Origin: Aquisalimonas lutea
GTDB lineage: Bacteria > Pseudomonadota > Gammaproteobacteria > Nitrococcales > Aquisalimonadaceae
Reading direction: 5' to 3'
DNA: 64,000 nt
Assembly (NCBI RefSeq): GCF_030409225.1
Contig: NZ_JAUFPK010000007.1
Location: 1-64,000 of the forward strand
Shown: positions 1-64,000 of the stretch, in pieces
Layout: every line of letters starts with the position of its first letter
How positions within the stretch are numbered: the first letter of the stretch is position 1
The notes under the pieces: model-generated
What the model saw: the letters and a program-made list of their open reading frames with translations, nothing else
Database searches by the model: none
What the model was told of the DNA's origin: nothing
Made by a program: the position numbers and the translations under genes

Positions 1-441
1 CAGCGCCGGCGCCAGCGACTCCGGCCAGCCGAGAAAGGCGCACTGGGCGCGGGCGGCGAACGGGCGAGCGAGCGCGTCCATGCACTCGACCTGGTGATCG
101 CCGCGAAGACCGTCGACAAGCCCGGCGGCGATGGCACGGACCGCCGGCTCGAGACGGCCGATGGGCTCGGCGTCGAAATAGGGTTCGATAAGCCGGCGGA
201 ACGGCGTGTGCTCGGGCGGGTCCATGCCGTTGGGCACGGACAGGTGCCGGGAGACGTAGTTGCTGAACGTCTCCGGGTCGTGGAGCACGTCGACGACGTC
301 GTGGTGCCGGAACAGCGTCCAGCCCTGGAGCGTACTGTAGGCCACGGGGCACCGCTGCCGCATGGCGTCGTAGGCGGCGCGCTGATCGGCGTCGACCTCC
401 GGCGAGGCAGGCGACCAGTCCTGGGATCGGGATGGCGGCAT
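1..441 (-). CDS. Cytochrome P450, N-terminal part (cut by window start)
   Basis: The first 147 codons of a cytochrome P450 read into the left edge of the window, so the heme-binding cysteine region is not present. Visible hallmarks of the bacterial class are the early segment with a WTLFRHHDVV stretch, a YVSRHLSVPNGMDPPEHTPFRRL region (around residues 70-90) in which the PPEHTxxR motif typical of helix C is clear, and a following segment resembling YFDAEPIGRLEP. Such enzymes are soluble heme monooxygenases that need a ferredoxin and reductase; the substrate cannot be guessed. The ATG at 441 has a GGAG six bases upstream and no in-frame rival further out looks better. The gene is transcribed away from the glt operon's end and lies 90 bases beyond it. 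Confidence 0.85.
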   Translation of the reverse strand, partial: MPPSRSQDWSPASPEVDADQRAAYDAMRQRCPVAYSTLQGWTLFRHHDVVDVLHDPETFSNYVSRHLSVPNGMDPPEHTPFRRLIEPYFDAEPIGRLEPAVRAIAAGLVDGLRGDHQVECMDALARPFAARAQCAFLGWPESLAPAL

Positions 442-531
442 GACGTCTCCGCGGGGCCGCTGCCTTGGCGGGCGTTGCCCGCCGACCCACGCATCCTAAG
501 GCGTTCCATGCGGCCATGGATTTGACGAAAA

Positions 532-753
532 TCAAGAGCGCGCCTCGGGATCCCGTTGCGGGGGTTCGCCGTCCGCGCAGCGCTTGCACCACAGGCGGTA
601 GCCCAGCATGTTGCGCCGGCCGCGCCTGGTGATCACCCAGGGCCTCTGCACCCAGGGCGGCCGGTGGCGGACGTGGCGGGTATGGCCGCACTCCAGGTCC
701 GCCACCCAGTGGCCTTCGTCGTCGGTATGGAAGTCGACGATGCGCTGTTGCAT
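532..753 (-). CDS. DUF3565 family small protein
   Basis: A 73-residue protein of the DUF3565 family, recognisable by the pattern IVDFHTDDEGHWVADLECGH, the HVRHRPPW stretch and a late CKRC pair. The Cys and His residues (ECGHTRH and CKRC) could form a small metal site, but no function is established for the family. The ATG at 753 is preferred because GGGGA lies just upstream and family members begin close to this residue; a GTG at 768 would add five residues. It is the last gene of the gltB-gltD operon, starting about 20 bases after gltD, so it should be co-expressed with glutamate synthase. Confidence 0.75.
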   Translation of the reverse strand: MQQRIVDFHTDDEGHWVADLECGHTRHVRHRPPWVQRPWVITRRGRRNMLGYRLWCKRCADGEPPQRDPEARS

Positions 754-772
754 GCCGTCCCCGCTCACGGGT

Positions 773-2284
773 TCAGCCCGCCGCTCCCAGCGGGGCCCAG
801 CCGTCGGCGCGCAGGGGCCGGTTGCGCGTGCGCAGACTGGCGGGCAGGGCCGAGTGGCCCGTCAGGTGGATGTCCATGTGGCGCGCCAGGTCCCGTCCTT
901 CGCCGATGGCCCATACCAGCAGCGAGTGGCCCATGGCGGCGTCGCCGCCGGCGAAGACGCCGGGGATGCTGGTGGCCATGCAGGCATCGGTGTGGATGGT
1001 ACCATCGGTCGCAATGGCCAGTTCCGGCGCGTCCAGGGTGTCCGTCTCCGGCCGCGCAAAGCCGGCGGCGATGAGCACCAGGTCCGCGGGCATGCGCACG
1101 TCGGGCTCCAGCACCTCCCGGTCGACGCGCCGGCCGGCGTCGTCGCGAATCCAGCGAACCCGCTCGGCCCGCAGGGTGTCCACCCGGCCGTCGCCGCTTT
1201 CATCGACAAAGGCGACGCTGTTGATGCTGAACACCTCCTCGCCGCCTTCCTTCTGGGCGTAGCTCTGCTTGTAGACCTTCAGCGGCAAGGGCCAGGGGTT
1301 GTCCGCCGGGCGATGGGCCGGCGGCTTGTCATTGATGCCGATCTGGATCACCCGCTCGGCCCCCTGGCGCAGGGCGGTGGCGACACAGTCCGCCCCGGTG
1401 TCGCCGCCGCCGAGCACCACCACCGAGCGGCCGGCGGCGTCGGGCTCGCCCGGCACGGCCTGGCCGGCCGCGACCCGATTGGCCCGGGTCAGGTAGGGCA
1501 TGGCGAACAGCACGCCCGCCAGCTCGCGCCCGGGAATGGGCACGTCCCGCGGGTGCTGGGCGCCGATGGTCAGGCCCACCGCATGATGCTCGCGCCGGAG
1601 GTCCTCCAGGCTGAGGTCGCGGCCGAGCTCCATGCCGCTGCGGAAGACGATGCCCTCGGCCTGCAGCTGCCGTATGCGGCGGTCCAGCCGCCACTTGGCG
1701 AACTTGAACTCCGGCAGGCCGTAGCGCACCAGGCCGCCGGGGGCGTCGTCGCGCTCGTAGACGGTCACCCGGTGGCCGGCGCGGTTGAGCTGCTGCGCTG
1801 CGGCCAGGCCCGCCGGGCCGCTGCCCACCAGCGCGACGCGGAAGCCGCTGCGGGCCGACGGCGGCTGCGGGACGATCCAGCCCTCGTCCCAGCCGCGGTC
1901 GACGATGGCCCGTTCCAGGTTCTTGATGGTCACCGGGGCGTCATTGTAGGCGAGGGTGCAGGCGTCCTCGCAGGGGGCCGGGCAGGCGTAGCCGGTGAGC
2001 TCGGGGAAGTTGTTGGTGGCGTGCAGGCGCTCCAGCGCCCGCTGCCAGTCGGCACGGCTGACCAGGTCGTTCCAGTCGGGGATGAGATTGCCGATGGGGC
2101 AGCCCGCACTGCAGGTCGGGACGCCGCAGTCCATGCAGCGGGTGGCCTGTTCCCGGAGCTGCTGCTCGGACCACTCCGGGGCGTAGATCTCGCCGTCATC
2201 CGCGACCCGCGCGGCCGGATCCCGGTCCGGTATGGCGGTGCGGGCGTAGCGCAGGTAGCCGTCGGGATGATTCTCGCTGCTCAT
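773..2284 (-). CDS. gltD: Glutamate synthase (NADPH) small subunit
   Basis: The 503-residue beta subunit of NADPH-dependent glutamate synthase, which takes electrons from NADPH through FAD and two iron-sulfur clusters to the large subunit for conversion of glutamine plus 2-oxoglutarate to two glutamates. Cluster cysteines are seen at residues 50, 53, 58 and 62 and at 101, 105 and 109. The FAD dinucleotide motif GSGPAG is at about 154-159 and the NADPH motif GGGDTG near 295. Length is close to the family norm. It follows gltB by 25 bases on the same strand and precedes the DUF3565 gene, so the three form one operon. Confidence 0.97.
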   Translation of the reverse strand: MSSENHPDGYLRYARTAIPDRDPAARVADDGEIYAPEWSEQQLREQATRCMDCGVPTCSAGCPIGNLIPDWNDLVSRADWQRALERLHATNNFPELTGYACPAPCEDACTLAYNDAPVTIKNLERAIVDRGWDEGWIVPQPPSARSGFRVALVGSGPAGLAAAQQLNRAGHRVTVYERDDAPGGLVRYGLPEFKFAKWRLDRRIRQLQAEGIVFRSGMELGRDLSLEDLRREHHAVGLTIGAQHPRDVPIPGRELAGVLFAMPYLTRANRVAAGQAVPGEPDAAGRSVVVLGGGDTGADCVATALRQGAERVIQIGINDKPPAHRPADNPWPLPLKVYKQSYAQKEGGEEVFSINSVAFVDESGDGRVDTLRAERVRWIRDDAGRRVDREVLEPDVRMPADLVLIAAGFARPETDTLDAPELAIATDGTIHTDACMATSIPGVFAGGDAAMGHSLLVWAIGEGRDLARHMDIHLTGHSALPASLRTRNRPLRADGWAPLGAAG

Positions 2285-2309
2285 GGTCTGCCTCGTTGTT
2301 CGTGCCGGC

Positions 2310-5300
2310 CTACGCCCGGTCCCGCACTTCCGGCTGGCGCGCTGCCGCCTCCGGCCCGGCGGCGAGTGCCGGCGGCAGGGGCATCCGCAGATCCTCGCCC
2401 CGGTGGACGGCTGCTGCCACCACGGCTTGATACGCCTCCGGGATGATCTTCACGAATTGCTCGACGGCCCCCGGCCAGTCGTCGAGCAGGGCCGTCGCCC
2501 GTGGGCTGCCGGTGGCCGCGGCATGGTTGCGCAGCAGCCGTTCCAGCAGGGCGCGGTCGCGCGCATCCGTGACCGGCTCGGGGTGGACCAGGGCGCAGTT
2601 GACGCGGTCGGCCACGGCGGTGTCATCGGCGAGCAGATAGGCCTCGCCGCCGCTCATGCCCGCGGCGAAGTTCGGCCCCACCGGGCCGAGCACGACCACC
2701 GCCCCGCCGGTCATGTACTCGCAGCCGTGGTGGCCCACGCCCTCCACGACGGCGACGGCCCCGGAATTGCGGACCGCGAAGCGCTCGCCGGCCTGTCCGT
2801 TGACATACAGCTCGCCCGCGGTCGCCCCGTACAGGGCGACATTGCCGATGGTGGCGGCACGCCCGGGCTCGTAGGCGGCATGCGCGGGCGGGCGCACGCT
2901 GATGCGCCCGCCCGACAGGCCCTTGCCGACATAGTCGTTGGCCGCCCCCGTGACGGCCAGGTGAACCCCGGCCGGCAGGAATGCGCCCAGGCTCTGGCCG
3001 GCCGTCCCCTGCAGACGGACATCCAGCGCCGCGCCCTGGCCGTCCGGTCTTCGCCGAAGCCAGTGGTAGCCGAGTCGCGTCCCTGCGGTACGGACCGTGT
3101 TGTCGATATCCATGCTGATCGGGCCGGTTGCCTCGCCGCCGAGCGCGGAGCCCGCCCGGGCCAGAAGGCCGGCGTCGGCCTGATCGGCGGCCCGCGCCGG
3201 GGGTGGGCCCTGTCGGCGCGGGGCGTCCACGGCCGGGGGCTGCTCCAGCAGGCCGCCCAGGTCCAGCAGGTCGGCCCGGGCATGGCCGGTGGGGCGCTGG
3301 CGCAGGCAGTCCAGCCGGCCGATAAGGTCCTCCAGCCGCCGGAAGCCCAGGGCGGCCATGTGCTCGCGCACCTCGGCGGCGACGAAGCGCAGATAGCTGG
3401 CCACGTGCTCCGGCTTGCCGGGGAAGCGCTTGCGCAGCTCCGGGTCCTGGGTGGCGATGCCCACGGAGCAGGTGTTGCAGTGGCACTTGCGCAGCATGAT
3501 GCAGCCCAGGGCGATCAGCGCGCCCATGCCGAAGCCGTAGTACTCGGCTCCCATGAGCGCGGCGACGACGACATCGCGCCCGGTCTTCAGGCCGCCGTCG
3601 GCACGCAGGTGGACCCGGGAGCGCAGGCGGTTGGCGACCAGCACCCGCTGGGCGTCCGTCAGCCCCATCTCCCAGGGCAGACCCGCCGAGCGGATGGAGG
3701 TCCGCGCCGCCGCACCCGTTCCGCCGGAATCCCCGGCGATGAGAATGCTGTCGGCGCCGGCCTTGGCAACGCCGGCGGCAATGGTGCCGACGCCGGCACT
3801 GGCCACGAGCTTGACCTGGATCTCCGCGCCCGGGCTGGCGCAGCGCAGGTCGTGGATGAGCTGGGCCAGGTCCTCGATGGAGTAGATGTCGTGGTGGGGC
3901 GGCGGCGAGATCAGCCCCACGCCGGGCGTGGTGTGCCGCAGGGACGCAATCAGGCCCTGCACCTTGTCCCCCGGCAGCTGTCCGCCCTCGCCGGGCTTGG
4001 CGCCCTGGGCGATCTTGATCTCCAGCTGCTCGGCCCGGGCCAGGTAGGCGGCGGTAACGCCGAAGCGGCCGCTGGCCACCTGCTTGTTGCGGCATTCGCG
4101 CTCCGTGCCGAAGCGCTCCGGCGGCTCGCCGCCCTCGCCGGAGTGGGCCACGCCGCCGACGTGGTTCATGCCGGCGGCCAGGGTCTCGTGGGCTTCCGGG
4201 CTGAGCGCGCCCAGGGACATGGCACCGGAGAAGAAGCGCCGGGTGATGGCCTCCACGGGCTCGACTTCCTCCAGGGGAATGGCCGAACCCGCCGGCACCA
4301 GGTCCAGCATGCCGCGCAGGCTCGACGGTGCGCCGTCGGGTGCGTTCACGCGATCGGCGAATTCCCGGTAGATGGCGGCGTTGTCCTGGCGCGCGGCGGC
4401 CTGGAGCAATCCCAGGGTATCCGGGTTCCAGTCGTGGTGCTCGGCGTCCCGGCGCCAGTAGTGCATGCCGCCCACGGGCAGGAAGACGGCGCCCGCGGGG
4501 CGCTCGCCGTAGGCCTCCCGGTGGCGGGCGCGCAGGTCGGCCTCCAGCTCGGCGAGGCCTGCGCCGCCCAGGCGTGAGGCCGTTCCGGTGAAGTGGCGGT
4601 CCACCAGGTCGCCGTCCAGCCCCAGGGCCTCGAACAGCTGCGCCCCCTTGTAGCTCTCCAGGGTGGCAATGCCCATCTTGGCCATGACCTTGCGCAGGCC
4701 GTTCTCCAGCGCCGCGATGTAGTGCCGTACGGCGGTTTCCGGATCGACATCGTCGTCCGTTGTGGCGGCCGCGGTGGCAAGGGCCAGGTAGGGGTGTATC
4801 GCGTCGGTGCCGTAGCCGAGCAGCGTGCACAGGTGGTGGACCGTGCAGGCATCGGCGGCCTCGAGGATCAGCGCGCAGCGCCCGCGCAACCCCCGGCGGA
4901 TCAGGTGCTGGTGCACCGCCGAGGCCGCCAGTAGACCCGGAATGGCGAGCCGATGCTCGCCGGCATCGCGATCGGAGAGCACCAGCAGCTCAGCGCCGTC
5001 GGCAGCGCGCGCGGCGGCCGCCTGGCAAAGGGTCTCCAGCGCCTCGGCCAGGGACTGCCCGGGCGGGAACGTCGTCGCCAGCGTTGCCGCGTGGAAGTCC
5101 TGGTTCTCCAGGGACCGCAGTGCGGCCACCTGCGCTTCCGTGAGCACGGGCGAGTCGATCTGGACGCGGCGGCAGTGCGCGGGGCCGTCGCCAAGGAGAT
5201 TGTGTTCCGGGCCGATGTGGGTCACCAGGGTGGTTACCCGCTCCTCGCGCAGGTAGTCGATGGCCGGATTGGAGACCTGGGCGAAGAGCTGCCGGAAGTA

Positions 5301-6827
5301 GTCCGGCAGCCGCGGCGTGGTGCGTGCCAGGGTCCCGGGAGGCGTGTCGTTGCCCATGGCGCCTACCGGGTCGGCGCCGTCGGCCACCATGGGCCGGATC
5401 ATGCGCTCCAGCTCCTCCACAGTGAAGCCCGCGGCGCGCTGACGCTGCACCATGTCGTCGACGGCCGCGACCCCCGTGTCCGTGGCCGCGTGATCGGCCA
5501 GGCGGACCCGGTGGTCGCCGAGCCAGTCCGCGTAGGGTCGCTCGGGAAACGTCGCGAATACCTCGCGGCCTTCGCGCAGCGTGCCCGCCGCGGGGTCGGT
5601 GACCAGCATCTGGCCGGGCCCCAGGCGGCCGCGGTGGATGATGTCCTCCGGGGGCGTGTCCAGTACTCCCGCCTCGCTGGCCAGGATCAGGCGGTCGTCC
5701 CGGGTGCGGTCGTACCGGCAGGGCCGGAAGCCGTTGCGGTCCAGCACGGCGGTGAGCTGCTCGCCGTCGGTGCCGACGATGAGGGCCGGCCCGTCCCAGG
5801 GCTCCATGAGCAGGCTGTGGTAGTCGTACCAGGCGCGGATCGCGGCCGGCAGCGTGGCGTCCTTGCGCCAGGCCTCGGGCACCATCATGCGCAGTGCGTG
5901 GGGCAGCGACCGGCCGCCCTGGCAGAGCAGGTCCAGGACCTCGTCGAGCAGGGCGGTGTCACTGCGTCCCGGGGTGACCAGCGGCCGGATGGCATCCAGG
6001 TGGGCGTCCAGGGCCGGGTGGCCGAGGTCCGCCTCGCGGGCGCGCATGCGGTTCAGGTTGCCGCGGTAGGTATTGATCTCGCCGTTGTGCACCAGCGTCC
6101 GGTACGGGTGCGCCAGCGGCCAGGAGCCGAGGGTGTTGGTGGAAAAGCGCGAATGCACCAGGGCCAGGGCGCTGGTGCAATCCGGGTCACCCAGGTCCGG
6201 GAAGTACGATCGCAGCTGACGGTTCGTCAGCAGGCCCTTGTAGACCAGGCGCCGGCGATCGAGGGAGCAGATATAGGTGGCATCCGCCGCGCCGGGGAGG
6301 CGCGTCGCCACGGCCTGCTCCAGGCGGCGGCGCAGGACGAACAGCTCGCGGTCCAGGGACGGGCCCCGGTGGCCGTCCACGTGGTCCAGCAGGACCTGTT
6401 GCACGGCGGGCTCGGAGGCGAGGGCGGTGGCACCCAGGGAGGCATTGTCCGTGGGTACGTCCCGCCAGCCCAGGATGCGGAATCCGGCCGCCTGCATGGT
6501 CGCGCGCATCTGCTCCTCCACCAGGCTGCGCAGGGCGCGGTCGGCGGGCAGGAACAGCTGGCCGACGGCATACGCATCCGGCGCCGGCAGCGGAAAGCGG
6601 GCCCGGAAGAAGGCGTCCGGCTTCTGGATCAGGATGCCGGCGCCGTCGCCGGTGCTGTCCTCGGCCCCCCGGGCGCCCCGGTGGTCGAGTCGCTCGAGGA
6701 CGCGCAGGGCGTCGTCAACCAGACCGCGGGACGGGCGCCCCCGGAGGTCGGCGACGGCACCGACGCCGCAATGGGCGCGGGGACGATCCGCGAGCCCGTC
6801 GCCGTTGGTTGTCCGGTGACTGTTCAT
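2310..6827 (-). CDS. gltB: Glutamate synthase (NADPH) large subunit
   Basis: The 1505-residue alpha subunit of glutamate synthase. It starts with a short propeptide and then Cys20 in CGVGAV, the nucleophile of the class II glutaminase domain that is normally exposed by cleavage. The central and FMN-binding synthase domains follow, including GEGGEPPERFG and the ammonia-tunnel region. The 3Fe-4S cysteines are in the segment CIMLRKCHCNTC, and the C-terminal glycine-rich beta-helix domain ends the protein. Length fits the family. The ATG at 6827 has GAGGT seven bases upstream. An nnrS gene ends 53 bases upstream on the same strand, an unusual neighbour that could allow read-through from a nitric-oxide-controlled promoter. 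Confidence 0.97.
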   Translation of the reverse strand: MNSHRTTNGDGLADRPRAHCGVGAVADLRGRPSRGLVDDALRVLERLDHRGARGAEDSTGDGAGILIQKPDAFFRARFPLPAPDAYAVGQLFLPADRALRSLVEEQMRATMQAAGFRILGWRDVPTDNASLGATALASEPAVQQVLLDHVDGHRGPSLDRELFVLRRRLEQAVATRLPGAADATYICSLDRRRLVYKGLLTNRQLRSYFPDLGDPDCTSALALVHSRFSTNTLGSWPLAHPYRTLVHNGEINTYRGNLNRMRAREADLGHPALDAHLDAIRPLVTPGRSDTALLDEVLDLLCQGGRSLPHALRMMVPEAWRKDATLPAAIRAWYDYHSLLMEPWDGPALIVGTDGEQLTAVLDRNGFRPCRYDRTRDDRLILASEAGVLDTPPEDIIHRGRLGPGQMLVTDPAAGTLREGREVFATFPERPYADWLGDHRVRLADHAATDTGVAAVDDMVQRQRAAGFTVEELERMIRPMVADGADPVGAMGNDTPPGTLARTTPRLPDYFRQLFAQVSNPAIDYLREERVTTLVTHIGPEHNLLGDGPAHCRRVQIDSPVLTEAQVAALRSLENQDFHAATLATTFPPGQSLAEALETLCQAAAARAADGAELLVLSDRDAGEHRLAIPGLLAASAVHQHLIRRGLRGRCALILEAADACTVHHLCTLLGYGTDAIHPYLALATAAATTDDDVDPETAVRHYIAALENGLRKVMAKMGIATLESYKGAQLFEALGLDGDLVDRHFTGTASRLGGAGLAELEADLRARHREAYGERPAGAVFLPVGGMHYWRRDAEHHDWNPDTLGLLQAAARQDNAAIYREFADRVNAPDGAPSSLRGMLDLVPAGSAIPLEEVEPVEAITRRFFSGAMSLGALSPEAHETLAAGMNHVGGVAHSGEGGEPPERFGTERECRNKQVASGRFGVTAAYLARAEQLEIKIAQGAKPGEGGQLPGDKVQGLIASLRHTTPGVGLISPPPHHDIYSIEDLAQLIHDLRCASPGAEIQVKLVASAGVGTIAAGVAKAGADSILIAGDSGGTGAAARTSIRSAGLPWEMGLTDAQRVLVANRLRSRVHLRADGGLKTGRDVVVAALMGAEYYGFGMGALIALGCIMLRKCHCNTCSVGIATQDPELRKRFPGKPEHVASYLRFVAAEVREHMAALGFRRLEDLIGRLDCLRQRPTGHARADLLDLGGLLEQPPAVDAPRRQGPPPARAADQADAGLLARAGSALGGEATGPISMDIDNTVRTAGTRLGYHWLRRRPDGQGAALDVRLQGTAGQSLGAFLPAGVHLAVTGAANDYVGKGLSGGRISVRPPAHAAYEPGRAATIGNVALYGATAGELYVNGQAGERFAVRNSGAVAVVEGVGHHGCEYMTGGAVVVLGPVGPNFAAGMSGGEAYLLADDTAVADRVNCALVHPEPVTDARDRALLERLLRNHAAATGSPRATALLDDWPGAVEQFVKIIPEAYQAVVAAAVHRGEDLRMPLPPALAAGPEAAARQPEVRDRA

Positions 6828-6880
6828 GGCCTACCTCGATTCAATGCCGGTGGTCCGCCCGGGGATGGCTCAGCGTCCCT

Positions 6881-8062
6881 TCAGCCGGGACGCCCGTCGA
6901 CGCGGGGGGCGGTGAGAATGGGGATATAGCGCACCAGGAACAGGCCGTATGCCGCGATCCACAGCGCGCCCGCGATACCCAGGCCGGTCTGCCACGGAAT
7001 GACCCCGAATCCGGCCGCAACCCGCGTGATCGCCGCCAGGTGGACTGCCGCGAATGCCGTCGCCATGCCGCGCGGCAGCTGCAGCGCCCGGCCCGTATGG
7101 CCGAGGGCGACCCGGCTGATGACCCCGAGAATGAGACCGCCCATGCCGCCCACCGCTATGGCGTGAACCCAGACGGTCGCGGGCCACCAGCCTGCAGCGC
7201 TGCCGGCAAGAAGCCACAGCGCGGCGGGGATCCACAGCATGGAGATGTGCAGGATCCACAGAAGCGGCTCGGACCGCACGCGCCAGCCCCGCCAGAGCAC
7301 GATGCGGGTCAGTGACACGGCTCCGGCGACCAGCGCCGTCGCCGCGATAGCCGGGCCGTTGCCGCTCAGCACGGCGAGCAGCGTGGCTCCCATGCTCGCG
7401 AGCACGCCCCATTCCAGGGCGGGGACGATACGGATGCCCTGGGTGGACAGACCGTGATTGCGCAGCCACGCCATGGAGAAGTTCGGCGTGATGCGCCCGC
7501 CGATGACCAGCATCAGCGTCATGGCGAGCACCAGCGCGGCGTCGATGAATGCGCCTTGAGGCCGCATGAAGAAGCCCAGCTGCATCACCCAGAGCAGCCC
7601 CAGCACGGCGAGGACGACAATCTGGCGCTTCTGCCTCGCCTGCCAGATGCGCCAGCCGGCGTCGGCCATGATCAGCGGCAGGAATGCGAGATTGACGCCG
7701 GCCGTCAGCCAGCCGGGCAACCCGTCGCCCACCGCCATGATGACCCGGCCGGCCAGCCATACCAGCCATATGGCGAGGAGCACATGCCCGTGGGTGCGCT
7801 GCGTTCCCGTCCACACGCACACGGCGGTCAGAAGGAAGCCGGCGATCGCCGCATGCAGAAAGGCGAACACCATCTCGTGCTGGTGCCAGTAGTAGCCGGG
7901 CAGCGCCAGGGGCAATGTCAGCGGACCGGACGCCACGGCGACCCAGGAGGGGATCCAGAACACCGAAAGCACGGCGAGGGAGAGGAAGAAGATGCGGAAC
8001 GGATAACTGAAGAGTTGCCACACACCGCGGCCGACACCTCTCAGGACCATGGCTCCATCCAT
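6881..8062 (-). CDS. nnrS: NnrS family heme/copper membrane protein (copy 1)
   Basis: A 393-residue polytopic inner-membrane protein of the NnrS family, which is induced by nitric oxide in many proteobacteria and protects cells during nitrosative stress; the biochemical activity is not settled. About 12 hydrophobic helices are visible. Family signatures are YYWHQHEMVFAFLHAAIAGF, in which the His and Glu residues are candidate heme or copper ligands, GGRITPNF, and a late GGLILGVISRVALGHTGR. The ATG at 8062 was chosen because GGAG lies eight bases upstream; the reading frame stays open to 8290, but the extra residues are not membrane-like and would run through the NsrR-type operator. The gene ends 53 bases before gltB. 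Confidence 0.93.
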   Translation of the reverse strand: MDGAMVLRGVGRGVWQLFSYPFRIFFLSLAVLSVFWIPSWVAVASGPLTLPLALPGYYWHQHEMVFAFLHAAIAGFLLTAVCVWTGTQRTHGHVLLAIWLVWLAGRVIMAVGDGLPGWLTAGVNLAFLPLIMADAGWRIWQARQKRQIVVLAVLGLLWVMQLGFFMRPQGAFIDAALVLAMTLMLVIGGRITPNFSMAWLRNHGLSTQGIRIVPALEWGVLASMGATLLAVLSGNGPAIAATALVAGAVSLTRIVLWRGWRVRSEPLLWILHISMLWIPAALWLLAGSAAGWWPATVWVHAIAVGGMGGLILGVISRVALGHTGRALQLPRGMATAFAAVHLAAITRVAAGFGVIPWQTGLGIAGALWIAAYGLFLVRYIPILTAPRVDGRPG

Positions 8063-8167
8063 CAGGAAGACTCCGAACGACCAGCGTGGTTGTGGTCGTC
8101 CCGGAACCGCCGCCGGGATACGTACGAATGGTGCGTTTGGGGAGTCATTGGTTGAGCTCGTCGTTAA

Positions 8168-8190
8168 AAGATGTATTTGAAATATACCTT
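8168..8190. promoter_or_regulatory. NsrR-type operator upstream of nnrS copy 1
   Basis: The site has half-sites ATGTA and TATAC separated by TTTGAAA, flanked by AAG and CTT. This closely follows the known NsrR consensus of gamma- and betaproteobacteria (AAGATGYATTTNAAATRCATCTT). NsrR is an iron-sulfur Rrf2-family repressor released by nitric oxide. The site lies about 106 bases upstream of the nnrS start in an AT-rich patch, the only one nearby. No nsrR gene is in the window. Confidence 0.75.
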
Positions 8191-8374
8191 TTGACTCGAA
8201 CTGACACAATATCGAGACTAGCCTGAAGACAGGCGGACGCCCCCGCTGCCCTGGTACACCGGTGGTCGGGAGCGCAGAAGGGGAGGGCAATGTCGTGTCG
8301 CGACGATGGCCCGGAAGATACTACCGGCCGGTGTCCGGAGGACGGCGTGCCGAGCGGAACGTCGGGCTGGTGCC

Positions 8375-8623
8375 ATGAATTCGGCCGAGGTTGTACACGC
8401 CAGTGAACGGCAGGAGGCCGATCGGATCGCCTTCGTGGAACAGGCTCACGGTACGGCCCATGCCCGGGTGTTTGCGGAACAGACGCTGCGCCTGTATCGG
8501 CGCGCCGTGGTGCAGAGAGCGGCACCGGCCGGCGAGAAGACCTTTCGCCTGCGTCTGCTGGGCTCCTATTGCTACCTCAAGCGCTACCTCGCGGGGAACT
8601 GCGGGAGCGATTCGTCGCGGTAA
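8375..8623 (+). CDS. Small hypothetical protein in the nitric-oxide block
   Basis: A possible 82-residue soluble protein read divergently from nnrS copy 1 and convergently with nnrS copy 2. I do not recognise the family with certainty. It is charged and probably helical, with a segment FAEQTLRLYRRAV and a tyrosine-rich end RLLGSYCYLKRYLA that looks like a conserved small-protein pattern. The frame extends upstream to 8306, but the ATG at 8375 begins the better-behaved sequence; no strong ribosome binding site precedes it. Codon use matches its neighbours. Sitting between two nnrS genes and downstream of an NsrR-type site, it could belong to the same regulon, but that is inference. Confidence 0.5.
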   Translation: MNSAEVVHASERQEADRIAFVEQAHGTAHARVFAEQTLRLYRRAVVQRAAPAGEKTFRLRLLGSYCYLKRYLAGNCGSDSSR

Positions 8624-8755
8624 TGCGTCGATAGCCAGCGTCCGGGCCGCTCGCCGGCGCGTCGGCTTGCTGCGCTTCCGGGTCGTCGAGGACCGTGCCG
8701 CTGCCCCCGGGGGCGGCGGTCGTTTCCCGATCGTCGCTGCCGGGCCTGCGCCCGG

Positions 8756-9919
8756 TCAGCGCGGAGGGATGCGCACCAGCAGGGCCAGCATCAGAGCATA
8801 GGCGAGCGCCCAGAGACCGCTCGCGGCAGCCAGGGCTGTGGCGTCGCCGGGCACGAGCAGGCGGATCAGGGCCGCTGCGGCGATGACACCGGCCATCAGG
8901 GGAATGGTCGGCGAACGTGCCGGGTCGAGCTTGGCCCGGTTCAGCCGCACCCGGGCCATGACGCCGGTGGTGAGGGTGCCCAGGGCGCCGACGGTGATGG
9001 CGTGGGTCGCCGTATTCGCCCCGAGCACCCCGGTGGTCCACGCGGTGCCGAGCAGTGCCAGGCCCGCCACCAGCCAGGCGTAGCCGAGGCCCAGGCACCA
9101 GAGGTCCGGGCGCCGCGCTGCCGCCCAGAGACGCCAGCGCAGCAGGCGGACCAGGCCGAGGCCGGCCGCGACCAGGGCCAGCGCGCCGGCGGCGGCGCGG
9201 GCGCCGGGTGTGGCCGCGGCTCCGGCCGCCAGGGCCACGACGATCAGCAATGCGCCCTCGATGCGCGGCTGGACGCGGGCTTCCAGGTGGCCGCCGGCCC
9301 GCTGGATGGCCCCCGCGGCCGCCGGGGCGATGATGCGCCCGCCCATGAACAGCATCAGCAGCGCGAACAGCAGCACGGCCTCCTGCAGCGCCAGGTAGCG
9401 CAGCCAGGACGCGCCGGTGAGCGGGCCGGCATGGAACATCGCCAGCACCGCGCACAGGCCTAGGAGAAGGGGCGCAAAGGCCTGGTTGCGCCATTTCTTG
9501 GCGCCCTTCATGAACTGGGGCACCGCCAGCCACGCGAGTGCTGCCGCGAACGCGGCGTTAGCGGTCAGCGCGGCCATGCTGTCCGGCATGGTCAGGAAGA
9601 TCACCCGCGCCAGGAGCCATAGCCCGAAAAGGCCGGCGAGCCGGGCGGTCGTCGTGCGGTTGATGACAAAGCCGGCGGCCACGGCCAGGGCGAAGCCGAA
9701 CAGCAGCTCGTGGGCGTGGCCCAGCACCGTGGCATACCCCGGCAGGAGTGGATTCCCGGACAGCATGCCGTGGACGCTGGCCGGGACCGTGATCCCGGCG
9801 TACAGCGCGGCTGCCGGGAAGAAGACCTTCTCCGCGGCATGGCGCGCGGCCGCCGATCGACGGCTCGCCGCCCCGAGCTGTGTCGCGCCGATCGCCACGC
9901 TCGTCAGCTCGCCGCGCAC
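8756..9919 (-). CDS. nnrS: NnrS family membrane protein (copy 2)
   Basis: A second NnrS-family protein, 387 residues, with about 12 membrane helices. The signature GHAHELLFGFALAVAAGF corresponds to the HxHE motif of copy 1, followed by FMGGRIIAP and HAITVGALGTLTTGVMARV. It starts with GTG at 9919, inside the last codons of the hemerythrin gene (16-base overlap), so translation is coupled. It is the third gene of the fdxA-hemerythrin-nnrS operon, behind an NsrR-type operator. It is quite divergent from copies 1 and 3, which argues against a recent duplication. Confidence 0.92.
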   Translation of the reverse strand: MRGELTSVAIGATQLGAASRRSAAARHAAEKVFFPAAALYAGITVPASVHGMLSGNPLLPGYATVLGHAHELLFGFALAVAAGFVINRTTTARLAGLFGLWLLARVIFLTMPDSMAALTANAAFAAALAWLAVPQFMKGAKKWRNQAFAPLLLGLCAVLAMFHAGPLTGASWLRYLALQEAVLLFALLMLFMGGRIIAPAAAGAIQRAGGHLEARVQPRIEGALLIVVALAAGAAATPGARAAAGALALVAAGLGLVRLLRWRLWAAARRPDLWCLGLGYAWLVAGLALLGTAWTTGVLGANTATHAITVGALGTLTTGVMARVRLNRAKLDPARSPTIPLMAGVIAAAALIRLLVPGDATALAAASGLWALAYALMLALLVRIPPR

Positions 9920-10500
9920 AGCGGGCAGTGACCGTCATCCGCGGCGGCCGCGGCGTGCCGGTCCGTGGGGAAGCGGCTCGGTACCACCGGCGGCTGTTCC
10001 GGCGGAGCGGGCGTCGGTGTGTCGCGGCGCCAGTGGAAGCGCGTGACCTGCTCCAGCCAGTCGCCCGGCGTGAGATGAGCTGACAGCTGCGGAAAGACCG
10101 CCGCCTCCTCGTAGCGCAGGTGCGTACGGTAGGCGCGGCAGTAGGCTGCGCCCAGCTCCAGCAGCTGGGCGCGGGAGACGAGCTGGCCGGCCGAGACGTC
10201 CCGGAGGCGGTCAAGCAGCACGCGCCCGCGTGCGGCGAGGCGCTCCTGCTGGTACCGGCGGTGGCCGATCGCCTCGGCGGACGGCGGGTGCCGGCGCTCG
10301 AGACGTGCCAGAAGCAGATCCTCCAAAGGGTGGTGATACCGGGCCGGGTCGTTCGTCAGGCAGTCGACGACGGACGCCATGCCGGTGAAATCCGGTGTCA
10401 TCCCCCGCTCCAGCACGTCCAGCTGCTCCTCCAGAAGGCTCAGCAGTCGCTCGAGGTTGCGGTGGTCCCGGCGCAGGCGGTCCAGTGTTGTCGTGTTCAT
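9904..10500 (-). CDS. Hemerythrin HHE domain protein
   Basis: A 198-residue protein with a hemerythrin-like HHE fold: LRRDHRNLERLL at the start, RYHHPLEDLLLARL in the middle, and THLRYEEAAVFPQL near residues 130-145 supply the His and Glu residues expected for a di-iron site. Relatives include YtfE/DnrN-type repair or NO-responsive proteins, although the N-terminal ScdA domain of YtfE is absent. The C terminus has a CPLC pair that could bind metal. The ATG at 10500 is preceded by GGAGGGG and is preferred over an ATG at 10512 inside that Shine-Dalgarno. It lies 15 bases after fdxA and overlaps nnrS copy 2. Confidence 0.85.
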   Translation of the reverse strand: MNTTTLDRLRRDHRNLERLLSLLEEQLDVLERGMTPDFTGMASVVDCLTNDPARYHHPLEDLLLARLERRHPPSAEAIGHRRYQQERLAARGRVLLDRLRDVSAGQLVSRAQLLELGAAYCRAYRTHLRYEEAAVFPQLSAHLTPGDWLEQVTRFHWRRDTPTPAPPEQPPVVPSRFPTDRHAAAAADDGHCPLCAAS

Positions 10501-10515
10501 GGCCCCTCCCATGGG

Positions 10516-10839
10516 TTATCGCTCCAGCAGCGGCAGCTTGTCCGGCACGCCGTCCCATTCCCCGGCGTCGGCGGGGGCGTCGATCTTCTGCGTGATCTGC
10601 GGCCAGCGTTCCGCCAGTTCGGCGTTGATGTCGAGGAAGTGGTCCCACTCCAGCGGCAGATCATCCTCGGAGTAGATGGCCTTCGCCGGGCACTCGGGCT
10701 CGCACAGCGTGCAGTCGATGCACAGGTCCGGGTCGATGGCCAGGAAGTTCGGCCCCTCGTGGAAGCAGTCCACGGGGCAGACCTCGACGCAGTCCGTGTA
10801 TTTGCACTTGATGCAGTTGTCGGTGACCACGTAGGTCAT
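10516..10839 (-). CDS. fdxA: Seven-iron ferredoxin
   Basis: A 107-residue ferredoxin of the Azotobacter FdI type carrying a 3Fe-4S and a 4Fe-4S cluster. Cysteines 9, 17 and 50 fit the 3Fe cluster and 21, 40, 43 and 46 the 4Fe cluster; Cys25 matches the free cysteine of the family. It transfers single electrons in the cytoplasm. It is the first gene after the NsrR-type operator at 10873, so it is probably nitric-oxide induced together with the hemerythrin and NnrS behind it. Confidence 0.95.
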
Positions 10840-10872
10840 GAATCTTCCCTCATGGCTCCCGCACGATGCTTT

Positions 10873-10895
10873 AAAATGTACTGAAAATACATCGT
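10873..10895. promoter_or_regulatory. NsrR-type operator upstream of fdxA
   Basis: The half-sites ATGTA and TACAT are exact inverted repeats seven bases apart (spacer CTGAAAA), the same geometry as the site at 8168-8190. It lies 34 bases upstream of the fdxA start, where a repressor would block the promoter. Two matching sites, each in front of an nnrS-containing transcript, make chance unlikely. Confidence 0.72.
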
Positions 10896-11056
10896 TAATG
10901 CAAATGCTCCACGGCCGGTCCGGCGGCCGATGCCATTGCCCGCGTTATAACTTCATAGCCGGACGAATTATCGGTTATCCGGCCTTTGCGTTATGATGCG
11001 GCGCTTCCAGCGCCAGAGGCGCCTGGCGCATTTTCGTGTATCCGCAGGGCATACCG

Positions 11057-12067
11057 GTGATCGAGCTCGACAACGTCCACAAGGCGTATCGCGTGGAAGG
11101 CCGCGAGGTATCCGCCCTCCGCGACATCGACCTGCGCGTGGAGCGCGGCGAGGTGTTCGGGGTGATCGGCCACTCCGGAGCGGGCAAGTCCACGCTGCTG
11201 CGCATGATCAATCTCATCGAGCGGCCGACCAGCGGGCGCGTGCGCATCGACGGGGTCGACGTCACCGGGTACCGCGGAGCCGACCTCATGGCCCTGCGCC
11301 GCGGCATCGGCATGATCTTCCAGCACTTCAACCTGCTCGCCTCGCGGACCGTGGCGGACAACGTCGCCTTTCCCATGCGGCTGGCCGGGGTCTATACCCG
11401 CGAGCAGATCCGCAGCCGGGTGGATCACCTGCTCGGGCGCGTGGGGCTGGCGGACCAGGCGCGCAAGCATCCGGCGCAGCTGTCCGGCGGCCAGAAGCAG
11501 CGGGTGGGGATCGCCCGGGCGCTCGCCTGCGAGCCGCGCATCCTGCTGTGCGACGAGGCCACCAGCGCCCTGGATCCGCAGACGACCCAGTCCGTGCTGG
11601 AGCTGCTGGGCGACATCAACCGGGAGCTGGGACTGACCATCGTCCTGATCACCCACGAGATGAACGCCATCCGCACCATCTGCGACCGGGTCGCGGTGCT
11701 CGACGGCGGTGAGGTCGTGGAGTCCGGCGGCGCGGCGGACGTGTTCCTGCACCCGCGCCACGAGACCACGCGGCGGTTCGTCTTCGAGACCGAGAGCATC
11801 GACGAGGCGGACTGGGCGGAGGACTTCGCCCACGTGCCCGGGCGGGTGCTGCGCCTGACCTTCCGCGGCCAGGCCACCTACACGCCGATCCTGGGGGCAA
11901 TCGCCCGGCGCACCGGGGTCGACTACAGCATCCTCAGCGGCCGCATCGATCACATCAAGGACACTCCCTACGGGCAGATCACGCTGTCGCTGGTGGGCGG
12001 CGACGTCAACGCCGCCGAGCAGGAGCTGCACGGCGCCGACGTGGACGTGGAGGTGCTGCGGGCATGA
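11057..12067 (+). CDS. metN: Methionine ABC transporter ATP-binding protein
   Basis: A 336-residue ATPase of the methionine uptake family. The Walker [10 protein letters not shown], the [15 protein letters not shown] signature and Walker [13 protein letters not shown] are present, and the C-terminal ACT-like NIL domain (roughly residues 265-336) that senses methionine in MetN is intact. The GTG at 11057 gives [11 protein letters not shown], which aligns with known MetN starts; a GTG at 11036 would add seven residues. The stop overlaps the metI start as ATGA. A weak promoter may end in TATGAT at 10992-10997. Confidence 0.93.
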
Positions 12068-12729
12068 ACGAGCTGTTCGCGAACGTCCGCTGGGACGAGA
12101 TCGGCATCGCCACCTGGGATACCCTGCTCATGGTGGGCGGGTCCATGTTCTTCATCGTCCTCTTCGGCCTGCCCCTGGGCGTGCTGCTGTTCCTCACCGG
12201 CAAGCGGCAGCTCCTGGAGCAGCCGGCGCTGTACGGCGTGGTGTCGTTCGTGGTGAACGTGCTGCGCTCCGTGCCGTTCATCATCCTGCTGATCGTCATG
12301 ATCCCGCTGACGGTGGCCCTGGTGGGCACGTCCCTGGGCGTGAAGGGCGTGATCCCGCCGTTGGTGGCCGCCGGCACGCCGTTCTTCGCGCGCCTGGTGG
12401 AGACCTCGCTGCGCGAGGTGGACCGGGGGATCATCGAGGCCACCCAGGCCATGGGCGCCTCCACCCGGCAGATCGTCACCGGGGCCCTGCTGCCCGAGGC
12501 GCTGCCCGGAATCATCGCCGGCATTACCGTGACCGCCATCACCCTGGTCTCCTACGCCGCCATGGCCGGTGTCGTGGGCGGCGGCGGCCTGGGGGATCTG
12601 GCCATCCGCTACGGCTACCAGCGCTTCCAGACGGACGTAATGATCGTCACCGTCGTGCTGCTGGTGGTCATCGTCCAGTTGATGCAAATGCTCGGCGACC
12701 GGCTCGTGCTGTACTTCAGCCGGCGCTGA
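12064..12729 (+). CDS. metI: Methionine ABC transporter permease
   Basis: A 221-residue inner-membrane permease with about five helices and the binding-protein-dependent transport signature [26 protein letters not shown] around residues 120-145. It matches MetI in length and in the region [24 protein letters not shown]. It overlaps metN by four bases and is followed after 33 bases by the binding protein, so metNIQ is one operon. Confidence 0.95.
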
Positions 12730-12762
12730 CGCCACCGTTCGTCACCAACCAGGGAGGAAACC

Positions 12763-13548
12763 ATGAACGTGCGTTCCATTACTGCCATCATCGCCGCCGG
12801 CGCGCTGCTGGCCGGCACCGCGGCCGCCGACGACACCCTGGGCGTGGCCGCCACGCCGGTGCCCCATGCCGAGATCCTGGAGCACGTCAAGCCGCAGCTG
12901 GCGGAGCAGGGCGTGGAGCTGAACATCGAGGTGTTCACCGACTACGTCCAGCCCAACACCCAGGTCTCCCAGGGTGCCCTGGACGCCAACTTCTTCCAGC
13001 ACAAGCCGTACCTGGACAACTTCAACGCCGAGCACGGCACCGATCTCGTGGCCGTGGCCGGGGTGCACATCGAGCCGTTCGGCGCCTACTCCGAGTCCGT
13101 GGACAGCCTGGATGCGCTGCCGGACGGCGCCACCATCGCCATTCCCAACGACCCCACCAACGGCGGGCGCGCGCTCCTGCTGCTGCACCAGGCGGGCGTG
13201 ATCACGCTGGAGGACGGCGACGACATCACCGCCACCACCCGCGACATCGCCGACAACCCGGGGAACTACAGCTTCGAGCCCCTGGAGGCAGCCATGCTGC
13301 CGCGGGTGCTCAACCAGGTGGATCTGGCGCTGATCAACACCAACTACGCCCTGGAGGCAGGGCTGGATCCCCAGGAGGACGCGCTGGTGATCGAGGGCGC
13401 GGAGTCGCCCTACGTCAACTTCCTCGTCGCCCGCGAGGACAACGCCGACAGCGACGCCGTCCGGGCCCTCGCCGACGCGCTGCGCAGCGAGAGCGTGCGG
13501 GCCTTCATCCAGGAGCAGTACGACGGCGCCGTGGTGCCCGCGTTCTGA
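12763..13548 (+). CDS. metQ: Methionine-binding protein of the NlpA/MetQ family
   Basis: A 261-residue periplasmic binding protein of the NlpA/MetQ family, with GVAATPVPHAEILEHVKPQL, NANFFQHKPYLDNFN-like sequence and NDPTNGGRALLLL that are typical of methionine binders. The signal peptide (residues 1-22) ends in AGTAAA-DD and has no lipobox cysteine, whereas the E. coli protein is a lipoprotein, so this one should be free in the periplasm. AGGGAGGAAACC precedes the ATG. A GC-rich hairpin follows the stop. Confidence 0.93.
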   Translation: MNVRSITAIIAAGALLAGTAAADDTLGVAATPVPHAEILEHVKPQLAEQGVELNIEVFTDYVQPNTQVSQGALDANFFQHKPYLDNFNAEHGTDLVAVAGVHIEPFGAYSESVDSLDALPDGATIAIPNDPTNGGRALLLLHQAGVITLEDGDDITATTRDIADNPGNYSFEPLEAAMLPRVLNQVDLALINTNYALEAGLDPQEDALVIEGAESPYVNFLVAREDNADSDAVRALADALRSESVRAFIQEQYDGAVVPAF

Positions 13549-13562
13549 CGGTCGCAAGCCGT

Positions 13563-13595
13563 CTTCCGCCGCTCCCTCCGCGGGCGTGGCGGAAG
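13563..13595. terminator. GC-rich hairpin after metNIQ
   Basis: CTTCCGCC and GGCGGAAG are exact inverted repeats 17 bases apart, starting 15 bases after the metQ stop. There is no run of T after it, so it may be a Rho-assisted end or a 3' stabiliser rather than a full intrinsic terminator. Confidence 0.4.
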
Positions 13596-13697
13596 GCGGG
13601 ACTTCTCGCGGTCGCACAAGCGGCTGCCATTACGAGCACCCGTCGATTCTCTCCCCATTTTGCATCGGGCAAGGCAGTGCCTCCTTTCGATGATTAA

Positions 13698-13718
13698 CGT
13701 GAATGCATCGCATTCGCG
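13698..13718. promoter_or_regulatory. Palindrome before the TonB receptor
   Basis: GAATGC-ATC-GCATTC is an exact inverted repeat with a further CG/CG pair outside it, in the only AT-richer patch between metQ and the TonB receptor. It sits 33 bases before the chosen start and could be a repressor site. It does not match the Fur, Zur or NsrR consensus well, so the regulator is unknown. Confidence 0.4.
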
Positions 13719-13750
13719 AAGAGTCGTCGAAAACGAGGGGAGCAGAGCCC

Positions 13751-15958
13751 ATGCATGTCCAGCCACGTATTGCCGTCGTCCTGCTCGTCTGCCCGTTGCT
13801 CGTCGCCCCGGCCCAGGCCCGTGACGCAAACGACGGGGAGCGTATCGCGCTGCCGGCCATCGATGTCGAGGCGCCGCCGGTCATCGTCGGGGTCCCGGGC
13901 TTCGAGGACAGCCGCCGGGAGGTCGAGGCAACACCCGGCGGCGCGCAGGCGGTGCCCGTATCCCCGGGCGGGACGGCTGCGGGCACGCTGGCGGACGTAC
14001 TGTCGCTGGAGCCCGGCGTGGTCGTCCAGGAGTTCTTCGGCGGCAACGATCAGCCCCGCGTGAACATCCGGGGGTCGGGCATTCAGAGCAACCCGCAGTC
14101 CCGCGGGGTCGCCTTCCTGCGCAATGGTCTGCCCGCCAACCTGGCCGACGGCTCCTATGTCGTCGGGCTGTTCGACCCGGAGGCGGCCGACCACATCGTC
14201 GTCAAGCGCGGGGCGAATGCCCTCAGTGACGGCGCGGCGACCCTGGGGGGCAGCCTCAATCTCGTCTCGCCCACGGGCCGCTCGCTGCACGGCGGGCAGG
14301 CAGCGATCGCCGGCGGCGATTACGGTACACGCCGCGTTGCCGTGCGTGCCGGCGGCAGCCGCGGGCGGCAGGACGGCTTGCTGCGCTTGGGTTACAGCCA
14401 GCGGGATGGATTCCGACGCGAGAACAACCGCGGCGAGCGCTTCACCCTGGGCGGCAACACCGGCTGGAGGACAGCCGGTGGGGCCGAGACGCGGGTGTAC
14501 GCGGAGGCGACCGACCTGGATTTCGATGTGCCCGGACCGCTCAACGCCGCTCAGCTCGAGAGCAACCCAGAGCAGGTGAACGCCGGCATCCAGCCGCCGC
14601 CCCCGGGTCCGCAGACCGGCTCCACCAGTGTCGGGCCCGATGTGCTACGCGACCGCCCCTGGCGCAGCGCGGAGGCCGCCCGTCTCGCCCTGACGCACGA
14701 CCGGCCCAGCGGCGAAGGGGTGCTTCGCGCCGGCGCCTTCTACCAGAAGGTGGACGATGTCTTCGGCGCTCCCAGCAGCGTGCGGGACAGCGCCAGTGAC
14801 GGCGCGGGTGCCGAGCTGGAGTGGCAGGGGCGCGATCTGCTCCTCGGCGTCACGCTGCATGCCGGCCGCACCGACCGGGTCTACCGCGCCAACGAGCGCG
14901 GCGAAGCCGGGCGGGCGTTCGCGCACAACCGCCTGGACGCGTTCAACGGTACCCTGTACGGCCAGTGGCGCCACGGCCTCACGGAGCGGCTTACCCTGGT
15001 GCTCGGTGCCCAGGCCCTGTACACCACCCGCGAGATCGACGAGCGCTTCGCGACCCCGGATGCCCGGCCGCGCTACAACGCTCGCACTGACGGCTACACC
15101 AGCTTCGCCAGCGGCCCGGTCTCCCTGGATCGCAGCTACAGTGCCGTGAACCCGAAGCTGGGTGCCCTGTTCCGGGCCAGTGACACGGTGACCGTGTTCG
15201 GCAACCTCAGCCGCAGCTACGAGCCGCCGACATTCATCGAGCTGCTCGCCAACAGCGGCAGCACGCCGGACCAGGGCCCGAACGCCGTGGTTGCGGCACC
15301 GCTGGATGCCCAGGACGCCGTCACCCTCGAGGTGGGGGCCAGGGGCCGCGCGGGCGACGGTGAGTGGTCGCTTGCCGCGTACAACACCTGGGTCGACAGC
15401 GAGCTGCTCACCAGCGAGGCGCTCTTCGGCGCCGTCGGCATTACCACGAACTACGGCTCACCGACCATCCACCGCGGTGTCGAGCTGGGCGGCCGCGTCC
15501 CGGTGGCGGCAGCGCTGGCGACCGAGGGCGACCGGCTGACCCTGGCCCTGGCCTACGAGTGGAGCGATTTCTTCTTCGACGGCGGGCGCTTCGAGGGCAA
15601 CCGGATCGCTGGCGTGCCCGAGCACCGCCTGCAGGGCCGCCTGCGCTACAGCCACCCCACGGGGGCCTACCTGGAGCCAGGCGTCGTCTGGCTGCCGGAG
15701 GACACGCCCACCGACCACGCCAATACCGTCTTCCAGGACGACTACGCCCTGTGGTCCCTGCGGGCCGGATGGCAGGCGGGCAACTGGGAGGCCTACATCG
15801 AAGGCCGGAATCTTACCGACGAGACCTACGCGGCGAGCTACCTGATCCGCGAGCGCGTCCCGGATCCGCAGCCGCCCAACGCCGGCCCGGCGGAGGTGAC
15901 CTCATTCATCCCCGGCAGCGGCCGCAGCCTGTTCGCCGGTGTGCGCGTGTCCTGGTGA
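13751..15958 (+). CDS. TonB-dependent outer-membrane receptor of unknown substrate
   Basis: A 735-residue TonB-dependent receptor. A signal peptide ends in PAQA, a short TonB-box-like region (LPAIDVEA) follows, then a plug domain with VNIRGSGIQSNPQSRGVAFLRNG and KRGANALSDGAATLGGSLNL, and a 22-strand barrel ending in the aromatic FAGVRVSW. The ATG at 13751 with GAGGGGAG upstream is preferred over 13703, which lies inside a palindrome and gives no signal peptide. Substrate is not evident; it is not a clear siderophore or cobalamin receptor. It is followed after 46 bases by a MerF-like gene and faces an NnrS-ABC transporter operon, suggesting a complete outer- plus inner-membrane uptake route. 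Confidence 0.9.
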   Translation: MHVQPRIAVVLLVCPLLVAPAQARDANDGERIALPAIDVEAPPVIVGVPGFEDSRREVEATPGGAQAVPVSPGGTAAGTLADVLSLEPGVVVQEFFGGNDQPRVNIRGSGIQSNPQSRGVAFLRNGLPANLADGSYVVGLFDPEAADHIVVKRGANALSDGAATLGGSLNLVSPTGRSLHGGQAAIAGGDYGTRRVAVRAGGSRGRQDGLLRLGYSQRDGFRRENNRGERFTLGGNTGWRTAGGAETRVYAEATDLDFDVPGPLNAAQLESNPEQVNAGIQPPPPGPQTGSTSVGPDVLRDRPWRSAEAARLALTHDRPSGEGVLRAGAFYQKVDDVFGAPSSVRDSASDGAGAELEWQGRDLLLGVTLHAGRTDRVYRANERGEAGRAFAHNRLDAFNGTLYGQWRHGLTERLTLVLGAQALYTTREIDERFATPDARPRYNARTDGYTSFASGPVSLDRSYSAVNPKLGALFRASDTVTVFGNLSRSYEPPTFIELLANSGSTPDQGPNAVVAAPLDAQDAVTLEVGARGRAGDGEWSLAAYNTWVDSELLTSEALFGAVGITTNYGSPTIHRGVELGGRVPVAAALATEGDRLTLALAYEWSDFFFDGGRFEGNRIAGVPEHRLQGRLRYSHPTGAYLEPGVVWLPEDTPTDHANTVFQDDYALWSLRAGWQAGNWEAYIEGRNLTDETYAASYLIRERVPDPQPPNAGPAEVTSFIPGSGRSLFAGVRVSW

Positions 15959-16004
15959 GGGCGCGCGCCGGCAACGCACACCAGCCACTCGCAGGAGGTT
16001 CATC

Positions 16005-16274
16005 ATGACCGGAATTTCATCCTCGACGACCCCAACGACGCGCAGCCTGCGGAAGGACCGTCTGTTCCGCACGGGTTTCGCCGCCACCGTGGTTGCACTG
16101 CTGGCGTGCCTGAGCACCCACCTGTTGACGCTGCTGGGCGTCGCCGGAGCGGTCGCCTGGCTGGGCGGGCTGGAGCATGCCCTGGTGCTCGTCACGCTCG
16201 GAGCCGCCGCGCTGACGGCGCTCGCCGTCTGGCGGCACCGGCGCGGGGACTGCGCGGTCCACGGCCGGGAGTGA
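16005..16274 (+). CDS. MerF-like two-helix membrane protein
   Basis: An 89-residue protein with two membrane helices (about 23-50 and 57-77). The alignment with the mercury transporter MerF is visible by eye: TVVALLACLSTHLLTLLGVAG against the MerF helix VALCCFTPVLVILLGVVG, then a charged turn and a second helix ending in a basic tail. Where MerF has Cys-Cys in helix 1, this has Ala-Cys35 with His39 nearby, and the C-terminal Cys pair is reduced to Cys83. AGGAGG lies seven bases before the ATG. It follows the TonB receptor in the same direction. A role in moving a metal ion or chelate is plausible; mercury is not implied, as no mer genes are nearby. Confidence 0.7.
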   Translation: MTGISSSTTPTTRSLRKDRLFRTGFAATVVALLACLSTHLLTLLGVAGAVAWLGGLEHALVLVTLGAAALTALAVWRHRRGDCAVHGRE

Positions 16275-16284
16275 CGGTCGCCCT

Positions 16285-16313
16285 CGGCGGGTGTGCGGCG
16301 GGCGCACCCGCCG
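16285..16313. terminator. Hairpin between convergent genes
   Basis: CGGCGGGTG and CACCCGCCG form an exact nine-base stem with an 11-base loop, centred between the stop codons of the MerF-like gene and nnrS copy 3. It could end transcription from both sides, although no T run is present. Confidence 0.5.
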
Positions 16314-16319
16314 GACCCC

Positions 16320-17501
16320 TCAACCGGGCAGACTGTCGGCGCGGGGTCGGAGCAGCCACCGCCCGTAGCGCACCAGCCACAGCAGCCAGCCCAGGCTCCA
16401 CGCCGGCAGCGCCGCGGCGGCGCCCAGCCGCAGGTACTCGCCCGGCAGCCAGAGCGGTACGGCGGTGCGCAACGCTGCGGCGACGGTGAGCAGGGTTGCG
16501 GCCGCCGTCACCGCATACGGCACGGTCAGCGGCCGTCCCGTATGCCGAAGGCCGGCGATGCTCATGACGGTGAGCACCGCCGTTGCCATGGTGCCGATCA
16601 GCAGCGCGTGCCGGCCGGCGTATGCCGGGAGCTGCGGGTCGAGACCGGCCCACCCGCGCAGCACCAGTCCGGCGACGAGCCACAGCTGGACGACGATCAG
16701 CAGGGCGATGGGGCCGTGCCGCCAGGCCCGGGGCGGCGGCCAGTCGGCCAGGCGTTCCAGCTGGGCGGCGGCCGCGCCCAGCGCGATCCAGCCGGTGGCC
16801 GGGTGGACCGGGGCCAGCGCGTCGGCAGCGGTGAAGGCCACCAGGCTCGCGACGGCCAGGGCCTCGCGGCCGGGTCGGGGCCTGTAGGGAGGGCCGCCGG
16901 CGCGCGCCTGCGCGAACGTGGCGACCACGGGCAGGATGCGCATGAACGTCATGGCGATGAGGACCAGGTAGAGCCCGGCGGCCAGTCGCAGCACCGCATC
17001 CGGGGCAACCGGAAGGACCTCCGCCAGGGCCAGGTGCGCCGCCAGCGGGCAGAATGCGAGCACGGCCACGGCGGCGAGCAGGTCCCGCGGCGGCCGCTGC
17101 GGCATGCGCTGCGCGAGCAGCGCTGCCAGCAGCACCGGCAGGAACAGGCTGTCCACGGCGATCGTCACCGCCGGGGGGACGGCTGCACCCGCAAGGTTGA
17201 GCGCGCGGCCCGCCAGCCACAACGCCACCAGGGCGGCCAGCCGGCGGCCGGTGATGGGTGCCGCCCCGGTCCAGCTCGGCACGGCGGTGAGGAGAAAGCC
17301 GGCCAGCGCCGCCGTGAAGGCGCCGAACAGCAGCTCGTGGCCGTGCCAGTGCAGCGGCGGTAGTGCCATGGGCCACCGGGGACCGACGCCCAGGAGCGCG
17401 CCGACCCAGGGTAGCGGCGCCACCATGGCCCATGCCGCCGCCAGCAGGAAGAACGGGCGGAAGCCGTAGGCGAGCAGGGATCTCGGTCCGTTGACGCTCA
17501 T
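16320..17501 (-). CDS. nnrS: NnrS family membrane protein (copy 3)
   Basis: A third NnrS-family protein, 393 residues, about 12 helices. Signatures are HWHGHELLFGAFTAALAGFLLTAVPSWTG near residues 50-78, ALNLAGAAVPP, and HALLIGTMATAVLTVMSIAGLRHTGR. It is the last gene of the permease-ATPase-binding protein-nnrS operon and overlaps the binding-protein stop by four bases (ATGA), so its link to an importer is tight. This copy suggests that the importer brings in something relevant to heme, copper or nitrogen-oxide metabolism, which is inference from context only. Confidence 0.92.
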   Translation of the reverse strand: MSVNGPRSLLAYGFRPFFLLAAAWAMVAPLPWVGALLGVGPRWPMALPPLHWHGHELLFGAFTAALAGFLLTAVPSWTGAAPITGRRLAALVALWLAGRALNLAGAAVPPAVTIAVDSLFLPVLLAALLAQRMPQRPPRDLLAAVAVLAFCPLAAHLALAEVLPVAPDAVLRLAAGLYLVLIAMTFMRILPVVATFAQARAGGPPYRPRPGREALAVASLVAFTAADALAPVHPATGWIALGAAAAQLERLADWPPPRAWRHGPIALLIVVQLWLVAGLVLRGWAGLDPQLPAYAGRHALLIGTMATAVLTVMSIAGLRHTGRPLTVPYAVTAAATLLTVAAALRTAVPLWLPGEYLRLGAAAALPAWSLGWLLWLVRYGRWLLRPRADSLPG

Positions 17502-18472
17502 GCCAGGTAGAAGTCGTCGCCGGGCAGTGTGCCGCCGATCAGCTCCGGGTCCATCTCGGCCATCCGGGAAAAGAACGCTTCCAGCTCCGGGCGCGCCGCG
17601 CGGGCGGTCCGGTGCCCCAGCCGGGCGCGGCCCAGGGCCGTGGCCACGGCCGAGGCAGGCAGCCCGGTGACCTCGGATGCGGCTTCCGCGGCGGCTCCGG
17701 GATGGGCCGTCACCCAGGCCACGGCGTCGGCGCTCGCCGCGACCAGTGCCTGCACCAGCCCGGGCTCGCGCTCGGCCAGGCGGCGCTCGCAGAGCAGGCC
17801 CGCCTGGGGCAGCCGCGGTTCACCGCCGAAGCGGTCGGCCCACACGGCCTGGAGATCCAGCGTAGCAAGTGGTATGCCGACGAGCTCGGCACGCTCGCGT
17901 ACGAGGGTTGCGGCGGGCTCCGGGAGGACCAGGGCGTCCAGGCGGCGGGCCAGGAACATCTGGGCGGCCTCCACCGGGGTGCCCAGATACACCGCCTCGA
18001 GGTCTTTCACCGGGTCGATGCCGGCGGCCTCGAGCAGGCGCCGGAACACCACGTCCGGCATGTCGTCCCGGAACGGTATGCCGACACGCAGGCCGCGCAG
18101 GGACGCCAGGCCGTTCGCCGTGCTGCGGCCGGCCACCAGGACGTGGAGCATGCCCCGGACGGTGACGTCCACCAGGCCGACATCCACCCCGCGGTTGTAG
18201 AGGTTTGCGGTCACGTTGGTGGGGCTTGCCGCCGCGGCGATCCGGCCGGATGCGATCCAGATGCGCAGCTGATCGGGATTGCGCCACGGACGCAGCGCCA
18301 GCCTGAATCCTTCCAGCACCGGGTCCTGCTGTACCAGGCGGTGCAGGTAGACGGCCGGGAGCCCGGGGGGTGTCGCCAGCTCAAGGGTCCGGGAGCGCGA
18401 CCGGACCGGCCGCATCAGCGTCGCGGCGGGGGCGGCCGCCGCGGCCGCGAGAAGGCGACGGCGCGAGATCAT
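17498..18472 (-). CDS. Tat-exported SsuA/THI5-like substrate-binding protein
   Basis: A 324-residue periplasmic binding protein of the NMT1/SsuA/THI5-like superfamily, which includes binders of sulfonates, nitrate, pyrimidine precursors and metal chelates. The N terminus [12 protein letters not shown] has a twin-arginine motif and an alanine-rich core, so export is probably through Tat in the folded state. Internal family features are LRGLRVGIPFRDDMPDVVFRRLLEAAGIDP and LDALVLPEPAATL (around residues 125-190). It overlaps the ATPase upstream and nnrS copy 3 downstream by four bases each. Substrate unknown; Tat export hints at a cofactor or a need for cytoplasmic folding. Confidence 0.82.
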   Translation of the reverse strand: MISRRRLLAAAAAAPAATLMRPVRSRSRTLELATPPGLPAVYLHRLVQQDPVLEGFRLALRPWRNPDQLRIWIASGRIAAAASPTNVTANLYNRGVDVGLVDVTVRGMLHVLVAGRSTANGLASLRGLRVGIPFRDDMPDVVFRRLLEAAGIDPVKDLEAVYLGTPVEAAQMFLARRLDALVLPEPAATLVRERAELVGIPLATLDLQAVWADRFGGEPRLPQAGLLCERRLAEREPGLVQALVAASADAVAWVTAHPGAAAEAASEVTGLPASAVATALGRARLGHRTARAARPELEAFFSRMAEMDPELIGGTLPGDDFYLA

Positions 18473-19176
18473 GGCGATGCCTCTTCGTTGGCCAGCGTGA
18501 AGGCTGCGTGTACGGCGGGCCGGCGCAGGAGGTCCGCCGCGCCCGTGAACGCCGCCGCATCGTCACCGCCGGCTGCCGTGCAGTGGACCTCGTCGACGAT
18601 GCGTGCCGGCGATGAGCCGAGAACGGCTATGCGGTCGCCCAGGCGCACCGCTTCCGGGAGGTCATGGGTGACGAACAGCGCGGCCCTGTTCTGCTCGATG
18701 CACCGGTGGCGAAGCTCCCGCTGAAGGCTCCCCCGGCGGGTCGGGTCCAGGGCGCCGAACGGCTCGTCCAGGAGCAGAAGCGGTGTGTCCCGCGCAAAGG
18801 CGCGGGCGATGGCGACACGCTGCTGCATGCCCCCGGAGAGCTGGGCGGGGTAGGCATCCAGGTAGTCCTCCAGGCCCAGGTCGACCAGAAGGCGTCGCGC
18901 GGTCCCCGCGTCGCCGCCGAGGTGAACGTTGTCCAGCACGCGCCGCCAGGGGAGCAGCCGCGGCTCCTGGAAGACGGGGGCATGGCTTCCGAAACGGTTC
19001 GTCACCGTGCCCGCATCGGGACGCAGAAGCCCGGCTGCAACGCGGAGCAGCGTGCTCTTGCCGCAGCCCGAGGCGCCGATGAGGCACACGATCTCGCCGG
19101 GATGGACGGTGACATCGACGCCCCCGAGGACGTCCCCGGCGCCGAAGCCGTGGCGGATGCCGTCGAGCCGGAGCAT
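18469..19176 (-). CDS. ABC transporter ATPase (nitrate/sulfonate/taurine type)
   Basis: A 235-residue ATPase with Walker [10 protein letters not shown] near residue 35, the [15 protein letters not shown] signature, Walker [13 protein letters not shown], and switch His in VTHDLPEA. This is the SsuB/TauB subgroup that partners SsuC-like permeases. It begins immediately after the permease stop (TGAATG) and overlaps the binding protein by four bases. Confidence 0.92.
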
Positions 19177-19962
19177 TCAGGTCTCCCGCCACTGCTCGAC
19201 GCGGCGCTGCAGCGGCCGCAGCAGGCCGTGCTCGAGAGCCAGCAGCACCGTGACCACCAGGCAGACCCAGGCCAGCGTCTCCCGGGTGTCGAGGCTCGCG
19301 CGGGCGCTTGCCAGCTCGGCACCGATGCCGTCGCCCAGTGCCAGGAGCTCCGTCATCACGGTCACCTTCCAGGCGACGCCCAGCGTCGTGATGAAGGCCG
19401 GGAACAGGTACGACAGCAAGTGCGGCAGGTACAGCCAGGTGAGCCGCCTCCAGGCGTTGAACCGGAACGCGTCGGCCATTTCCTCGAGCCGGGGATCCAC
19501 CGTGCGGGCGCCGGACTGCGCGGCGGCGAACGTCACCGGGAGCGTGGTGGCGACGACGGTGAACACGGGCGTGAGAAGACCGCCCTGGAACCAGAGGATG
19601 GCGAGCACCACCCAGGCAATGGGGGGAACGCCGAGCAGAACCGTTGCCAGCGGATCGCACAGTCGTGCGGCCAGCCGCAAGCGACCGGCGAGCAGACCGA
19701 GCGTAACCCCGGTCAGCGCCGCCAGCGCGAAGCCGACCAACGCGCGTCGTGCCGTCGCCAGCGCTGCTTCCGCGGCGGCTCCGCTCTGCCACAGCCCCTG
19801 GAGGGCGCCGAAAGCGGCCCGCGGGGACGGCAGCAGCAAGTCGCCGTAGCGGGCGCTCGCCAGCTCCCAGAGGGCGAGGAGGGCGCACAGCCCGGCAAGA
19901 CCCCCGGCGGACCCGAGCAGGGAGCGGGGCAGTCGCGCGAGGCCGGAGAGGCCTGCATGCAT
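19177..19962 (-). CDS. ABC transporter permease (SsuC/TauC type)
   Basis: A 261-residue inner-membrane permease with about six helices. The transport signature is MADAFRFNAWRRLTWLYLPHLLSYLFPAF. The frame runs on upstream to 20760, but that part lies antisense to the crp-like gene and lacks membrane character; the ATG at 19962 gives a normal-length protein. No strong Shine-Dalgarno precedes it. It is the first gene of the permease-ATPase-binding protein-nnrS operon and is divergent from the Crp/Fnr-type regulator. Confidence 0.88.
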   Translation of the reverse strand: MHAGLSGLARLPRSLLGSAGGLAGLCALLALWELASARYGDLLLPSPRAAFGALQGLWQSGAAAEAALATARRALVGFALAALTGVTLGLLAGRLRLAARLCDPLATVLLGVPPIAWVVLAILWFQGGLLTPVFTVVATTLPVTFAAAQSGARTVDPRLEEMADAFRFNAWRRLTWLYLPHLLSYLFPAFITTLGVAWKVTVMTELLALGDGIGAELASARASLDTRETLAWVCLVVTVLLALEHGLLRPLQRRVEQWRET

Positions 19963-20016
19963 CGGCCGGGGGCCGGACTGGGAACGGTGTCGTGTGATAT
20001 GCAAGGTTTTGATGTA

Positions 20017-20039
20017 TATAATACGAATGATTCGTAATT
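20017..20039. promoter_or_regulatory. Divergent promoter with palindromic operator
   Basis: TATAAT at 20017-20022 is a perfect -10 element for the regulator gene. Directly downstream, ACGAAT-G-ATTCGT is an exact inverted repeat (20023-20035), extended by AAT and AATT on its sides. A protein bound here would cover the start site and control both the regulator and the transporter operon. An FNR/Dnr-like TTGAT-N4-ATAAT overlap at 20009-20022 is weak in its right half. Confidence 0.55.
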
Positions 20040-20064
20040 CTAGAACGTGGAGTGAACGGTTGCC

Positions 20065-20787
20065 TTGTCCTTGAGCAAATGCGACGCAACCCGGGAGACA
20101 GTGCTGCAGCCACGGGACTGGCGATGTCTGCGTGCGACGCATCTGTTCGGCAATCTCGACGAGACATTGCTGGGTGATGCGATCGCCGGCGCCCACGTAC
20201 GGGATTATGCCGAGGCGCGGTTGCTTTTCCGGCAGGGGAACACGGCGCAGACGTTTTTCGTGGTGCTCGCCGGGTGGGTCAAGGCGTACCGGTTGCAGCC
20301 GGACGGCAGTGAGACGGTCGTCATGATCTTCGGTGTCGGGGATACCGTCGCCGAGGCGGCCATCTTCGACGACGCCCGCTACCCCGTGAGCGCGGAAGCC
20401 CTGCCGGGGAGCCGTCTGCTGGCCATCCCGGCGCGGGATTTCCTGTCGCTGATCGAGCGCGAGCCCCGGGTTGCGGTGCCCATCATCGCCAGCCTGTCCC
20501 GGCGGTTGCGCATGCTCGTCAGCGATCTCGAGGCCAGTCGCGGGGCGCCGACGCACCACCGTCTGGCCCGGCTCCTCCATGGGCTTGCACCGCGCAGCGA
20601 AGGGCCGGTAACGCTGCAGCTGCCGTTCGAGAAGTCGCTGCTGGCGCTGCGTCTCGGCATGACGCCGGCGAGCCTGTCGCGGGCGTTCGCGCGCCTGCGC
20701 AGCTACGGCGTCGTGACCCGGGGCAGCGAGGTGCGCATCGAGGCGGTGGAATGGCTGCACCGGCTGGTCGACGGTTCTGGACGCTGA
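20065..20787 (+). CDS. Crp/Fnr family regulator, Dnr-like
   Basis: A 240-residue regulator of the Crp/Fnr family, closest by eye to the nitric-oxide sensor Dnr: FRQGNTAQTFFVVLAGWVKAYRLQPDGSETVVMIF is the beta-roll, followed by the long dimer helix and a winged helix. No FNR-type N-terminal cysteine cluster is present. The recognition helix reads TPASLSR (200-206): Ser205 and Arg206 are kept, but the Glu found in FNR, Dnr and CRP is Ala202, so DNA specificity has probably changed. The start is TTG at 20065 with GGAG upstream; GTG at 20101 behind GGGAGA is a credible alternative. Divergent from the ABC-NnrS operon, which it likely controls. Confidence 0.87.
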   Translation: MSLSKCDATRETVLQPRDWRCLRATHLFGNLDETLLGDAIAGAHVRDYAEARLLFRQGNTAQTFFVVLAGWVKAYRLQPDGSETVVMIFGVGDTVAEAAIFDDARYPVSAEALPGSRLLAIPARDFLSLIEREPRVAVPIIASLSRRLRMLVSDLEASRGAPTHHRLARLLHGLAPRSEGPVTLQLPFEKSLLALRLGMTPASLSRAFARLRSYGVVTRGSEVRIEAVEWLHRLVDGSGR

Positions 20788-20879
20788 TTGATCATGGCGT
20801 TATCGACGGCCGCTGGACGGCGAGCCGATGACGGCTGCCTGGATGGATGACCGGCTTGCGGAACGGCCAGCGGCGTCTT

Positions 20880-20904
20880 CCGTTCCCCGGAAGCCGGGGA
20901 ACGG
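20880..20904. terminator. Perfect 11-base hairpin downstream of the regulator gene
   Basis: CCGTTCCCCGG and CCGGGGAACGG are exact inverted repeats around an AAG loop. It lies between the stop codons of the regulator and the convergent small ORF and could serve both, although neither side ends in a T run. Confidence 0.5.
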
Positions 20905-20936
20905 CTTGGGGCGCCGGTGCGGAGCGCCAATACGCC

Positions 20937-21140
20937 CTAGATGGAGCCGTACAGCGCCCAGGGAAACGTCTTGTCGCCGTGGAGGACGCCGCTCGCCGTC
21001 ACGAAACGGCGGGCCGGGATGTCGGCTTCCCCGCTGGTCCGGTCGCGATGATCGTCCGGCTTGCCGGTTTCCCGGATTCCGAACCCCCGGCTCTGGTTGT
21101 TCCGGTGCAGGTTGGGATAGAGCGTGTCGATGAAGAACAT
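20937..21140 (-). CDS. Small orphan protein with a strong ribosome binding site
   Basis: A 67-residue ORF I cannot assign. It starts MFFIDTLYPNLHR and continues as a polar, Arg-, Asp- and Gly-rich chain without membrane helix or cysteine. AAGGAGG lies seven bases before the ATG, one of the best Shine-Dalgarno sequences in the window, and a candidate promoter (TTCAAG, 17 bases, CATACT) lies about 110-140 bases upstream, so expression is likely. The low-complexity polar make-up suggests a disordered or small regulatory protein. The longer frame to 21302 is not supported by a better start. Confidence 0.5.
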   Translation of the reverse strand: MFFIDTLYPNLHRNNQSRGFGIRETGKPDDHRDRTSGEADIPARRFVTASGVLHGDKTFPWALYGSI

Positions 21141-21353
21141 GGATTGCACCTCCTTCGATTGAGTCGTTGCCGTACCGGGATGCGGTATCGACGTCCGCCG
21201 GTACTCCCTTCTGGGGAGAATCGGCACATCCGGTCTTCGCCCGATGCAGGGACAGTATGGGAACGGTCTGTCTTTTCTTGAAGGGCACGAGATGACAATC
21301 ACAAGTGCCCGGGTTGCATAAATGCACCGGAAGGGCGCTGCGCCCGGGCGACG

Positions 21354-21977
21354 TCAGGCGGCGGCCTGCTCGCGGAGGCGGGAGAAGCGGGCGGCCTGGG
21401 TCGGACAGCCGTGCTCGGGGTGGGCTTCGCCGATGCCGCTGAACATTACCCGGTAGCCGTACTGCCGCGCCAGGCGCAGGCTCCATGCGCGGAAGCGGGA
21501 GCGGTTCCATTCGAAGCGATGGTCGGCATCCCGCAACTCGCCGGGCTTCAGGCCGTAGAGCAGGTTGTACTCGTGGTTGGGCGTGGTGATGACCACCGTG
21601 CCGGGCCGGGCGCGGCCGAAGAGGTTGTGCTCCAGGGCGGCAAGGCGACGCGGGTCCACGTGCTCGATGGTCTCCACCAGGGCGGCGGCATCGAAGCCCG
21701 CCGGCGTGGTGTCGTCTTCCAGGCAGGAGCCCTGGACCAGCGACAGCCGGGCCGCGTCGGCACGCAGGTGATCGGCGAGCTCACGGCGGGCCACGGCCAG
21801 CGCCCGGGGAGAGACCTCGATACCGAGGATGCGGCGGAACTGGGTCTCGACGACCGCCTGCTTCAGCAGGGCGCCGGAGCCGCAGCCGATATCCAGCAGC
21901 GATCGGGCGTGGCTGTTCACGAGGCTCCCCAGCACGTAGTTCAGCCGTGCCTGGTGGAGTGCAAGGGGTTGGTCCAT
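21354..21977 (-). CDS. Stand-alone Hen1-like RNA 3'-terminal 2'-O-methyltransferase
   Basis: A 207-residue SAM-dependent methyltransferase matching the catalytic domain of bacterial Hen1. Motif I is LLDIGCGSG; the metal-binding set of Hen1 is seen as Glu102-x-x-Glu105-His106 (VETIEHVDP) and His153 (DADHRFEWNR), with the TTPNHEYN segment between them. Hen1 methylates the 2'-OH at RNA 3' ends and in bacteria usually has an extra N-terminal domain and works with Pnkp in repair of cleaved tRNA. Here neither the N-terminal domain nor Pnkp is present. An upstream ATG at 22010 would add 11 residues; neither start has a clear Shine-Dalgarno. Confidence 0.8.
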   Translation of the reverse strand: MDQPLALHQARLNYVLGSLVNSHARSLLDIGCGSGALLKQAVVETQFRRILGIEVSPRALAVARRELADHLRADAARLSLVQGSCLEDDTTPAGFDAAALVETIEHVDPRRLAALEHNLFGRARPGTVVITTPNHEYNLLYGLKPGELRDADHRFEWNRSRFRAWSLRLARQYGYRVMFSGIGEAHPEHGCPTQAARFSRLREQAAA

Positions 21978-22030
21978 GGCGCCGTATTCGCCGCAAAAAA
22001 CGGCGATCATACGCGAGCGTCCGGCGGACG

Positions 22031-22777
22031 TCAGTAGAAGTCCGCGACCATGGGCTCCAGGAACGCCCCCACCAGGAACGCGACGAAGGCGGCGCCGCCG
22101 CCCATCAGCAGCGTCTCCAGGCCGGCGCGCCAGCGGGTGATGTCGAGGATCACCCCCTTCGCGTAGCCGATGCCGAACAGCGCAACGGCAGTGATCACGG
22201 CCGTTACGGCAAAGTACTGGTTGCCGGACAGCGCGGGGATCAGGAACGGCATCAGGGGGACGAAACCCACCAGCACGAAGGTGGCGAAGGTCGCCATGCC
22301 CGCCCGGCCGGCGGACGGGCCGGTGAGCGGCAGGCCGTGCTCTTCCATGAGCATTGTGTTCACCCAGAGCCGGCGGTCGCCGGTGATGGTGTCGACGATG
22401 TTCTCCAGCGCCTCCCCGCGGAAGCCCTTGGCCTCGAAGATGGCGCGGATCTCCTCGCGCTCGCCCGCGGGGTCGACGGTCACGTGGCGATTCTCCTGCT
22501 CCCGGAACCGGCGCCGGGCGTCCTCGTTGCTCTTGACGGCCTGGTAGTTGCTGACCCCCATGCTGAACGCGTCCGCCACCAGGCTGGCGAGTCCCAGCAC
22601 CAGGGCGACCATGCCGGGCAGCCCGGCGCCGGCGACGCTCGCCACCACGGCCAGCGTGGTCACGCAGCCGTCGATGCCGCCGAGAATGGCGTCGGGCAGA
22701 TAGCTGGGCTGGTTGCCGCCGGCCAGGCGCTGGCGGATGGCCTGCGGGTCGTGGCTGTGCTCGAGCTGTCGCGGCAT
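22031..22777 (-). CDS. VIT1/CCC1 family transporter
   Basis: A 248-residue membrane protein of the VIT1/CCC1 family, whose members move Fe(II) or Mn(II) against a proton gradient. Five helices are visible, with DAILGGIDGCVTTLAVVASVAG in the first and GLASLVADAFSMGVSNYQAVKS in the second, both containing the acidic residues that line the metal path. A cytoplasmic Glu-rich loop (about 90-135, EEIRAIFEAKGF) fits the metal-binding region of the family. The ATG at 22777 has GGGAGAA nine bases upstream. Direction of transport cannot be told from sequence. Confidence 0.9.
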   Translation of the reverse strand: MPRQLEHSHDPQAIRQRLAGGNQPSYLPDAILGGIDGCVTTLAVVASVAGAGLPGMVALVLGLASLVADAFSMGVSNYQAVKSNEDARRRFREQENRHVTVDPAGEREEIRAIFEAKGFRGEALENIVDTITGDRRLWVNTMLMEEHGLPLTGPSAGRAGMATFATFVLVGFVPLMPFLIPALSGNQYFAVTAVITAVALFGIGYAKGVILDITRWRAGLETLLMGGGAAFVAFLVGAFLEPMVADFY

Positions 22778-22957
22778 GGCGGCCGTTCTCCCGTTCGTCT
22801 TGTCTCGCCGGGACGCGTCGGCCGGCAGCCGTGGCCGCCGAGGGTCCCCCGGGGTGGTTGCCAGTAGCGCCGGCGGGTCTGGCGCTCCGGCGGACCGTGT
22901 CGTATTGTGCCGTGCCGATTCGGAACTACACATCAGGGAACAGGGGTGAATGGCTGT

Positions 22958-23359
22958 ATGCGCGGAATACTGCTGGCCGGCGCCATCCTCGGATTCCTGG
23001 CGGTCGTTGTCGGTGCGCTCGCCGGGCACGCCCTGCAGCCGCACGTGAGCCCGGACATCTGGCGGCAGGTCACCACGGCCATGGCGTATCACCGCTTCGG
23101 CGCCATCATGACCACGGCGCTGGGGCTGGCGATGCTGGCCGTGCACGAGCCGCGGCTGCTGCGGTGCCTGGCGGCGGGCGGGTGGCTGTTCACCGCGGGG
23201 ACGCTGCTTTTCAGCTTCAGCATCTACCTGCGGGCGTTGCTGGATGCGCCCGCGCTGACGGCGGCGACACCCGTCGGCGGCACCCTGCTGATCATCGCCT
23301 GGGTGCCGCTGGCCTGGGCCGGCGTGATGGAGCTCCGGGCCCGGCCGGCGAGCCGCTGA
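22958..23359 (+). CDS. DUF423 family membrane protein
   Basis: A 133-residue protein of the DUF423 family with four helices: GAILGFLAVVVGALAGHAL, a second helix at AYHRFGAIMTTALGLAML, then two more ending in PLAWAGVMEL. Function of the family is unknown. The ATG at 22958 starts directly at the first helix; a GTG at 22946 next to AGGGG is a possible start. Divergent from the VIT transporter and convergent with adenine deaminase. Confidence 0.85.
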   Translation: MRGILLAGAILGFLAVVVGALAGHALQPHVSPDIWRQVTTAMAYHRFGAIMTTALGLAMLAVHEPRLLRCLAAGGWLFTAGTLLFSFSIYLRALLDAPALTAATPVGGTLLIIAWVPLAWAGVMELRARPASR

Positions 23360-23383
23360 CCGGGCGCGACGGGTGCCGGTGGG

Positions 23384-24376
23384 TCAGGCCGCGTCCAGGA
23401 GGGCGTACAGCTCGCGGCGGCGCTGGTCGTCCACGAACGCGGTATCGATGGCGTTGCGGGTGAAGCCGCGCAATGTGTCGCGGTCCAGGTCGAATGCCTG
23501 CGCCACGGCGCGGAAGTTCGCGTTCATGTAGCCGCCGAAGTAGGCGGGATCGTCGGAGTTGATGGTCACCTTCAGCCCCGCCTCCAGCAGCCGCGGCAGA
23601 TTGTGCTCCTCGATGCGGTCGAAGACCTTGAGCTTTACGTTGGCCAGCGGGCACACCGTCAGCGGGGTTTGTGCCCGGCGCAGGTGCTCCACCAGCTCGG
23701 CGTCGCCGGTGCACTGCACGCCGTGGTCCACCCGCTCGACCCCCAGGCGCCGGACGGCCTGCCAGATGTACTCCGGCGGCCCTTCCTCGCCGGCGTGAGC
23801 GACGATGTGGAAGCCCTCGTCGCGCACCATGGCGAAGACCCGCTCGAACTTCTCCGGTGGATGGCCGGTCTCGGCCGAGTCCAGGCCGATGCCGACGAAG
23901 TGCTCCCGCCACGGCAGGGCGGTGCGGAAGGTCTCGATGGCCGACTCCTCGGACAGGTCGCGCAGGAAGCAGAGGATGAGCCCGGTACTCAGCCCGAGTT
24001 GCGCCTCGGCGTCCGCGCGGGCACGCGCAATGCCCCGGACGACGGTCTCGAAGGGGATGCCGCGCTCGGTATGGGTCTGCGGGTCGAAGAACATCTCCGT
24101 GTGTACAACATTCTCGTCCGCACAGCGGCGCAGGTAGGCCCAGGTCAGGTCGTAGAAATCCTGCTCGGTCTGCAGCACCCGCGCGCCGTTGTAGTAGAGG
24201 TTCAGGAACGACTGCAGGTCCTTGAATTCATAGGCCGCGCGCACGCTGTCCACGTCCGGGTAGGGGAGGTCGATGCCGTTGCGCTCGGCCAGCCGGAACA
24301 TCAGGGCCGGCTCCAGCGTGCCTTCCAGATGAACGTGGAGCTCGACCTTCGGCAGGGTGTCGATGAACTGTTCCAA
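23384..24376 (-). CDS. Adenine deaminase (adenosine deaminase-like type)
   Basis: A 330-residue zinc amidohydrolase. The metal ligands are visible in ELHVHLEGT (His14, His16), in [10 protein letters not shown] and in the [11 protein letters not shown] segment near residues 273-283; the last motif, with Tyr-Phe-Gly-Gly, together with [12 protein letters not shown] marks the fungal/Pseudomonas-type adenine deaminase rather than adenosine deaminase. It would turn adenine into hypoxanthine and ammonia in purine salvage. The start is TTG at 24376, with GGGAGG six bases upstream. A TGTATACA palindrome lies 26 bases upstream of it. Confidence 0.88.
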
Positions 24377-24401
24377 TTTGTGCCTCCCGGCATGCCTGAT
24401 T

Positions 24402-24409
24402 TGTATACA
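24402..24409. promoter_or_regulatory. TGTATACA palindrome before adenine deaminase
   Basis: An exact eight-base palindrome in an AT-rich patch between two divergent genes, 26 bases upstream of the adenine deaminase start. This is the usual core shape of a GntR- or related-type operator. Being short it could be chance, and no matching regulator gene is in the window. Confidence 0.3.
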
Positions 24410-24513
24410 TTACCATTGTCGCGGCCTGGCGGATGCTGTCAACGGCGGCGGCCTCCCCGCCGGCGCGTCTGCTAGACTGCCGTTCATGCCCGGCTCGGCA
24501 GTGGGGGAGCAGC

Positions 24514-25017
24514 GTGGCTGAATTACTGGAATTCCGTACGGTTGCGCTCTACGAGGTGTTCCTGCGCGTCGCCTTCGCCGGCGGGTTCGGGCTGGCGCTC
24601 GGCCTGGAGCGGGACTGGAAGAACAAGCCCATGGATTTCCGGGCGTTCGTCATCGTCGCCGTGACCTCCTGCATGATTGCCATCATGGCGCAGGAGGTGT
24701 ACGCGGACTACCAGTCCTCGGACAACACCATCCGCCTGGATTTCATGGCGATCATCTCGGGCGTGCTCACCGGCATCGGCTTCCTGGGGGCGGGCGCCAT
24801 CCTGCGCAGCGACGGCGGGCGGGTGGTCGGCACGGCCACCGGGGCGAGCATCTGGGCGTCCGGCGGCATCGGGCTGACCCTCGGGTTCGGCTTCTACGTG
24901 CTCTCCGCCATCAGCTTCGTGGCCATTTTCGGGCTGCTGCTCGTGTCCGGCATCCTCATGCGGCGGGGCGACGTCAATGGGGGCGAGCGCGGACGGAGGG
25001 ACGGCGGCCCTTCCTGA
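24514..25017 (+). CDS. MgtC/SapB family membrane protein
   Basis: A 167-residue member of the MgtC/SapB family: GFGLALGLERDWKNKPMDFRAFVIVAVTS, then SGVLTGIGFLGAGAILRSDGG and GTATGASIWASGGIGLTLGFGF, with about four or five helices. The family is tied to Mg limitation or acid stress, but this copy lacks the soluble C-terminal domain of Salmonella MgtC, so the role is open. The GTG at 24514 has GGGGGAG upstream and is preferred over longer starts. Next to it, in the same direction, is ctaG. Confidence 0.88.
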   Translation: MAELLEFRTVALYEVFLRVAFAGGFGLALGLERDWKNKPMDFRAFVIVAVTSCMIAIMAQEVYADYQSSDNTIRLDFMAIISGVLTGIGFLGAGAILRSDGGRVVGTATGASIWASGGIGLTLGFGFYVLSAISFVAIFGLLLVSGILMRRGDVNGGERGRRDGGPS

Positions 25018-25102
25018 CCGGGCGGCATCGGGCTCTGGCGGGTGGATAGCGGCCGCTGGTATGGTATCCGCCTGGCCCGTCGCTACAGCTGTCCCCTTGC
25101 CC

Positions 25103-25972
25103 ATGCCCGAGTTCGCGGAGCTCCTTTCTGCGCTGATGCCGTACCAGTGGCAGCCGATGGTGACCCTGGTCTGCGGCGCCGCGCTGCTGCTGTACCTGTC
25201 CGGCCTGGCGCGGGGCGCTGCTCCCGGCTTCTGGCGGAACTTCGCGTTCTTCCTCGGGCTGGGGCTGATGTACGGGGTCACCCAGACCCAGTTCGACTAC
25301 TTCTCCCAGTACGTGTTCTTCATCCACCGCATCCAGCACCTGGTGCTGCACCACGTGGCGGCCATGATGCTGGTGCTGGCCAACCCGCTGCCGGTGCTGG
25401 CCCGGGGCACGCCGCAGCCGCTGCGCGACAACCTGCTCGCGCCGCTGTGGCGGAGCGCGCCGGTGCGCACGGGTTATGCGGTGCTCCAGCAGCCGGCGGT
25501 GGCGGCGTTCCTGTTTGCCGGGCTGGTGTATTTCTGGCTGATCCCCAGCATCCATTTCGACGCCATGCTCAGCGGCTGGCTGTACAGCGTCATGAACTGG
25601 AGCATGGCCCTGGACGGGCTGCTGTTCTGGTGGCTGGTGCTCAACCCGCATGCTCCCGGCTCCGGGCGGCACTGCCTCGGCTACGGCATGCGCTGCATCC
25701 TGCTGGCGGCAGTGGCATTCCCGCAGATCATCCTGGGTGCCTACATCTTCTTCTACGGCACGGGGATCTACGAGTTCTACGAGGTCTGCGGCAGCCCCTG
25801 GCCCATCGATACCGATACGGATCGCGTGCTGGGCGGCCTGATCACCTGGATCCCGCCGGCGATGATGAGCGTGGTGGGCCTGCTGGTGGTTCTGTCCCAG
25901 ATGTTCAGGCAGGAGAAGCGGGAAGCCGAGCGCCTGGGGCAGGGTGCCCCCGCCACGGGGTCGACGGCCTGA
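25103..25972 (+). CDS. ctaG: Cytochrome c oxidase assembly factor CtaG (caa3 type)
   Basis: A 289-residue membrane protein of the caa3-type CtaG family with about seven helices. Histidine-rich helix ends such as FFIHRIQHLVLHHVAAMMLVLANPL are characteristic and may handle copper for the CuB site of cytochrome oxidase. The C terminus is polar and cytoplasmic. The ATG at 25103 is chosen at the start of the conserved part. It is followed after 32 bases by an Sco protein, so the pair makes a copper-delivery unit for a heme-copper oxidase coded elsewhere. Confidence 0.88.
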   Translation: MPEFAELLSALMPYQWQPMVTLVCGAALLLYLSGLARGAAPGFWRNFAFFLGLGLMYGVTQTQFDYFSQYVFFIHRIQHLVLHHVAAMMLVLANPLPVLARGTPQPLRDNLLAPLWRSAPVRTGYAVLQQPAVAAFLFAGLVYFWLIPSIHFDAMLSGWLYSVMNWSMALDGLLFWWLVLNPHAPGSGRHCLGYGMRCILLAAVAFPQIILGAYIFFYGTGIYEFYEVCGSPWPIDTDTDRVLGGLITWIPPAMMSVVGLLVVLSQMFRQEKREAERLGQGAPATGSTA

Positions 25973-26004
25973 GGCCAAGGACCATGTCATTCGCGGAGAG
26001 ACGC

Positions 26005-26595
26005 ATGCCACGCTGGATTGTCACCCTGGTGCTGCTGAGCGGGCTCGCCGTCGCTGGTTGCGGCGGCGGGCAGGACTGGCAGACCAAGGATATCTCGCAG
26101 CTGATGCCGGAGCTGCAGTTCACCCTGACCGACGAGCACGGCGAGGAGGTCACGGCCGACGCCTATGAAGGCAGGGCCGTGCTGATGTTCTTCGGCTTTA
26201 CCCACTGCCCGGATGTCTGCCCGGCGACCATGGCGCGGATCGCCGGCTGGCTCGGGCAGCTGCCCGAGGCCGACCGCGAGCGGATCCGGGTGCTGTTCGT
26301 CAGCGTCGACCCGGACCGGGACGACCCGGAGCGGCTGCGCAGCTACACGGCGCACTTCCACGAGGCGATCACGGGCCTGACCGGCACCCAGGAGCAGCTG
26401 CGCCGCCTGAGCAAGCGCTATCGCGTCACCTACGGCTACGGCGACAAGGACGGCAGCGGCGACTACGACGTCTCCCACAGCGCGGGGATCTATGGCTTCG
26501 CCGCCGACGGCGAGGCACGGGTGCTGATCCGCCAGAGCGATGACCGGGAGGCGGTTCTCGACGATCTCCGGCGCCTCGCCGGGACGGCCGGCTGA
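26005..26595 (+). CDS. Sco1/SenC family copper chaperone lipoprotein
   Basis: A 196-residue thioredoxin-fold protein of the Sco family. The signal peptide ends in the lipobox VAGC (Cys19), so it is anchored in the membrane facing the periplasm. Copper ligands are Cys68 and Cys72 in HCPDVC and His158 in DVSHSAG. It delivers copper to, or reduces, the CuA site of cytochrome oxidase. The ATG at 26005 has GGAGAG upstream; an ATG at 25984 would put seven polar residues before the signal. Same operon as ctaG, convergent with the ABC exporter. Confidence 0.92.
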   Translation: MPRWIVTLVLLSGLAVAGCGGGQDWQTKDISQLMPELQFTLTDEHGEEVTADAYEGRAVLMFFGFTHCPDVCPATMARIAGWLGQLPEADRERIRVLFVSVDPDRDDPERLRSYTAHFHEAITGLTGTQEQLRRLSKRYRVTYGYGDKDGSGDYDVSHSAGIYGFAADGEARVLIRQSDDREAVLDDLRRLAGTAG

Positions 26596-26600
26596 GGCGG

Positions 26601-28394
26601 TCAGACGGCCGTCCCGGCGAGGGCTCCCGTCTGCACGCGCCACTGGGCGGCGTACAGGCCGTCGGCGGCGACGAGCTCGTCGTGGGTGCCCCGTTCGACG
26701 ATGCGCCCGTGCTCCATCACGGCGATCTGGTCTGCGTGGACGATGGTCGACAGGCGATGGGCGATCATGAGGATGGTGCGCTCGTGGGCCATGCGTCGAA
26801 GCGACGTCTGGATGGCCGCCTCCGTCTCGTTGTCGACGGCGCTGGTCGCCTCGTCGAGGATCAAGATCGGCGGGTCCTTGAGCAGGGCCCGCGCCAGGGA
26901 CAGCCGCTGTCTCTGGCCGCCCGACAGGCGCACGCCGCGCTCGCCGACCCGGGCATCGAGGCCATCGGGCAGCCGGTTGATGAACTCCCACGCCTCCGCC
27001 GTCCGCGCCGCCTGGATGATATCCGCCTCGCTCGCGTCCCGGCGGCCGTAGGCGATGTTCTCCCGGATACTGCCCTCGAACAGGTACACGTCCTGGCTGA
27101 CCAGCCCGATGGCGCGCCGCAGCGCCTGCAGGCGGAGCGTCGTGATGGGCTGGCCGTCGATGCGGATGTCGCCCGCCGTCGGGTCGTGGAACCGCAGCAG
27201 CAGGTTGATGAGCGTGGACTTGCCGGCCCCGGTGGCGCCGATCAGGGCCACGGTGTGGCCCGCCGGCACGGTGAGGTCGATGGATTCCAGTGCCGGCGTG
27301 CCGTCGCTGTAGCGGAAGCGCACGCCTTCGAACGCGATCGCCCCGCGGACGGGTTGCGCCGGGTCCTGCCCGCCGGTATCGCGGATGCGGATGGGCGAGG
27401 CCAGCAGGTCGAGGATCCGGCGGGTGCTGGCCATGGCCCGCTCGAACAGGTCGATGACCTCGGCCATGCCCGTCAGCGGCCACAGCAGGCGCTGGGTGAG
27501 GAAGACGAGCACGCCGTAGGCGCCGACGTTCAGCTCGCCCCGGATAGCCAGCATGCCGCCGACGGTGAACGTGGCCAGGAAGCCCGTCAGCACCGCCATG
27601 CGGATCACCGGGATGAACGCCGAGCTGACCCGGATCGCCCGGCGGTTGGCCTCGACGTAGTCCTCGCTGGCCCGGCGCAGGCGGTCCGCCTCGTAGGGCT
27701 CCGCCGTGAAGCTCTTGATGGTGGCGATGCCGGCGATGTTGGCATGCAGCCGGTTCGCCAGGTCGGCGACGCGCTCGCGCACGGCACCGTACAGGGGGCC
27801 GGCCCGGCGCTGGAAGTAGAACGCCCCCCAGATGATCACCGGGATGGGCGTGAACGCGAGCGCGGCGATGAGCGGCGACAGCACCAGGAAGACCGCACCC
27901 ACGGCGACCACGGTGACCAGCACCTGGATCATGGCGTTGGCACCGCCGTCCAGGAAGCGCTCCAGCTGGTTGATGTCGTCGTTCATGGTCGCGACCAGGT
28001 CGCCCGAGCTGCGTGCCTCGAAGAAGTCCATGTCCTGGTTCTGCACGTGCTCGTAGGCGTCCTGCCGCAGATCCGCCTGCAGGCGCTGGGCGAGATTCCG
28101 CCAGAGGATCTGGTAGAGGTACTCGAACAGGGATTCGCCCGCCCAGACGAAGAATGTCAGCCCGCCCAGCAGCAGGATCTGCTCCTGGGCCGAAGTGAAC
28201 CCGAGCGCGGCGACGAAGCTGTCCTCCTGGTTGACCACCACGTCGATGGCCACGCCGATGAGGATTTCCGGGGCGATGTCGAAGAGCTTGTTGACCACCG
28301 AGCACGTCGTCGCCGCCGCGATGCGGCGCCGGTAGCCGCGGGCGTAGCGCAGCAGGCGGCCGAGAGCGTGGAAGCTGGAGGTGTTGGCGGACAT
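26601..28394 (-). CDS. ABC exporter, fused permease-ATPase (MsbA-like)
   Basis: A 597-residue half-transporter. Residues 1-330 form the six-helix exporter domain, with the coupling segment MDFFEARSSGDLVATMNDDINQLERFL; residues 340-597 form the ATPase with Walker A GATGAGKST, signature LSGGQRQRLSLARALL, Walker B ILILDEATSAVD and the MIAHRLSTI switch. Such proteins export lipids, peptides or siderophores as homodimers. It is divergent from the siderophore-type TonB receptor, 200 bases away, so export or processing of an iron chelator is possible but not shown. Confidence 0.9.
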   Translation of the reverse strand: MSANTSSFHALGRLLRYARGYRRRIAAATTCSVVNKLFDIAPEILIGVAIDVVVNQEDSFVAALGFTSAQEQILLLGGLTFFVWAGESLFEYLYQILWRNLAQRLQADLRQDAYEHVQNQDMDFFEARSSGDLVATMNDDINQLERFLDGGANAMIQVLVTVVAVGAVFLVLSPLIAALAFTPIPVIIWGAFYFQRRAGPLYGAVRERVADLANRLHANIAGIATIKSFTAEPYEADRLRRASEDYVEANRRAIRVSSAFIPVIRMAVLTGFLATFTVGGMLAIRGELNVGAYGVLVFLTQRLLWPLTGMAEVIDLFERAMASTRRILDLLASPIRIRDTGGQDPAQPVRGAIAFEGVRFRYSDGTPALESIDLTVPAGHTVALIGATGAGKSTLINLLLRFHDPTAGDIRIDGQPITTLRLQALRRAIGLVSQDVYLFEGSIRENIAYGRRDASEADIIQAARTAEAWEFINRLPDGLDARVGERGVRLSGGQRQRLSLARALLKDPPILILDEATSAVDNETEAAIQTSLRRMAHERTILMIAHRLSTIVHADQIAVMEHGRIVERGTHDELVAADGLYAAQWRVQTGALAGTAV

Positions 28395-28503
28395 CTCGAC
28401 TCGTGTTGTTGAGGGTGGTCATCCCGGTGCGCGATCCCGGTGATCCGGCGAGCGGGAACTCCACCACGTCCGTCATCGCCTCCGCAAGAGCGGGCGCATG
28501 GGG

Positions 28504-28519
28504 ATTTGCATATACAAAT
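28504..28519. promoter_or_regulatory. ATTTG-N6-CAAAT inverted repeat in divergent promoter
   Basis: ATTTG and CAAAT are exact inverted repeats six bases apart in the AT-rich stretch between the exporter and the TonB receptor. It lies 75 bases upstream of the receptor gene. A degenerate Fur-like run (TGATTACGATTCATTA) sits just downstream at about 28525-28540 but matches only part of the 7-1-7 Fur pattern. Confidence 0.35.
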
Positions 28520-28594
28520 GCGACTGATTACGATTCATTACTCTGTTACTCGTCACTAGAACGCTCTCGCTTGGCCAGTCGCAAGGAGTCCCGC

Positions 28595-30679
28595 ATGCCT
28601 TTGCCGCCATGCCCGTCCGGACCACGCAGCCCTGCTTCGCGCAAGTGGACGCCTCTTTCCGCAGCCATGATGGTAACGGCGGCCATTGGCTGGAACGCGG
28701 CTGCCCACGCCCAGAACGACACGGTGACCCTGGATGTCATCGAGGTCGGCACCGCGCTGAAGCTCGACGCGCCCATGGTCGAGACGCCGCGTCCGGTATC
28801 CAGCGTCGACCGCGAGGAGCTCGAGGAGCGCAACGTCCAGCACCTGGACGAGACCTTCCGCTATCGCGCCGGCGTGCGATCCGGGCATTACGGCGCCGAC
28901 AACGATACCGACTGGCTGAAGGTGCGCGGTTTCGACCACGCCACCTACCAGGACGGCCTGCGCGTCTACCGCGAGGGCTATTACCAGTGGCTCCCCGAGC
29001 CCTACGGCCTGGAGCGCGTGGACGTGCTCAAGGGGCCGTCGTCCATCCTCTACGGCGAGGCGCCCCCGGGCGGGCTGATCAACGCCATCAGCAAGCGGCC
29101 CACGGCGGAATCCCGGGGTCGTCTGGACCTGCAGGCGGGCAACCGGGAGCATCGGCAGCTCGGCATCGATACCTCCGGGCCGCTTACCGGCGACGGCGAC
29201 GTGCGCTACCGCCTGGTGGGCACCTACAAGTACCGCGAGGGCGATCTCGATCACACCGAGAACGAGCGCTTCTATCTCGCCCCGAGCCTGGAGGTCGACC
29301 TGACCAACGACACCATGCTGACCCTGCGCGGGAGCCTGCAGCACGATGATGCCGTCCCGGTCAACGCGTTCAAGCTCCCCTACGGCACCGTGGAGGACAC
29401 GCCGTTCGGCAAGGTCGATCCGTCCACCAACCTGGGCGAGCCCGGGTACGAGCGCAACGACCGGGAGCAGTACGCACTCGGCTACGAGCTCCGGCATTTC
29501 TTCAACGATACCTGGTCGTTCGAGCAGCGCACCCGGTACAGCCGCATGCAGCTCGACCTTCGCAGCGTCTACGCGTCAGCGATGGTCAACGCCCGGGAGG
29601 CGTCGCGGGGGCTGGTGTACCGGGACGGCACCACCCGCAGCTGGACGACCGACAACCGCCTCACGGGCTACTGGTCCGGCGGCGGCTTCGAGAACACCCT
29701 ACTGCTAGGGGTGGATTACCAGGATCTGAAGACCGAGGGCGACGAGGCGGATCTGTTCTCCTTCGGCTCCCCCATCGACATTTTTGATCCCGTGTACGGC
29801 AACTTCACCCCGGTGAGCGACAGCCAGCTCGAGGAGCGGCGCAACACCCGTGAGCAGCTGGGCGTCTATGCGCAGAACCAGCTGGTGCTTGCCGACCGTT
29901 GGATTCTGCTGGGCGGAGCCCGCTTCGACCAGGCGGAGACCACCACCCGGAACCGTACGACCGGCACCAGCGAGCGCGCGGAGGCCGACGAGCTGTCCCT
30001 GTCCGGCGGGCTGATGTACCGCAGCGCAGCGGGGGTCAACCCGTACCTGAGCTACCAGGAATCGTTCGAGCCGGTCTCCGGCGTCGACAGCAGCGGTGAC
30101 CTCTATGAGCCCAGGGAAGGCAGGCAGTGGGAGCTGGGCGTGAAGGTGGCTCCGCCCGGGTGGAACGGCTATCTGACCGCCGCCGCGTTCGACCTGCGCG
30201 AGGACAATACGCTGATCTCCGACGGCTCCGGCCGGCAGGTGCAGGCCGGGGAGCGTACCTCCACCGGCTTCGAGCTGGAGACCGTGGGCTACCTGACCGA
30301 CCGCCTCCAGGCGACCTTCGCCTATACCTACACCGACGCCCGGCAGGACGAGTCGGCGAGCCAGCAGGACCAGCGGGCCCCGCTGATTCCGCGCCATCAG
30401 GCATCGGCGTGGCTCGACTATGTATTCACGGATGGCACCCTGGACGGACTCAAGCTCGGCGGCGGCGTCCGCTACGTCGGCGAGACCGAGGACGGCGCCA
30501 CGCAGGTTGCGGACTACACGGTTGCCGACGCCATGGCCCGCTATGACCTCACGCCGCAGTGGCACGTGCAGGTCAACGTCGCCAACGTCACGGACGAGGA
30601 GTACGTGGCGAGCTGCGAGTACTGGTGCTACTACGGCGAATCCCGCAGCATTACGGCCAGCACGGCGTACCGGTGGTGA
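28595..30679 (+). CDS. TonB-dependent siderophore receptor
   Basis: A 694-residue receptor of the ferric-siderophore class. The signal peptide ends near NAAAHAQ; the plug contains DWLKVRGFDHATYQDGLRVY, VDVLKGPSSILYGEAPPGGLINAISKRP, the signature of FhuA/FoxA-like receptors; the barrel ends in SITASTAYRW. A cysteine pair near the C terminus (CEYWC) is typical of hydroxamate siderophore receptors. AAGGAG stands eight bases before the ATG at 28595. It is followed after 100 bases by mntR and is divergent from an ABC exporter. Confidence 0.93.
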   Translation: MPLPPCPSGPRSPASRKWTPLSAAMMVTAAIGWNAAAHAQNDTVTLDVIEVGTALKLDAPMVETPRPVSSVDREELEERNVQHLDETFRYRAGVRSGHYGADNDTDWLKVRGFDHATYQDGLRVYREGYYQWLPEPYGLERVDVLKGPSSILYGEAPPGGLINAISKRPTAESRGRLDLQAGNREHRQLGIDTSGPLTGDGDVRYRLVGTYKYREGDLDHTENERFYLAPSLEVDLTNDTMLTLRGSLQHDDAVPVNAFKLPYGTVEDTPFGKVDPSTNLGEPGYERNDREQYALGYELRHFFNDTWSFEQRTRYSRMQLDLRSVYASAMVNAREASRGLVYRDGTTRSWTTDNRLTGYWSGGGFENTLLLGVDYQDLKTEGDEADLFSFGSPIDIFDPVYGNFTPVSDSQLEERRNTREQLGVYAQNQLVLADRWILLGGARFDQAETTTRNRTTGTSERAEADELSLSGGLMYRSAAGVNPYLSYQESFEPVSGVDSSGDLYEPREGRQWELGVKVAPPGWNGYLTAAAFDLREDNTLISDGSGRQVQAGERTSTGFELETVGYLTDRLQATFAYTYTDARQDESASQQDQRAPLIPRHQASAWLDYVFTDGTLDGLKLGGGVRYVGETEDGATQVADYTVADAMARYDLTPQWHVQVNVANVTDEEYVASCEYWCYYGESRSITASTAYRW

Positions 30680-30725
30680 GGCGGACGGCGGGAGGCGGTT
30701 GGCCTCCCGTGCACAATTACATCGT

Positions 30726-30753
30726 TTGACAACATTATTCCTGTGTCTATAGA
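30726..30753 (+). promoter_or_regulatory. Sigma-70 promoter of mntR
   Basis: TTGACA at 30726-30731 and TATAGA at 30748-30753 with a 16-base spacer form a near-consensus promoter. Transcription would start about 20 bases before the mntR start codon. No MntR-type TTAGC-N4-GCTAA site is seen here, so mntR does not appear to control itself through that motif. Confidence 0.7.
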
Positions 30754-30779
30754 ATTTCACGCCCTGTTTTTATTGCCCG

Positions 30780-31256
30780 ATGCCGCCGGTGCGTGCGCCC
30801 ATGCCCCGATCGTTCGCGGAATCCAGACCCGGTCCACCCGCCGACGCCGAGCGCCACGCCAAGGCGTTCCAGAAAGCCCGTGACGCCCGTCGCACCGAGC
30901 TCATCGAGGACTACGTCGAGCTGATCGCGGACTTCATGGAGCTGCACGGCGAGGCGCGGCAGGTGGACATCGCCCAGCGTCTCGGGGTAGCGCAGCCCAC
31001 CGTCGCCAAGATGCTCAAGCGCCTGGCCGAGGAGGGGCTCATTACGCGGCGTCCCTACCGCGGCGTGTTCCTGACCGAGGCGGGGCAGCGCATCGCCGAG
31101 GAGAGCCGGCGCCGGCACGAGATCGTCGAGGGCTTCCTGCGGGCGCTCGGCGTCAGCGAGGACGTGGCCAAGAACGACGCCGAGGGCATGGAGCACCACG
31201 TCAGCGACGAGACCCTGCAGGCGTTCGAGCGGTATCTCCGCGCGCACCGCGAGTGA
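30780..31256 (+). CDS. mntR: Manganese-dependent regulator MntR (DtxR family)
   Basis: A 158-residue DtxR-family regulator very close to E. coli Mnt[49 protein letters not shown] (the recognition helix), and [15 protein letters not shown] and [14 protein letters not shown], which supply the metal ligands. There is no SH3-like third domain, as in MntR. The N-terminal extension of about 25 residues is also found in E. coli MntR. With Mn bound it represses Mn import. It is convergent with the Mn-type ABC transporter operon, whose promoter carries two candidate MntR sites. Confidence 0.93.
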
Positions 31257-31368
31257 CGGCAGCCGGCTCCGGAGGCTCCCGGCCCGCCCGCGCAAGTGTG
31301 GGCGCGTGGCGCAAGCGCGCCGCCGTCCCGGGGGCGCCGGCCGCGGCCGTCGTTCGGGCAGGGGCTGA

Positions 31369-32505
31369 TCAGATCTCCGCCGGGGCCCACGGCTCGGTCA
31401 GTGCGCGCGCCGTCTCACGGCCCCGGGGCGTGAGATACAGCATATCGCCCTCACGCAGCACCAGGCCGTGCTTCAGGCTGCGTGCCAGCACGGCCCGGGC
31501 CCTGGCCGTGCTCCAGCCGAGATGATGCTCGAGCGCGGAGACGACGTTCTCCTCATCGACGCGTGCCGAGCGCTCGTGCTCGTACAGGTGGACGACCAGC
31601 GTTCGTGACGCATCCGCATGGCGTTGCCCGAAGCGCCGCCATTCCTGGGCCAGCAGACCGTGACGCGGGCCGAGCAGAAAGGCCAGGAGCAGGAATGCCC
31701 CGGTCATCAGCGCCATCATGCCGCCGATGGACACGTCCGCGGCGACCGCGAGCCAGTAGCCCGAGATGCTGGAAGCCACCCCGATTCCGGCGCCGATCAG
31801 GAGCATGGGCACCAGCCGGTCCGTCAGCAGGTACGCGGCTGTCGGCGGTACGATGACGAACGCAACGAACAGCACGGCGCCCACCGCGTCGAAGGCCGCG
31901 ACGGCCGTGGTACTGGTCAGGGCGAGCAGTGCGTAGAACAGCACACCGGGCGCAAAGCCGAGGGCGGCCGCAAGCTGCGGATCGAAGGTCGAGAGCTTGA
32001 GCTCCTTGAAGAAGAAGACGACAAAGGCGGCGTCCAGCAACGTCACGAGCCCCATCCAGATGATCGCGTTCGGGACGTCGAGGCCCGCGATTGCCGTGGT
32101 ATCGAGCCAGACGAAGCCGATCTCGCCCAGCAGCACGGTGTGCTCGTCGATGTGCACATCCCGGGCGTAGAGATTGAACAGAAGCACGCCGGCGGCGAAC
32201 AGGGCGGGAAAGACGAGACCGATGGCCGCGTCGTTCTTGACCCGGCGCGTTCTGGCCACGAGCTCGGTGAGAAACACCGTGAGAACCCCGGTCAGCGCCG
32301 CCCCGACAATCTGCACCGGGCCGCTCTGGGCGCGGGTGAGCAGCCAGACGATGACGATGCCGAACACGATGGAGTGGCTGATGGCGTCGGAGAGCATGGC
32401 GTTGCGGCGCAGGACCAGGAACGTTCCCACCAGCGAGCCGGCCACGCCGACCAGGGCGCCGGTGAGGATGATCATGAGCGTGGAGTTGCCGAACAACGCC
32501 TGCAT
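31369..32505 (-). CDS. Metal (Mn-type) ABC permease with C-terminal winged helix, second copy
   Basis: A 378-residue permease of the ZnuB/MntB family. The first 285 residues hold about eight helices with LRRNAMLSDAISHSIVFGI and GAVLFVAFVIVPPTAAYLL. The last 90 residues are soluble and look like a winged helix: LVVHLYEHERSARVDEENVV, LGWSTARARAVLARSLKHGLVLREGDMLYLTPRGRETARAL. Typical permeases lack this tail. The ATG at 32505 follows the previous stop directly; an open frame extends far upstream antisense to that gene and is ignored. It is the last gene of the four-gene operon and is convergent with mntR. Confidence 0.88.
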   Translation of the reverse strand: MQALFGNSTLMIILTGALVGVAGSLVGTFLVLRRNAMLSDAISHSIVFGIVIVWLLTRAQSGPVQIVGAALTGVLTVFLTELVARTRRVKNDAAIGLVFPALFAAGVLLFNLYARDVHIDEHTVLLGEIGFVWLDTTAIAGLDVPNAIIWMGLVTLLDAAFVVFFFKELKLSTFDPQLAAALGFAPGVLFYALLALTSTTAVAAFDAVGAVLFVAFVIVPPTAAYLLTDRLVPMLLIGAGIGVASSISGYWLAVAADVSIGGMMALMTGAFLLLAFLLGPRHGLLAQEWRRFGQRHADASRTLVVHLYEHERSARVDEENVVSALEHHLGWSTARARAVLARSLKHGLVLREGDMLYLTPRGRETARALTEPWAPAEI

Positions 32506-32507
32506 GG

Positions 32508-33647
32508 TCACGCCATCTCCGGGGTCATGGTCTTGAGCACGCGTTCCGCCTCGCGCCGCCCGGCCTCGGTGAGCACCCAGTGCCGGCCCTCGCCGGGCAT
32601 GTGCGCGACCGGCTCGACCAGGCCGCGCCGTTGGAGCTGGCGCAGGGCGCGCTGGGTGCGCGTGCCGTGGAAGCTGTCGAGCATGCCGGTCTCTGCCGGG
32701 TAGTCCGGGTCCCGGTGGTGGGCGGCCAGCTTGTACAGCGTCGTCAGCATCTGGCGCTGGCCGATGGTGCGGCGATCGCGCCAGTGGCGGATCTGCTCCC
32801 AGAGAACGCCGCGCCCCGGGGCGAGCAGGATGGACACGGCCACGATCGCGGTGGCGGCCAGCACCACCAAGGGCCCGGTGGCGAGGTTCTGCACCGAGGC
32901 GCTGATGAGCGCGCCGACCAGGCCGGAGACGATGCCGACGCCGACGGCGAGCAGAACCATGTGCTCGAGGCGCTTGACCCACTGGCGGGCCGCCACCGCC
33001 GGGGCGATGACCATGGAGGTCATCAGCACCACGCCGACCATCTGAAGGCCGATCACCACCGCCAGGGCGATCATTGCGGTCAGAACCGTCTCCAGCAGCG
33101 CGACGGGCAGGCCGACGGCCCGGGCGAACTCCGGGTCGAAGGTGACCAGCTTGAACTGCTTCCAGCAGCCCAGCACGAGGGCGACGGCGGCGATCGTCAC
33201 GCCGCCCATGAGCCACAGGTCGGAGCGCAGCGTTGCCGCCGCCTGCCCGAACAGGAACGTGTCGAGCCCGCCCTGGGAAGCATTCGACTGCCCCTGGATG
33301 TAGGTCAGCAGCACCACGCCGGCGGCGAAGGTGAGGCCGAGGGCGCTGCCCAGGCCCGCATCCGTCTTGATCCGGGTGCGCCGCGTCAACGCGAGCACGA
33401 ACAGCGCGGCGAGGATCGACGTGCCCAGCGCGCCCGCCATGATCCAGCCCATGTCGCGGGTGCCGGCGATGAGAAAGCCGATGCACACGCCGGGGAGGGC
33501 GGCGTGGGCGAGCGTGTCGCCGAGCAGGCTCTGCTGGCGCAGCACCGCGAAGCAGCCGAGCACGCCGCTGGCGATGCCGAGCAGAACCGCACCCATGGCG
33601 ACATTCTGTACCGTGTAGTCGGACAGGAGCTCGACAAGGCCCGTCAT
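32508..33647 (-). CDS. Metal (Mn-type) ABC permease with C-terminal winged helix, first copy
   Basis: A 379-residue permease with about eight helices (LRQQSLLGDTLAHAALPGVCIGF, GVVLMTSMVIAPAVAARQW) plus a soluble tail of about 100 residues. The tail (TLYKLAAHHRDPDYP, TRTQRALRQLQRRGLVEPVAHMPGEGRHWVLTEAGRREAERVL) has the helix-turn-helix plus wing pattern of DtxR or MarR domains. It overlaps the ATPase gene by four bases. Together with the next gene it would make a heterodimeric channel, both halves carrying a cytoplasmic winged helix, recalling the Chlamydia YtgCR fusion of permease and DtxR-like repressor. Confidence 0.88.
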   Translation of the reverse strand: MTGLVELLSDYTVQNVAMGAVLLGIASGVLGCFAVLRQQSLLGDTLAHAALPGVCIGFLIAGTRDMGWIMAGALGTSILAALFVLALTRRTRIKTDAGLGSALGLTFAAGVVLLTYIQGQSNASQGGLDTFLFGQAAATLRSDLWLMGGVTIAAVALVLGCWKQFKLVTFDPEFARAVGLPVALLETVLTAMIALAVVIGLQMVGVVLMTSMVIAPAVAARQWVKRLEHMVLLAVGVGIVSGLVGALISASVQNLATGPLVVLAATAIVAVSILLAPGRGVLWEQIRHWRDRRTIGQRQMLTTLYKLAAHHRDPDYPAETGMLDSFHGTRTQRALRQLQRRGLVEPVAHMPGEGRHWVLTEAGRREAERVLKTMTPEMA

Positions 33648-34492
33648 GCGTCGTTCTCCTGGGGGGCGTCAGGCCCGCGGGGGCCTTCGAAAGCCTCGCG
33701 CTCGAGAAGCGCGATGCGCCCGCCGTACGCCCGCTTCAGGTGCTCACCGGTATACACGTCGGCGACGCGCCCCTGCGCCACCACGCGCACATTGAGAATC
33801 GCCAGCCAGTCGAAGTAGTCGCGCACCGTCTGCAGGTCGTGATGGACCACGATCACCGTCTTGCCCGCATCGCGAAGCTCCTTCAGCAGGCCGACGATGA
33901 CGCGCTCGGTGGTGGCATCCACGCCGGCCATGGGCTCATCCAGGAAGTACACGTCGGCTTCCTGGATCAGGGCCCGGGCAAGGAACACCCTCTGCTGCTG
34001 CCCGCCGGAGAGCTGGCTGATCTGGCGTCCGGCCAGGTGCTCCATCTGTACGGTCTCCAGGGCGCGCCGGGCGCGCTCGCGCTCCCGGGCGCCGGGCCAG
34101 CGCAGCCAGCCCAGGTGGCCGTAGCGCCCCATCATGACGACGTCGAGCACGGTGGTCGGGAAATCCCAGTCCACGCTGGAGCGCTGGGGCACGTAGCCGA
34201 TGCGGCGCCGCTGCGCGCGCGGCGACCGGCCGTGGATGCAGACGTGACCGGCGGTCGGTCGCGCGAGACCGAGAACCGCCTTGAGGAGCGTGCTCTTGCC
34301 GGCACCGTTCGGCCCGATGATCGCGGCCATGACCCCGGGCGGCACGTTCAGGTCAATATCCCAGAGGACGGGCTTGCCCTCGTAGGCGACGGTCAGGTCC
34401 TCGACGTGCAGTGCCAGGTCGGGCTCGTGGAGCCCGTGGTATGACGCGCTGTCGGCGGCACGTTTGCGCAGCGTGCTGAACAGTGCCATCAC
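33644..34492 (-). CDS. Metal (Mn-type) ABC transporter ATPase
   Basis: A 282-residue ATPase of the ZnuC/MntB group with Walker A GPNGAGKST, signature LSGGQQQRVFLARAL, Walker B DVYFLDEPMAGVD and switch VVHHDLQTV. The short N-terminal extension (about 25 residues) and C-terminal tail are unconserved. It overlaps the binding protein gene by four bases and the first permease by four bases. Confidence 0.92.
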   Translation of the reverse strand: MMALFSTLRKRAADSASYHGLHEPDLALHVEDLTVAYEGKPVLWDIDLNVPPGVMAAIIGPNGAGKSTLLKAVLGLARPTAGHVCIHGRSPRAQRRRIGYVPQRSSVDWDFPTTVLDVVMMGRYGHLGWLRWPGARERERARRALETVQMEHLAGRQISQLSGGQQQRVFLARALIQEADVYFLDEPMAGVDATTERVIVGLLKELRDAGKTVIVVHHDLQTVRDYFDWLAILNVRVVAQGRVADVYTGEHLKRAYGGRIALLEREAFEGPRGPDAPQENDA

Positions 34493-35487
34493 TCGCCCCC
34501 GTTCTCTCCGGTGTCCCAGCGCTGCGCCCAGCCGGAGAGGGCGTCGGGCCAGGGGGCCGGTTCGCCGCCCAGCGCCTCGACAATCGTGATGGTGTTGGAG
34601 CGGAGCATGCCGATGTAGGTGCCTTCGGCCGTGCCGGGTTCGCCCATGGCGTCGGAGAACAGCTCACCGCCGATGGCTACCTCGTGGCCGCGATCGGCCG
34701 CCCCGTCGACCACGGCCTCGATGGTCCGCGGGTTGATGGTGCTCTCGATGAACACGGCGGGCACGCCCCGCTCGACCACCGTGGCGACCATTCTGCGGAT
34801 GTCGGCGATGCCGGCCTCGCTCTCCGTGCTGATGCCCTGAATGCCCTCGACCTCGATGCCGTACGCCCGCCCGTAGTAGGCGAAGGCATCGTGCGCCGTG
34901 ACCAGGACGCGCTGGCGCTCGGGGATGGTGGCAATGCTCTCGCCGATCCAGGCGTCCAGCGCCGCGAGCTGCTCGCGGTAGTCCGAGGCCCGCTGCTGCA
35001 TTGCATCGGCGCAATCCGGCGCGATCTCCGCGAGCGCCTCCGCGAGCGTCGGCGCGATCCGGCTCCAGAGCCCGACGTCCATCCACAGATGGGGGTCGAT
35101 GCCGTAGATGTCCTGCACCGTGATCAGCTCGGCCGTGTCGATGGACGACGGTGCAACGGCCACCGTAGGCTTGCGCTCACCGAACTTGCCCAGCACCTCG
35201 CCGAGCTGGCCCTCCAGCGAGTAGCCCGCATAGAAAATGGTATCGGCCTGCTCGAAGGCGCGTACGTCGCTGGCCTTCGCCTGGTAGAGGTGCGGGTCGA
35301 CCCCGGGGCCCATGAGGGTGTCGACGCGGACACAGTCACCGGCGACATTCGCGGCGACGTCGCCGATCATCGCGATCGTCGCCACGGCCCGGGGCGACTG
35401 CGTATCGGCGCTCGCGGCGCTCGTGCAGAGCAGGAGTGCCGCCAGGCCGGCGAAAGCCCGGGCGAGTCGGTTCGGTGCTGCGGTCAT
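34489..35487 (-). CDS. Manganese-type metal-binding protein (TroA/PsaA family)
   Basis: A 332-residue periplasmic cluster A-I binding protein with a signal peptide ending SAASA. Metal ligands: His66 (GVDPHLYQ), His133 (GIDPHLWMDV), a Glu in STESEAG (about 222-224) and Asp279 (GELFSDAMG). The His-His-Glu-Asp set and the lack of a His-rich loop fit Mn or Fe binding rather than Zn. First gene of the operon, behind two candidate MntR operators. Confidence 0.9.
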   Translation of the reverse strand: MTAAPNRLARAFAGLAALLLCTSAASADTQSPRAVATIAMIGDVAANVAGDCVRVDTLMGPGVDPHLYQAKASDVRAFEQADTIFYAGYSLEGQLGEVLGKFGERKPTVAVAPSSIDTAELITVQDIYGIDPHLWMDVGLWSRIAPTLAEALAEIAPDCADAMQQRASDYREQLAALDAWIGESIATIPERQRVLVTAHDAFAYYGRAYGIEVEGIQGISTESEAGIADIRRMVATVVERGVPAVFIESTINPRTIEAVVDGAADRGHEVAIGGELFSDAMGEPGTAEGTYIGMLRSNTITIVEALGGEPAPWPDALSGWAQRWDTGENGGE

Positions 35488-35624
35488 TGCGACGGCTCCT
35501 CGGTTACGGTGTAAGGGTAGCCGAGACCAACCGGGAAAGCCCCTGCGGCGGCGGGATCCGGGCAGCTCCGGGCGGCCCGGTACGCCCCGTGCGCACGCCC
35601 GGTCCGGGAGATGCGCCGCCGAGG

Positions 35625-35638
35625 TTAGCCTCTGCTAA
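35625..35638. promoter_or_regulatory. Candidate MntR operator 1 (start-site proximal)
   Basis: TTAGC-CTCT-GCTAA, an exact five-base inverted repeat with a four-base spacer. The shape matches the core of the E. coli MntR box (ATAGC-N4-GCTAT). It lies just past the predicted transcription start of the Mn-type operon on the minus strand, 138 bases before the binding protein start, where a bound repressor blocks initiation. Confidence 0.72.
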
Positions 35639-35643
35639 TTTTC

Positions 35644-35673
35644 ATTTTAGCCAAAGCTAATCATTCGAGACAA
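35644..35673 (-). promoter_or_regulatory. Promoter of the Mn transporter with candidate MntR operator 2
   Basis: On the minus strand TTGTCT (35668-35673) and TAAAAT (35644-35649) are 18 bases apart and form a usable sigma-70 promoter. A second exact TTAGC-CAAA-GCTAA repeat at 35647-35660 overlaps the -10 and spacer. Its start is 22 bases from that of operator 1, about two helical turns, so two dimers could sit on the same face of the DNA. Confidence 0.72.
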
Positions 35674-35769
35674 GACACGATTTGCCCGCAGGCTGCGGTT
35701 CGGCCCCCGACCGCGGCCTGCATCGGGTGGGTTGGCTGCCGCCGGGGCGCGGCGACCCCGGGGCGTGGT

Positions 35770-37032
35770 CTACGGCGACCGGCAGGGCAGGGCCCAGTCG
35801 TCGCGGCACGGAAGGGCGCGGACGAGCCGCTGGTGAAACGGGGCAAGGTCGTCCGCGTCCGGCGGGCGCCAGGTGTCCAGGTCCAGTGCAGCTAGGTCCG
35901 CGGCGTAGCCCTCCGCGCCCTCATGCCAGAAGAACACGGCGAGCTGGACCCGGTGGGGCTGCAGGGGCGGGAGCGTGTTGTAAAAGGCGCCGGGCGGCCC
36001 GTCGCGCCCCGGCAGGCGGCGCCGCTCGCCGAGCCAGCCGCGGAACATGTAGAAGGCGTCGTCGGGCGGCAGGAACGCGAGCGTGTAGTCGACCTGCCGG
36101 GCGGGATCCGTGACGTCGTCACCGGAGATCCACGGCGGATCCTCGCCGCGGAGCAGGTACGGGGCGGTGTCGCCGTCCAGGAAGCGCACCGCCCGGTGCG
36201 TGCGGCGCCCCGGCGCGTGCGGGAACAGCGCGTGGGATGCCTCGGCGACATCCACCGCCACCCGCCCGTCACCATCCAGGGCGATGCGGCCGGGGTGATC
36301 CGCCGCCGCGGGCGCGTCCACCAGGACATAGGTCCGCATGTAGTTGTGCTGCTGCATGGTCGCGGCGACGGGAATCAGGTCCGCCGGTGCTGCGGTGGCC
36401 GGATCGGCGCCGTTACGGGGGACCAGGGTCAGGGTGACCGCGGCATAGTGGTCCAGCTGGTGCCAGTCGTCCGCGTCGCCCACCCAGTCGAGCAGGGTGC
36501 GTTGCCAGCCGGGAATGCCGGTGCCGATGCCGGACCGGCGGAAGACCAGGTGATAGGTGAGGAAAATCGCCGCCACCGGCTCGGCCGTGCCGGGTAGCCG
36601 CAGCGTGTCGCGGTCCACGTGCGCGGGAACGACCGGGGTGCCGCCGTCGGCCTTGCCTTCATGCACGAACACGGCCCCGGGGTCGTCCCGGTACGCGTTG
36701 AGCCGCTCCCGGTCGACCCTGGAGGAGACGTGCTCGCCGGAGCCGTCGTAGAGGCTGCCTTCGGCGATGTAGTCGTCGTAGAAGGAGATGGGGCCGGTCT
36801 CCGCGGGCGGCACATGGAAGCGCGGACGGAACGCCTCGAGCCAGCGCCGCTCGCGCGCGCTCGGGGGCGCATCCGAGGGCGGGCGCGCCTCCAGATAGCG
36901 TGCGAAACCGGGGTGCTGCGAGAAGTTCGCCTCGTCCAGCGTGCAGGCGGCGAGCAATGCCGCCGTGGCCAGGACGGCCGCGAGCCGGCCTCGCGGCGGC
37001 GCCCCGTCCGCGTTCAGCCGTTGCCGCGTCAT
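35770..37032 (-). CDS. Predicted lipoprotein of unknown function
   Basis: A 420-residue protein with a signal peptide and lipobox LLAAC (about Cys30), so it is probably membrane-anchored outside the cytoplasm. I do not recognise the family. The mature part is a single globular domain rich in His, Trp, Tyr and Asp, with AIFLTYHLVFRR, DWVGDADDWHQLDHYAAVTLTLV and HNYMRTYVLVD segments and a C-terminal Cys pair (CRDDWALPC) that may form a disulfide. There are no repeats and no recognisable catalytic motif. The gene is followed by a GFA-family gene upstream on the same strand; the link looks weak. Confidence 0.65.
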   Translation of the reverse strand: MTRQRLNADGAPPRGRLAAVLATAALLAACTLDEANFSQHPGFARYLEARPPSDAPPSARERRWLEAFRPRFHVPPAETGPISFYDDYIAEGSLYDGSGEHVSSRVDRERLNAYRDDPGAVFVHEGKADGGTPVVPAHVDRDTLRLPGTAEPVAAIFLTYHLVFRRSGIGTGIPGWQRTLLDWVGDADDWHQLDHYAAVTLTLVPRNGADPATAAPADLIPVAATMQQHNYMRTYVLVDAPAAADHPGRIALDGDGRVAVDVAEASHALFPHAPGRRTHRAVRFLDGDTAPYLLRGEDPPWISGDDVTDPARQVDYTLAFLPPDDAFYMFRGWLGERRRLPGRDGPPGAFYNTLPPLQPHRVQLAVFFWHEGAEGYAADLAALDLDTWRPPDADDLAPFHQRLVRALPCRDDWALPCRSP

Positions 37033-37054
37033 GTCCGTGCCCGCGTCCCGGGCC

Positions 37055-37477
37055 TTACGGGCTCCCGTACCGGGCGAGGACCTCCGCGCCGGTGAGGCGC
37101 TCGGCGTCGCCGGCGAGCTCGTAGTAGTCCGGCTTCTCGTCGATGAAGATCTCGTGGGCGAGTCGCCAGGGCCCGTCGGTCTCCAGCAGGCCGATCGGTA
37201 CGGCCAGCAGGCCTCCTTCCCGCAGCCGGTAGTACAGATGCGTGCCGCAGCGGCTGCAGAACGCGCGCTCGGCCCAGTCGGAGGAGACGTACGTGGTCAC
37301 GTGCTCCCCTCCGGACAGTTCCATGTCCTCGGCGCAGTGCGCCACGATCAGCGGCCCGCCGCCCCACCGGCGGCACATGGTGCAGTGGCAGGCGTCCAGG
37401 TGCCGGCTGTGGGGCCGTACGCGCATGGTGACGGCGCCGCACAGGCAGCGGCCGTTGATGGTTTCGTTGTCGGGCAT
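37055..37477 (-). CDS. GFA family zinc protein (glutathione-dependent formaldehyde-activating type)
   Basis: A 140-residue GFA-domain protein: CLCGAVTMRV, CHCTMCRRWGGGP and AFCSRCGTHLYYR give the three Cys pairs that bind two zinc ions. Members bind glutathione adducts such as S-hydroxymethylglutathione, but most, including this one, have unproven activity. ATG 37477 is preferred over 37516 because the conserved fold begins right after it. Confidence 0.88.
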   Translation of the reverse strand: MPDNETINGRCLCGAVTMRVRPHSRHLDACHCTMCRRWGGGPLIVAHCAEDMELSGGEHVTTYVSSDWAERAFCSRCGTHLYYRLREGGLLAVPIGLLETDGPWRLAHEIFIDEKPDYYELAGDAERLTGAEVLARYGSP

Positions 37478-37550
37478 GCTCCTGACTCCGTTGCTGCTGC
37501 CGTTGTCCGAACGCAAGCATAGCTCGACGACGGCGCTTCTCCACCGCGCG

Positions 37551-38144
37551 TCAGCCGAGCGCGTCCCTTGTCAGGGCCGCAAGCACGATGGTGACAACCG
37601 TCTCGAACGCGGCGTCAATGCCGGGTTGCTGCCATTCGCGGCTGTGGGCCGGGTGGTGAAAGCGCATCGTGGCATCGAACACGCCGCGCGCGGCGGCGTC
37701 GGGGTCGCTCACGCGGAAGCGTCCCTCGCTGACACCGTCCCGGAGGATGCGGGCGATCTGCCCGATCAGCTCGTCCACATGCGCATCCACCACGCCCCGC
37801 GCCCGCTCGGCCAGCGCGTGGTAGGTGGCGAACAGCTCCGGGTCGTCGAGCACCTTGCGGCGCTTCGCGGCGGCGAGCGACTCAAGCCATCGCCGGAGCC
37901 GCTCGTCCGCCGGGCCCGGCTCGCCGGCGATGGCGGCGAGCGGCGACGCCACCCGTGCCAGCCAGCGCTCGGCCACGGCGTCCTGCAGCGCCGCCTTGGT
38001 CGGGAAGTGCCGGTAGATGCTGCCGTGGCTGACGTCGAGGGCGCGGGCGACGTCCACCACGGTGGTCTTGCCGATGCCGTGGCGGCGGAGCATGTTTTCG
38101 GCCGCGTCGAGGATGCGGTCCGGGGTCAGGGCGTCGTCGTTCAA
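37551..38144 (-). CDS. TetR family transcriptional regulator
   Basis: A 197-residue TetR regulator with an N-terminal helix-turn-helix (GIGKTTVVDVARALDVSHGSIYRHFPTKAALQDAV, about residues 23-57) and an all-helical ligand domain. It overlaps the aldo/keto reductase gene upstream by four bases, so the two are translated together, and a TGACAA-TAC-TTGTCA palindrome in front of that reductase is a fitting operator for self-control. Confidence 0.92.
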   Translation of the reverse strand: MNDDALTPDRILDAAENMLRRHGIGKTTVVDVARALDVSHGSIYRHFPTKAALQDAVAERWLARVASPLAAIAGEPGPADERLRRWLESLAAAKRRKVLDDPELFATYHALAERARGVVDAHVDELIGQIARILRDGVSEGRFRVSDPDAAARGVFDATMRFHHPAHSREWQQPGIDAAFETVVTIVLAALTRDALG

Positions 38145-39160
38145 CGGCTGTGCGTGTCTCCAGTTCGCTCGCTGTCGAGCAGGGCCATCTGCGCGGCATC
38201 ATAGCGCTCGCCGGCGACGGCGTTCTTCGGGATGGCCGCCTCGATGCGCGCAAGATCATCGGTGGTCAACGCCACGTCCAGCGCGCCCAGGGACTCCTGC
38301 AGCCGCTGCCGGCTGCGGGCGCCGACCAGCGGAATGATATCGCTTCCCTGGGCGAGGACCCAGGCGATCGCCATCTGCGCGGTGGTCACGTTCTTCTCCC
38401 CGGCGATGGTGTGCAGAGCCTGCACCAATGCCAGGTTGCTGTCGAGGTTGTCGCCGCGGAAGCGGGGCAGGCGACTGCGGAAATCCCCCTCCTTGAGGGA
38501 GTCCGGCCCCGACCAGTGGCCGGACAGCAGCCCCCGGGAGAGGACGCCGTAGGCGCTCACCGAGATGCCGAGCTCCCGGCAGGCGGGGAGGATCGCCTCC
38601 TCGATGTTCCGGGTCAGCAGCGAGTACTCGATCTGCAGCCAGGCGACGGGGTGCTCGGCATGGGCTCGCCGGAGGGTGTCGGCTCCGGCCTCCGACAGCC
38701 CGATGAAGCGCACATGACCGGCGTCCTTCATGTCGCGGATGGCGCCGACGGTCTCCTCGATGGCGACGTTCGGGTCCACGCGCGCGGGTTGGTAGAGGTC
38801 GACATAGTCGGTGCCCAGCCGGGTCAGCGTGTGGGCGAGGCTGTTCTTCACCGCCGCCGGGCTGCAGTCGAGGCCGATGAAGTTGCCGGCCGGGTCCCGC
38901 CGGGGACCGAACTTCACGGCAATGAAGACGTCCTCGCGGCGGTGGTGCCGGAGCGCCTCCCGGATGAGAAGCTCGTTGTGGCCCATGCCGTACAAGTCCC
39001 CCGTATCAAGAAGCGTAATGCCGCGGTCGATCGCCTCGTGCACGGTGGCCAGGCTCTCCTGCCGCTCGGCCGGGCCGTAGAGATCCGACATCCCCATGCA
39101 GCCGAGCCCGAGCGCGGACGTGGTGACGCCCGTCGTACCGATCGTGCGTTGCATCATCAT
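38141..39160 (-). CDS. Aldo/keto reductase
   Basis: A 339-residue NADPH-dependent aldo/keto reductase of the YdhF/Tas/AKR13-like group. The tetrad is visible as Asp (LLDTGDLYGMGHNE), Tyr, Lys (FIAVKFGPRRD) and a residue near LYQPARVD, where the usual His of LYQxHRxD is replaced by Ala. NADPH-binding GARSRQRLQESLGAL is near the C terminus. The ATG at 39160 has GGAGG six bases upstream. Co-transcribed with the TetR gene, probably for detoxification of a reactive carbonyl. Confidence 0.9.
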   Translation of the reverse strand: MMMQRTIGTTGVTTSALGLGCMGMSDLYGPAERQESLATVHEAIDRGITLLDTGDLYGMGHNELLIREALRHHRREDVFIAVKFGPRRDPAGNFIGLDCSPAAVKNSLAHTLTRLGTDYVDLYQPARVDPNVAIEETVGAIRDMKDAGHVRFIGLSEAGADTLRRAHAEHPVAWLQIEYSLLTRNIEEAILPACRELGISVSAYGVLSRGLLSGHWSGPDSLKEGDFRSRLPRFRGDNLDSNLALVQALHTIAGEKNVTTAQMAIAWVLAQGSDIIPLVGARSRQRLQESLGALDVALTTDDLARIEAAIPKNAVAGERYDAAQMALLDSERTGDTHSR

Positions 39161-39220
39161 GGTTGCCTCCGTACTGCTCGTGTGTTGACAGGGGGTCATC
39201 ATGGATGATCAAGTGACAAA

Positions 39221-39235
39221 TGACAATACTTGTCA
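39221..39235. promoter_or_regulatory. Palindromic TetR-type operator
   Basis: TGACAA-TAC-TTGTCA is an exact 6+3+6 inverted repeat, with a further TGACA just left and GTCA just right. It stands between the divergent aldo/keto reductase-tetR and tautomerase genes, 18 bases before the tautomerase start, so one regulator could control both directions. Confidence 0.68.
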
Positions 39236-39253
39236 GTCAAAAAGGAGGACGTT

Positions 39254-39451
39254 ATGCCAACCGTTCGCGTAACCGTGCCGCAGGGTGACCTGACGGAGGA
39301 CCAGAAGCGGGATGTCGTGGAGAGGCTGACCGAGACCGTGGGCAGCTACTACCAGGAGGAGAAGGAAGAGGATATCCGCTCCTTCGTCATGGTGCAGATC
39401 AACGAAACGGCGCCCGGGGGCTACGCCGTGGGAGGCGAGATCATCGGCTGA
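39254..39451 (+). CDS. 4-oxalocrotonate tautomerase family protein
   Basis: A 65-residue tautomerase-superfamily protein. After removal of Met the N terminus is Pro (MPTVRVTVPQGDLT), the catalytic base of the family. The size fits the small homohexameric enzymes. AAGGAGG lies five bases before the ATG at 39254, which fixes this start over one at 39230. It is divergent from the aldo/keto reductase and shares its palindromic operator; substrate unknown. Confidence 0.9.
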   Translation: MPTVRVTVPQGDLTEDQKRDVVERLTETVGSYYQEEKEEDIRSFVMVQINETAPGGYAVGGEIIG

Positions 39452-39603
39452 TCCGCGAGTGGCGGGCCCGCCGGCGTGGCGGGCCCGCTCGCGTCGCTCC
39501 GCGGTCCGGTCGATGCCCGGTTTTCAGCCGCCCGTTCCGGCGTGACGATCCCCCGGAAGGTTCGTGTAGACTTGATCCCATGGCGCAAGCGGCGGAGCGA
39601 CCC

Positions 39604-40590
39604 ATGCAGACCCGGCTCACCGACCGTTACGACATCCGGTTTCCCATCGTCAGTGCCCCCATGGCGCTGGTCGCCGGCGGGCGCCTGGCGGCCGCCGTCA
39701 CCGATGCCGGGGGCCTGGGCCTGGTCGGCGGCGGCTACGCCGGCACCGCCAGCGGCGAGCCGGAGCTGGCGGCGGAACTGGAGCAGGTCCGGGGCCGGCC
39801 CTTCGGGGTCGGGTTCATTACCTGGGCACTGGAAAAGGCCCCGCAGCGGCTGGACGAGGCGCTGGCCCACGGGCCCGCCTGCGTGTTCCTGTCCTTCGGC
39901 GATCCGCGCCCGTTCGCCGGGCGCATCCATGACGCGGGGGCCCGCCTGATCTGCCAGGTGCAGTCGCTACGCCACGTCCACGAGGCCATCGATGCCGGAG
40001 CGGACGGCATCGTCGCACAGGGCACCGAGGCGGGCGGCCACGGCGCCGGCCGCTCGACGCTGCCGTTCGTGCCGGAGGTCGCCGACCTCCTGCGCCAGCG
40101 TGCCCCGGAGACCCTGCTGCTGGCCGCCGGCGGCATCGCCGACGGCCGCGGGCTGGCGGCCGCGCTCATGCTGGGCGCCGACGGCGCTGTCGTCGGGACC
40201 CGGTTCTGGGCCTGCCAGGAGGCCCTGACGCCGTCCGCTGCCGTGGAGCGGGCGGTGGTATCCACCGGCGACCAGACCGTCCGCACCCGCGCCATCGACG
40301 CCCTGCGCGGGGTGCCGTGGCCCGGGGAGTTCTCCTTCCGGGTCGTGGAGAACGCCCTGACCCGCGAGTGGGCGCATCGCGAGAGCGACGCGGCGGCCCG
40401 CTATGGCAGTCTTGCCCAGGCCTACGACGAGGCCCGTGCCCGCGGCGACATGGACACGGTGGCCACCGTCGCCGGCGAGGTCGTGGGGCTCATCCAGGGG
40501 CGGCCGCCCGCTGCAGCGATCATCGACGACATGGTCAATGGCGCCCGGGAGCGTCTCCAGCGGGGGTGCGCTCTCGATTTTCGCACCTGA
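39604..40590 (+). CDS. Nitronate monooxygenase family protein
   Basis: A 328-residue FMN-binding TIM barrel of the nitronate monooxygenase class: FPIVSAPMALVAGGRLAAAVTDAGGLGLVGGGY at the start, QGTEAGGHGAG with the catalytic His, and LLAAGGIADGRGLAAALMLGADGAVVGTRF, the FMN phosphate site. It oxidises nitronates such as propionate-3-nitronate. The ATG at 39604 has GGAG six bases upstream; 39580 would add eight residues. Confidence 0.9.
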   Translation: MQTRLTDRYDIRFPIVSAPMALVAGGRLAAAVTDAGGLGLVGGGYAGTASGEPELAAELEQVRGRPFGVGFITWALEKAPQRLDEALAHGPACVFLSFGDPRPFAGRIHDAGARLICQVQSLRHVHEAIDAGADGIVAQGTEAGGHGAGRSTLPFVPEVADLLRQRAPETLLLAAGGIADGRGLAAALMLGADGAVVGTRFWACQEALTPSAAVERAVVSTGDQTVRTRAIDALRGVPWPGEFSFRVVENALTREWAHRESDAAARYGSLAQAYDEARARGDMDTVATVAGEVVGLIQGRPPAAAIIDDMVNGARERLQRGCALDFRT

Positions 40591-40621
40591 GGGTGTGGTC
40601 CGGCACGCCCGGGAGGACGGC

Positions 40622-40984
40622 ATGAAGAAGATCGACACCGACCGGCTCGACCGGATCACCGCCGGGGCCCGTCGCGCGGCCGAGGAGCGGGACCGGGGCT
40701 ACCGCGAGCGCGCCCTGAAGCTCTTCCCCTGGGTCTGCGGGCGGTGCGGGCGCGAGTTCACGCGGGCCAACCTGCGCGAGCTGACCGTCCACCACCGGGA
40801 TCACGACCACGAGAACAATCCGCCGGACGGCAGCAACTGGGAGCTGCTGTGCCTGTACTGCCACGACAACGAGCACCAGCGCGCCCTAGAGGCCCGCCCC
40901 GACGACGGTGCCGCCGAGGACAAGAGCACGGGGGCGACCCATACGCCGTTCGCGAACCTCAAGGACCTGCTCGGCAAGGATTAG
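40622..40984 (+). CDS. yajD: YajD family HNH nuclease
   Basis: A 120-residue HNH-domain protein almost colinear with E. coli YajD: YRERALKLFPWVCGRCGREF, NLRELTVHHRDHDHENNPPDGSNWELLCLYCHDNEH, and a C-terminal PFANLKDLLGK. The four Cys of two CxxC pairs hold a structural zinc and the HH...N...H set is the nuclease centre. Its cellular role is unproven. GGGAGGACGGC precedes the ATG at 40622. Confidence 0.93.
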   Translation: MKKIDTDRLDRITAGARRAAEERDRGYRERALKLFPWVCGRCGREFTRANLRELTVHHRDHDHENNPPDGSNWELLCLYCHDNEHQRALEARPDDGAAEDKSTGATHTPFANLKDLLGKD

Positions 40985-41166
40985 TGTCCTGTAACCCAAG
41001 TTCGTTCTGGGCAGGGCCGGCGCGGCGGGCGGCGGTCGCGGTGCGGCCATCCGGGTGTGTGCCGGGGGTGCGGTGCGCTATCCTGCGAGCCTTTGCTCCG
41101 GTGACGGCGGCTGTTTGACGGTGATCGTGCCGACAGCCCGTTTGCGCGCAACTCCGGGAGACCCGC

Positions 41167-42276
41167 ATGACGGAAGGGACGCAACCGGCTCACTACCACC
41201 AGCTGTGGTTCCTGCTCGCGGCGGTGGTCCTGGCCGGCTTCCTGATCTACCTGCTCCAGCCCATTCTGCTGCCCTTCCTGGTGGGCGGGCTGCTCGCGTA
41301 TCTGGGCGATCCGATGGTGGACCGGCTCCAGCGCCTGGGTCTGGGCCGCACACCGGGCGTGGTGGCGGTGTTCGTCGTGCTCACGCTGCTGGCAACCGGC
41401 GCAGTGCTGATTCTTCTGCCCCTGATCGGTCGGCAGGTGAATGCGCTGGGCGGCTACATCCCCGTTGCCGTGGAGTGGTTCCAGGGCCGGCTGGTGCCCA
41501 TGCTGGAGACGTATCTCGGCGTTGACCCGGAGGCGCTGGATCTCGGGCGGCTGCGTACGGTCCTGGCCGAGAACTGGCAGACCGGAGGCGACGTGGCGGC
41601 CATGTTGGTGAGCCGCGTGGGACAGTCGGGGATGGCACTGCTGGGCCTGCTGGCCAACCTGGCGCTGATCCCGGTGGTGGCGTTCTATCTCATGCGGGAC
41701 TGGGACGAGGTCATGGCACGGATCCGCGGCCTGCTGCCGCGTACCCTGGAACCGACGGTCACCCGGCTGGCCGGGGAGTGCGACGACGTCCTGGGGGCCT
41801 TCCTGCGCGGGCAGCTGCTGGTGATGCTCAGCCTCGGGGTCGTCTATACCGTGGGGCTGTGGCTGGTGGGGCTGGATCTGGCGATCCTCATCGGCATGCT
41901 GGCGGGCGTTGCCAATATCGTGCCCTATCTGGGCTTCATCATCGGCTTCGGTGCCGCCGCGGCCGCCGTCGTGATCCAGTTCAGCGACTGGTTGCTCCCC
42001 TTGGTCCTGGTGCTGGCGGTGTTCTCCGTCGGGCAGCTGCTCGAGGGCGCGCTGCTGACCCCGCTGCTGGTGGGGGATCGCATCGGCCTGCATCCGGTGG
42101 CGGTCATCTTCGCGGTGCTCGCCGGCGGTCAGCTGTTCGGCTTCACGGGGGTATTGCTGGCACTTCCCGTCGCGGCCATGATCATGGTGCTGCTGCGCTA
42201 CGCGCACCAGCGCTACAAGGCGAGCAGCTTCTACGAGCACCGGGAATCGCCCGGAGAGGCGACAGAGCCTGATTGA
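41167..42276 (+). CDS. PerM/AI-2E family transporter
   Basis: A 369-residue membrane protein of the PerM/AI-2E exporter family with about eight helices: LLQPILLPFLVGGLLAYLGDPMVDRL near the start, ALIPVVAFYLMRDWDEV, and the conserved IGMLAGVANIVPYLGFIIG and LEGALLTPLLVGDRIGLHPVAVIFAVLAGGQLFGF. Relatives export autoinducer-2 or act as Na/H antiporters in halophiles; which applies cannot be told. Confidence 0.9.
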   Translation: MTEGTQPAHYHQLWFLLAAVVLAGFLIYLLQPILLPFLVGGLLAYLGDPMVDRLQRLGLGRTPGVVAVFVVLTLLATGAVLILLPLIGRQVNALGGYIPVAVEWFQGRLVPMLETYLGVDPEALDLGRLRTVLAENWQTGGDVAAMLVSRVGQSGMALLGLLANLALIPVVAFYLMRDWDEVMARIRGLLPRTLEPTVTRLAGECDDVLGAFLRGQLLVMLSLGVVYTVGLWLVGLDLAILIGMLAGVANIVPYLGFIIGFGAAAAAVVIQFSDWLLPLVLVLAVFSVGQLLEGALLTPLLVGDRIGLHPVAVIFAVLAGGQLFGFTGVLLALPVAAMIMVLLRYAHQRYKASSFYEHRESPGEATEPD

Positions 42277-42327
42277 CCCGACGCTCCCGGCCGCGCCCGT
42301 GGTCACCGCGGCGCCGGGCCGGACGGG

Positions 42328-42777
42328 TCACGCGTGATCGTCGGCCGCCGCGCGGCTCAGCTCCCGGTAGGCCTCCAGCCGCTGCCGCAGTGCGCCCGTG
42401 AACGGGTACGAGCGATCGGTTGCCAGGTCGGTATTCACCAGCACCGTGTGGCCCTGTACCCGCAGCTCGCCCGAGACGTACCCCGTGAAGGCGAGATGCA
42501 GCGACGACCGGCCCAGGTGGGTGATGCGCACCTCGATCTCCAGCAGCTCCCCCAGGCGCGAGGGATGCAGGAAGCGGCAGTCCGAGGCGACCGCGGGCAG
42601 GCCGTTGCCGCTGCGCAGGATGTGGTCCGCGTAGTCGATCCCGAGCCAGTGGTTGAACCAGTCCTCCACGGCGACCTGGAAGAATTCGAAGTAGCGCGGA
42701 TAGAACACGATCCCCGCCGGGTCCGTGTCGCCGAAGCGGATGCGGATGGGGGAGCGGAACAGCGCCGTCGTTGCCAA
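42328..42777 (-). CDS. Hotdog-fold acyl-CoA thioesterase
   Basis: A 149-residue 4-hydroxybenzoyl-CoA thioesterase-like protein with the family motif RFGDTDPAGIVFYPRYFEFFQVAVEDWF, in which the first Asp after Gly is near the active site. In a 2-aminobenzoyl-CoA cluster it may release CoA from stalled intermediates. A TTG at 42777 with GGAGG eight bases upstream is the favoured start; a GTG at 42795 overlaps the marR stop (GTGA) but has no Shine-Dalgarno. Either way the gene is coupled to marR. Confidence 0.87.
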   Translation of the reverse strand: MATTALFRSPIRIRFGDTDPAGIVFYPRYFEFFQVAVEDWFNHWLGIDYADHILRSGNGLPAVASDCRFLHPSRLGELLEIEVRITHLGRSSLHLAFTGYVSGELRVQGHTVLVNTDLATDRSYPFTGALRQRLEAYRELSRAAADDHA

Positions 42778-42791
42778 GGGGGATTCCTCCG

Positions 42792-43343
42792 TCACTCGGA
42801 CGGCGAGCGGCCCGCACGCCGTTCCACGACCCCCCGCACCGCCGCCTTGGTCCGGGCAAGGAGCTGATTCAGGGTCCGGATCTCCTCCAGGGGCATATCG
42901 GCGAGAAGCTCCTCCAGCCAGGCCTCGTGTCGTTCGGCGACCGTCAGGAACGTGCGCTTGCCCTGCTCCGTCAGGGCGACCAGCTGCACCCGGCGGTCGT
43001 TCTCCAGCGGCTGGCGCGCCACGTGACCGTCCCTCTCCAGGCGGTCCACCACGCCGGTGACATGGCCGCCCGAGACCAGCAGACGGCGCGAGAGCTCCGA
43101 CATGGTCTGCGGCGCCCCCGCGTGCTCGAGCTCCGAGAGGACATCGAACTGTGCCAGGGTGATGTCGAAATGCTCCCGCAGGCGGGTGCGGAGCTGGTTC
43201 TCGATGACCGTGGTTACCGGCAGGAGCCGCAGCCACAGCCGCAGGGATTCCTTGCTCCGTGAGGCCTCGACGGATGCCGTGCCGTCCTCGGCCCGCGCCG
43301 TCGTTCCGCTCTGCGCTGATGTGTCGTCGTGCTGAAGGGTCAT
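42792..43343 (-). CDS. MarR family transcriptional regulator
   Basis: A 183-residue MarR regulator: LREHFDITLAQFDVLSELEHAG, then the winged helix TMSELSRRLLVSGGHVTGVVDRLERDGHVARQPLENDRRVQLVALTEQGKRTF. The N-terminal 35 residues are unconserved. It is divergent from the 2-aminobenzoyl-CoA operon and, by analogy with MarR-type control of aryl-CoA pathways, may respond to the CoA thioester. The ATG at 43343 is chosen; 43394 would add 17 residues. Confidence 0.9.
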   Translation of the reverse strand: MTLQHDDTSAQSGTTARAEDGTASVEASRSKESLRLWLRLLPVTTVIENQLRTRLREHFDITLAQFDVLSELEHAGAPQTMSELSRRLLVSGGHVTGVVDRLERDGHVARQPLENDRRVQLVALTEQGKRTFLTVAERHEAWLEELLADMPLEEIRTLNQLLARTKAAVRGVVERRAGRSPSE

Positions 43344-43439
43344 GACCGTGTCTCGTGCCTGTCCGTCGGGGCAGCGTCCATGGCTGCCGGCCATCGGCGG
43401 GTGGGCCCGCCTGGGCCGGAGTTTACGCAGGGCCGCCGG

Positions 43440-43522
43440 CCGTGTCAGGTGAATGTCCGTTGCATTCTATCGCTTTCCGATTTTCCTTTACACCAAAAAT
43501 ATTGTTATCTAAAGTTAATCAC
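43440..43522. promoter_or_regulatory. AT-rich divergent promoter of the 2-aminobenzoate island
   Basis: This is the only AT-rich stretch between marR and the SDR gene and is likely to hold both promoters and the MarR operator. TTTACA followed by TATCTA 13 bases later is too close for a standard promoter, and I could not define one clear palindrome; GTTATC and GTTAATC at 43504-43520 may be half-sites. Confidence 0.4.
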
Positions 43523-43544
43523 GAGACAGGCTCGGAGAGCGGCA

Positions 43545-44324
43545 ATGACGGCTCGGGCAGCACACGCAATCGTTACCGGAGCGGGGCGCGGTATCGGCGC
43601 CGCCATCGCCGCCCGCCTGGCCGCGGAGGGCTTTGCCGTGCACCTGGCGGGACGCACCGCGGCCGCCCTGGAGGCGCAGGCCGCCGAGCTTCGCGCCGGC
43701 GGGCATGCCGAGGTGCACTGCCACGCCCTGGACGTCACCGATGCCGCGCAGGTCGAGCAGTTGTTCACGCGCCTCGACGCGCTCTGCGCAGCCCCCGCCG
43801 TGGTCGTGAACAACGCCGGCATCTCCGGCAGCGTCCCCTTTCACCGGATGGAGCATGCCCACTGGCAGTCGATGTTCTCGGTCAACGTCGACGGTGTCTT
43901 CCACGTGTGCCGGGCCGCCGTGCCGCGGATGCGCGAGGCCGGGTACGGCCGCATCGTCAACGTCGCCTCCACGGCCGGCCTCAAGGGCTACGCCTACGTG
44001 GCCGCCTATGTCTCGGCCAAGCACGCCGTGATCGGGCTCACCCGCGCCCTGGCGCTCGAGTGCGCCCGCTCCGGCATCACCGTCAACGCCGTGTGCCCCG
44101 GGTTCGCGGACACGGACATGACCGCGGAGACGGTGCGCAACATTGTCGACAAGACCGGGCGCACGGAGTCGGAAGCACTGGCGGAGCTCACCGCCGGCAA
44201 CCCCCAGGGGCGGCTCGTCCAGCCCGGGGAAGTCGCCGATGCCGTGGCCTGGCTGGCCGGCGAGGGGGCGGGCGCCGTCACCGGCCAGTCCATCGCCGTG
44301 GCCGGCGGCGAGGTGACGCCGTGA
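43545..44324 (+). CDS. SDR family dehydrogenase (probable 3-hydroxyacyl-CoA dehydrogenase)
   Basis: A 259-residue short-chain dehydrogenase with the nucleotide motif TGAGRGIG (residues 10-17), NNAG, catalytic Ser in NVASTAGLKGY and Tyr-x3-Lys in YVSAK. It lacks an N-terminal extension. In the island it most likely oxidises the 3-hydroxyacyl-CoA made after hydration of the cyclic enoyl-CoA. The start 43545 has GGAGA eight bases upstream; the longer frame to 43329 covers the promoter and is not coding. Confidence 0.9.
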   Translation: MTARAAHAIVTGAGRGIGAAIAARLAAEGFAVHLAGRTAAALEAQAAELRAGGHAEVHCHALDVTDAAQVEQLFTRLDALCAAPAVVVNNAGISGSVPFHRMEHAHWQSMFSVNVDGVFHVCRAAVPRMREAGYGRIVNVASTAGLKGYAYVAAYVSAKHAVIGLTRALALECARSGITVNAVCPGFADTDMTAETVRNIVDKTGRTESEALAELTAGNPQGRLVQPGEVADAVAWLAGEGAGAVTGQSIAVAGGEVTP

Positions 44325-44372
44325 GTGCCGCAGTGCGCCGCGGCCGCTGATGCGCAAACGAGGAGACGAAGG

Positions 44373-45194
44373 ATGAAGGCAGCCGATTTCCGCCCGGAGC
44401 ACTTCCAGTGGCAGGTCACGGACCGGGTGGCCACCGTGACGCTGAACCGGCCGGAGCGGAAGAACCCGCTGACGCTGGACAGCTACGCCGAGCTGCGGGA
44501 CACGTTCCGCCAGCTGCCGTACTGCGACGACGTCAAGGCGGTGGTCGTCACCGGCGCCGGGGGCAACTTCTGCTCGGGCGGCGACGTCCACGAGATCATC
44601 GGGCCGCTGGTGGAGATGCGTCGCCGGGGCCGCATGGACGACCTGCTGGCGTTCACGCGCATGACCGGCGACCTGGTCAAGGCCATGCGGCACTGCCCGC
44701 AGCCGGTGATCGCCGCCATCGACGGCGTCTGCGCCGGCGCCGGCGCCTGCATCGCCATGGCGTCCGACATCCGCTACGGCACGCCGGAGAGCAAGGTGGC
44801 CTTCCTGTTCAGCCGCGTGGGGCTTGCGGGCTGCGACATGGGCGCCTGCTCCATGCTGCCGCGGATCATCGGCCAGGGGCGCGCGGCGGAAGTGCTCTAC
44901 ACCGGCCGCTCGATCACCGCGGAGGAGGCCGAGCGCTGGGGCCTGTACAACCGCATCGTCGCCGCGGACGACCTGGGGCGGGAGGCAGCGGAGTTCGCCC
45001 GTGGTCTGGCGCACGGGCCCAGCTTCGCCCACGCCATGACCAAGAAGACCCTCCACCAGGAGTGGAGCATGGGCGTGGACGAGGCCATCGAGGCCGAGGC
45101 CCAGGCGCAGGCGATCTGCATGCAGAGCGCGGATTTCGAGCGCGCCTACGAGGCGTTCATCAACAAGCAGCGGCCGGCGTTCGAGGGCAACTGA
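44373..45194 (+). CDS. Enoyl-CoA hydratase/isomerase family protein
   Basis: A 273-residue crotonase-fold protein. Oxyanion-hole segments are [12 protein letters not shown] and [19 protein letters not shown]; the second catalytic region, [22 protein letters not shown], has a Cys-Asp in place of the usual Glu, a known variation in ring-handling members. AGGAGACGAAGG precedes the ATG. It follows SDR by 48 bases and the acyl-CoA dehydrogenase begins one base after its stop, so it is one operon for beta-oxidation-like ring cleavage. Confidence 0.9.
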
Positions 45195-45195
45195 C

Positions 45196-46365
45196 ATGGC
45201 GGACCGCAGCTTCCTGGAATGGCCGTTCTTCGATGACCGCCACCGTGCCCTGGCGGCACGGCTGGAGGCCGTTGCCGACGAGCTGGCGGAGCTGGAGCAC
45301 GACGGCTCGCTGGACATGGACGCGATCTGCCGTGCGGTGGTCGCCCGCCTGGGCGCGGAAGGGCTGCTGGATTACGCCGTCAGCACCGACCCGCAGCGGC
45401 CCCTGGACGTCCGCAGCATCTGCCTGGCCCGGGAGATCCTCGGCTACCGCTTCGGCCTGGCCGATTTCGCCTTCGCCATGCAGGGGCTGGGGTCGGGCCC
45501 CATCGCCATGTTCGGCACCGACGCCCAGCGCGCCCGCTATCTGCCGGGGGTGCAGCGGGGCGAGCGCATCGCCGCCCTGGCCATGTCGGAGCCCGGCGCC
45601 GGCTCCGACTTCGCGGCGCTCACCACCACCGCCAGGCGCGACGGCGACGCCTGGGTGCTCGACGGCACCAAGACGTGGATCTCCAACGCCGGCATCGCCG
45701 ATCAGTACACGGTCTTCGCCAAGACGGATATGGATGCCGGGGCCCGGGGGATCTCGGCGTTCATCGTGGAGGCGGACGACCCCGGCTTCCGGGTGAGCGA
45801 GCGTATCGACGTCATCGCCCCGCACCCGCTGGGAACGCTGGTCCTGGACGAGTGCCGGATCCCCGCCGACCGGATCCTGGGCGCCCCGGGGGACGGCTTC
45901 AAGGCGGCCATGAGCAACCTGGACATCTTTCGCTCGTCGGTGGGGGCGGCGGCCCTGGGGTTCGCCCGGCGGGCGCTGGACGAGGCGCTGGCGCACAGCG
46001 ACGGGCGGGAGCTGTTCGGCGGCCGCCTGTCCGACTTCCAGCTGACCCAGGAGAAGGTGGGCGACATGGCCATGGAGATCGACGCCATGGCCCTGCTCGT
46101 CTACCGCGCCGCGTGGGTCAAGGACGTCCAGCAACGGCGCGTGACCCGCGAGGCATCCATGGCCAAGACCTACGCCACGGAGGCGGCCCAGCAGATCATC
46201 GACCGCGCCGTCCAGCTCCACGGTGCCCTGGGCACCGTCGCCGGCAACAAGGTCGAGGAGCTCTACCGGGAGATCCGTGCCCTGCGGATCTACGAGGGCA
46301 CCACCGAGGTGAACAAGCTGGTTATTGCGGCACAGACATACAAGGCGCACCGCGAAGGCGCCTGA
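45196..46365 (+). CDS. Acyl-CoA dehydrogenase family protein
   Basis: A 389-residue flavoprotein of the acyl-CoA dehydrogenase family: [16 protein letters not shown] and [25 protein letters not shown] bind FAD and substrate, and the C-terminal [14 protein letters not shown] carries the site used by many members for the catalytic Glu. It would introduce a double bond into the reduced ring of the CoA thioester. One base separates it from the hydratase gene. Confidence 0.92.
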
Positions 46366-46406
46366 GACGCCGGCCATCCGGCGAAGGCTTGGGGGAGGAG
46401 AGAGTC

Positions 46407-48056
46407 ATGACGGGTTTCAGCGCCCACGTTGACCGGTTTACCGAGACGCATCTGCCGCCGCGGGAGGCGTGGCCCGACATGCGCTACGACACGCTGCCGG
46501 AGCTGCGCGACATCCCCGAGCAGGTGAACTGCGCGGTGCTGCTGGACCGCCAGGCCGAGCAACGTGGCGACCGCCCGGCGCTGCACTACAACGGCACCAC
46601 CTGGAGCTACGCCGAGCTGCGCGAGCAGGCCGACCGCATCGCCCACGTCCTGGTGGACGATCTCGGTGTTCAGCCGGGCAACCGCGTCCTGCTGCGGGCG
46701 CCCAACAACCCCATGATGGTGGCGGCCTGGTTCGCGGTGATGAAGGCCGGCGCCGTGGCGGTGGCGACCATGCCCCTGTTGCGCGCCCGCGAGCTCCAGC
46801 CGGTGTGCGAGCGCGCGCGGATCGAGGTGGCGCTGTGCGACCACCGCCTGCGCGACGACCTGGAGCAGGTCATGGCGACCTCGCCTCTGTCCCGGGCGCT
46901 GTATTTCTACGGCGGCGACGCCGCGGACAGCCTGGAAGCGCGCATTGCGGACAAGCCGGCCCGCTTCGGGACCGTGGCCACCGCCGCCACGGATACCTGC
47001 CTGATCGCCTTCACCTCCGGGACCACCGGCACGCCCAAGGGATGCATGCATTTCCACCGGGACGTCATCGCCATCGCCGAGACGTTCGGGCGCCACGTGC
47101 TGCGGCCGGGCCCGGACGACGTGTTCGCCGGCAGCCCGCCGCTGGCGTTTACCTTCGGTCTCGGGGCCCTGGTGGTGTTTCCCTTCTGGGCCGGCGCGAG
47201 CACGGTGCTGGTGGAGCGCTATACCCCGGAGACGACGCTGGAGACGGTCCAGAAGCACGGGGTGACCACGCTGTTCACGGCGCCGACGGCCTACCGCGGC
47301 ATGGTGGACCGGGTGTCCGACTACGATCTCTCCAGCCTGCACACCTGCGTCTCCGCCGGGGAGACGCTGCCGCGGCCCACCTGGGACGACTGGTACCGGG
47401 CGACGGGCGTGAAGATCATCGACGGCATCGGCTCCACGGAGATGCTGCACATCTTCATCGGCTCGTCCGGCGATGCCATCCGGCCGGGCTCCACCGGGCG
47501 TCCGGTGCCCGGCTACGAGGCCCGGGTGCTGGACAAGCACGGGCGCGAGGTGCCGGCCGGCACCGTGGGCAATCTCGCCGTCCGCGGGCCCACGGGCTGC
47601 CGCTACCTGGACGATCCCGACCGGCAGGCGGGCTACGTGCGCGACGGCTGGAACTGGACCGGGGACGCCTACAGCCGCGACGAGGACGGCTACTTCTGGT
47701 ACGCCTCGCGCACCGACGACCTGATCGTCAGCGGCGGCTACAACATCTCGGGGCCGGAGGTGGAGCGTGCGCTTCTGGAGCATCCCGCCGTGCACGAGTG
47801 TGCCGTGGTCGGGCTTGCCGACCAGGAGCGCGGCCAGCGCGTGACCGCGTTCGTGGTCCTGCGGGACGAGTACGATGCCACGGGCGAGGTGGCGCGCAGC
47901 CTGCAGGAGCACGTCAAGGCATCCCTGGCCCCGTACAAGTATCCGCGCACGGTGGAATTCCTGGATGACCTGCCGCGCACGGCCACCGGCAAGATCCAGC
48001 GCTTCCGGCTGCGCGAGCTCGGGACGGGCGGCGGGCCCGGGGCGATTGCGGACTAA
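46407..48056 (+). CDS. 2-aminobenzoate-CoA ligase (benzoate-CoA ligase family)
   Basis: A 549-residue adenylate-forming ligase of the benzoate-CoA ligase family. P-loop [16 protein letters not shown] (about residue 198), acceptor region [14 protein letters not shown], hinge YWNTGD-like [21 protein letters not shown] and the C-terminal catalytic Lys in TATGKIQRF. Neighbouring 2-aminobenzoyl-CoA monooxygenase indicates anthranilate as substrate; benzoate or salicylate are alternatives. GGGGGAGGAG lies before the ATG at 46407. Confidence 0.88.
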
Positions 48057-48074
48057 CCGACGAGGAGACGTATC

Positions 48075-48485
48075 ATGGTCGAGATTGTGCAGCCCCAGGG
48101 ATGGCCAAGGCCGCGCGGCTACTCCAACGGCACCACGGCGGAAGGGCGGATGGTGTTCGTCGGCGGGCAGGTGGGCTGGACCGAGGAGATGCAGTTCGAG
48201 GCGCGGGATTTCGTCGGCCAGGTCCACCAGGCCCTGCGCAACACCGCCGCGGTGCTGCATGCCGCCGGCGCCCGGCCGGAGCACGTGGTGCGCATGACGT
48301 GGTTCGTCACCGACAAGCGCGAGTACCTGGACAACGCCGCCGCCATGGGGCAGGTCTATCGCGACGTCATGGGCAAGCACTTTCCCGCCATGTCCCTGGT
48401 CCAGGTGGCCGACCTGGTCGAGGACGACGCCAAGGTGGAGATCGAGACCACGGCGGTGGTGCCGCGCGAGGAGACGGGGCCATGA
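48075..48485 (+). CDS. RidA family enamine/imine deaminase
   Basis: A 136-residue RidA/YjgF-family protein: [47 protein letters not shown], and [27 protein letters not shown]. The conserved Arg of the RidA active site would be in the HVVRMTW or adjacent segment. RidA proteins hydrolyse reactive enamines and imines; here the pathway product is itself an enamine, which makes a direct catabolic role attractive. It overlaps the monooxygenase gene by four bases. Confidence 0.9.
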
Positions 48486-50920
48486 GGATCCGCATTGTCG
48501 GCAGCGGGCCGGCGGGCCTGTATTTCGCCATCCTGATGAAGAAGCAGGATCCGGACGCGGACATCCAGGTCTTCGAGCGCAACCGGGCCGACGACACCTT
48601 CGGCTTCGGCGTGGTGTTCTCCGACGAGACCCTGGGCGAGTTCCTCGACTACGACGAGCCCAGCTACCGCGCCATCACCGAGCGCTTCGCCTACTGGGAC
48701 GAGATCGACGTCCACGTCGGCGGCGAGTGCATCCGCTCCGGGGGCCACGGGTTCTGCGGCATCGCCCGCCGGGAGCTGCTCATGGTGCTGCAGCAGCGCG
48801 CCCGCGAGCTCGGCGTGATCATGCACTTCGGCACCGAGGTGGCGAGCCTGGAGACGCTCGCCGACGCCGACGTCATCATCGGCGCCGACGGCATCAACTC
48901 CCTGGTGCGCGAGACCTACCGCGAGCATTTCCGCCCCAGCGTCGACGTGCGCCCGAACAAGTTCGTTTGGCTGGGCACCACCAAGCCGCTGGATACCTTC
49001 ACCTTCATCTTCCGGCAGACGGACTACGGCCTGTTCCAGGTCCACGCCTACCGCTACAACGACGAGCTGACCACCTGGATCGTCGAGACCACCAACGATA
49101 CCTGGCAGCGGGCCGGCCTGGACGATGCCACCGAGGAAGAGACCGTCGCCTTCTGCGAGGAGCTGTTCGCCGACTTCCTGGACGGGCACCCGCTGGTGAC
49201 CAACCGCTCGATCTGGCGCAACTTCCCCACCATCAAGTGCGAGCGCTGGGTCCACGACAACGTCGTGCTCATCGGCGACGCGGTGCACACCGCCCATTTC
49301 TCCATCGGCTCCGGTACCAAGCTCGCCATGGAGGACGCCATCCACCTGCTGGAGGCCTTCCGGGCGTATGCGGACGACCCGCGGGCCGCGCTGCAGGCGT
49401 TCGAGCAGGGGCGCCAGGAGGAGGTCTCCAAGCTGCAGCACGCCGCCCAGGTGAGCCTGGAGTGGTTCGAGCACACGCCGCGCTACCAGCACATGGACCC
49501 GCTGCAGATCGCGTTCAGCCTGCTGTCGCGTTCCAAGCGCATCACCTACGACAACCTGCGCCTGCGCGACAACGCCTTCGTCGACCGGGTGGACCGCTGG
49601 TTCGCCGACCGCGTCCGGCGCGATCTCGGCTTCGCGGTGGCGACCGAGGACCCGGTGCCGCCGATGTTCCAGCCGTTCCGGCTGCGCGACATGGAGCTGG
49701 CCAACCGCGTCGTGGTCTCGCCCATGTGCCAGTACTCCGCCAGTGACGGCTACCCCAACGACTGGACGTTCCAGCATCTCACCAGCCGCGCCATCGGCGG
49801 CGCCGGCCTGGTGTTCACGGAGATGACGGACATCTCCGAGGAGGGGCGCATCACGCCGGCGTGCACGGGCATTTACTGCGACGGGCACGTGGCCGCCTGG
49901 CGCCGGATCACCGATTTCGTCCACCGGCACACGCGGGCGAAGATCTGCCTGCAGATCGCCCACGCCGGCCCCAAGGCGTCCACCTGCCTGCCGTGGCAGG
50001 GCAAGGGCATGGACTACCCGCTGCCCGAGGGCAACTGGCCGATCATGGCCGCCTCCGCCGTGCCGTACCGGGAGGAAAGCCAGGTGCCGCGGGCCATGGA
50101 CCGGGACGACATGGACAAGGTCGTGGCCGACTTCGTCGCCGCGGCCCGGCGCGCCGAGCAGGCCGGCTTCGACATGATCGAGATCCACATGGCCCACGGC
50201 TACCTGCTGTCGAGCTTCATCACGCCGCTGATGAACCGCCGCGACGACGAATACGGCGGCGGCATCGACAATCGCATGCGCTTCCCGCTGGAGGTGTTCG
50301 CTGCCGTGCGGGCGGTGTGGCCGCAGCACAAGCCCATCTCCGTGCGCATCTCGGCGACGGACTGGATGGAGGATATCGGCGTCACCGGCGATGACGCGGT
50401 GCGCATGGCGCAGATGCTCCGGGAGCACGGCGTCGACATCGTCGATGTCTCCGCCGGGCAGACCTCCACCGAGGCGCGGCCGGTGTACGGACGCATGTTC
50501 CAGACGCCGTTCGCCGACCAGGTGCGCCAGGAGGCCGGCACCGCTACCATCGCCGTGGGCAACATCACCACCGCCGATCAGGTGAACACCATCCTGGCGG
50601 CCGGGCGTGCGGATCTGGTGGCGCTGGCCCGCCCGCACCTGGCGGATCCGTACTTTACCCTGCATGCTGCCGCGGAGTACGGGGTCAGCGGGCAGTACTG
50701 GCCGCCCCAGTACGAGGCCGGCAAGTTCCAGGCGGAGGTGCTGGCCCGGCGCAACAACGAGGAGATGGCCGAGCTGCGCGCCGCGGCGCGGCCGGAGAAG
50801 CCGCACGAGGCGCTGGCCCGGCTGGATGCGCGGGCGGCAGGCGAAGACAATGCCTCGTTGCAGTACAGTGATTCGTCCGGCCATCGTCGGACGGTGTCCG
50901 TCACCGGCGATGGTGCATAA
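48482..50920 (+). CDS. 2-aminobenzoyl-CoA monooxygenase/reductase (fused flavoprotein)
   Basis: An 812-residue two-domain flavoenzyme. Residues 1-385 form an aromatic hydroxylase domain with [16 protein letters not shown] (FAD), [12 protein letters not shown] and [26 protein letters not shown]. From about residue 393 an Old Yellow Enzyme domain follows ([59 protein letters not shown]). This fusion is the mark of the Azoarcus enzyme that hydroxylates 2-aminobenzoyl-CoA at C5 and then reduces the ring; annotation pipelines also call it salicylyl-CoA 5-hydroxylase. The frame is open upstream to 48101, but the ATG at 48482, overlapping ridA, is the natural start. Confidence 0.92.
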
Positions 50921-50952
50921 CAGCAATAACAGACCAGGAGAAGGAGACCGCC

Positions 50953-52131
50953 ATGAATCGTCTTACAAGAAGTCTCGGCACGATGGCCGTCACGCTCGGG
51001 CTCGGTGTCGCCACGGCGACTGCGGCGGAGCCCGTGAAGATCGGCATGGTTACCACGCTGTCCACCGGGGGCGGGTATCTGGGCGAGGAAGTGCGCGACG
51101 GCTTCCGGCTCGCCATGCAGCAGGAAGGCGGCGATACCCTGGGCGGCGTCCCGGTGGAGCTGATCGTCGAGGATGACGGCCGCAATCCCGGGCAGGGCCG
51201 CCAGATCGCCCAGCGCATGATGCAGAGCGAGGGCGTGCAGATCATGACCGGCAGCATCTTCTCCAACGTGGCCATGGCGGTGATCCCGCAGGTGGTCCGG
51301 GAGGGGGTGGTGTTCATCAGCCCCAATGCCGGCCCGAGCCAGCTGGCCGGGGCCCAGTGCCACGAGAACTATTTCAACGCGGCCTGGCAGAACAACGACC
51401 TGCACTCGGCCATGGGCAAGTACCTGGAGGATGAGGGCTACGACAACGTCTATCTCCTGGCGCCCAACTACCCGGCGGGCCGCGACGCCTTGACCGGGTT
51501 CAAGCGCTACTACGAGGGCAATATCGTCGGCGAGACCTACACGCAGCTGGGGCAGTCGGACTTCGCCGCCGAGATCTCGTCGGTGCGCGAGGCCGACCCG
51601 GACGCCGTGTTCTTCTTCCTGCCCGGCGGCGACGGCGTGAACTTCGTGCGGCAGTTCGACGACGCCGAGCTCACCGACCGCTTCCCGCTGTTCGGCGCGG
51701 CGTTCTCGTTCGACAACACGCTGGTCCAGGCCGTGGGCGATGCGGCAAGGGGCGCGTTCAACACCTCGCAGTGGAGCGCCGACCTGGACAACGAGGCGAA
51801 CCGGCAGTTCGTCGCCGCCTACGAGGAGGAGTACGGCAGCAAGCCCACGCTCTACGCCCACCAGGGCTACGATACGGCCCGGCTGATCGGCAGCGCGCTG
51901 CGGGCGGTGGACGGCGATCTCAGCGACATGGAGGCGTTCCGCGAGGCCCTGCGCGCCGCGGATTTCGACTCCACCCGGGGGGATTTCCGCTTCAATACCA
52001 ACCAGCACCCCATCCAGGACATCTACGTCCGCGAGGTGGTCGAGGGTGACGATGGCAAGCTGACCAACCGCCTGGTCGCCAAGGTCATCGAGGATCACGA
52101 GGACGCATTCGTGGGCGAGTGCCACCTCTGA
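50953..52131 (+). CDS. Branched-chain-type ABC substrate-binding protein, probably aromatic acid
   Basis: A 392-residue periplasmic binding protein of the LivJ type with a signal peptide ending TATAAE. VKIGMVTTLSTGGGYLGEEVRDGFRLAMQQEGG and YDNVYLLAPNYPAGRDALTGFKRYY are typical. Members in aryl-CoA clusters bind benzoate, 4-hydroxybenzoate or 2-aminobenzoate, so this probably captures anthranilate. GGAGAAGGAGA precedes the ATG. Two Cys (in QCHENYF and GECHL) could form a disulfide. Confidence 0.88.
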   Translation: MNRLTRSLGTMAVTLGLGVATATAAEPVKIGMVTTLSTGGGYLGEEVRDGFRLAMQQEGGDTLGGVPVELIVEDDGRNPGQGRQIAQRMMQSEGVQIMTGSIFSNVAMAVIPQVVREGVVFISPNAGPSQLAGAQCHENYFNAAWQNNDLHSAMGKYLEDEGYDNVYLLAPNYPAGRDALTGFKRYYEGNIVGETYTQLGQSDFAAEISSVREADPDAVFFFLPGGDGVNFVRQFDDAELTDRFPLFGAAFSFDNTLVQAVGDAARGAFNTSQWSADLDNEANRQFVAAYEEEYGSKPTLYAHQGYDTARLIGSALRAVDGDLSDMEAFREALRAADFDSTRGDFRFNTNQHPIQDIYVREVVEGDDGKLTNRLVAKVIEDHEDAFVGECHL

Positions 52132-52202
52132 GCGCCGTTTCTGGCTGACGCGCCCCGGTACGGGAGCCCCCGTACCGGGGTCCGGATTGCGCGGGGAAAT
52201 CC

Positions 52203-53117
52203 ATGCTGTTCTTCATCGAGCAGTTGCTGAACGGCTTTCAGCTCGGGGTCACGCTGTTGCTCATGGCCTCGGGCCTGACGCTGATCTTCGGCATCATGCA
52301 CCTGATCAACCTGGCCCACGGGTCGTTGTTCATGATCGGCGCCTTCGTGGGCGCCACGGTCATGGCCTACACCGGCAGCTTCCTGCTGGCGCTCGCGGGG
52401 GGCGTGGCGGCGTCCGGGCTGGTGGGCATGGCGCTGGAGTACACCGTCCTGCGGCGGCTCTACTACCGCGAGCACCTGGACCAGGTGCTGGCGACCTTCG
52501 GCATGATCCTGTTCTTCAACGAGCTGGTGCAGATCGTCTGGGGGCGGCGGCCCCTGGGCGTGGATACGCCGTCGTGGCTTTCCTTCACCGTGGAGATCCT
52601 GCCCGGGGTGGCGTACCCGGCGCACCGGCTGGCCGTGATCGCCGTCGGCCTGCTGGTGATCGTGGGCCTGTTCTTCCTGATCATGCGGACCCGGGTGGGC
52701 ATGTGGATCCGCGCCGGCGCCTCCATCCGCGAGATGATCGGCGCGCTGGGCGTGAACATCAATCTGCTCTACACCCTGGTGTTCGGCCTGGGGGCCTGCC
52801 TGGCCGGCCTGGCGGGGGTGATGGCCTCGCCGTTGATGTCCGTGCAGGCGGGCATGGGGGAGAACATCCTCATCCTGACCTTCGTGGTCATCGTCATCGG
52901 CGGCATCGGCTCACTGCGGGGGGCGGTGGTCGGAGCCGTCCTGGTGGGGGTGGCGGATACCCTGGGCCGGGTCTACTTCCCCGCGCTGTTCCGGCTGTGG
53001 GCCGATCCGGCGACGGCGGACGCCGCCGGGGCATCGCTGGCATCGATGACCATCTATCTCGTCATGGCCGTCGTCCTCGCGGTCCGGCCTCAAGGACTGT
53101 TCCGTGCCCATGCCTGA
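52203..53117 (+). CDS. Branched-chain-type ABC permease (LivH)
   Basis: A 304-residue membrane protein of the LivH family, about eight helices, with LIFGIMHLINLAHGSLFMIGAF near the start and FVVIVIGGIGSLRGAVVGAVLVGVADTLGRVYFP near the end. It follows the binding protein by 71 bases and overlaps livM by eight bases. Confidence 0.93.
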   Translation: MLFFIEQLLNGFQLGVTLLLMASGLTLIFGIMHLINLAHGSLFMIGAFVGATVMAYTGSFLLALAGGVAASGLVGMALEYTVLRRLYYREHLDQVLATFGMILFFNELVQIVWGRRPLGVDTPSWLSFTVEILPGVAYPAHRLAVIAVGLLVIVGLFFLIMRTRVGMWIRAGASIREMIGALGVNINLLYTLVFGLGACLAGLAGVMASPLMSVQAGMGENILILTFVVIVIGGIGSLRGAVVGAVLVGVADTLGRVYFPALFRLWADPATADAAGASLASMTIYLVMAVVLAVRPQGLFRAHA

Positions 53118-54093
53118 GACCAACAAGCGCGCGACGTTTCTCACCCTGGGGGTTCTGGCGTTTCTCGCGATTCTGCCCCCCGTGGCCCTGGCCCTCGACC
53201 GGCCCTACATGGTGACGCTGGCGAACCGCATGCTGGTCTACGCCCTGGCCGCGGTGGCCCTGGATCTCGTCATGGGCTACGGACGCATGGTGAGCTTCGG
53301 CCACGCGGCCTTCCTCGGCCTCGGCGCCTACACCGTGGGTATCCTGCATCACCACGACGTCATGATGACCCCGTTCCTGTTCGGCTGGGCGGGGAGCAAC
53401 GAGGCCCTGCTGGCGTGGCCGCTGGCCATGCTGGTGGCCGCCGGCTACGCCCTGCTGGTGGGTGCCATCTCGCTGCGCACCGGCGGCGTGTACTTCATCA
53501 TGATCACGCTGGCGTTCGCCCAGATGGTGTTCTTCTTCTTCGTCTCGCTGATCGCCTACGGCGGGCGGGACGGCCTGGTGATGTTCTCGCGCAACAGCGT
53601 CGCCGGCACCGACATCCTCGGCAGCCGGGTCGTGCTGTACTACGTCTGCCTGGGCTGTCTCGTGGCGGTGCTGGCCTTCCTGGTCATGGTGGTGCGCTCG
53701 CGCTTCGGGCGCATCATCGAGGGGTGCCGCCAGAACGAGCAGCGCATGCGGGCGCTGGGATACAAGCCCTTTGTCTACAAGCTCACGGCGTTCGTCCTCT
53801 CCGGCGCGCTGGCCGGGCTGGCCGGGGCGCTGCTGGCGAACCACAGCGAGTTCGTCAGCCCGGACTTCCTCAGCTGGGAGAGTTCCGGGCTGCTCATGGT
53901 CATGGTGCTCCTGGGCGGCCTGAGCACCCTGGTGGGGCCGATCTACGGGGCGCTGACCCTGTTCGCCCTGGAAGAGGTCCTGGTGGCCTATACGCCGCAC
54001 TGGCAGCTCGTGCTGGGGCCGGTGCTGATCCTGGCCGTGCTGTTCTTCAAGGGTGGCCTGTACGGCTGGATGACGGGCAAGCGAACGGGGTAG
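53110..54093 (+). CDS. Branched-chain-type ABC permease (LivM)
   Basis: A 327-residue LivM-type permease, about nine helices: ALDLVMGYGRMVSFGHAAFLGLGAYTVGI, ISLRTGGVYFIMITLAFAQMVFFFF, and KLTAFVLSGALAGLAGALLANHSEFVSPDFLSW. The ATG at 53110 is chosen; a GTG at 53104 gives two more residues. Six bases separate it from the livG-type ATPase. Confidence 0.93.
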   Translation: MPETNKRATFLTLGVLAFLAILPPVALALDRPYMVTLANRMLVYALAAVALDLVMGYGRMVSFGHAAFLGLGAYTVGILHHHDVMMTPFLFGWAGSNEALLAWPLAMLVAAGYALLVGAISLRTGGVYFIMITLAFAQMVFFFFVSLIAYGGRDGLVMFSRNSVAGTDILGSRVVLYYVCLGCLVAVLAFLVMVVRSRFGRIIEGCRQNEQRMRALGYKPFVYKLTAFVLSGALAGLAGALLANHSEFVSPDFLSWESSGLLMVMVLLGGLSTLVGPIYGALTLFALEEVLVAYTPHWQLVLGPVLILAVLFFKGGLYGWMTGKRTG

Positions 54094-54099
54094 CAACGC

Positions 54100-54849
54100 A
54101 TGACGCAAGCACTTCTTCGTGCCGAGGGGTTGCACAAGAGCTACGGCGGGCTGGTGGCCACGCGCCACCTGGATCTCGACCTGCATGCCGGCGAGATCCA
54201 CGCCATGATCGGCCCCAACGGTGCCGGCAAGACCACCGCCATGGGGCAGTTGTCCGGGGAGCTGGCCCCCGATGCCGGGCGCATCGTGCTCGACGGCGAG
54301 GACGTCACCCGGCTGTCCATGCCCGCCCGGGCGCGGCGCGGCATCGCGCGCTCCTACCAGATCACCGCCGTGTTCGAGGAATTCACCGTCCGCCAGAACG
54401 TTGCCGTCGCCGTGCAGGCCATGGCGCGCCATCATTTCCGGATGGTCCGCCCGGCGCGGCGGGATCCGGAGCTCAACGCCGGGGCCGAGGAGGCCCTGGG
54501 GCGCGTCGGGCTGCTGCACCTGGCCGACGAGGTCGCCGCGGATCTCGCCCACGGCCAGAAGCGCCAGCTGGAGCTGGCCATGGTGCTCGCCACGCGCCCG
54601 CGGGTGCTGCTGCTCGACGAGCCCATGGCGGGCATGGGCAACGCCGAGGTGGATGCCATGACCCGGCTGCTCGAGGAGCTGCGCAGTCACTACGCCATCC
54701 TGCTGGTGGAGCACGACATGGACGTGGTCTTCCGCGTGGCGGATCGCACCACGGTGCTGGTGGACGGCGCCGTACTGGCATCGGGGGCGCCGGAGGCGAT
54801 CCGCAGCGATGCCCGGGTGCAGGCAGCCTATCTCGAGGAGTCCGCCTGA
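54100..54849 (+). CDS. Branched-chain-type ABC ATPase (LivG)
   Basis: A 249-residue ATPase with Walker A GPNGAGKTT, signature LAHGQKRQLELAMVLA in the LivG form, Walker B VLLLDEPMAGM and LLVEHDMDVVF. It overlaps the next gene as TGATG. Confidence 0.94.
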   Translation: MTQALLRAEGLHKSYGGLVATRHLDLDLHAGEIHAMIGPNGAGKTTAMGQLSGELAPDAGRIVLDGEDVTRLSMPARARRGIARSYQITAVFEEFTVRQNVAVAVQAMARHHFRMVRPARRDPELNAGAEEALGRVGLLHLADEVAADLAHGQKRQLELAMVLATRPRVLLLDEPMAGMGNAEVDAMTRLLEELRSHYAILLVEHDMDVVFRVADRTTVLVDGAVLASGAPEAIRSDARVQAAYLEESA

Positions 54850-55538
54850 TGATGCTGCAGTTGCAGGGGGTGGAGACCGCCTACGGGAGCTCCCAGGTGC
54901 TGTTCGGCGTCGACCTGGAGGTGGGCGAGGGCGAGGCCGTGGCGCTGCTGGGCCGCAACGGCATGGGCAAGACCACCACCATCCGCTCGCTCATGGGCCT
55001 CACGCCGCCCCGTCGCGGCAGCGTGCGGTTCGACGGCAGGGAGGTCACCGGCGAGCCCGCCTTCCGCATGGCGCGGCGGGGCATCGGCCTGGTTCCGGAG
55101 GGCCGGCTGATCTTTCCCAACCTGGATGTCCGCGAGAACCTGGTCGCCGCCGCGCGGGGCGAGGGCTGGACCCTGGAGAAGGTCTACGAGTTCTTTCCCC
55201 GCCTGTACGAGCGCCAGCATCATGGCGGCAACGCCCTGTCCGGCGGCGAGCAGCAGATGCTCGCCATCGGCCGCGCGCTGATGACCAATCCGCGGCTGCT
55301 GGTGCTCGACGAGGCGACGGAAGGCCTGGCGCCCTCGCTGCGGGGCGAGATCTGGCGGCGCCTGGAAGAGCTGCGCAGCCAGGGACAGTCGCTGCTGATC
55401 ATCGACCGCAACATCGACGCGCTGCTGCGCTTCTGCGACCGCTTCTACCTGATCGACAAGGGGCGTATCGGCTGGACCGGGGATGCCGCCGCCATGGCCG
55501 CGGATCCGACGCTGCGCCAGCGCTATCTCGGCGTCTGA
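54849..55538 (+). CDS. Branched-chain-type ABC ATPase (LivF)
   Basis: A 229-residue ATPase with Walker A GRNGMGKTT, LVPEGRLIFPNLDVRENL, signature LSGGEQQMLAIGRAL and Walker B LLVLDEATEGLAPSL. The usual switch His segment VEQN/VEHD is read here as IDRNID, with Arg-Asn in place of the common Gln-Asn or His-Asp. It starts at the TGATG junction with livG and closes the transport operon. Confidence 0.93.
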   Translation: MMLQLQGVETAYGSSQVLFGVDLEVGEGEAVALLGRNGMGKTTTIRSLMGLTPPRRGSVRFDGREVTGEPAFRMARRGIGLVPEGRLIFPNLDVRENLVAAARGEGWTLEKVYEFFPRLYERQHHGGNALSGGEQQMLAIGRALMTNPRLLVLDEATEGLAPSLRGEIWRRLEELRSQGQSLLIIDRNIDALLRFCDRFYLIDKGRIGWTGDAAAMAADPTLRQRYLGV

Positions 55539-55565
55539 TTGTCCGCGGGATGCAACAGGCGGCGG

Positions 55566-55841
55566 CTACATGCCGATGGAGAACATGTGCTCCAGGTCGT
55601 GGCGCGAGTGCGTCTTGAACGCCACCAGGGTCTCGGTCTTCTGGATGCCTTCCAGCGGGGCGATGTGCTCGGTCACCAGGGCCGCGAGCTCCTCGTTGGT
55701 GGGCACGCGGATCAGGGTCACCAGGTCGTAGGTGCCGCCGACGGAGTAGCACTCGGAAATGCCGTCGATGGTGGGAAGGTACTCGGCGATCTCGTTGACC
55801 CGCTTCCCCTCCACGTGCATGAGGACGATTGCCGTGACCAT
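55566..55841 (-). CDS. Lrp/AsnC ligand-binding domain protein
   Basis: A 91-residue protein that is only the RAM/AsnC ligand-binding domain (VTAIVLMHVEGKRVNEIAEYLPTIDGISECYSVGGTYDLVTLIRVPTNEELAALV). The DNA-binding helix-turn-helix is absent, so it may bind amino or aromatic acids and act as a sensor, or form mixed oligomers with a full-length Lrp. It is convergent with livF, 27 bases away. Confidence 0.9.
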   Translation of the reverse strand: MVTAIVLMHVEGKRVNEIAEYLPTIDGISECYSVGGTYDLVTLIRVPTNEELAALVTEHIAPLEGIQKTETLVAFKTHSRHDLEHMFSIGM

Positions 55842-55955
55842 TGTGTACTCCGTACGTTTGAGCCGCGCCGGCGGCTGGCAGGATTTTCAAGGTATCACTG
55901 AGCCACAGGGGTGACAACAACACGCGGGCCCCACGGGGCGCGCGAGGGGGGCGAC

Positions 55956-56792
55956 ATGACGTGGAATGAATACGACGCCGGGGAGCTCGAGCAGCAGTAC
56001 AACCCCCGGGTATCCGTCGGCGATCCGGCGCCGTACTTCGCCCGGTACCAGGAGCAATCGGAGCAGGCGCGCCGTGAGCTCGCCCACGAATCGGACATCG
56101 CCTACGGCGACGGGCCGCTGGAAACCCTGGACGTCTTTCCGGCCGCCTCGCCGGACGCGCCCATCCACGTGTTCATCCACGGGGGCTACTGGCGCAGCCA
56201 GGACAAGCGCGACTACGCCTTCATCGCCCGGCACCTCGCCCCGGCCGGGATCACCACCGTGATCCCCAACTACGACCTGTGCCCGGCCGTGACGGTCGCG
56301 GAGATCGAAACCGAGCTGGTGCGCTGCCTGGACTTCGTCGTGGCCCGTGCCGGGCGGCTGGGAGGCCGCGCCGACCGTGTCAGCGTATCCGGCCATTCCG
56401 CCGGGGGCCAGCTGGTCGCCGCGCTGCTGCGCGATCGGCCGCATTGCCTGCAGGCGGCCGTACCGGTCTCCGGGGTGTTCGATCTGGAACCGCTGTTGTG
56501 GACCAGCATCAACAACGAGCTGCACCTGGACGCGGACGAGGCGCGCCGCCGCTCGCCGCTGCGATGGCCTGCGCCGCCCGCGACCGTACCGCTGTGGTGC
56601 CTGGTCGGCGGCGGCGAGTCCACGGAGTTCCGGCGGCAGACGGAGGACTACGCGGAGCGCGCCGCACGAGCCGGCGTCCCGGTGGTTCGCGAGGAGATCC
56701 CGGATCGCAACCACTTCAGCGTGGTCACCGAGCTCTTCGGCGGCGGGCGCTGGACGGATCGGCTGATCGGCATGATCCGGTCCAGCGGGTGA
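55956..56792 (+). CDS. Alpha/beta hydrolase, arylformamidase (kynurenine formamidase)-like
   Basis: A 278-residue alpha/beta hydrolase. HVFIHGGYWRSQDKRDYAFIARHL (oxyanion motif HGGYW) is characteristic of the kynurenine formamidase group; the nucleophile is Ser in VSVSGHSAGGQLVAALL; the Asp and His appear in LVGGGES and PDRNHFSVV. The N terminus MTWNEYDAGELEQQYNPR matches that group too. It may hydrolyse N-formylkynurenine or N-formylanthranilate, which would feed the neighbouring anthranilate island. The ATG at 55956 has GAGGGGG upstream. Other arylamide or ester substrates are possible. Confidence 0.75.
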   Translation: MTWNEYDAGELEQQYNPRVSVGDPAPYFARYQEQSEQARRELAHESDIAYGDGPLETLDVFPAASPDAPIHVFIHGGYWRSQDKRDYAFIARHLAPAGITTVIPNYDLCPAVTVAEIETELVRCLDFVVARAGRLGGRADRVSVSGHSAGGQLVAALLRDRPHCLQAAVPVSGVFDLEPLLWTSINNELHLDADEARRRSPLRWPAPPATVPLWCLVGGGESTEFRRQTEDYAERAARAGVPVVREEIPDRNHFSVVTELFGGGRWTDRLIGMIRSSG

Positions 56793-56866
56793 TCCGCCCC
56801 GGTCTCGCGCGGGGTTCGGTATTCACCGCACAACGGCGCTGAAACCTGACACGGTTTGCTGAAAGG

Positions 56867-57514
56867 CTAGCGGGGGACCGGCAGCAGGCCGAGGCGAATC
56901 GCGTCGTGAACCAGCCCGGCCATGTTCTGCCGGCCCAGACGGCGCATGATCTGCGTGCGATGGGTCTCCACGGTCTTCACGCTCAGGTTGAGCTCCTCCG
57001 CGATGGCCCGGCTCCGGTAGCCGTGGGCCAGCAGCCTCAGCACCTCGCGCTGCCGCCGGGTGAGCGAGGCGTGCCTCGCCGGGGCTTGATCCGTCTCCCG
57101 TTCGGTGGTGCACGGCCCGATGGGTTCACGCCCGGGGCAGATAGGCTGTCGCCCCGCGGCGGCCTCGCGGATGGCGGTTTCGAGCTCGTCGACGGTGGCG
57201 TCCTTGTGAATGAATCCGCGCGCGCCGGAGGCGATCAGGCGTCGGATATAGCTGTCGCTGATATAGGTGGAAACAACCAGGATATTGACCGCTGGATCAA
57301 CCGATTGAAGCTGCGCAATCAGATTCCCCGAATCCATCGGCAGCAGCGCCGAATCGACCAGTGCGATGTCCGTGCGGTTGCTCCGGGCCGCGGCGATTGC
57401 TTCGCTTCCCGAGCCGGCTTCGGCTACGACCTGAATACCCTCGAACGAGTTGATGAGACCCATCAGAGCGGACCGGATCAGACGGTGATCGTCGGCCAGG
57501 AGAACGCGGATCAT
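56867..57514 (-). CDS. NarL/FixJ family response regulator (orphan)
   Basis: A 215-residue two-domain response regulator. The receiver has Asp8, Asp9, the phosphoacceptor Asp54, Ser82/Thr83 and Lys104; the C-terminal LuxR-type helix-turn-helix is SLTRRQREVLRLLAHGYRSRAIAEELNLSVKTVETHRTQIMRRLG. No histidine kinase gene is adjacent, so it is an orphan. It diverges from the amide-uptake operon, across an 800-base gap. The ATG at 57514 gives a standard start; the frame upstream to 57568 is not supported. Confidence 0.92.
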   Translation of the reverse strand: MIRVLLADDHRLIRSALMGLINSFEGIQVVAEAGSGSEAIAAARSNRTDIALVDSALLPMDSGNLIAQLQSVDPAVNILVVSTYISDSYIRRLIASGARGFIHKDATVDELETAIREAAAGRQPICPGREPIGPCTTERETDQAPARHASLTRRQREVLRLLAHGYRSRAIAEELNLSVKTVETHRTQIMRRLGRQNMAGLVHDAIRLGLLPVPR

Positions 57515-57949
57515 GGTGCGATTATCAGCATCCTGCAACACTTTGCCATACCTAGTGCCGTGTCCCACAGATAACCTTTCATTCTGAGCGGCCGAGCGCG
57601 TTCACGGCAAGCAACGGCGAGCGGTTGCTGCGGCGACGTGCAATAACGGATGTTCTGCGGGAGCGAAAGCCGGAGTGGTTTCGCGACGAAAACTCGGGCG
57701 GCATCTGAGCAACGTGCAGCGGGATGTTCCCCGTCCGTGGACAGTACACCGAAAGACGCCTTGCGCAGTATTCGGGACGACAAAGCACCCCAGGAGTTTA
57801 GCCCCGGGGGCCGGTGCAGCATGATGGCGCGTACGGCTCCCGGCAACGCTCCCCACCGGTGCATGGCGACATGCCGGTGACCGGCGCTGCCGCCGTTGCC
57901 ATGCCAATAAAACAAGAAAGATCAACGTCCTGGCGTAATCACGGTTTCC
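57515..57949. other. Gene-free upstream region of the amide-uptake operon
   Basis: No convincing gene is seen in either direction; the frames open here overlap each other without a proper ribosome binding site or recognisable protein. It probably carries the promoter of the response regulator gene and enhancer sites for the sigma-54 promoter, including the site listed at 57815-57830. Confidence 0.6.
57815..57830. promoter_or_regulatory. Possible NtrC enhancer site
   Basis: TGCAGC-ATGA-TGGCGC matches the NtrC consensus (TGCACC-N4-TGGTGCA) except at one base in each of the two half-sites shown. It lies 120 bases upstream of the sigma-54 promoter, the normal enhancer distance. A single imperfect site; confidence is limited. 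Confidence 0.4.
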
Positions 57950-57965
57950 TGGCACGAAGAATGCA
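57950..57965 (+). promoter_or_regulatory. Sigma-54 promoter of the amide-uptake operon
   Basis: TGGCACG-AAGA-ATGCA fits the sigma-54 (RpoN) consensus TGGCACG-N4-TTGCW with one mismatch and exact spacing of the -24 GG and -12 GC. Transcription would start at about 57977 and yield a leader of about 340 bases. Sigma-54 control implies activation under nitrogen limitation. Confidence 0.72.
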
Positions 57966-57976
57966 TAGCTAACGGC

Positions 57977-58206
57977 GACGGGGTTCGCCGGAGCGACGCC
58001 GGCCGCAAGGGCGCGGTCTTGTGAGCGGACCGGCGAGCCCGCCCGTGGGACGGCTCGGGGAGGTGGGCGCGAGAGGTGCTCGCCCGGCCTGTCGGGCAGG
58101 ACGTGCGCAGACATGTTCTTGACAGGCTGTGAAACCTGTGCCTGACTAAAATGGCAACACCGGCGTCAAAGCCGATGCCGGTGGTACAACCACAAACGGG
58201 CAGAGT
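57977..58206 (+). other. Structured 5' leader of the amide-uptake operon
   Basis: About 230 bases rich in inverted repeats precede the terminator: GAGCC...GGCTC (58036-58057), GCCCG-GCCTGT-CGGGC (58082-58097), CAGGC...GCCTG (58123-58144) and CACCGGC...GCCGGTG (58158-58183). A tiny ORF of ten residues (58113-58145, with two Cys) has no clear Shine-Dalgarno. I did not find the paired A-N2-G-N2 hexaloops that would identify an ANTAR target, nor a guanidine riboswitch core. A regulatory RNA is likely but its class is open. Confidence 0.5.
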
Positions 58207-58254
58207 AGCCCCCCATGCTGACACTGACGTGTCCGGCGTGGGGGGCTTTTTTTT
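58207..58254 (+). terminator. Intrinsic terminator in the leader
   Basis: AGCCCCCCATGC pairs with GCGTGGGGGGCT (12 pairs, one wobble), with an upper GACAC-TGAC-GTGTC stem, followed by eight Ts. It is the strongest intrinsic terminator in the window. Because it stands 60 bases in front of the first gene and after the sigma-54 promoter, it should attenuate the operon rather than end another gene. Confidence 0.85.
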
Positions 58255-58316
58255 GGTTCTGCGATAGCGCAACCCGGGGTTGCCAGCACGGCACGGCCGG
58301 GATGGAGGGGTGACTG

Positions 58317-59561
58317 ATGAAACGACGCGACTTGTTGAAAGGCATGGCCATTGGTGGGGTGGCCGGGGCGTCCGGTCTGGGCGGATTCCCCGGGATCTGG
58401 GTGAAGGGCGGGACGGCGCTGGCGGCATCGGGGGATATCCCGGTGGGCGTGCTGTTCTCGCAGACAGGGGCCGTGGCCGTTGTCGAGAGCACCCTCCACG
58501 ACGCCTGCATGATGGCCATCGAGGAGATCAACGACAGCGGCGGCATCCAGGGCCGCATGCTCAATCCCTACGTCGAGGATCCGGCCTCCGACCCGGCCAC
58601 GTTCTCGGACCGGGCCAACCGGCTGGTGCGCCGCGACCGCGTGGTGTCCATCTTCGGCTCGTACACCTCGGCGAGCCGCCAGGCGGTGCTGCCGGTGGTG
58701 GAGGGGCAGAACAACCTCTACTGGTATCCCACCCTCTACGAGGGGCGCGAGTGCTCGCGCAACGTCATGTACGGCGGGGCGGTGCCGAATCAGCAGCAGC
58801 AGGAGTTCGTGCCCTGGCTCAAGGAGAACTTCGGCGGGCGCTTCTACCTGCTCGGCAACGACTACGTTTACCCGCGGGAGGAGAACAACGTCTGCCGCAA
58901 GATCCTCGGTGACATCGGCGGCGAGGTCGTCAACGAGGAGTACGTGCCCATGGGGCACGACAGCTTCAGCTCCGTCATCAGCCGCATCCGCCGGGAGGAG
59001 CCGGACGTCATCTTCTGCACGCTGGTGGGCGACTCGGACGTGGCGTTCCAGCGCGAGTACCGCAGCGCCGGGCTGGACCCGGAGCGCATGCCCGTAGCGA
59101 GCCTGACGCGCTCGGAGGTCGAGGTCAGCGCCATCGGCGGTGACGCGGCGGCCGGGCACTTCTCGTCGGCCCCGTACTTCATGGGGCACGACTCGCCGGA
59201 GAACGAGCGCTTCGTCGAGGCCTACCTGCGCAGGTACGGCAGCGACAAGGTCACCCACTTCGTCAATGAGGCCGCCTATTTCCAGGTCTACCAGTTCAAG
59301 GCCGCGCTCGAGGCGCTCGGCGACGCCGAGGTGACGCCGGCCGCCATCCGGGACGCGGCCGTGGGCCTGCGCTTCCAGGCGCCGCAGGGGCAGGTCGAGA
59401 TCGACGGCAACCTCCACACCCACCTCTGGCCCAAGATCGGGCAGTGGCAGTCGGACGGCCAGGCGAAGGTGCTGGTGGAGTCGTCCGAGCGCGTCGCCCC
59501 GGAGCCGTACTGGGCCTACGAGGGCCAGATCTGCACCGCGGAGGGACTCCAGCAGGCCTGA
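58317..59561 (+). CDS. Amide/urea-type ABC substrate-binding protein (AmiC/FmdD/UrtA-like)
   Basis: A 414-residue type I binding protein. MKRRDLLKGMAIGG carries a twin-arginine signal. LFSQTGAVAVVESTLHDACMMAIEEINDSGGI, YWYPTLYEGRECSRNVMYGGAVPNQQ, LLGNDYVYPREENN and ASLTRSEVEV align with Pseudomonas AmiC and with urea/short-amide binders UrtA and FmdD. With amidase behind it, acetamide, formamide or urea are likely ligands. First gene of the operon, 60 bases after a leader terminator. GGAGGGG precedes the ATG. Confidence 0.9.
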   Translation: MKRRDLLKGMAIGGVAGASGLGGFPGIWVKGGTALAASGDIPVGVLFSQTGAVAVVESTLHDACMMAIEEINDSGGIQGRMLNPYVEDPASDPATFSDRANRLVRRDRVVSIFGSYTSASRQAVLPVVEGQNNLYWYPTLYEGRECSRNVMYGGAVPNQQQQEFVPWLKENFGGRFYLLGNDYVYPREENNVCRKILGDIGGEVVNEEYVPMGHDSFSSVISRIRREEPDVIFCTLVGDSDVAFQREYRSAGLDPERMPVASLTRSEVEVSAIGGDAAAGHFSSAPYFMGHDSPENERFVEAYLRRYGSDKVTHFVNEAAYFQVYQFKAALEALGDAEVTPAAIRDAAVGLRFQAPQGQVEIDGNLHTHLWPKIGQWQSDGQAKVLVESSERVAPEPYWAYEGQICTAEGLQQA

Positions 59562-59653
59562 GCCCGCTGGCTGCTACTGACGAGCGGCGCCGGCGCCGGC
59601 AGGGATGCGGTGCCGGCAGCCGCCACCAAGGGTACGGTACCGGGGAGTAGGTC

Positions 59654-60523
59654 ATGGAGAGCTTGTTCAACGAGGCGTTCATCGGTCTCAGCCTCGCCTC
59701 GATTCTCCTGATGGTCGCGCTCGGGCTGGCGATCATCTACGGAACCATGGGCGTGATCAACCTGGCGCACGGGCAGTTCGTCATGCTCGGCGCCTACGGC
59801 GCCTGGCTGCTGCAGACCACCTTCGGCCTGAGCCTGCTGGTCGCCATTCCGGTGGTGTTCGTGGTCGTCGCGCTCATCGGGCTCGGCATCGAGCGCACCA
59901 TCGTGCACCGGCTCTACCGCCGGCCGCTGGACACCATTCTCGCCACCTGGGGCATCGGCATCGTCATCGAGCAGCTGGTGCGTGCCGGGTTCGGCTCGGA
60001 CTCGCGCTACGTCGCCCGGCCGGCGTTCCTGGAGGACGGCTTCCTGTTTCTCGGCGCCTACGTCTCGTCGTACCGGCTGTTCATCATCCTGTTCTCGCTG
60101 GCGATGCTCGCAGCGACCTGGTACCTGCTGTTCCGTACCGAGTTCGGCACGAAGCTCCGCGCCGTCATCCAGAACACCGAGATCTCGCGGTGCTACGGCA
60201 TCAGCGCCAAGCGGGTGTACGCGTTGACGTTCGCCTACGGTGCCGGCCTGGCGGCCGTCGCCGGCGCCCTGGTGACACCGCTGGTGAGCGTCACGCCGAC
60301 CATGGGCACCAGCTTCGTGGTCGATGCCTTCCTGGTGGTGATCGTCGGCGGCGTGGGCAGCGTGCTCGGCTCCGCGGCCTCGGCGCTCATGATCGGTGAG
60401 GCCTCCGCGTGGCTGTCGTTTCTGTCGTCGGAGACCACCGGCCGGATTCTCATTCTTCTCGGCGTGATCGTGCTGATCCGGTTCCGGCCCCAGGGCCTGT
60501 TCCCGGACACGGTTCGGCGCTAG
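59654..60523 (+). CDS. Amide/urea-type ABC permease (UrtB-like)
   Basis: A 289-residue LivH/UrtB-type permease, about eight helices: LGLAIIYGTMGVINLAHGQFVMLGAYGAW and VDAFLVVIVGGVGSVLGSAASALMIGEASAWLSF. The length is that of a permease alone, without the N-terminal periplasmic part seen in some UrtB proteins. GGGGAGTAGGTC precedes the ATG. Ten bases to the next gene. Confidence 0.92.
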   Translation: MESLFNEAFIGLSLASILLMVALGLAIIYGTMGVINLAHGQFVMLGAYGAWLLQTTFGLSLLVAIPVVFVVVALIGLGIERTIVHRLYRRPLDTILATWGIGIVIEQLVRAGFGSDSRYVARPAFLEDGFLFLGAYVSSYRLFIILFSLAMLAATWYLLFRTEFGTKLRAVIQNTEISRCYGISAKRVYALTFAYGAGLAAVAGALVTPLVSVTPTMGTSFVVDAFLVVIVGGVGSVLGSAASALMIGEASAWLSFLSSETTGRILILLGVIVLIRFRPQGLFPDTVRR

Positions 60524-60533
60524 GGGGTAAGGC

Positions 60534-61664
60534 ATGAACAAGGGTTTTACCGTCGACTGTATCGGCTACGCGCTGTTCGCCGCCTTCGTCCTGCTGCTGA
60601 TGCCGTGGATGGTCGATTTCAGCGGCTACGAGCTCAACAGCTATGCGCGCTACCTCGCCCTGGGCGTTGTGGCGGCGGCCGTCGCCCTGTCGTGGGGGAC
60701 GGCCGGGATCCTCAACCTCGGCCAGGCGCTCACGTTCGGCATCGGCTCCTACGTCATGGCCATGCATCTCAAGCTCAAGGCGAGCGCGTCCCAGCCGGGC
60801 GGCATGCCGGACTTCATGGTATGGACCAACGTCGAGAGCCTGCCGTGGTTCTGGGAGCCCTTCCGCTCGCTGCCCCTGACCCTCGCCGCCGGGGTCCTGG
60901 TGCCGGTGATCGTCGCCGGGCTGCTCGGCATGTTCATGTTCCGCGGCCGCATCACCGGCGTGTTCGTGGCCATCATCACGCTGTCGCTGATGCTCGCCGT
61001 GCAGCTGTGGATCATCAACGAGCAGGGCTGGACCGGCGGCGAGAACGGCATCACCAGCCTGGCGCCGCTGGAGCTGTTCGGCTGGAGCGTGGATACCTAC
61101 TCGCTGCCGTTCTATTACCTGGCGGCCGGCTGCCTGCTCGCGGTCCTGGCCCTGGGGCTGGTGCTGATCCGCAGCAAGGCCGGGCTGGTGCTGCGCGCCA
61201 TCAAGGACGACGCCGCCCGCGTGCGCTTCTTCGGCTACGACGTCGCCCGCTACGAGACCATCGTCTTCTCCGCCTCCGCAGCCATGGCGGGGGTCGCGGG
61301 CATGCTGTACTGCCTGGTGCTGGAGTTCGCCTCGCCCACGTACATGGGCCTGTCGCTCAGCCTCGCCATGGTGATCTGGGCCGCCGTGGGCGGCCGGGAG
61401 TCCATCGTGGCGGCGGCTCTGGGCGGCATCGGCGTCAACATGGCGGAGGGGCGGCTGTCGGATCTCTTTTTCGACCAGTGGACGCTGATGCTCGGCGTGA
61501 TCTTCATCGCCGTGGTCCTGTTCCTGCCCCGGGGGTTGTACGGGCTGCTCGACGGCGCCCGGGAAATGCTCAGCGCACGCACGGGCGCGGTCCGCGAGAA
61601 CGCGGCCGGGGCGGGCAAGGTCGTGCCGCCCACCGGCGTCGCCAGCGAGGGGAAGACAGACTGA
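60534..61664 (+). CDS. Amide/urea-type ABC permease (UrtC-like)
   Basis: A 376-residue LivM/UrtC-type permease with about ten helices: LSWGTAGILNLGQALTFGIGSYVMAMHLKLK (UrtC-type signature), FRGRITGVFVAIITLSLMLAVQLWIINEQGWTGGENGITSL. It ends in a polar tail of about 40 residues and overlaps the next gene as TGATG. Confidence 0.93.
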   Translation: MNKGFTVDCIGYALFAAFVLLLMPWMVDFSGYELNSYARYLALGVVAAAVALSWGTAGILNLGQALTFGIGSYVMAMHLKLKASASQPGGMPDFMVWTNVESLPWFWEPFRSLPLTLAAGVLVPVIVAGLLGMFMFRGRITGVFVAIITLSLMLAVQLWIINEQGWTGGENGITSLAPLELFGWSVDTYSLPFYYLAAGCLLAVLALGLVLIRSKAGLVLRAIKDDAARVRFFGYDVARYETIVFSASAAMAGVAGMLYCLVLEFASPTYMGLSLSLAMVIWAAVGGRESIVAAALGGIGVNMAEGRLSDLFFDQWTLMLGVIFIAVVLFLPRGLYGLLDGAREMLSARTGAVRENAAGAGKVVPPTGVASEGKTD

Positions 61665-62413
61665 TGGCTGCATTGATCCTGGAAGGCTTGACCGTGCGCT
61701 TCGGCGGCCTCGTGGCCGTCGACGGCCTGGACCTGCACGTGCGCGACGGGGAGCTGCGCTGCCTGCTGGGGCCGAACGGCGCCGGCAAGTCCACCACACT
61801 GGACCTGATCTGCGGCAAGACGCAGCCGACGTCCGGGCGCGTGCTCCTCGGCGATCGCGACATCACCGGCCTGCCGGAGTACCAGCGCGCCCGCGCCGGC
61901 GTCGGGCGCAAGTTCCAGACGCCGACGGTATTCCGGAGCCTGACCGTTCTCGAGAACCTGGAGATCGGGCGCTCGGCCCGGCCCGGCGTGCTCGACACGC
62001 TGCGGGTGTTCCGCACCCCCGTGCGCGGGCGCGTCCAGGACGTCCTGGAAATGGTCGGCCTGGCGGACGCAATCCATACCCGGGCCGACAACCTCTCCCA
62101 CGGCCAGACCCAGTGGCTGGAGATCGCCATGCTCCTGATGCAGGACTGCAAGGTCATTCTCATGGACGAGCCCACGGCGGGCATGACCGTCCAGGAGACT
62201 GCGCAGACCGCGGCGCTTTTCCGCCAGCTGCGCGGCGATCACACCATGATCGTGGTCGAGCACGACATGACCTTTGTCCGCGACATCGCCGAGACCGTCA
62301 CTGTGATGGACATGGGCAGCCTGCTGGCGGAGGGAAGCATCCGGGAGATCGAGTCCGATCCCGCCGTGCGCGAAGCCTACCTGGCCGATACGGGAGACGA
62401 AGCCCATGCTTGA
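61664..62413 (+). CDS. Amide/urea-type ABC ATPase (UrtD-like)
   Basis: A 249-residue ATPase: Walker A GPNGAGKST, the UrtD-type GVGRKFQTPTVFRSLTVLENLEI, signature LSHGQTQWLEIAMLL (the UrtD form), Walker B VILMDEPTAGM and VVEHDMTFV. The ATG at 61664 overlaps the urtC-like stop, and the gene overlaps the next by eight bases. The frame open upstream to 60605 is antisense-like noise. Confidence 0.93.
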   Translation: MAALILEGLTVRFGGLVAVDGLDLHVRDGELRCLLGPNGAGKSTTLDLICGKTQPTSGRVLLGDRDITGLPEYQRARAGVGRKFQTPTVFRSLTVLENLEIGRSARPGVLDTLRVFRTPVRGRVQDVLEMVGLADAIHTRADNLSHGQTQWLEIAMLLMQDCKVILMDEPTAGMTVQETAQTAALFRQLRGDHTMIVVEHDMTFVRDIAETVTVMDMGSLLAEGSIREIESDPAVREAYLADTGDEAHA

Positions 62414-63101
62414 GGCGCGCGAGCTGTATTCCTACTACGGCAAGAGCCCGATCCTCCAGGACGTCGATTTCCGCGTCGAGGAGGGCGGCTTTCTCGGCAT
62501 CGTCGGCCGCAATGGCGTGGGCAAGACCACGCTGCTGCGCACCATCATGGGCCTGACCGACCGCGCCCGCGGCGTGATGTCCTTCGCCGGGGCCGACCTG
62601 CTCGGGCTGAGCACACCCCGGAGAGCCGCCGCGGGCATCGCCTACATTCCCCAGGGCCGGGAGATCATCCCGCGGTTCACCGTGCGCGAGAACCTGATCA
62701 TGGGCACGTTCCCGCGCAGGGACGGCGCCCGGAGGATCCCGGAGCACATCTTCGAACTCTTTCCCATTCTGGCGGAGTTCATCAACCGCCGCGGCGGCGA
62801 CCTCTCCGGGGGGCAGCAACAGCAGCTCGCCATCGGGCGCGCCCTGGCCATGGAGCCCCGGGTGCTGCTGCTGGACGAGCCCACCGAGGGCATCCAGCCG
62901 AACATCGTGCAGCAGCTGGAGGACGTCATGCGCCGGCTCAACCGGGAGCTCGGGCTGACCATCGTCCTCGTCGAGCAGAACACGCGCTTCATTCGCCAGG
63001 CCGCGGACGCCTTCGTCCTGCTGGACAAGGGCCGGGTGGCCCTGCGCGGCCGCGGCGACGAGCTGACCAGTGAGGTAGTCGACCGGTATCTCGCCATCTA
63101 G
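62406..63101 (+). CDS. Amide/urea-type ABC ATPase (UrtE-like)
   Basis: A 231-residue ATPase with Walker [30 protein letters not shown] (UrtE-type), signature [15 protein letters not shown], Walker [18 protein letters not shown] and VLVEQNTRF. With the UrtD-like protein it powers the importer. It is followed after 74 bases by amiE. Confidence 0.93.
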
Positions 63102-63175
63102 GCGCGATTCGATCGGGCCGTATCCGGGGGCTGGCCTTCCCGTGTATTTCGCACAACGAGCAGGAGGAAAGCGAA

Positions 63176-64000
63176 ATGCGACATGGTGATATTTCGAGCA
63201 GTAACGACACCGTCGGCGTCGCCGTGGTGAACTACAAGATGCCGCGGCTGCATACCAAGGCCGAGGTCCTGGACAACGCGCAGAACATCGCCGACATGAT
63301 CGTCGGCATGAAGAAGGGGCTGCCCGGGATGGACCTGGTGATCTTCCCCGAGTACAGCACCCACGGGATCATGTACGACCCGGACGAGATGATGGCGACG
63401 GCGTCGACCGTCCCGGGCGAGGAAACCGAGATCTTCGCCAGGGCCTGTCGTCAGGCGAACACCTGGGGGGTGTTCTCGCTCACGGGCGAGCGCCACGAGG
63501 ACCACCCCAGCAAGAACCCCTACAATACCCTCATCCTCATGAACAACCACGGGGAGATCGTCCAGAAGTACCGCAAGGTCATTCCCTGGTGCCCCATCGA
63601 GGGCTGGTACCCGGGCGGGCAGACGTTCGTCAGCGAGGGCCCGAAGGGCATGAAGGTCAGCCTGATCATCTGCGACGACGGCAACTACCCCGAGATCTGG
63701 CGCGACTGCGCCATGAAGGGTGCCGAGCTCATCGTCCGCTGCCAGGGCTACATGTACCCGGCCAAGGACCAGCAGGTGATGATGGCGAAGACCATGGCCT
63801 GGGCCAACAACTCCTACGTGGCGGTGGCCAACGCCAGCGGTTTCGACGGCGTCTACAGCTACTTCGGCCACTCGGCGGTGATCGGCTTCGACGGCCGCAC
63901 CCTGGGTGAGTGCGGTGAGGAGGAGATGGGCATCCAGTACGGCCAGCTGTCCATCTCCCAGATCCGCGACGCCCGGGAGAACGACCAGTCCCAGAACCAC
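63176..64000 (+). CDS. amiE: Aliphatic amidase, N-terminal 275 residues (cut by window end)
   Basis: Aliphatic amidase of the nitrilase superfamily, very close to Pseudomonas aeruginosa AmiE from the first residue ([20 protein letters not shown]). The catalytic triad Glu59, Lys134 and Cys166 is intact, and the segment around Cys166 is typical of AmiE. It hydrolyses short amides such as acetamide to acid and ammonia in the cytoplasm. Roughly 70 residues of the usual 346 lie past the window end. GGAGGAAAGCGAA precedes the ATG. It is the last visible gene of the uptake operon. Confidence 0.97.

Follow-up and report, generated by a model that had tools for sequence, protein, structure and literature searches.

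A methionine-type Rid protein found with 2-aminobenzoyl-CoA monooxygenase/reductase, a candidate for the ammonia-release step of aerobic anthranilate breakdown

In Aquisalimonas lutea a gene for a protein of the Rid family overlaps the gene for a flavoenzyme of the 2-aminobenzoyl-CoA monooxygenase/reductase type, here called ABM. This raises the question what a Rid protein does in the breakdown of 2-aminobenzoate (anthranilate), and whether it could release the amino group as ammonia. The earlier note on this DNA had proposed such a step for RidA and had drawn on the overlap of the two genes. We address the question with the window, a stretch of 64,000 nucleotides of contig NZ_JAUFPK010000007.1, and with related loci and genomes.

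The gene cluster and its overlapping genes

The rid gene (48075..48485, + strand) encodes 136 residues and ends with the TGA at 48483-48485. According to the ORFs of the window, the ABM gene (48482..50920, +) starts with the ATG at 48482-48484, ends at 50920 and encodes 812 residues. A longer ORF of 939 residues from 48101 was rejected as the gene start, as it is the ABM frame running upstream through rid. The enzyme 2-aminobenzoyl-CoA monooxygenase/reductase is a fusion of a salicylate-monooxygenase-like and an old-yellow-enzyme-like flavoprotein, and its gene typically has those of a benzoate-type CoA ligase and of beta-oxidation close by. Both Pfam domains of such a fusion, FAD_binding_3 and Oxidored_FMN, lie within the 812 residues, and genes of both kinds adjoin the ABM gene. 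In a profile search the protein scores 1169 bits against NF006101 (cut-off 1078). NCBI names this family 'bifunctional salicylyl-CoA 5-hydroxylase/oxidoreductase', and the substrate can therefore not be read from the family name.

Upstream on the minus strand are a hotdog thioesterase (42331..42771, start not settled; Pfam 4HBT_2/4HBT over cut-off) and a MarR-family regulator (42792..43394; MarR/MarR_2 over cut-off). In many related loci a similar thioesterase is found near Rid, and similar MarR genes are present in many as well. The plus strand then carries a short-chain dehydrogenase (SDR; 43563..44324, start not settled; adh_short), a protein of the crotonase/enoyl-CoA hydratase family (44373..45194; NF006107, 478.5 bits, cut-off 330), which is a candidate for a ring-opening or hydration step, and an acyl-CoA dehydrogenase with Pfam Acyl-CoA_dh domains (45196..46365). 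A protein of the benzoate-CoA ligase family (46407..48056, +; TIGR02262, 389.9 bits, cut-off 375.25) is presumed from this score and its position to be the 2-aminobenzoate-CoA ligase. Downstream of ABM, a substrate-binding protein (50953..52131, +; Peripla_BP_6) is followed by branched-chain-type ABC transporter genes (52203..55538, +), namely permeases at 52203-53117 and 53104-54093 and ATPases at 54100-54849 and in the following ORF. These were named from their ORFs and presumably import an aromatic acid; homologues of the permeases and the first ATPase occur in related ABM loci. Just past them, on the minus strand (55566-55841), a 91-residue ORF matches a lone Lrp/AsnC ligand-binding domain, its DNA-binding part being unmatched, and a further set of ABC transporter genes, of branched-chain/urea type and also named from ORFs, lies nearby at 58317-63101. 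At E <= 1e-150 ABM is missing from four congeneric and nine other same-family genomes, and therefore the rid/ABM cluster was probably acquired.

The overlap itself is real: the four bases ATGA at 48482..48485 (+) place the rid stop within the ABM start. As evidence of function it is weak when taken alone, since five other gene pairs among a selection of 24 window genes overlap by four bases likewise, making six with rid/ABM. We fetched 154 other ABM loci, of which 100 (50/74 and 50/80) have a Rid within 8-10 kb, and used aligned ABM starts in all 154 for the count. In these 100 loci rid is found downstream of ABM in 65, on the opposite strand in 25 and, in the remaining 10, ahead of ABM on its own strand. 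The four-base overlap recurs in only two, L131 (ATGA) and L132 (GTGA), and in L099 a gap of 24 bases separates the genes. The overlap is thus a rare local arrangement rather than a conserved sign of function, and being common in the window and rare among rid/ABM loci it was dropped as the main evidence for a role of Rid.

A Rid clade with methionine in place of arginine

The window protein belongs to the Rid (YjgF/YER057c/UK114) superfamily, with 86.9 bits against PF01042 (cut-off 27.3). Members of this superfamily are homotrimers with active sites between subunits. The scores for the two named enzymes stay below their cut-offs, with 68.3 against 106.25 for archetypal RidA (TIGR00004) and 32.2 against 169.1 for RutC (TIGR03610). 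In a gap-free alignment Met106 occupies the position of the catalytic Arg105 of RidA (PAR becoming PAM) and of Arg104 of RutC, while Tyr16 and Glu122 are kept; we call the protein Met-Rid. In RidA, Arg105 holds the carboxylate of the substrate, and its change to Ala is described as nearly abolishing activity (PMC4433059). Changing this arginine is reported to leave RidA nearly inactive and RutC inactive, and the Arg-less Rid proteins tested in the cited work had no deaminase activity (PMC4433059, PMC8113886, PMC5619798, PMC7221256). For this reason the rule that RidA hydrolyses enamines is not simply transferable to the window protein, and biochemically the label 'RidA' of the earlier note does not hold. 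Having Met and Glu, the protein falls under the Rid5/Rid6 rule as given in PMC4433059 (Arg absent, Glu kept).

The predicted monomer (pLDDT 95.8) has the Rid fold. Like archetypal RidA (E. coli RidA and TdcF, Z 13.3 and 13.5), it has this fold and the Tyr17 and Glu120 positions; unlike it, it has Met for Arg105 and about four extra residues near positions 83-90 of the window protein in five pairwise alignments. The top structural match and nearest solved structure is 5V4F, Y. pestis YyfB (Z 19.0 over 127 residues), which likewise has no Arg. It differs in having Asn at the place of the Met and shows no ABM link here; judging by its residues, 5V4F may be of the Rid5/6 type. Against Rid structures the rmsd of the model was 1.7-3.2 Å by VIA-align and near 11 Å by Foldseek.

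The methionine is characteristic of the Rid proteins near ABM. The window and the 154 loci together contain 104 Rid ORFs, of which 101 carry it (100 distinct sequences). The other three, a second Rid in L063 with Asn and those of L139 (Arg) and L124 (Ile), all score below 65 bits against the clade profile; they were counted among the 104 and left out of the clade. Among the 101, the Tyr17 position is occupied by Tyr (92), Trp (7) or Phe (2). For comparison we read 26 paralogous Rids, 24 from nine genomes and two from the window's genome, and none has Met at this position (Arg 19, Ser 2, Trp 2, Asn 1, Asp 1, Cys 1). The sample from the nine genomes consisted of 30 sequences fetched out of 60 Rid matches, that is three Met-Rids, the 24 read and three outside the profile (L215, L216, L221). 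A tree built from the alignment without the Met column unites the Met-Rids with four second-tier relatives in one clade (support 100/96). These four were fetched out of ten second-tier matches of 116-138 bits and lie outside ABM clusters, with Ser in L222, L228 and L238 and Met in L223. One further sequence, L262, is interrupted by an internal stop and was left unread at this position, and L110 and L129 stem from the same genome. At the level of sequence, Met-Rid is thereby shown to be a distinct Rid clade in which Arg105 is replaced by Met, Glu120 is kept and the protein is found with ABM and, as a rule, with a CoA ligase.

The loss of an arginine held to be required, together with the inactivity of the Arg-less Rids tested, would also fit a Met-Rid that is not a deaminase at all. 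Instead of catalysing a reaction, it could serve ABM or a CoA intermediate as a subunit, chaperone or sensor, the amino group leaving spontaneously or through another enzyme such as the crotonase. We consider this unlikely, as Glu120 is kept in all 101 clade members counted, and the loci described below bear on it as well.

Occurrence of Met-Rid with and without ABM

ABM was found in 71 of 398 Pseudomonadota genomes (E <= 1e-150) and Met-Rid in 69 (E <= 1e-20), all of them among the 71. In this screen the best ten or fewer first-look candidates of each genome were scored, and on this basis none of the 327 genomes without ABM has a Met-Rid. The hypergeometric probability of this pairing is 9e-76, uncorrected for relatedness; by genus, the counts are 46 of 213 for ABM and 44 of 213 for Met-Rid. 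Two genomes with ABM (G296 and G349) gave no clade member among the same candidates; in G349 the ABM gene is some 14 kb away from a Rid of the Asn type.

Distance and orientation are less constant. Without the window's own, the 398 genomes hold 72 ABM genes, and 61 of them have a Rid within 20 kb, which lies downstream on the same strand in 51 cases, divergently in nine and directly upstream, as in the window, in one. Of the other 11, five have their Rid on another contig, three are separated from it by 38 kb or more, and three are of the gentisate type. On plasmid NC_008688 of Paracoccus denitrificans PD1222, ABM occupies 599659-601935 and Rid 605476-605856. We also searched 16 whole genomes, 14 of which had been picked for having no Rid near ABM. 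A clade-profile match of at least 125 bits was found in 15, among them Planctomycetota, Myxococcota and an Acidobacteriota bin, and in 14 of these the top match carries Met, while in the remaining genome the second match does. Only L127, a MAG, gave no match of that class. Since the position and distance of Rid vary and most of the genomes searched for want of a nearby Rid still hold one, the association is one of genome and pathway and not of one fixed neighbour. The varied place of rid in the clusters, which provides no fixed partner gene, can also be counted in favour of the non-catalytic explanation.

To cover further phyla, 11 plasmid loci were added. Nine of them encode a Met-Rid (six from Actinomycetota, one from Deinococcus and two from haloarchaea), while none was found at the haloarchaeal loci L247 and L244 (within 9 kb in L244). 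The planctomycete locus L139 has, at 4250-4750 and directly downstream of ABM, a RidA of the Arg type whose N-terminus resembles that of a lipoprotein. The idea that Planctomycetota use such a RidA instead was dropped, because a protein of the Met-Rid class is encoded elsewhere in the same genome. Met-Rid can also be found without a neighbouring ABM. In L225 and L226 (genomes G217 and G200) its neighbours are an acyl-CoA dehydrogenase and a gentisate-dioxygenase-like gene, and no ABM was found in the surrounding 6 kb or so; in L224 and L229 it lies away from such clusters. L225 and L226 additionally hold an FAH (fumarylacetoacetate-hydrolase-type) gene and an indolepyruvate-oxidoreductase-like pair.

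The ABM loci that lack Rid are informative with regard to the substrate. A gentisate-1,2-dioxygenase query matches in three of the 154 loci (L090, L106 and L101). With 306 and 322 bits, the L090 and L106 genes fall short of the TIGR02272 cut-off of 442.1, and 'gentisate-dioxygenase-like' is therefore the safe name; the L101 gene is 72.5% identical to that of L106. The same query matches in the archaeal L247, which has cupin and FAH genes. None of these four gentisate-type ABM genes has a Rid within 8-9 kb (8 kb for the three bacterial ones). In a quickly built tree of ABM they are spread over three branches, and the branch of the archaeal gene is long. Whereas G296 and G349 gave no clade member, the genome of L101 does have a clade Rid, beside its other ABM. 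Counterparts of the window's crotonase, acyl-CoA dehydrogenase and ligase are likewise missing from the three bacterial loci within 8 kb. The absence of Rid would fit salicylyl-CoA as the substrate, which has no amino group to remove. It also argues against the non-catalytic explanation, as a partner of ABM should still be needed there. That a gentisate dioxygenase always excludes Met-Rid is not fully true, since L225 and L226 have both; in these the acyl-CoA dehydrogenase might re-aromatise a deaminated diketone to gentisyl-CoA.

Among the 154 ABM loci, 33 carry tryptophan dioxygenase and 22 carry kynureninase, which produces anthranilate, and their recurrence points to anthranilate; kynureninase is found in none of the three bacterial gentisate-type loci. 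Neither enzyme was found in the window's own genome, so the organism may take anthranilate up. This lack of a match and the NCBIfam name of NF006101 would both suit a window ABM that is a true salicylyl-CoA 5-hydroxylase with an incidental Rid. We regard that as very improbable, because the gentisate-dioxygenase query has no match in the window and its gene set is that of the tryptophan/kynurenine-type loci, with the crotonase, acyl-CoA dehydrogenase and ligase whose like the three bacterial gentisate-type loci lack. NF006101 gives the whole family the name salicylyl-CoA 5-hydroxylase, though many members sit in clusters linked to tryptophan and kynurenine, and the name is probably over-broad.

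A proposed role in ammonia release

The part of the earlier note that stands is the placing of a Rid protein in the aminobenzoyl-CoA pathway, with loss of ammonia from an enamine, to which the genome profile, the clusters and the Rid-less gentisate-type ABMs now point; its identity as RidA and the overlap as the basis do not stand. We propose, with a probability of roughly two in three, that Met-Rid is a dedicated enzyme of this pathway which hydrolyses the beta-enamino CoA thioester made by ABM and releases ammonia. The CoA ligase would make 2-aminobenzoyl-CoA, ABM would dearomatise it to the enamine 2-amino-5-oxocyclohex-1-ene-1-carbonyl-CoA, and Met-Rid would convert this to 2,5-dioxocyclohexane-1-carbonyl-CoA and ammonia. 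As the carboxyl group of this substrate is masked as a thioester, an arginine that binds a carboxylate would be of no use; the methionine may line the pocket in its place, with Glu120 still positioning the water.

The product would be a 1,3-dicarbonyl, the form needed by the hydrolytic enzymes expected to open the ring, crotonase-type in Proteobacteria and FAH-type in Actinomycetota. Thioesters of 1,3-dicarbonyls are cleaved by FAH-type and ring-opening crotonase-type hydrolases. In three actinobacterial clusters the neighbours of Rid are a cupin, a thioesterase and a hydrolase of the FAH type, with ligase and ABM present. Around ABM on plasmid pAL1, one of the three, no crotonase, acyl-CoA dehydrogenase or SDR is named among 33 features of an incomplete gene table; the other two, whose gene tables are also incomplete, have an SDR or acyl-CoA dehydrogenase farther off. 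The proteobacterial clusters have crotonase, acyl-CoA dehydrogenase and SDR. Because ligase, ABM and Met-Rid recur while the other neighbours of Rid differ between the two phyla, we place Rid at the product of ABM.

Arthrobacter Rue61a, whose plasmid pAL1 carries Met-Rid by ABM, offers some chemical evidence. A CoA ester of C7H8O4 was reported only in anthranilate-grown cells, and its authors suggested that it might be cyclohexanedione-carboxyl-CoA (PMC3534580). Formic acid had been used to quench the cells, the samples were taken up at pH 3.5, and the enamine ester is described as unstable below pH 5 (PMC3534580), so this compound may have formed in the sample. A mutant without the plasmid still grew on anthranilate (PMC3534580), presumably from chromosomal copies, and spontaneous hydrolysis of the enamine could suffice. 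The same study bears on a protective role, in which Met-Rid would hydrolyse a quinone-imine arising from oxidised 5-hydroxyanthraniloyl-CoA that ABM releases under NADH limitation, outside the main flux. The study cites the release of 5-hydroxyanthraniloyl-CoA at limiting NADH and detected a C7H7NO3 ester of CoA in cells (PMC3534580), and prevention of damage is described as the classic role of RidA. We find such a repair role less probable still than a non-catalytic one: the near-perfect pairing with ABM suggests a needed step, and the C7H8O4 ester, if not an acid artefact, fits deamination on the main path, though both would still leave room for a repair role.

The proposed role of Met-Rid has parallels in two catabolic Rid enzymes. 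RutC, the 3-aminoacrylate deaminase, is also a Rid of a catabolic operon that acts on a beta-enamino acid, and it speeds a step once presumed spontaneous; unlike Met-Rid, with its Met, it depends on Arg104 and acts on a substrate whose carboxylate is free (PMC8113886). The 2-aminomuconate deaminase AmnE (PDB 6IZH, Z 13.1) shares the Rid fold and a place in aromatic amine breakdown, but has a conserved Arg117 in its cleft (PMC6742747). More generally, the substrate of Met-Rid would be a masked acid, whereas that of AmnE is a free dicarboxylate.

A Rid homologue in an anthranilate cluster has probably been on record since 2001. In that year Schuehle et al. reportedly described aerobic 2-aminobenzoate clusters of Azoarcus (Aromatoleum) evansii with ligase, ABM, beta-oxidation genes, a MarR-like regulator and a transporter binding protein. 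A 'putative translation inhibitor', the old name for Rid, is said to be among the genes, and it is not known to have been given a deaminase role. A review assigns no deaminase to the ammonia-release step (PMC4539516). Enamine deaminases of COG251 have been proposed in benzoate regulons, aminobenzoyl-CoA not being named there (PMC6449761). Among the papers listed in a literature search that left most subscription journals outside, none links a Rid protein to ABM or salicylyl-CoA 5-hydroxylase, and none describes the Met clade, its pairing with ABM across genomes or its absence near gentisate-type ABMs. The switch to Met and the pairing therefore appear to be new.

Taken more broadly, we lean somewhat towards the view that Met-Rid is a separate subfamily common to bacteria and haloarchaea, a beta-enamino CoA thioester deaminase and as such the first active Arg-less Rid, in which Arg gave way to Met as CoA masks the carboxylate, and which fills the ammonia-release step of aerobic anthranilate breakdown. 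In the cited papers Arg105 serves as a predictor of deaminase function, and the Arg-less Rid subfamilies described there are without an assigned activity. With the Met clade tied to one oxygenase that makes an enamine thioester, one Arg-less group would gain a concrete substrate and the arginine rule would become directly testable. The presence of a Met-Rid could also help annotation to separate anthranilate from salicylate clusters, which now stand under one enzyme name. For the pathway that degrades anthranilate from tryptophan and quinaldine-type compounds, Met-Rid would provide the missing ammonia-release step.
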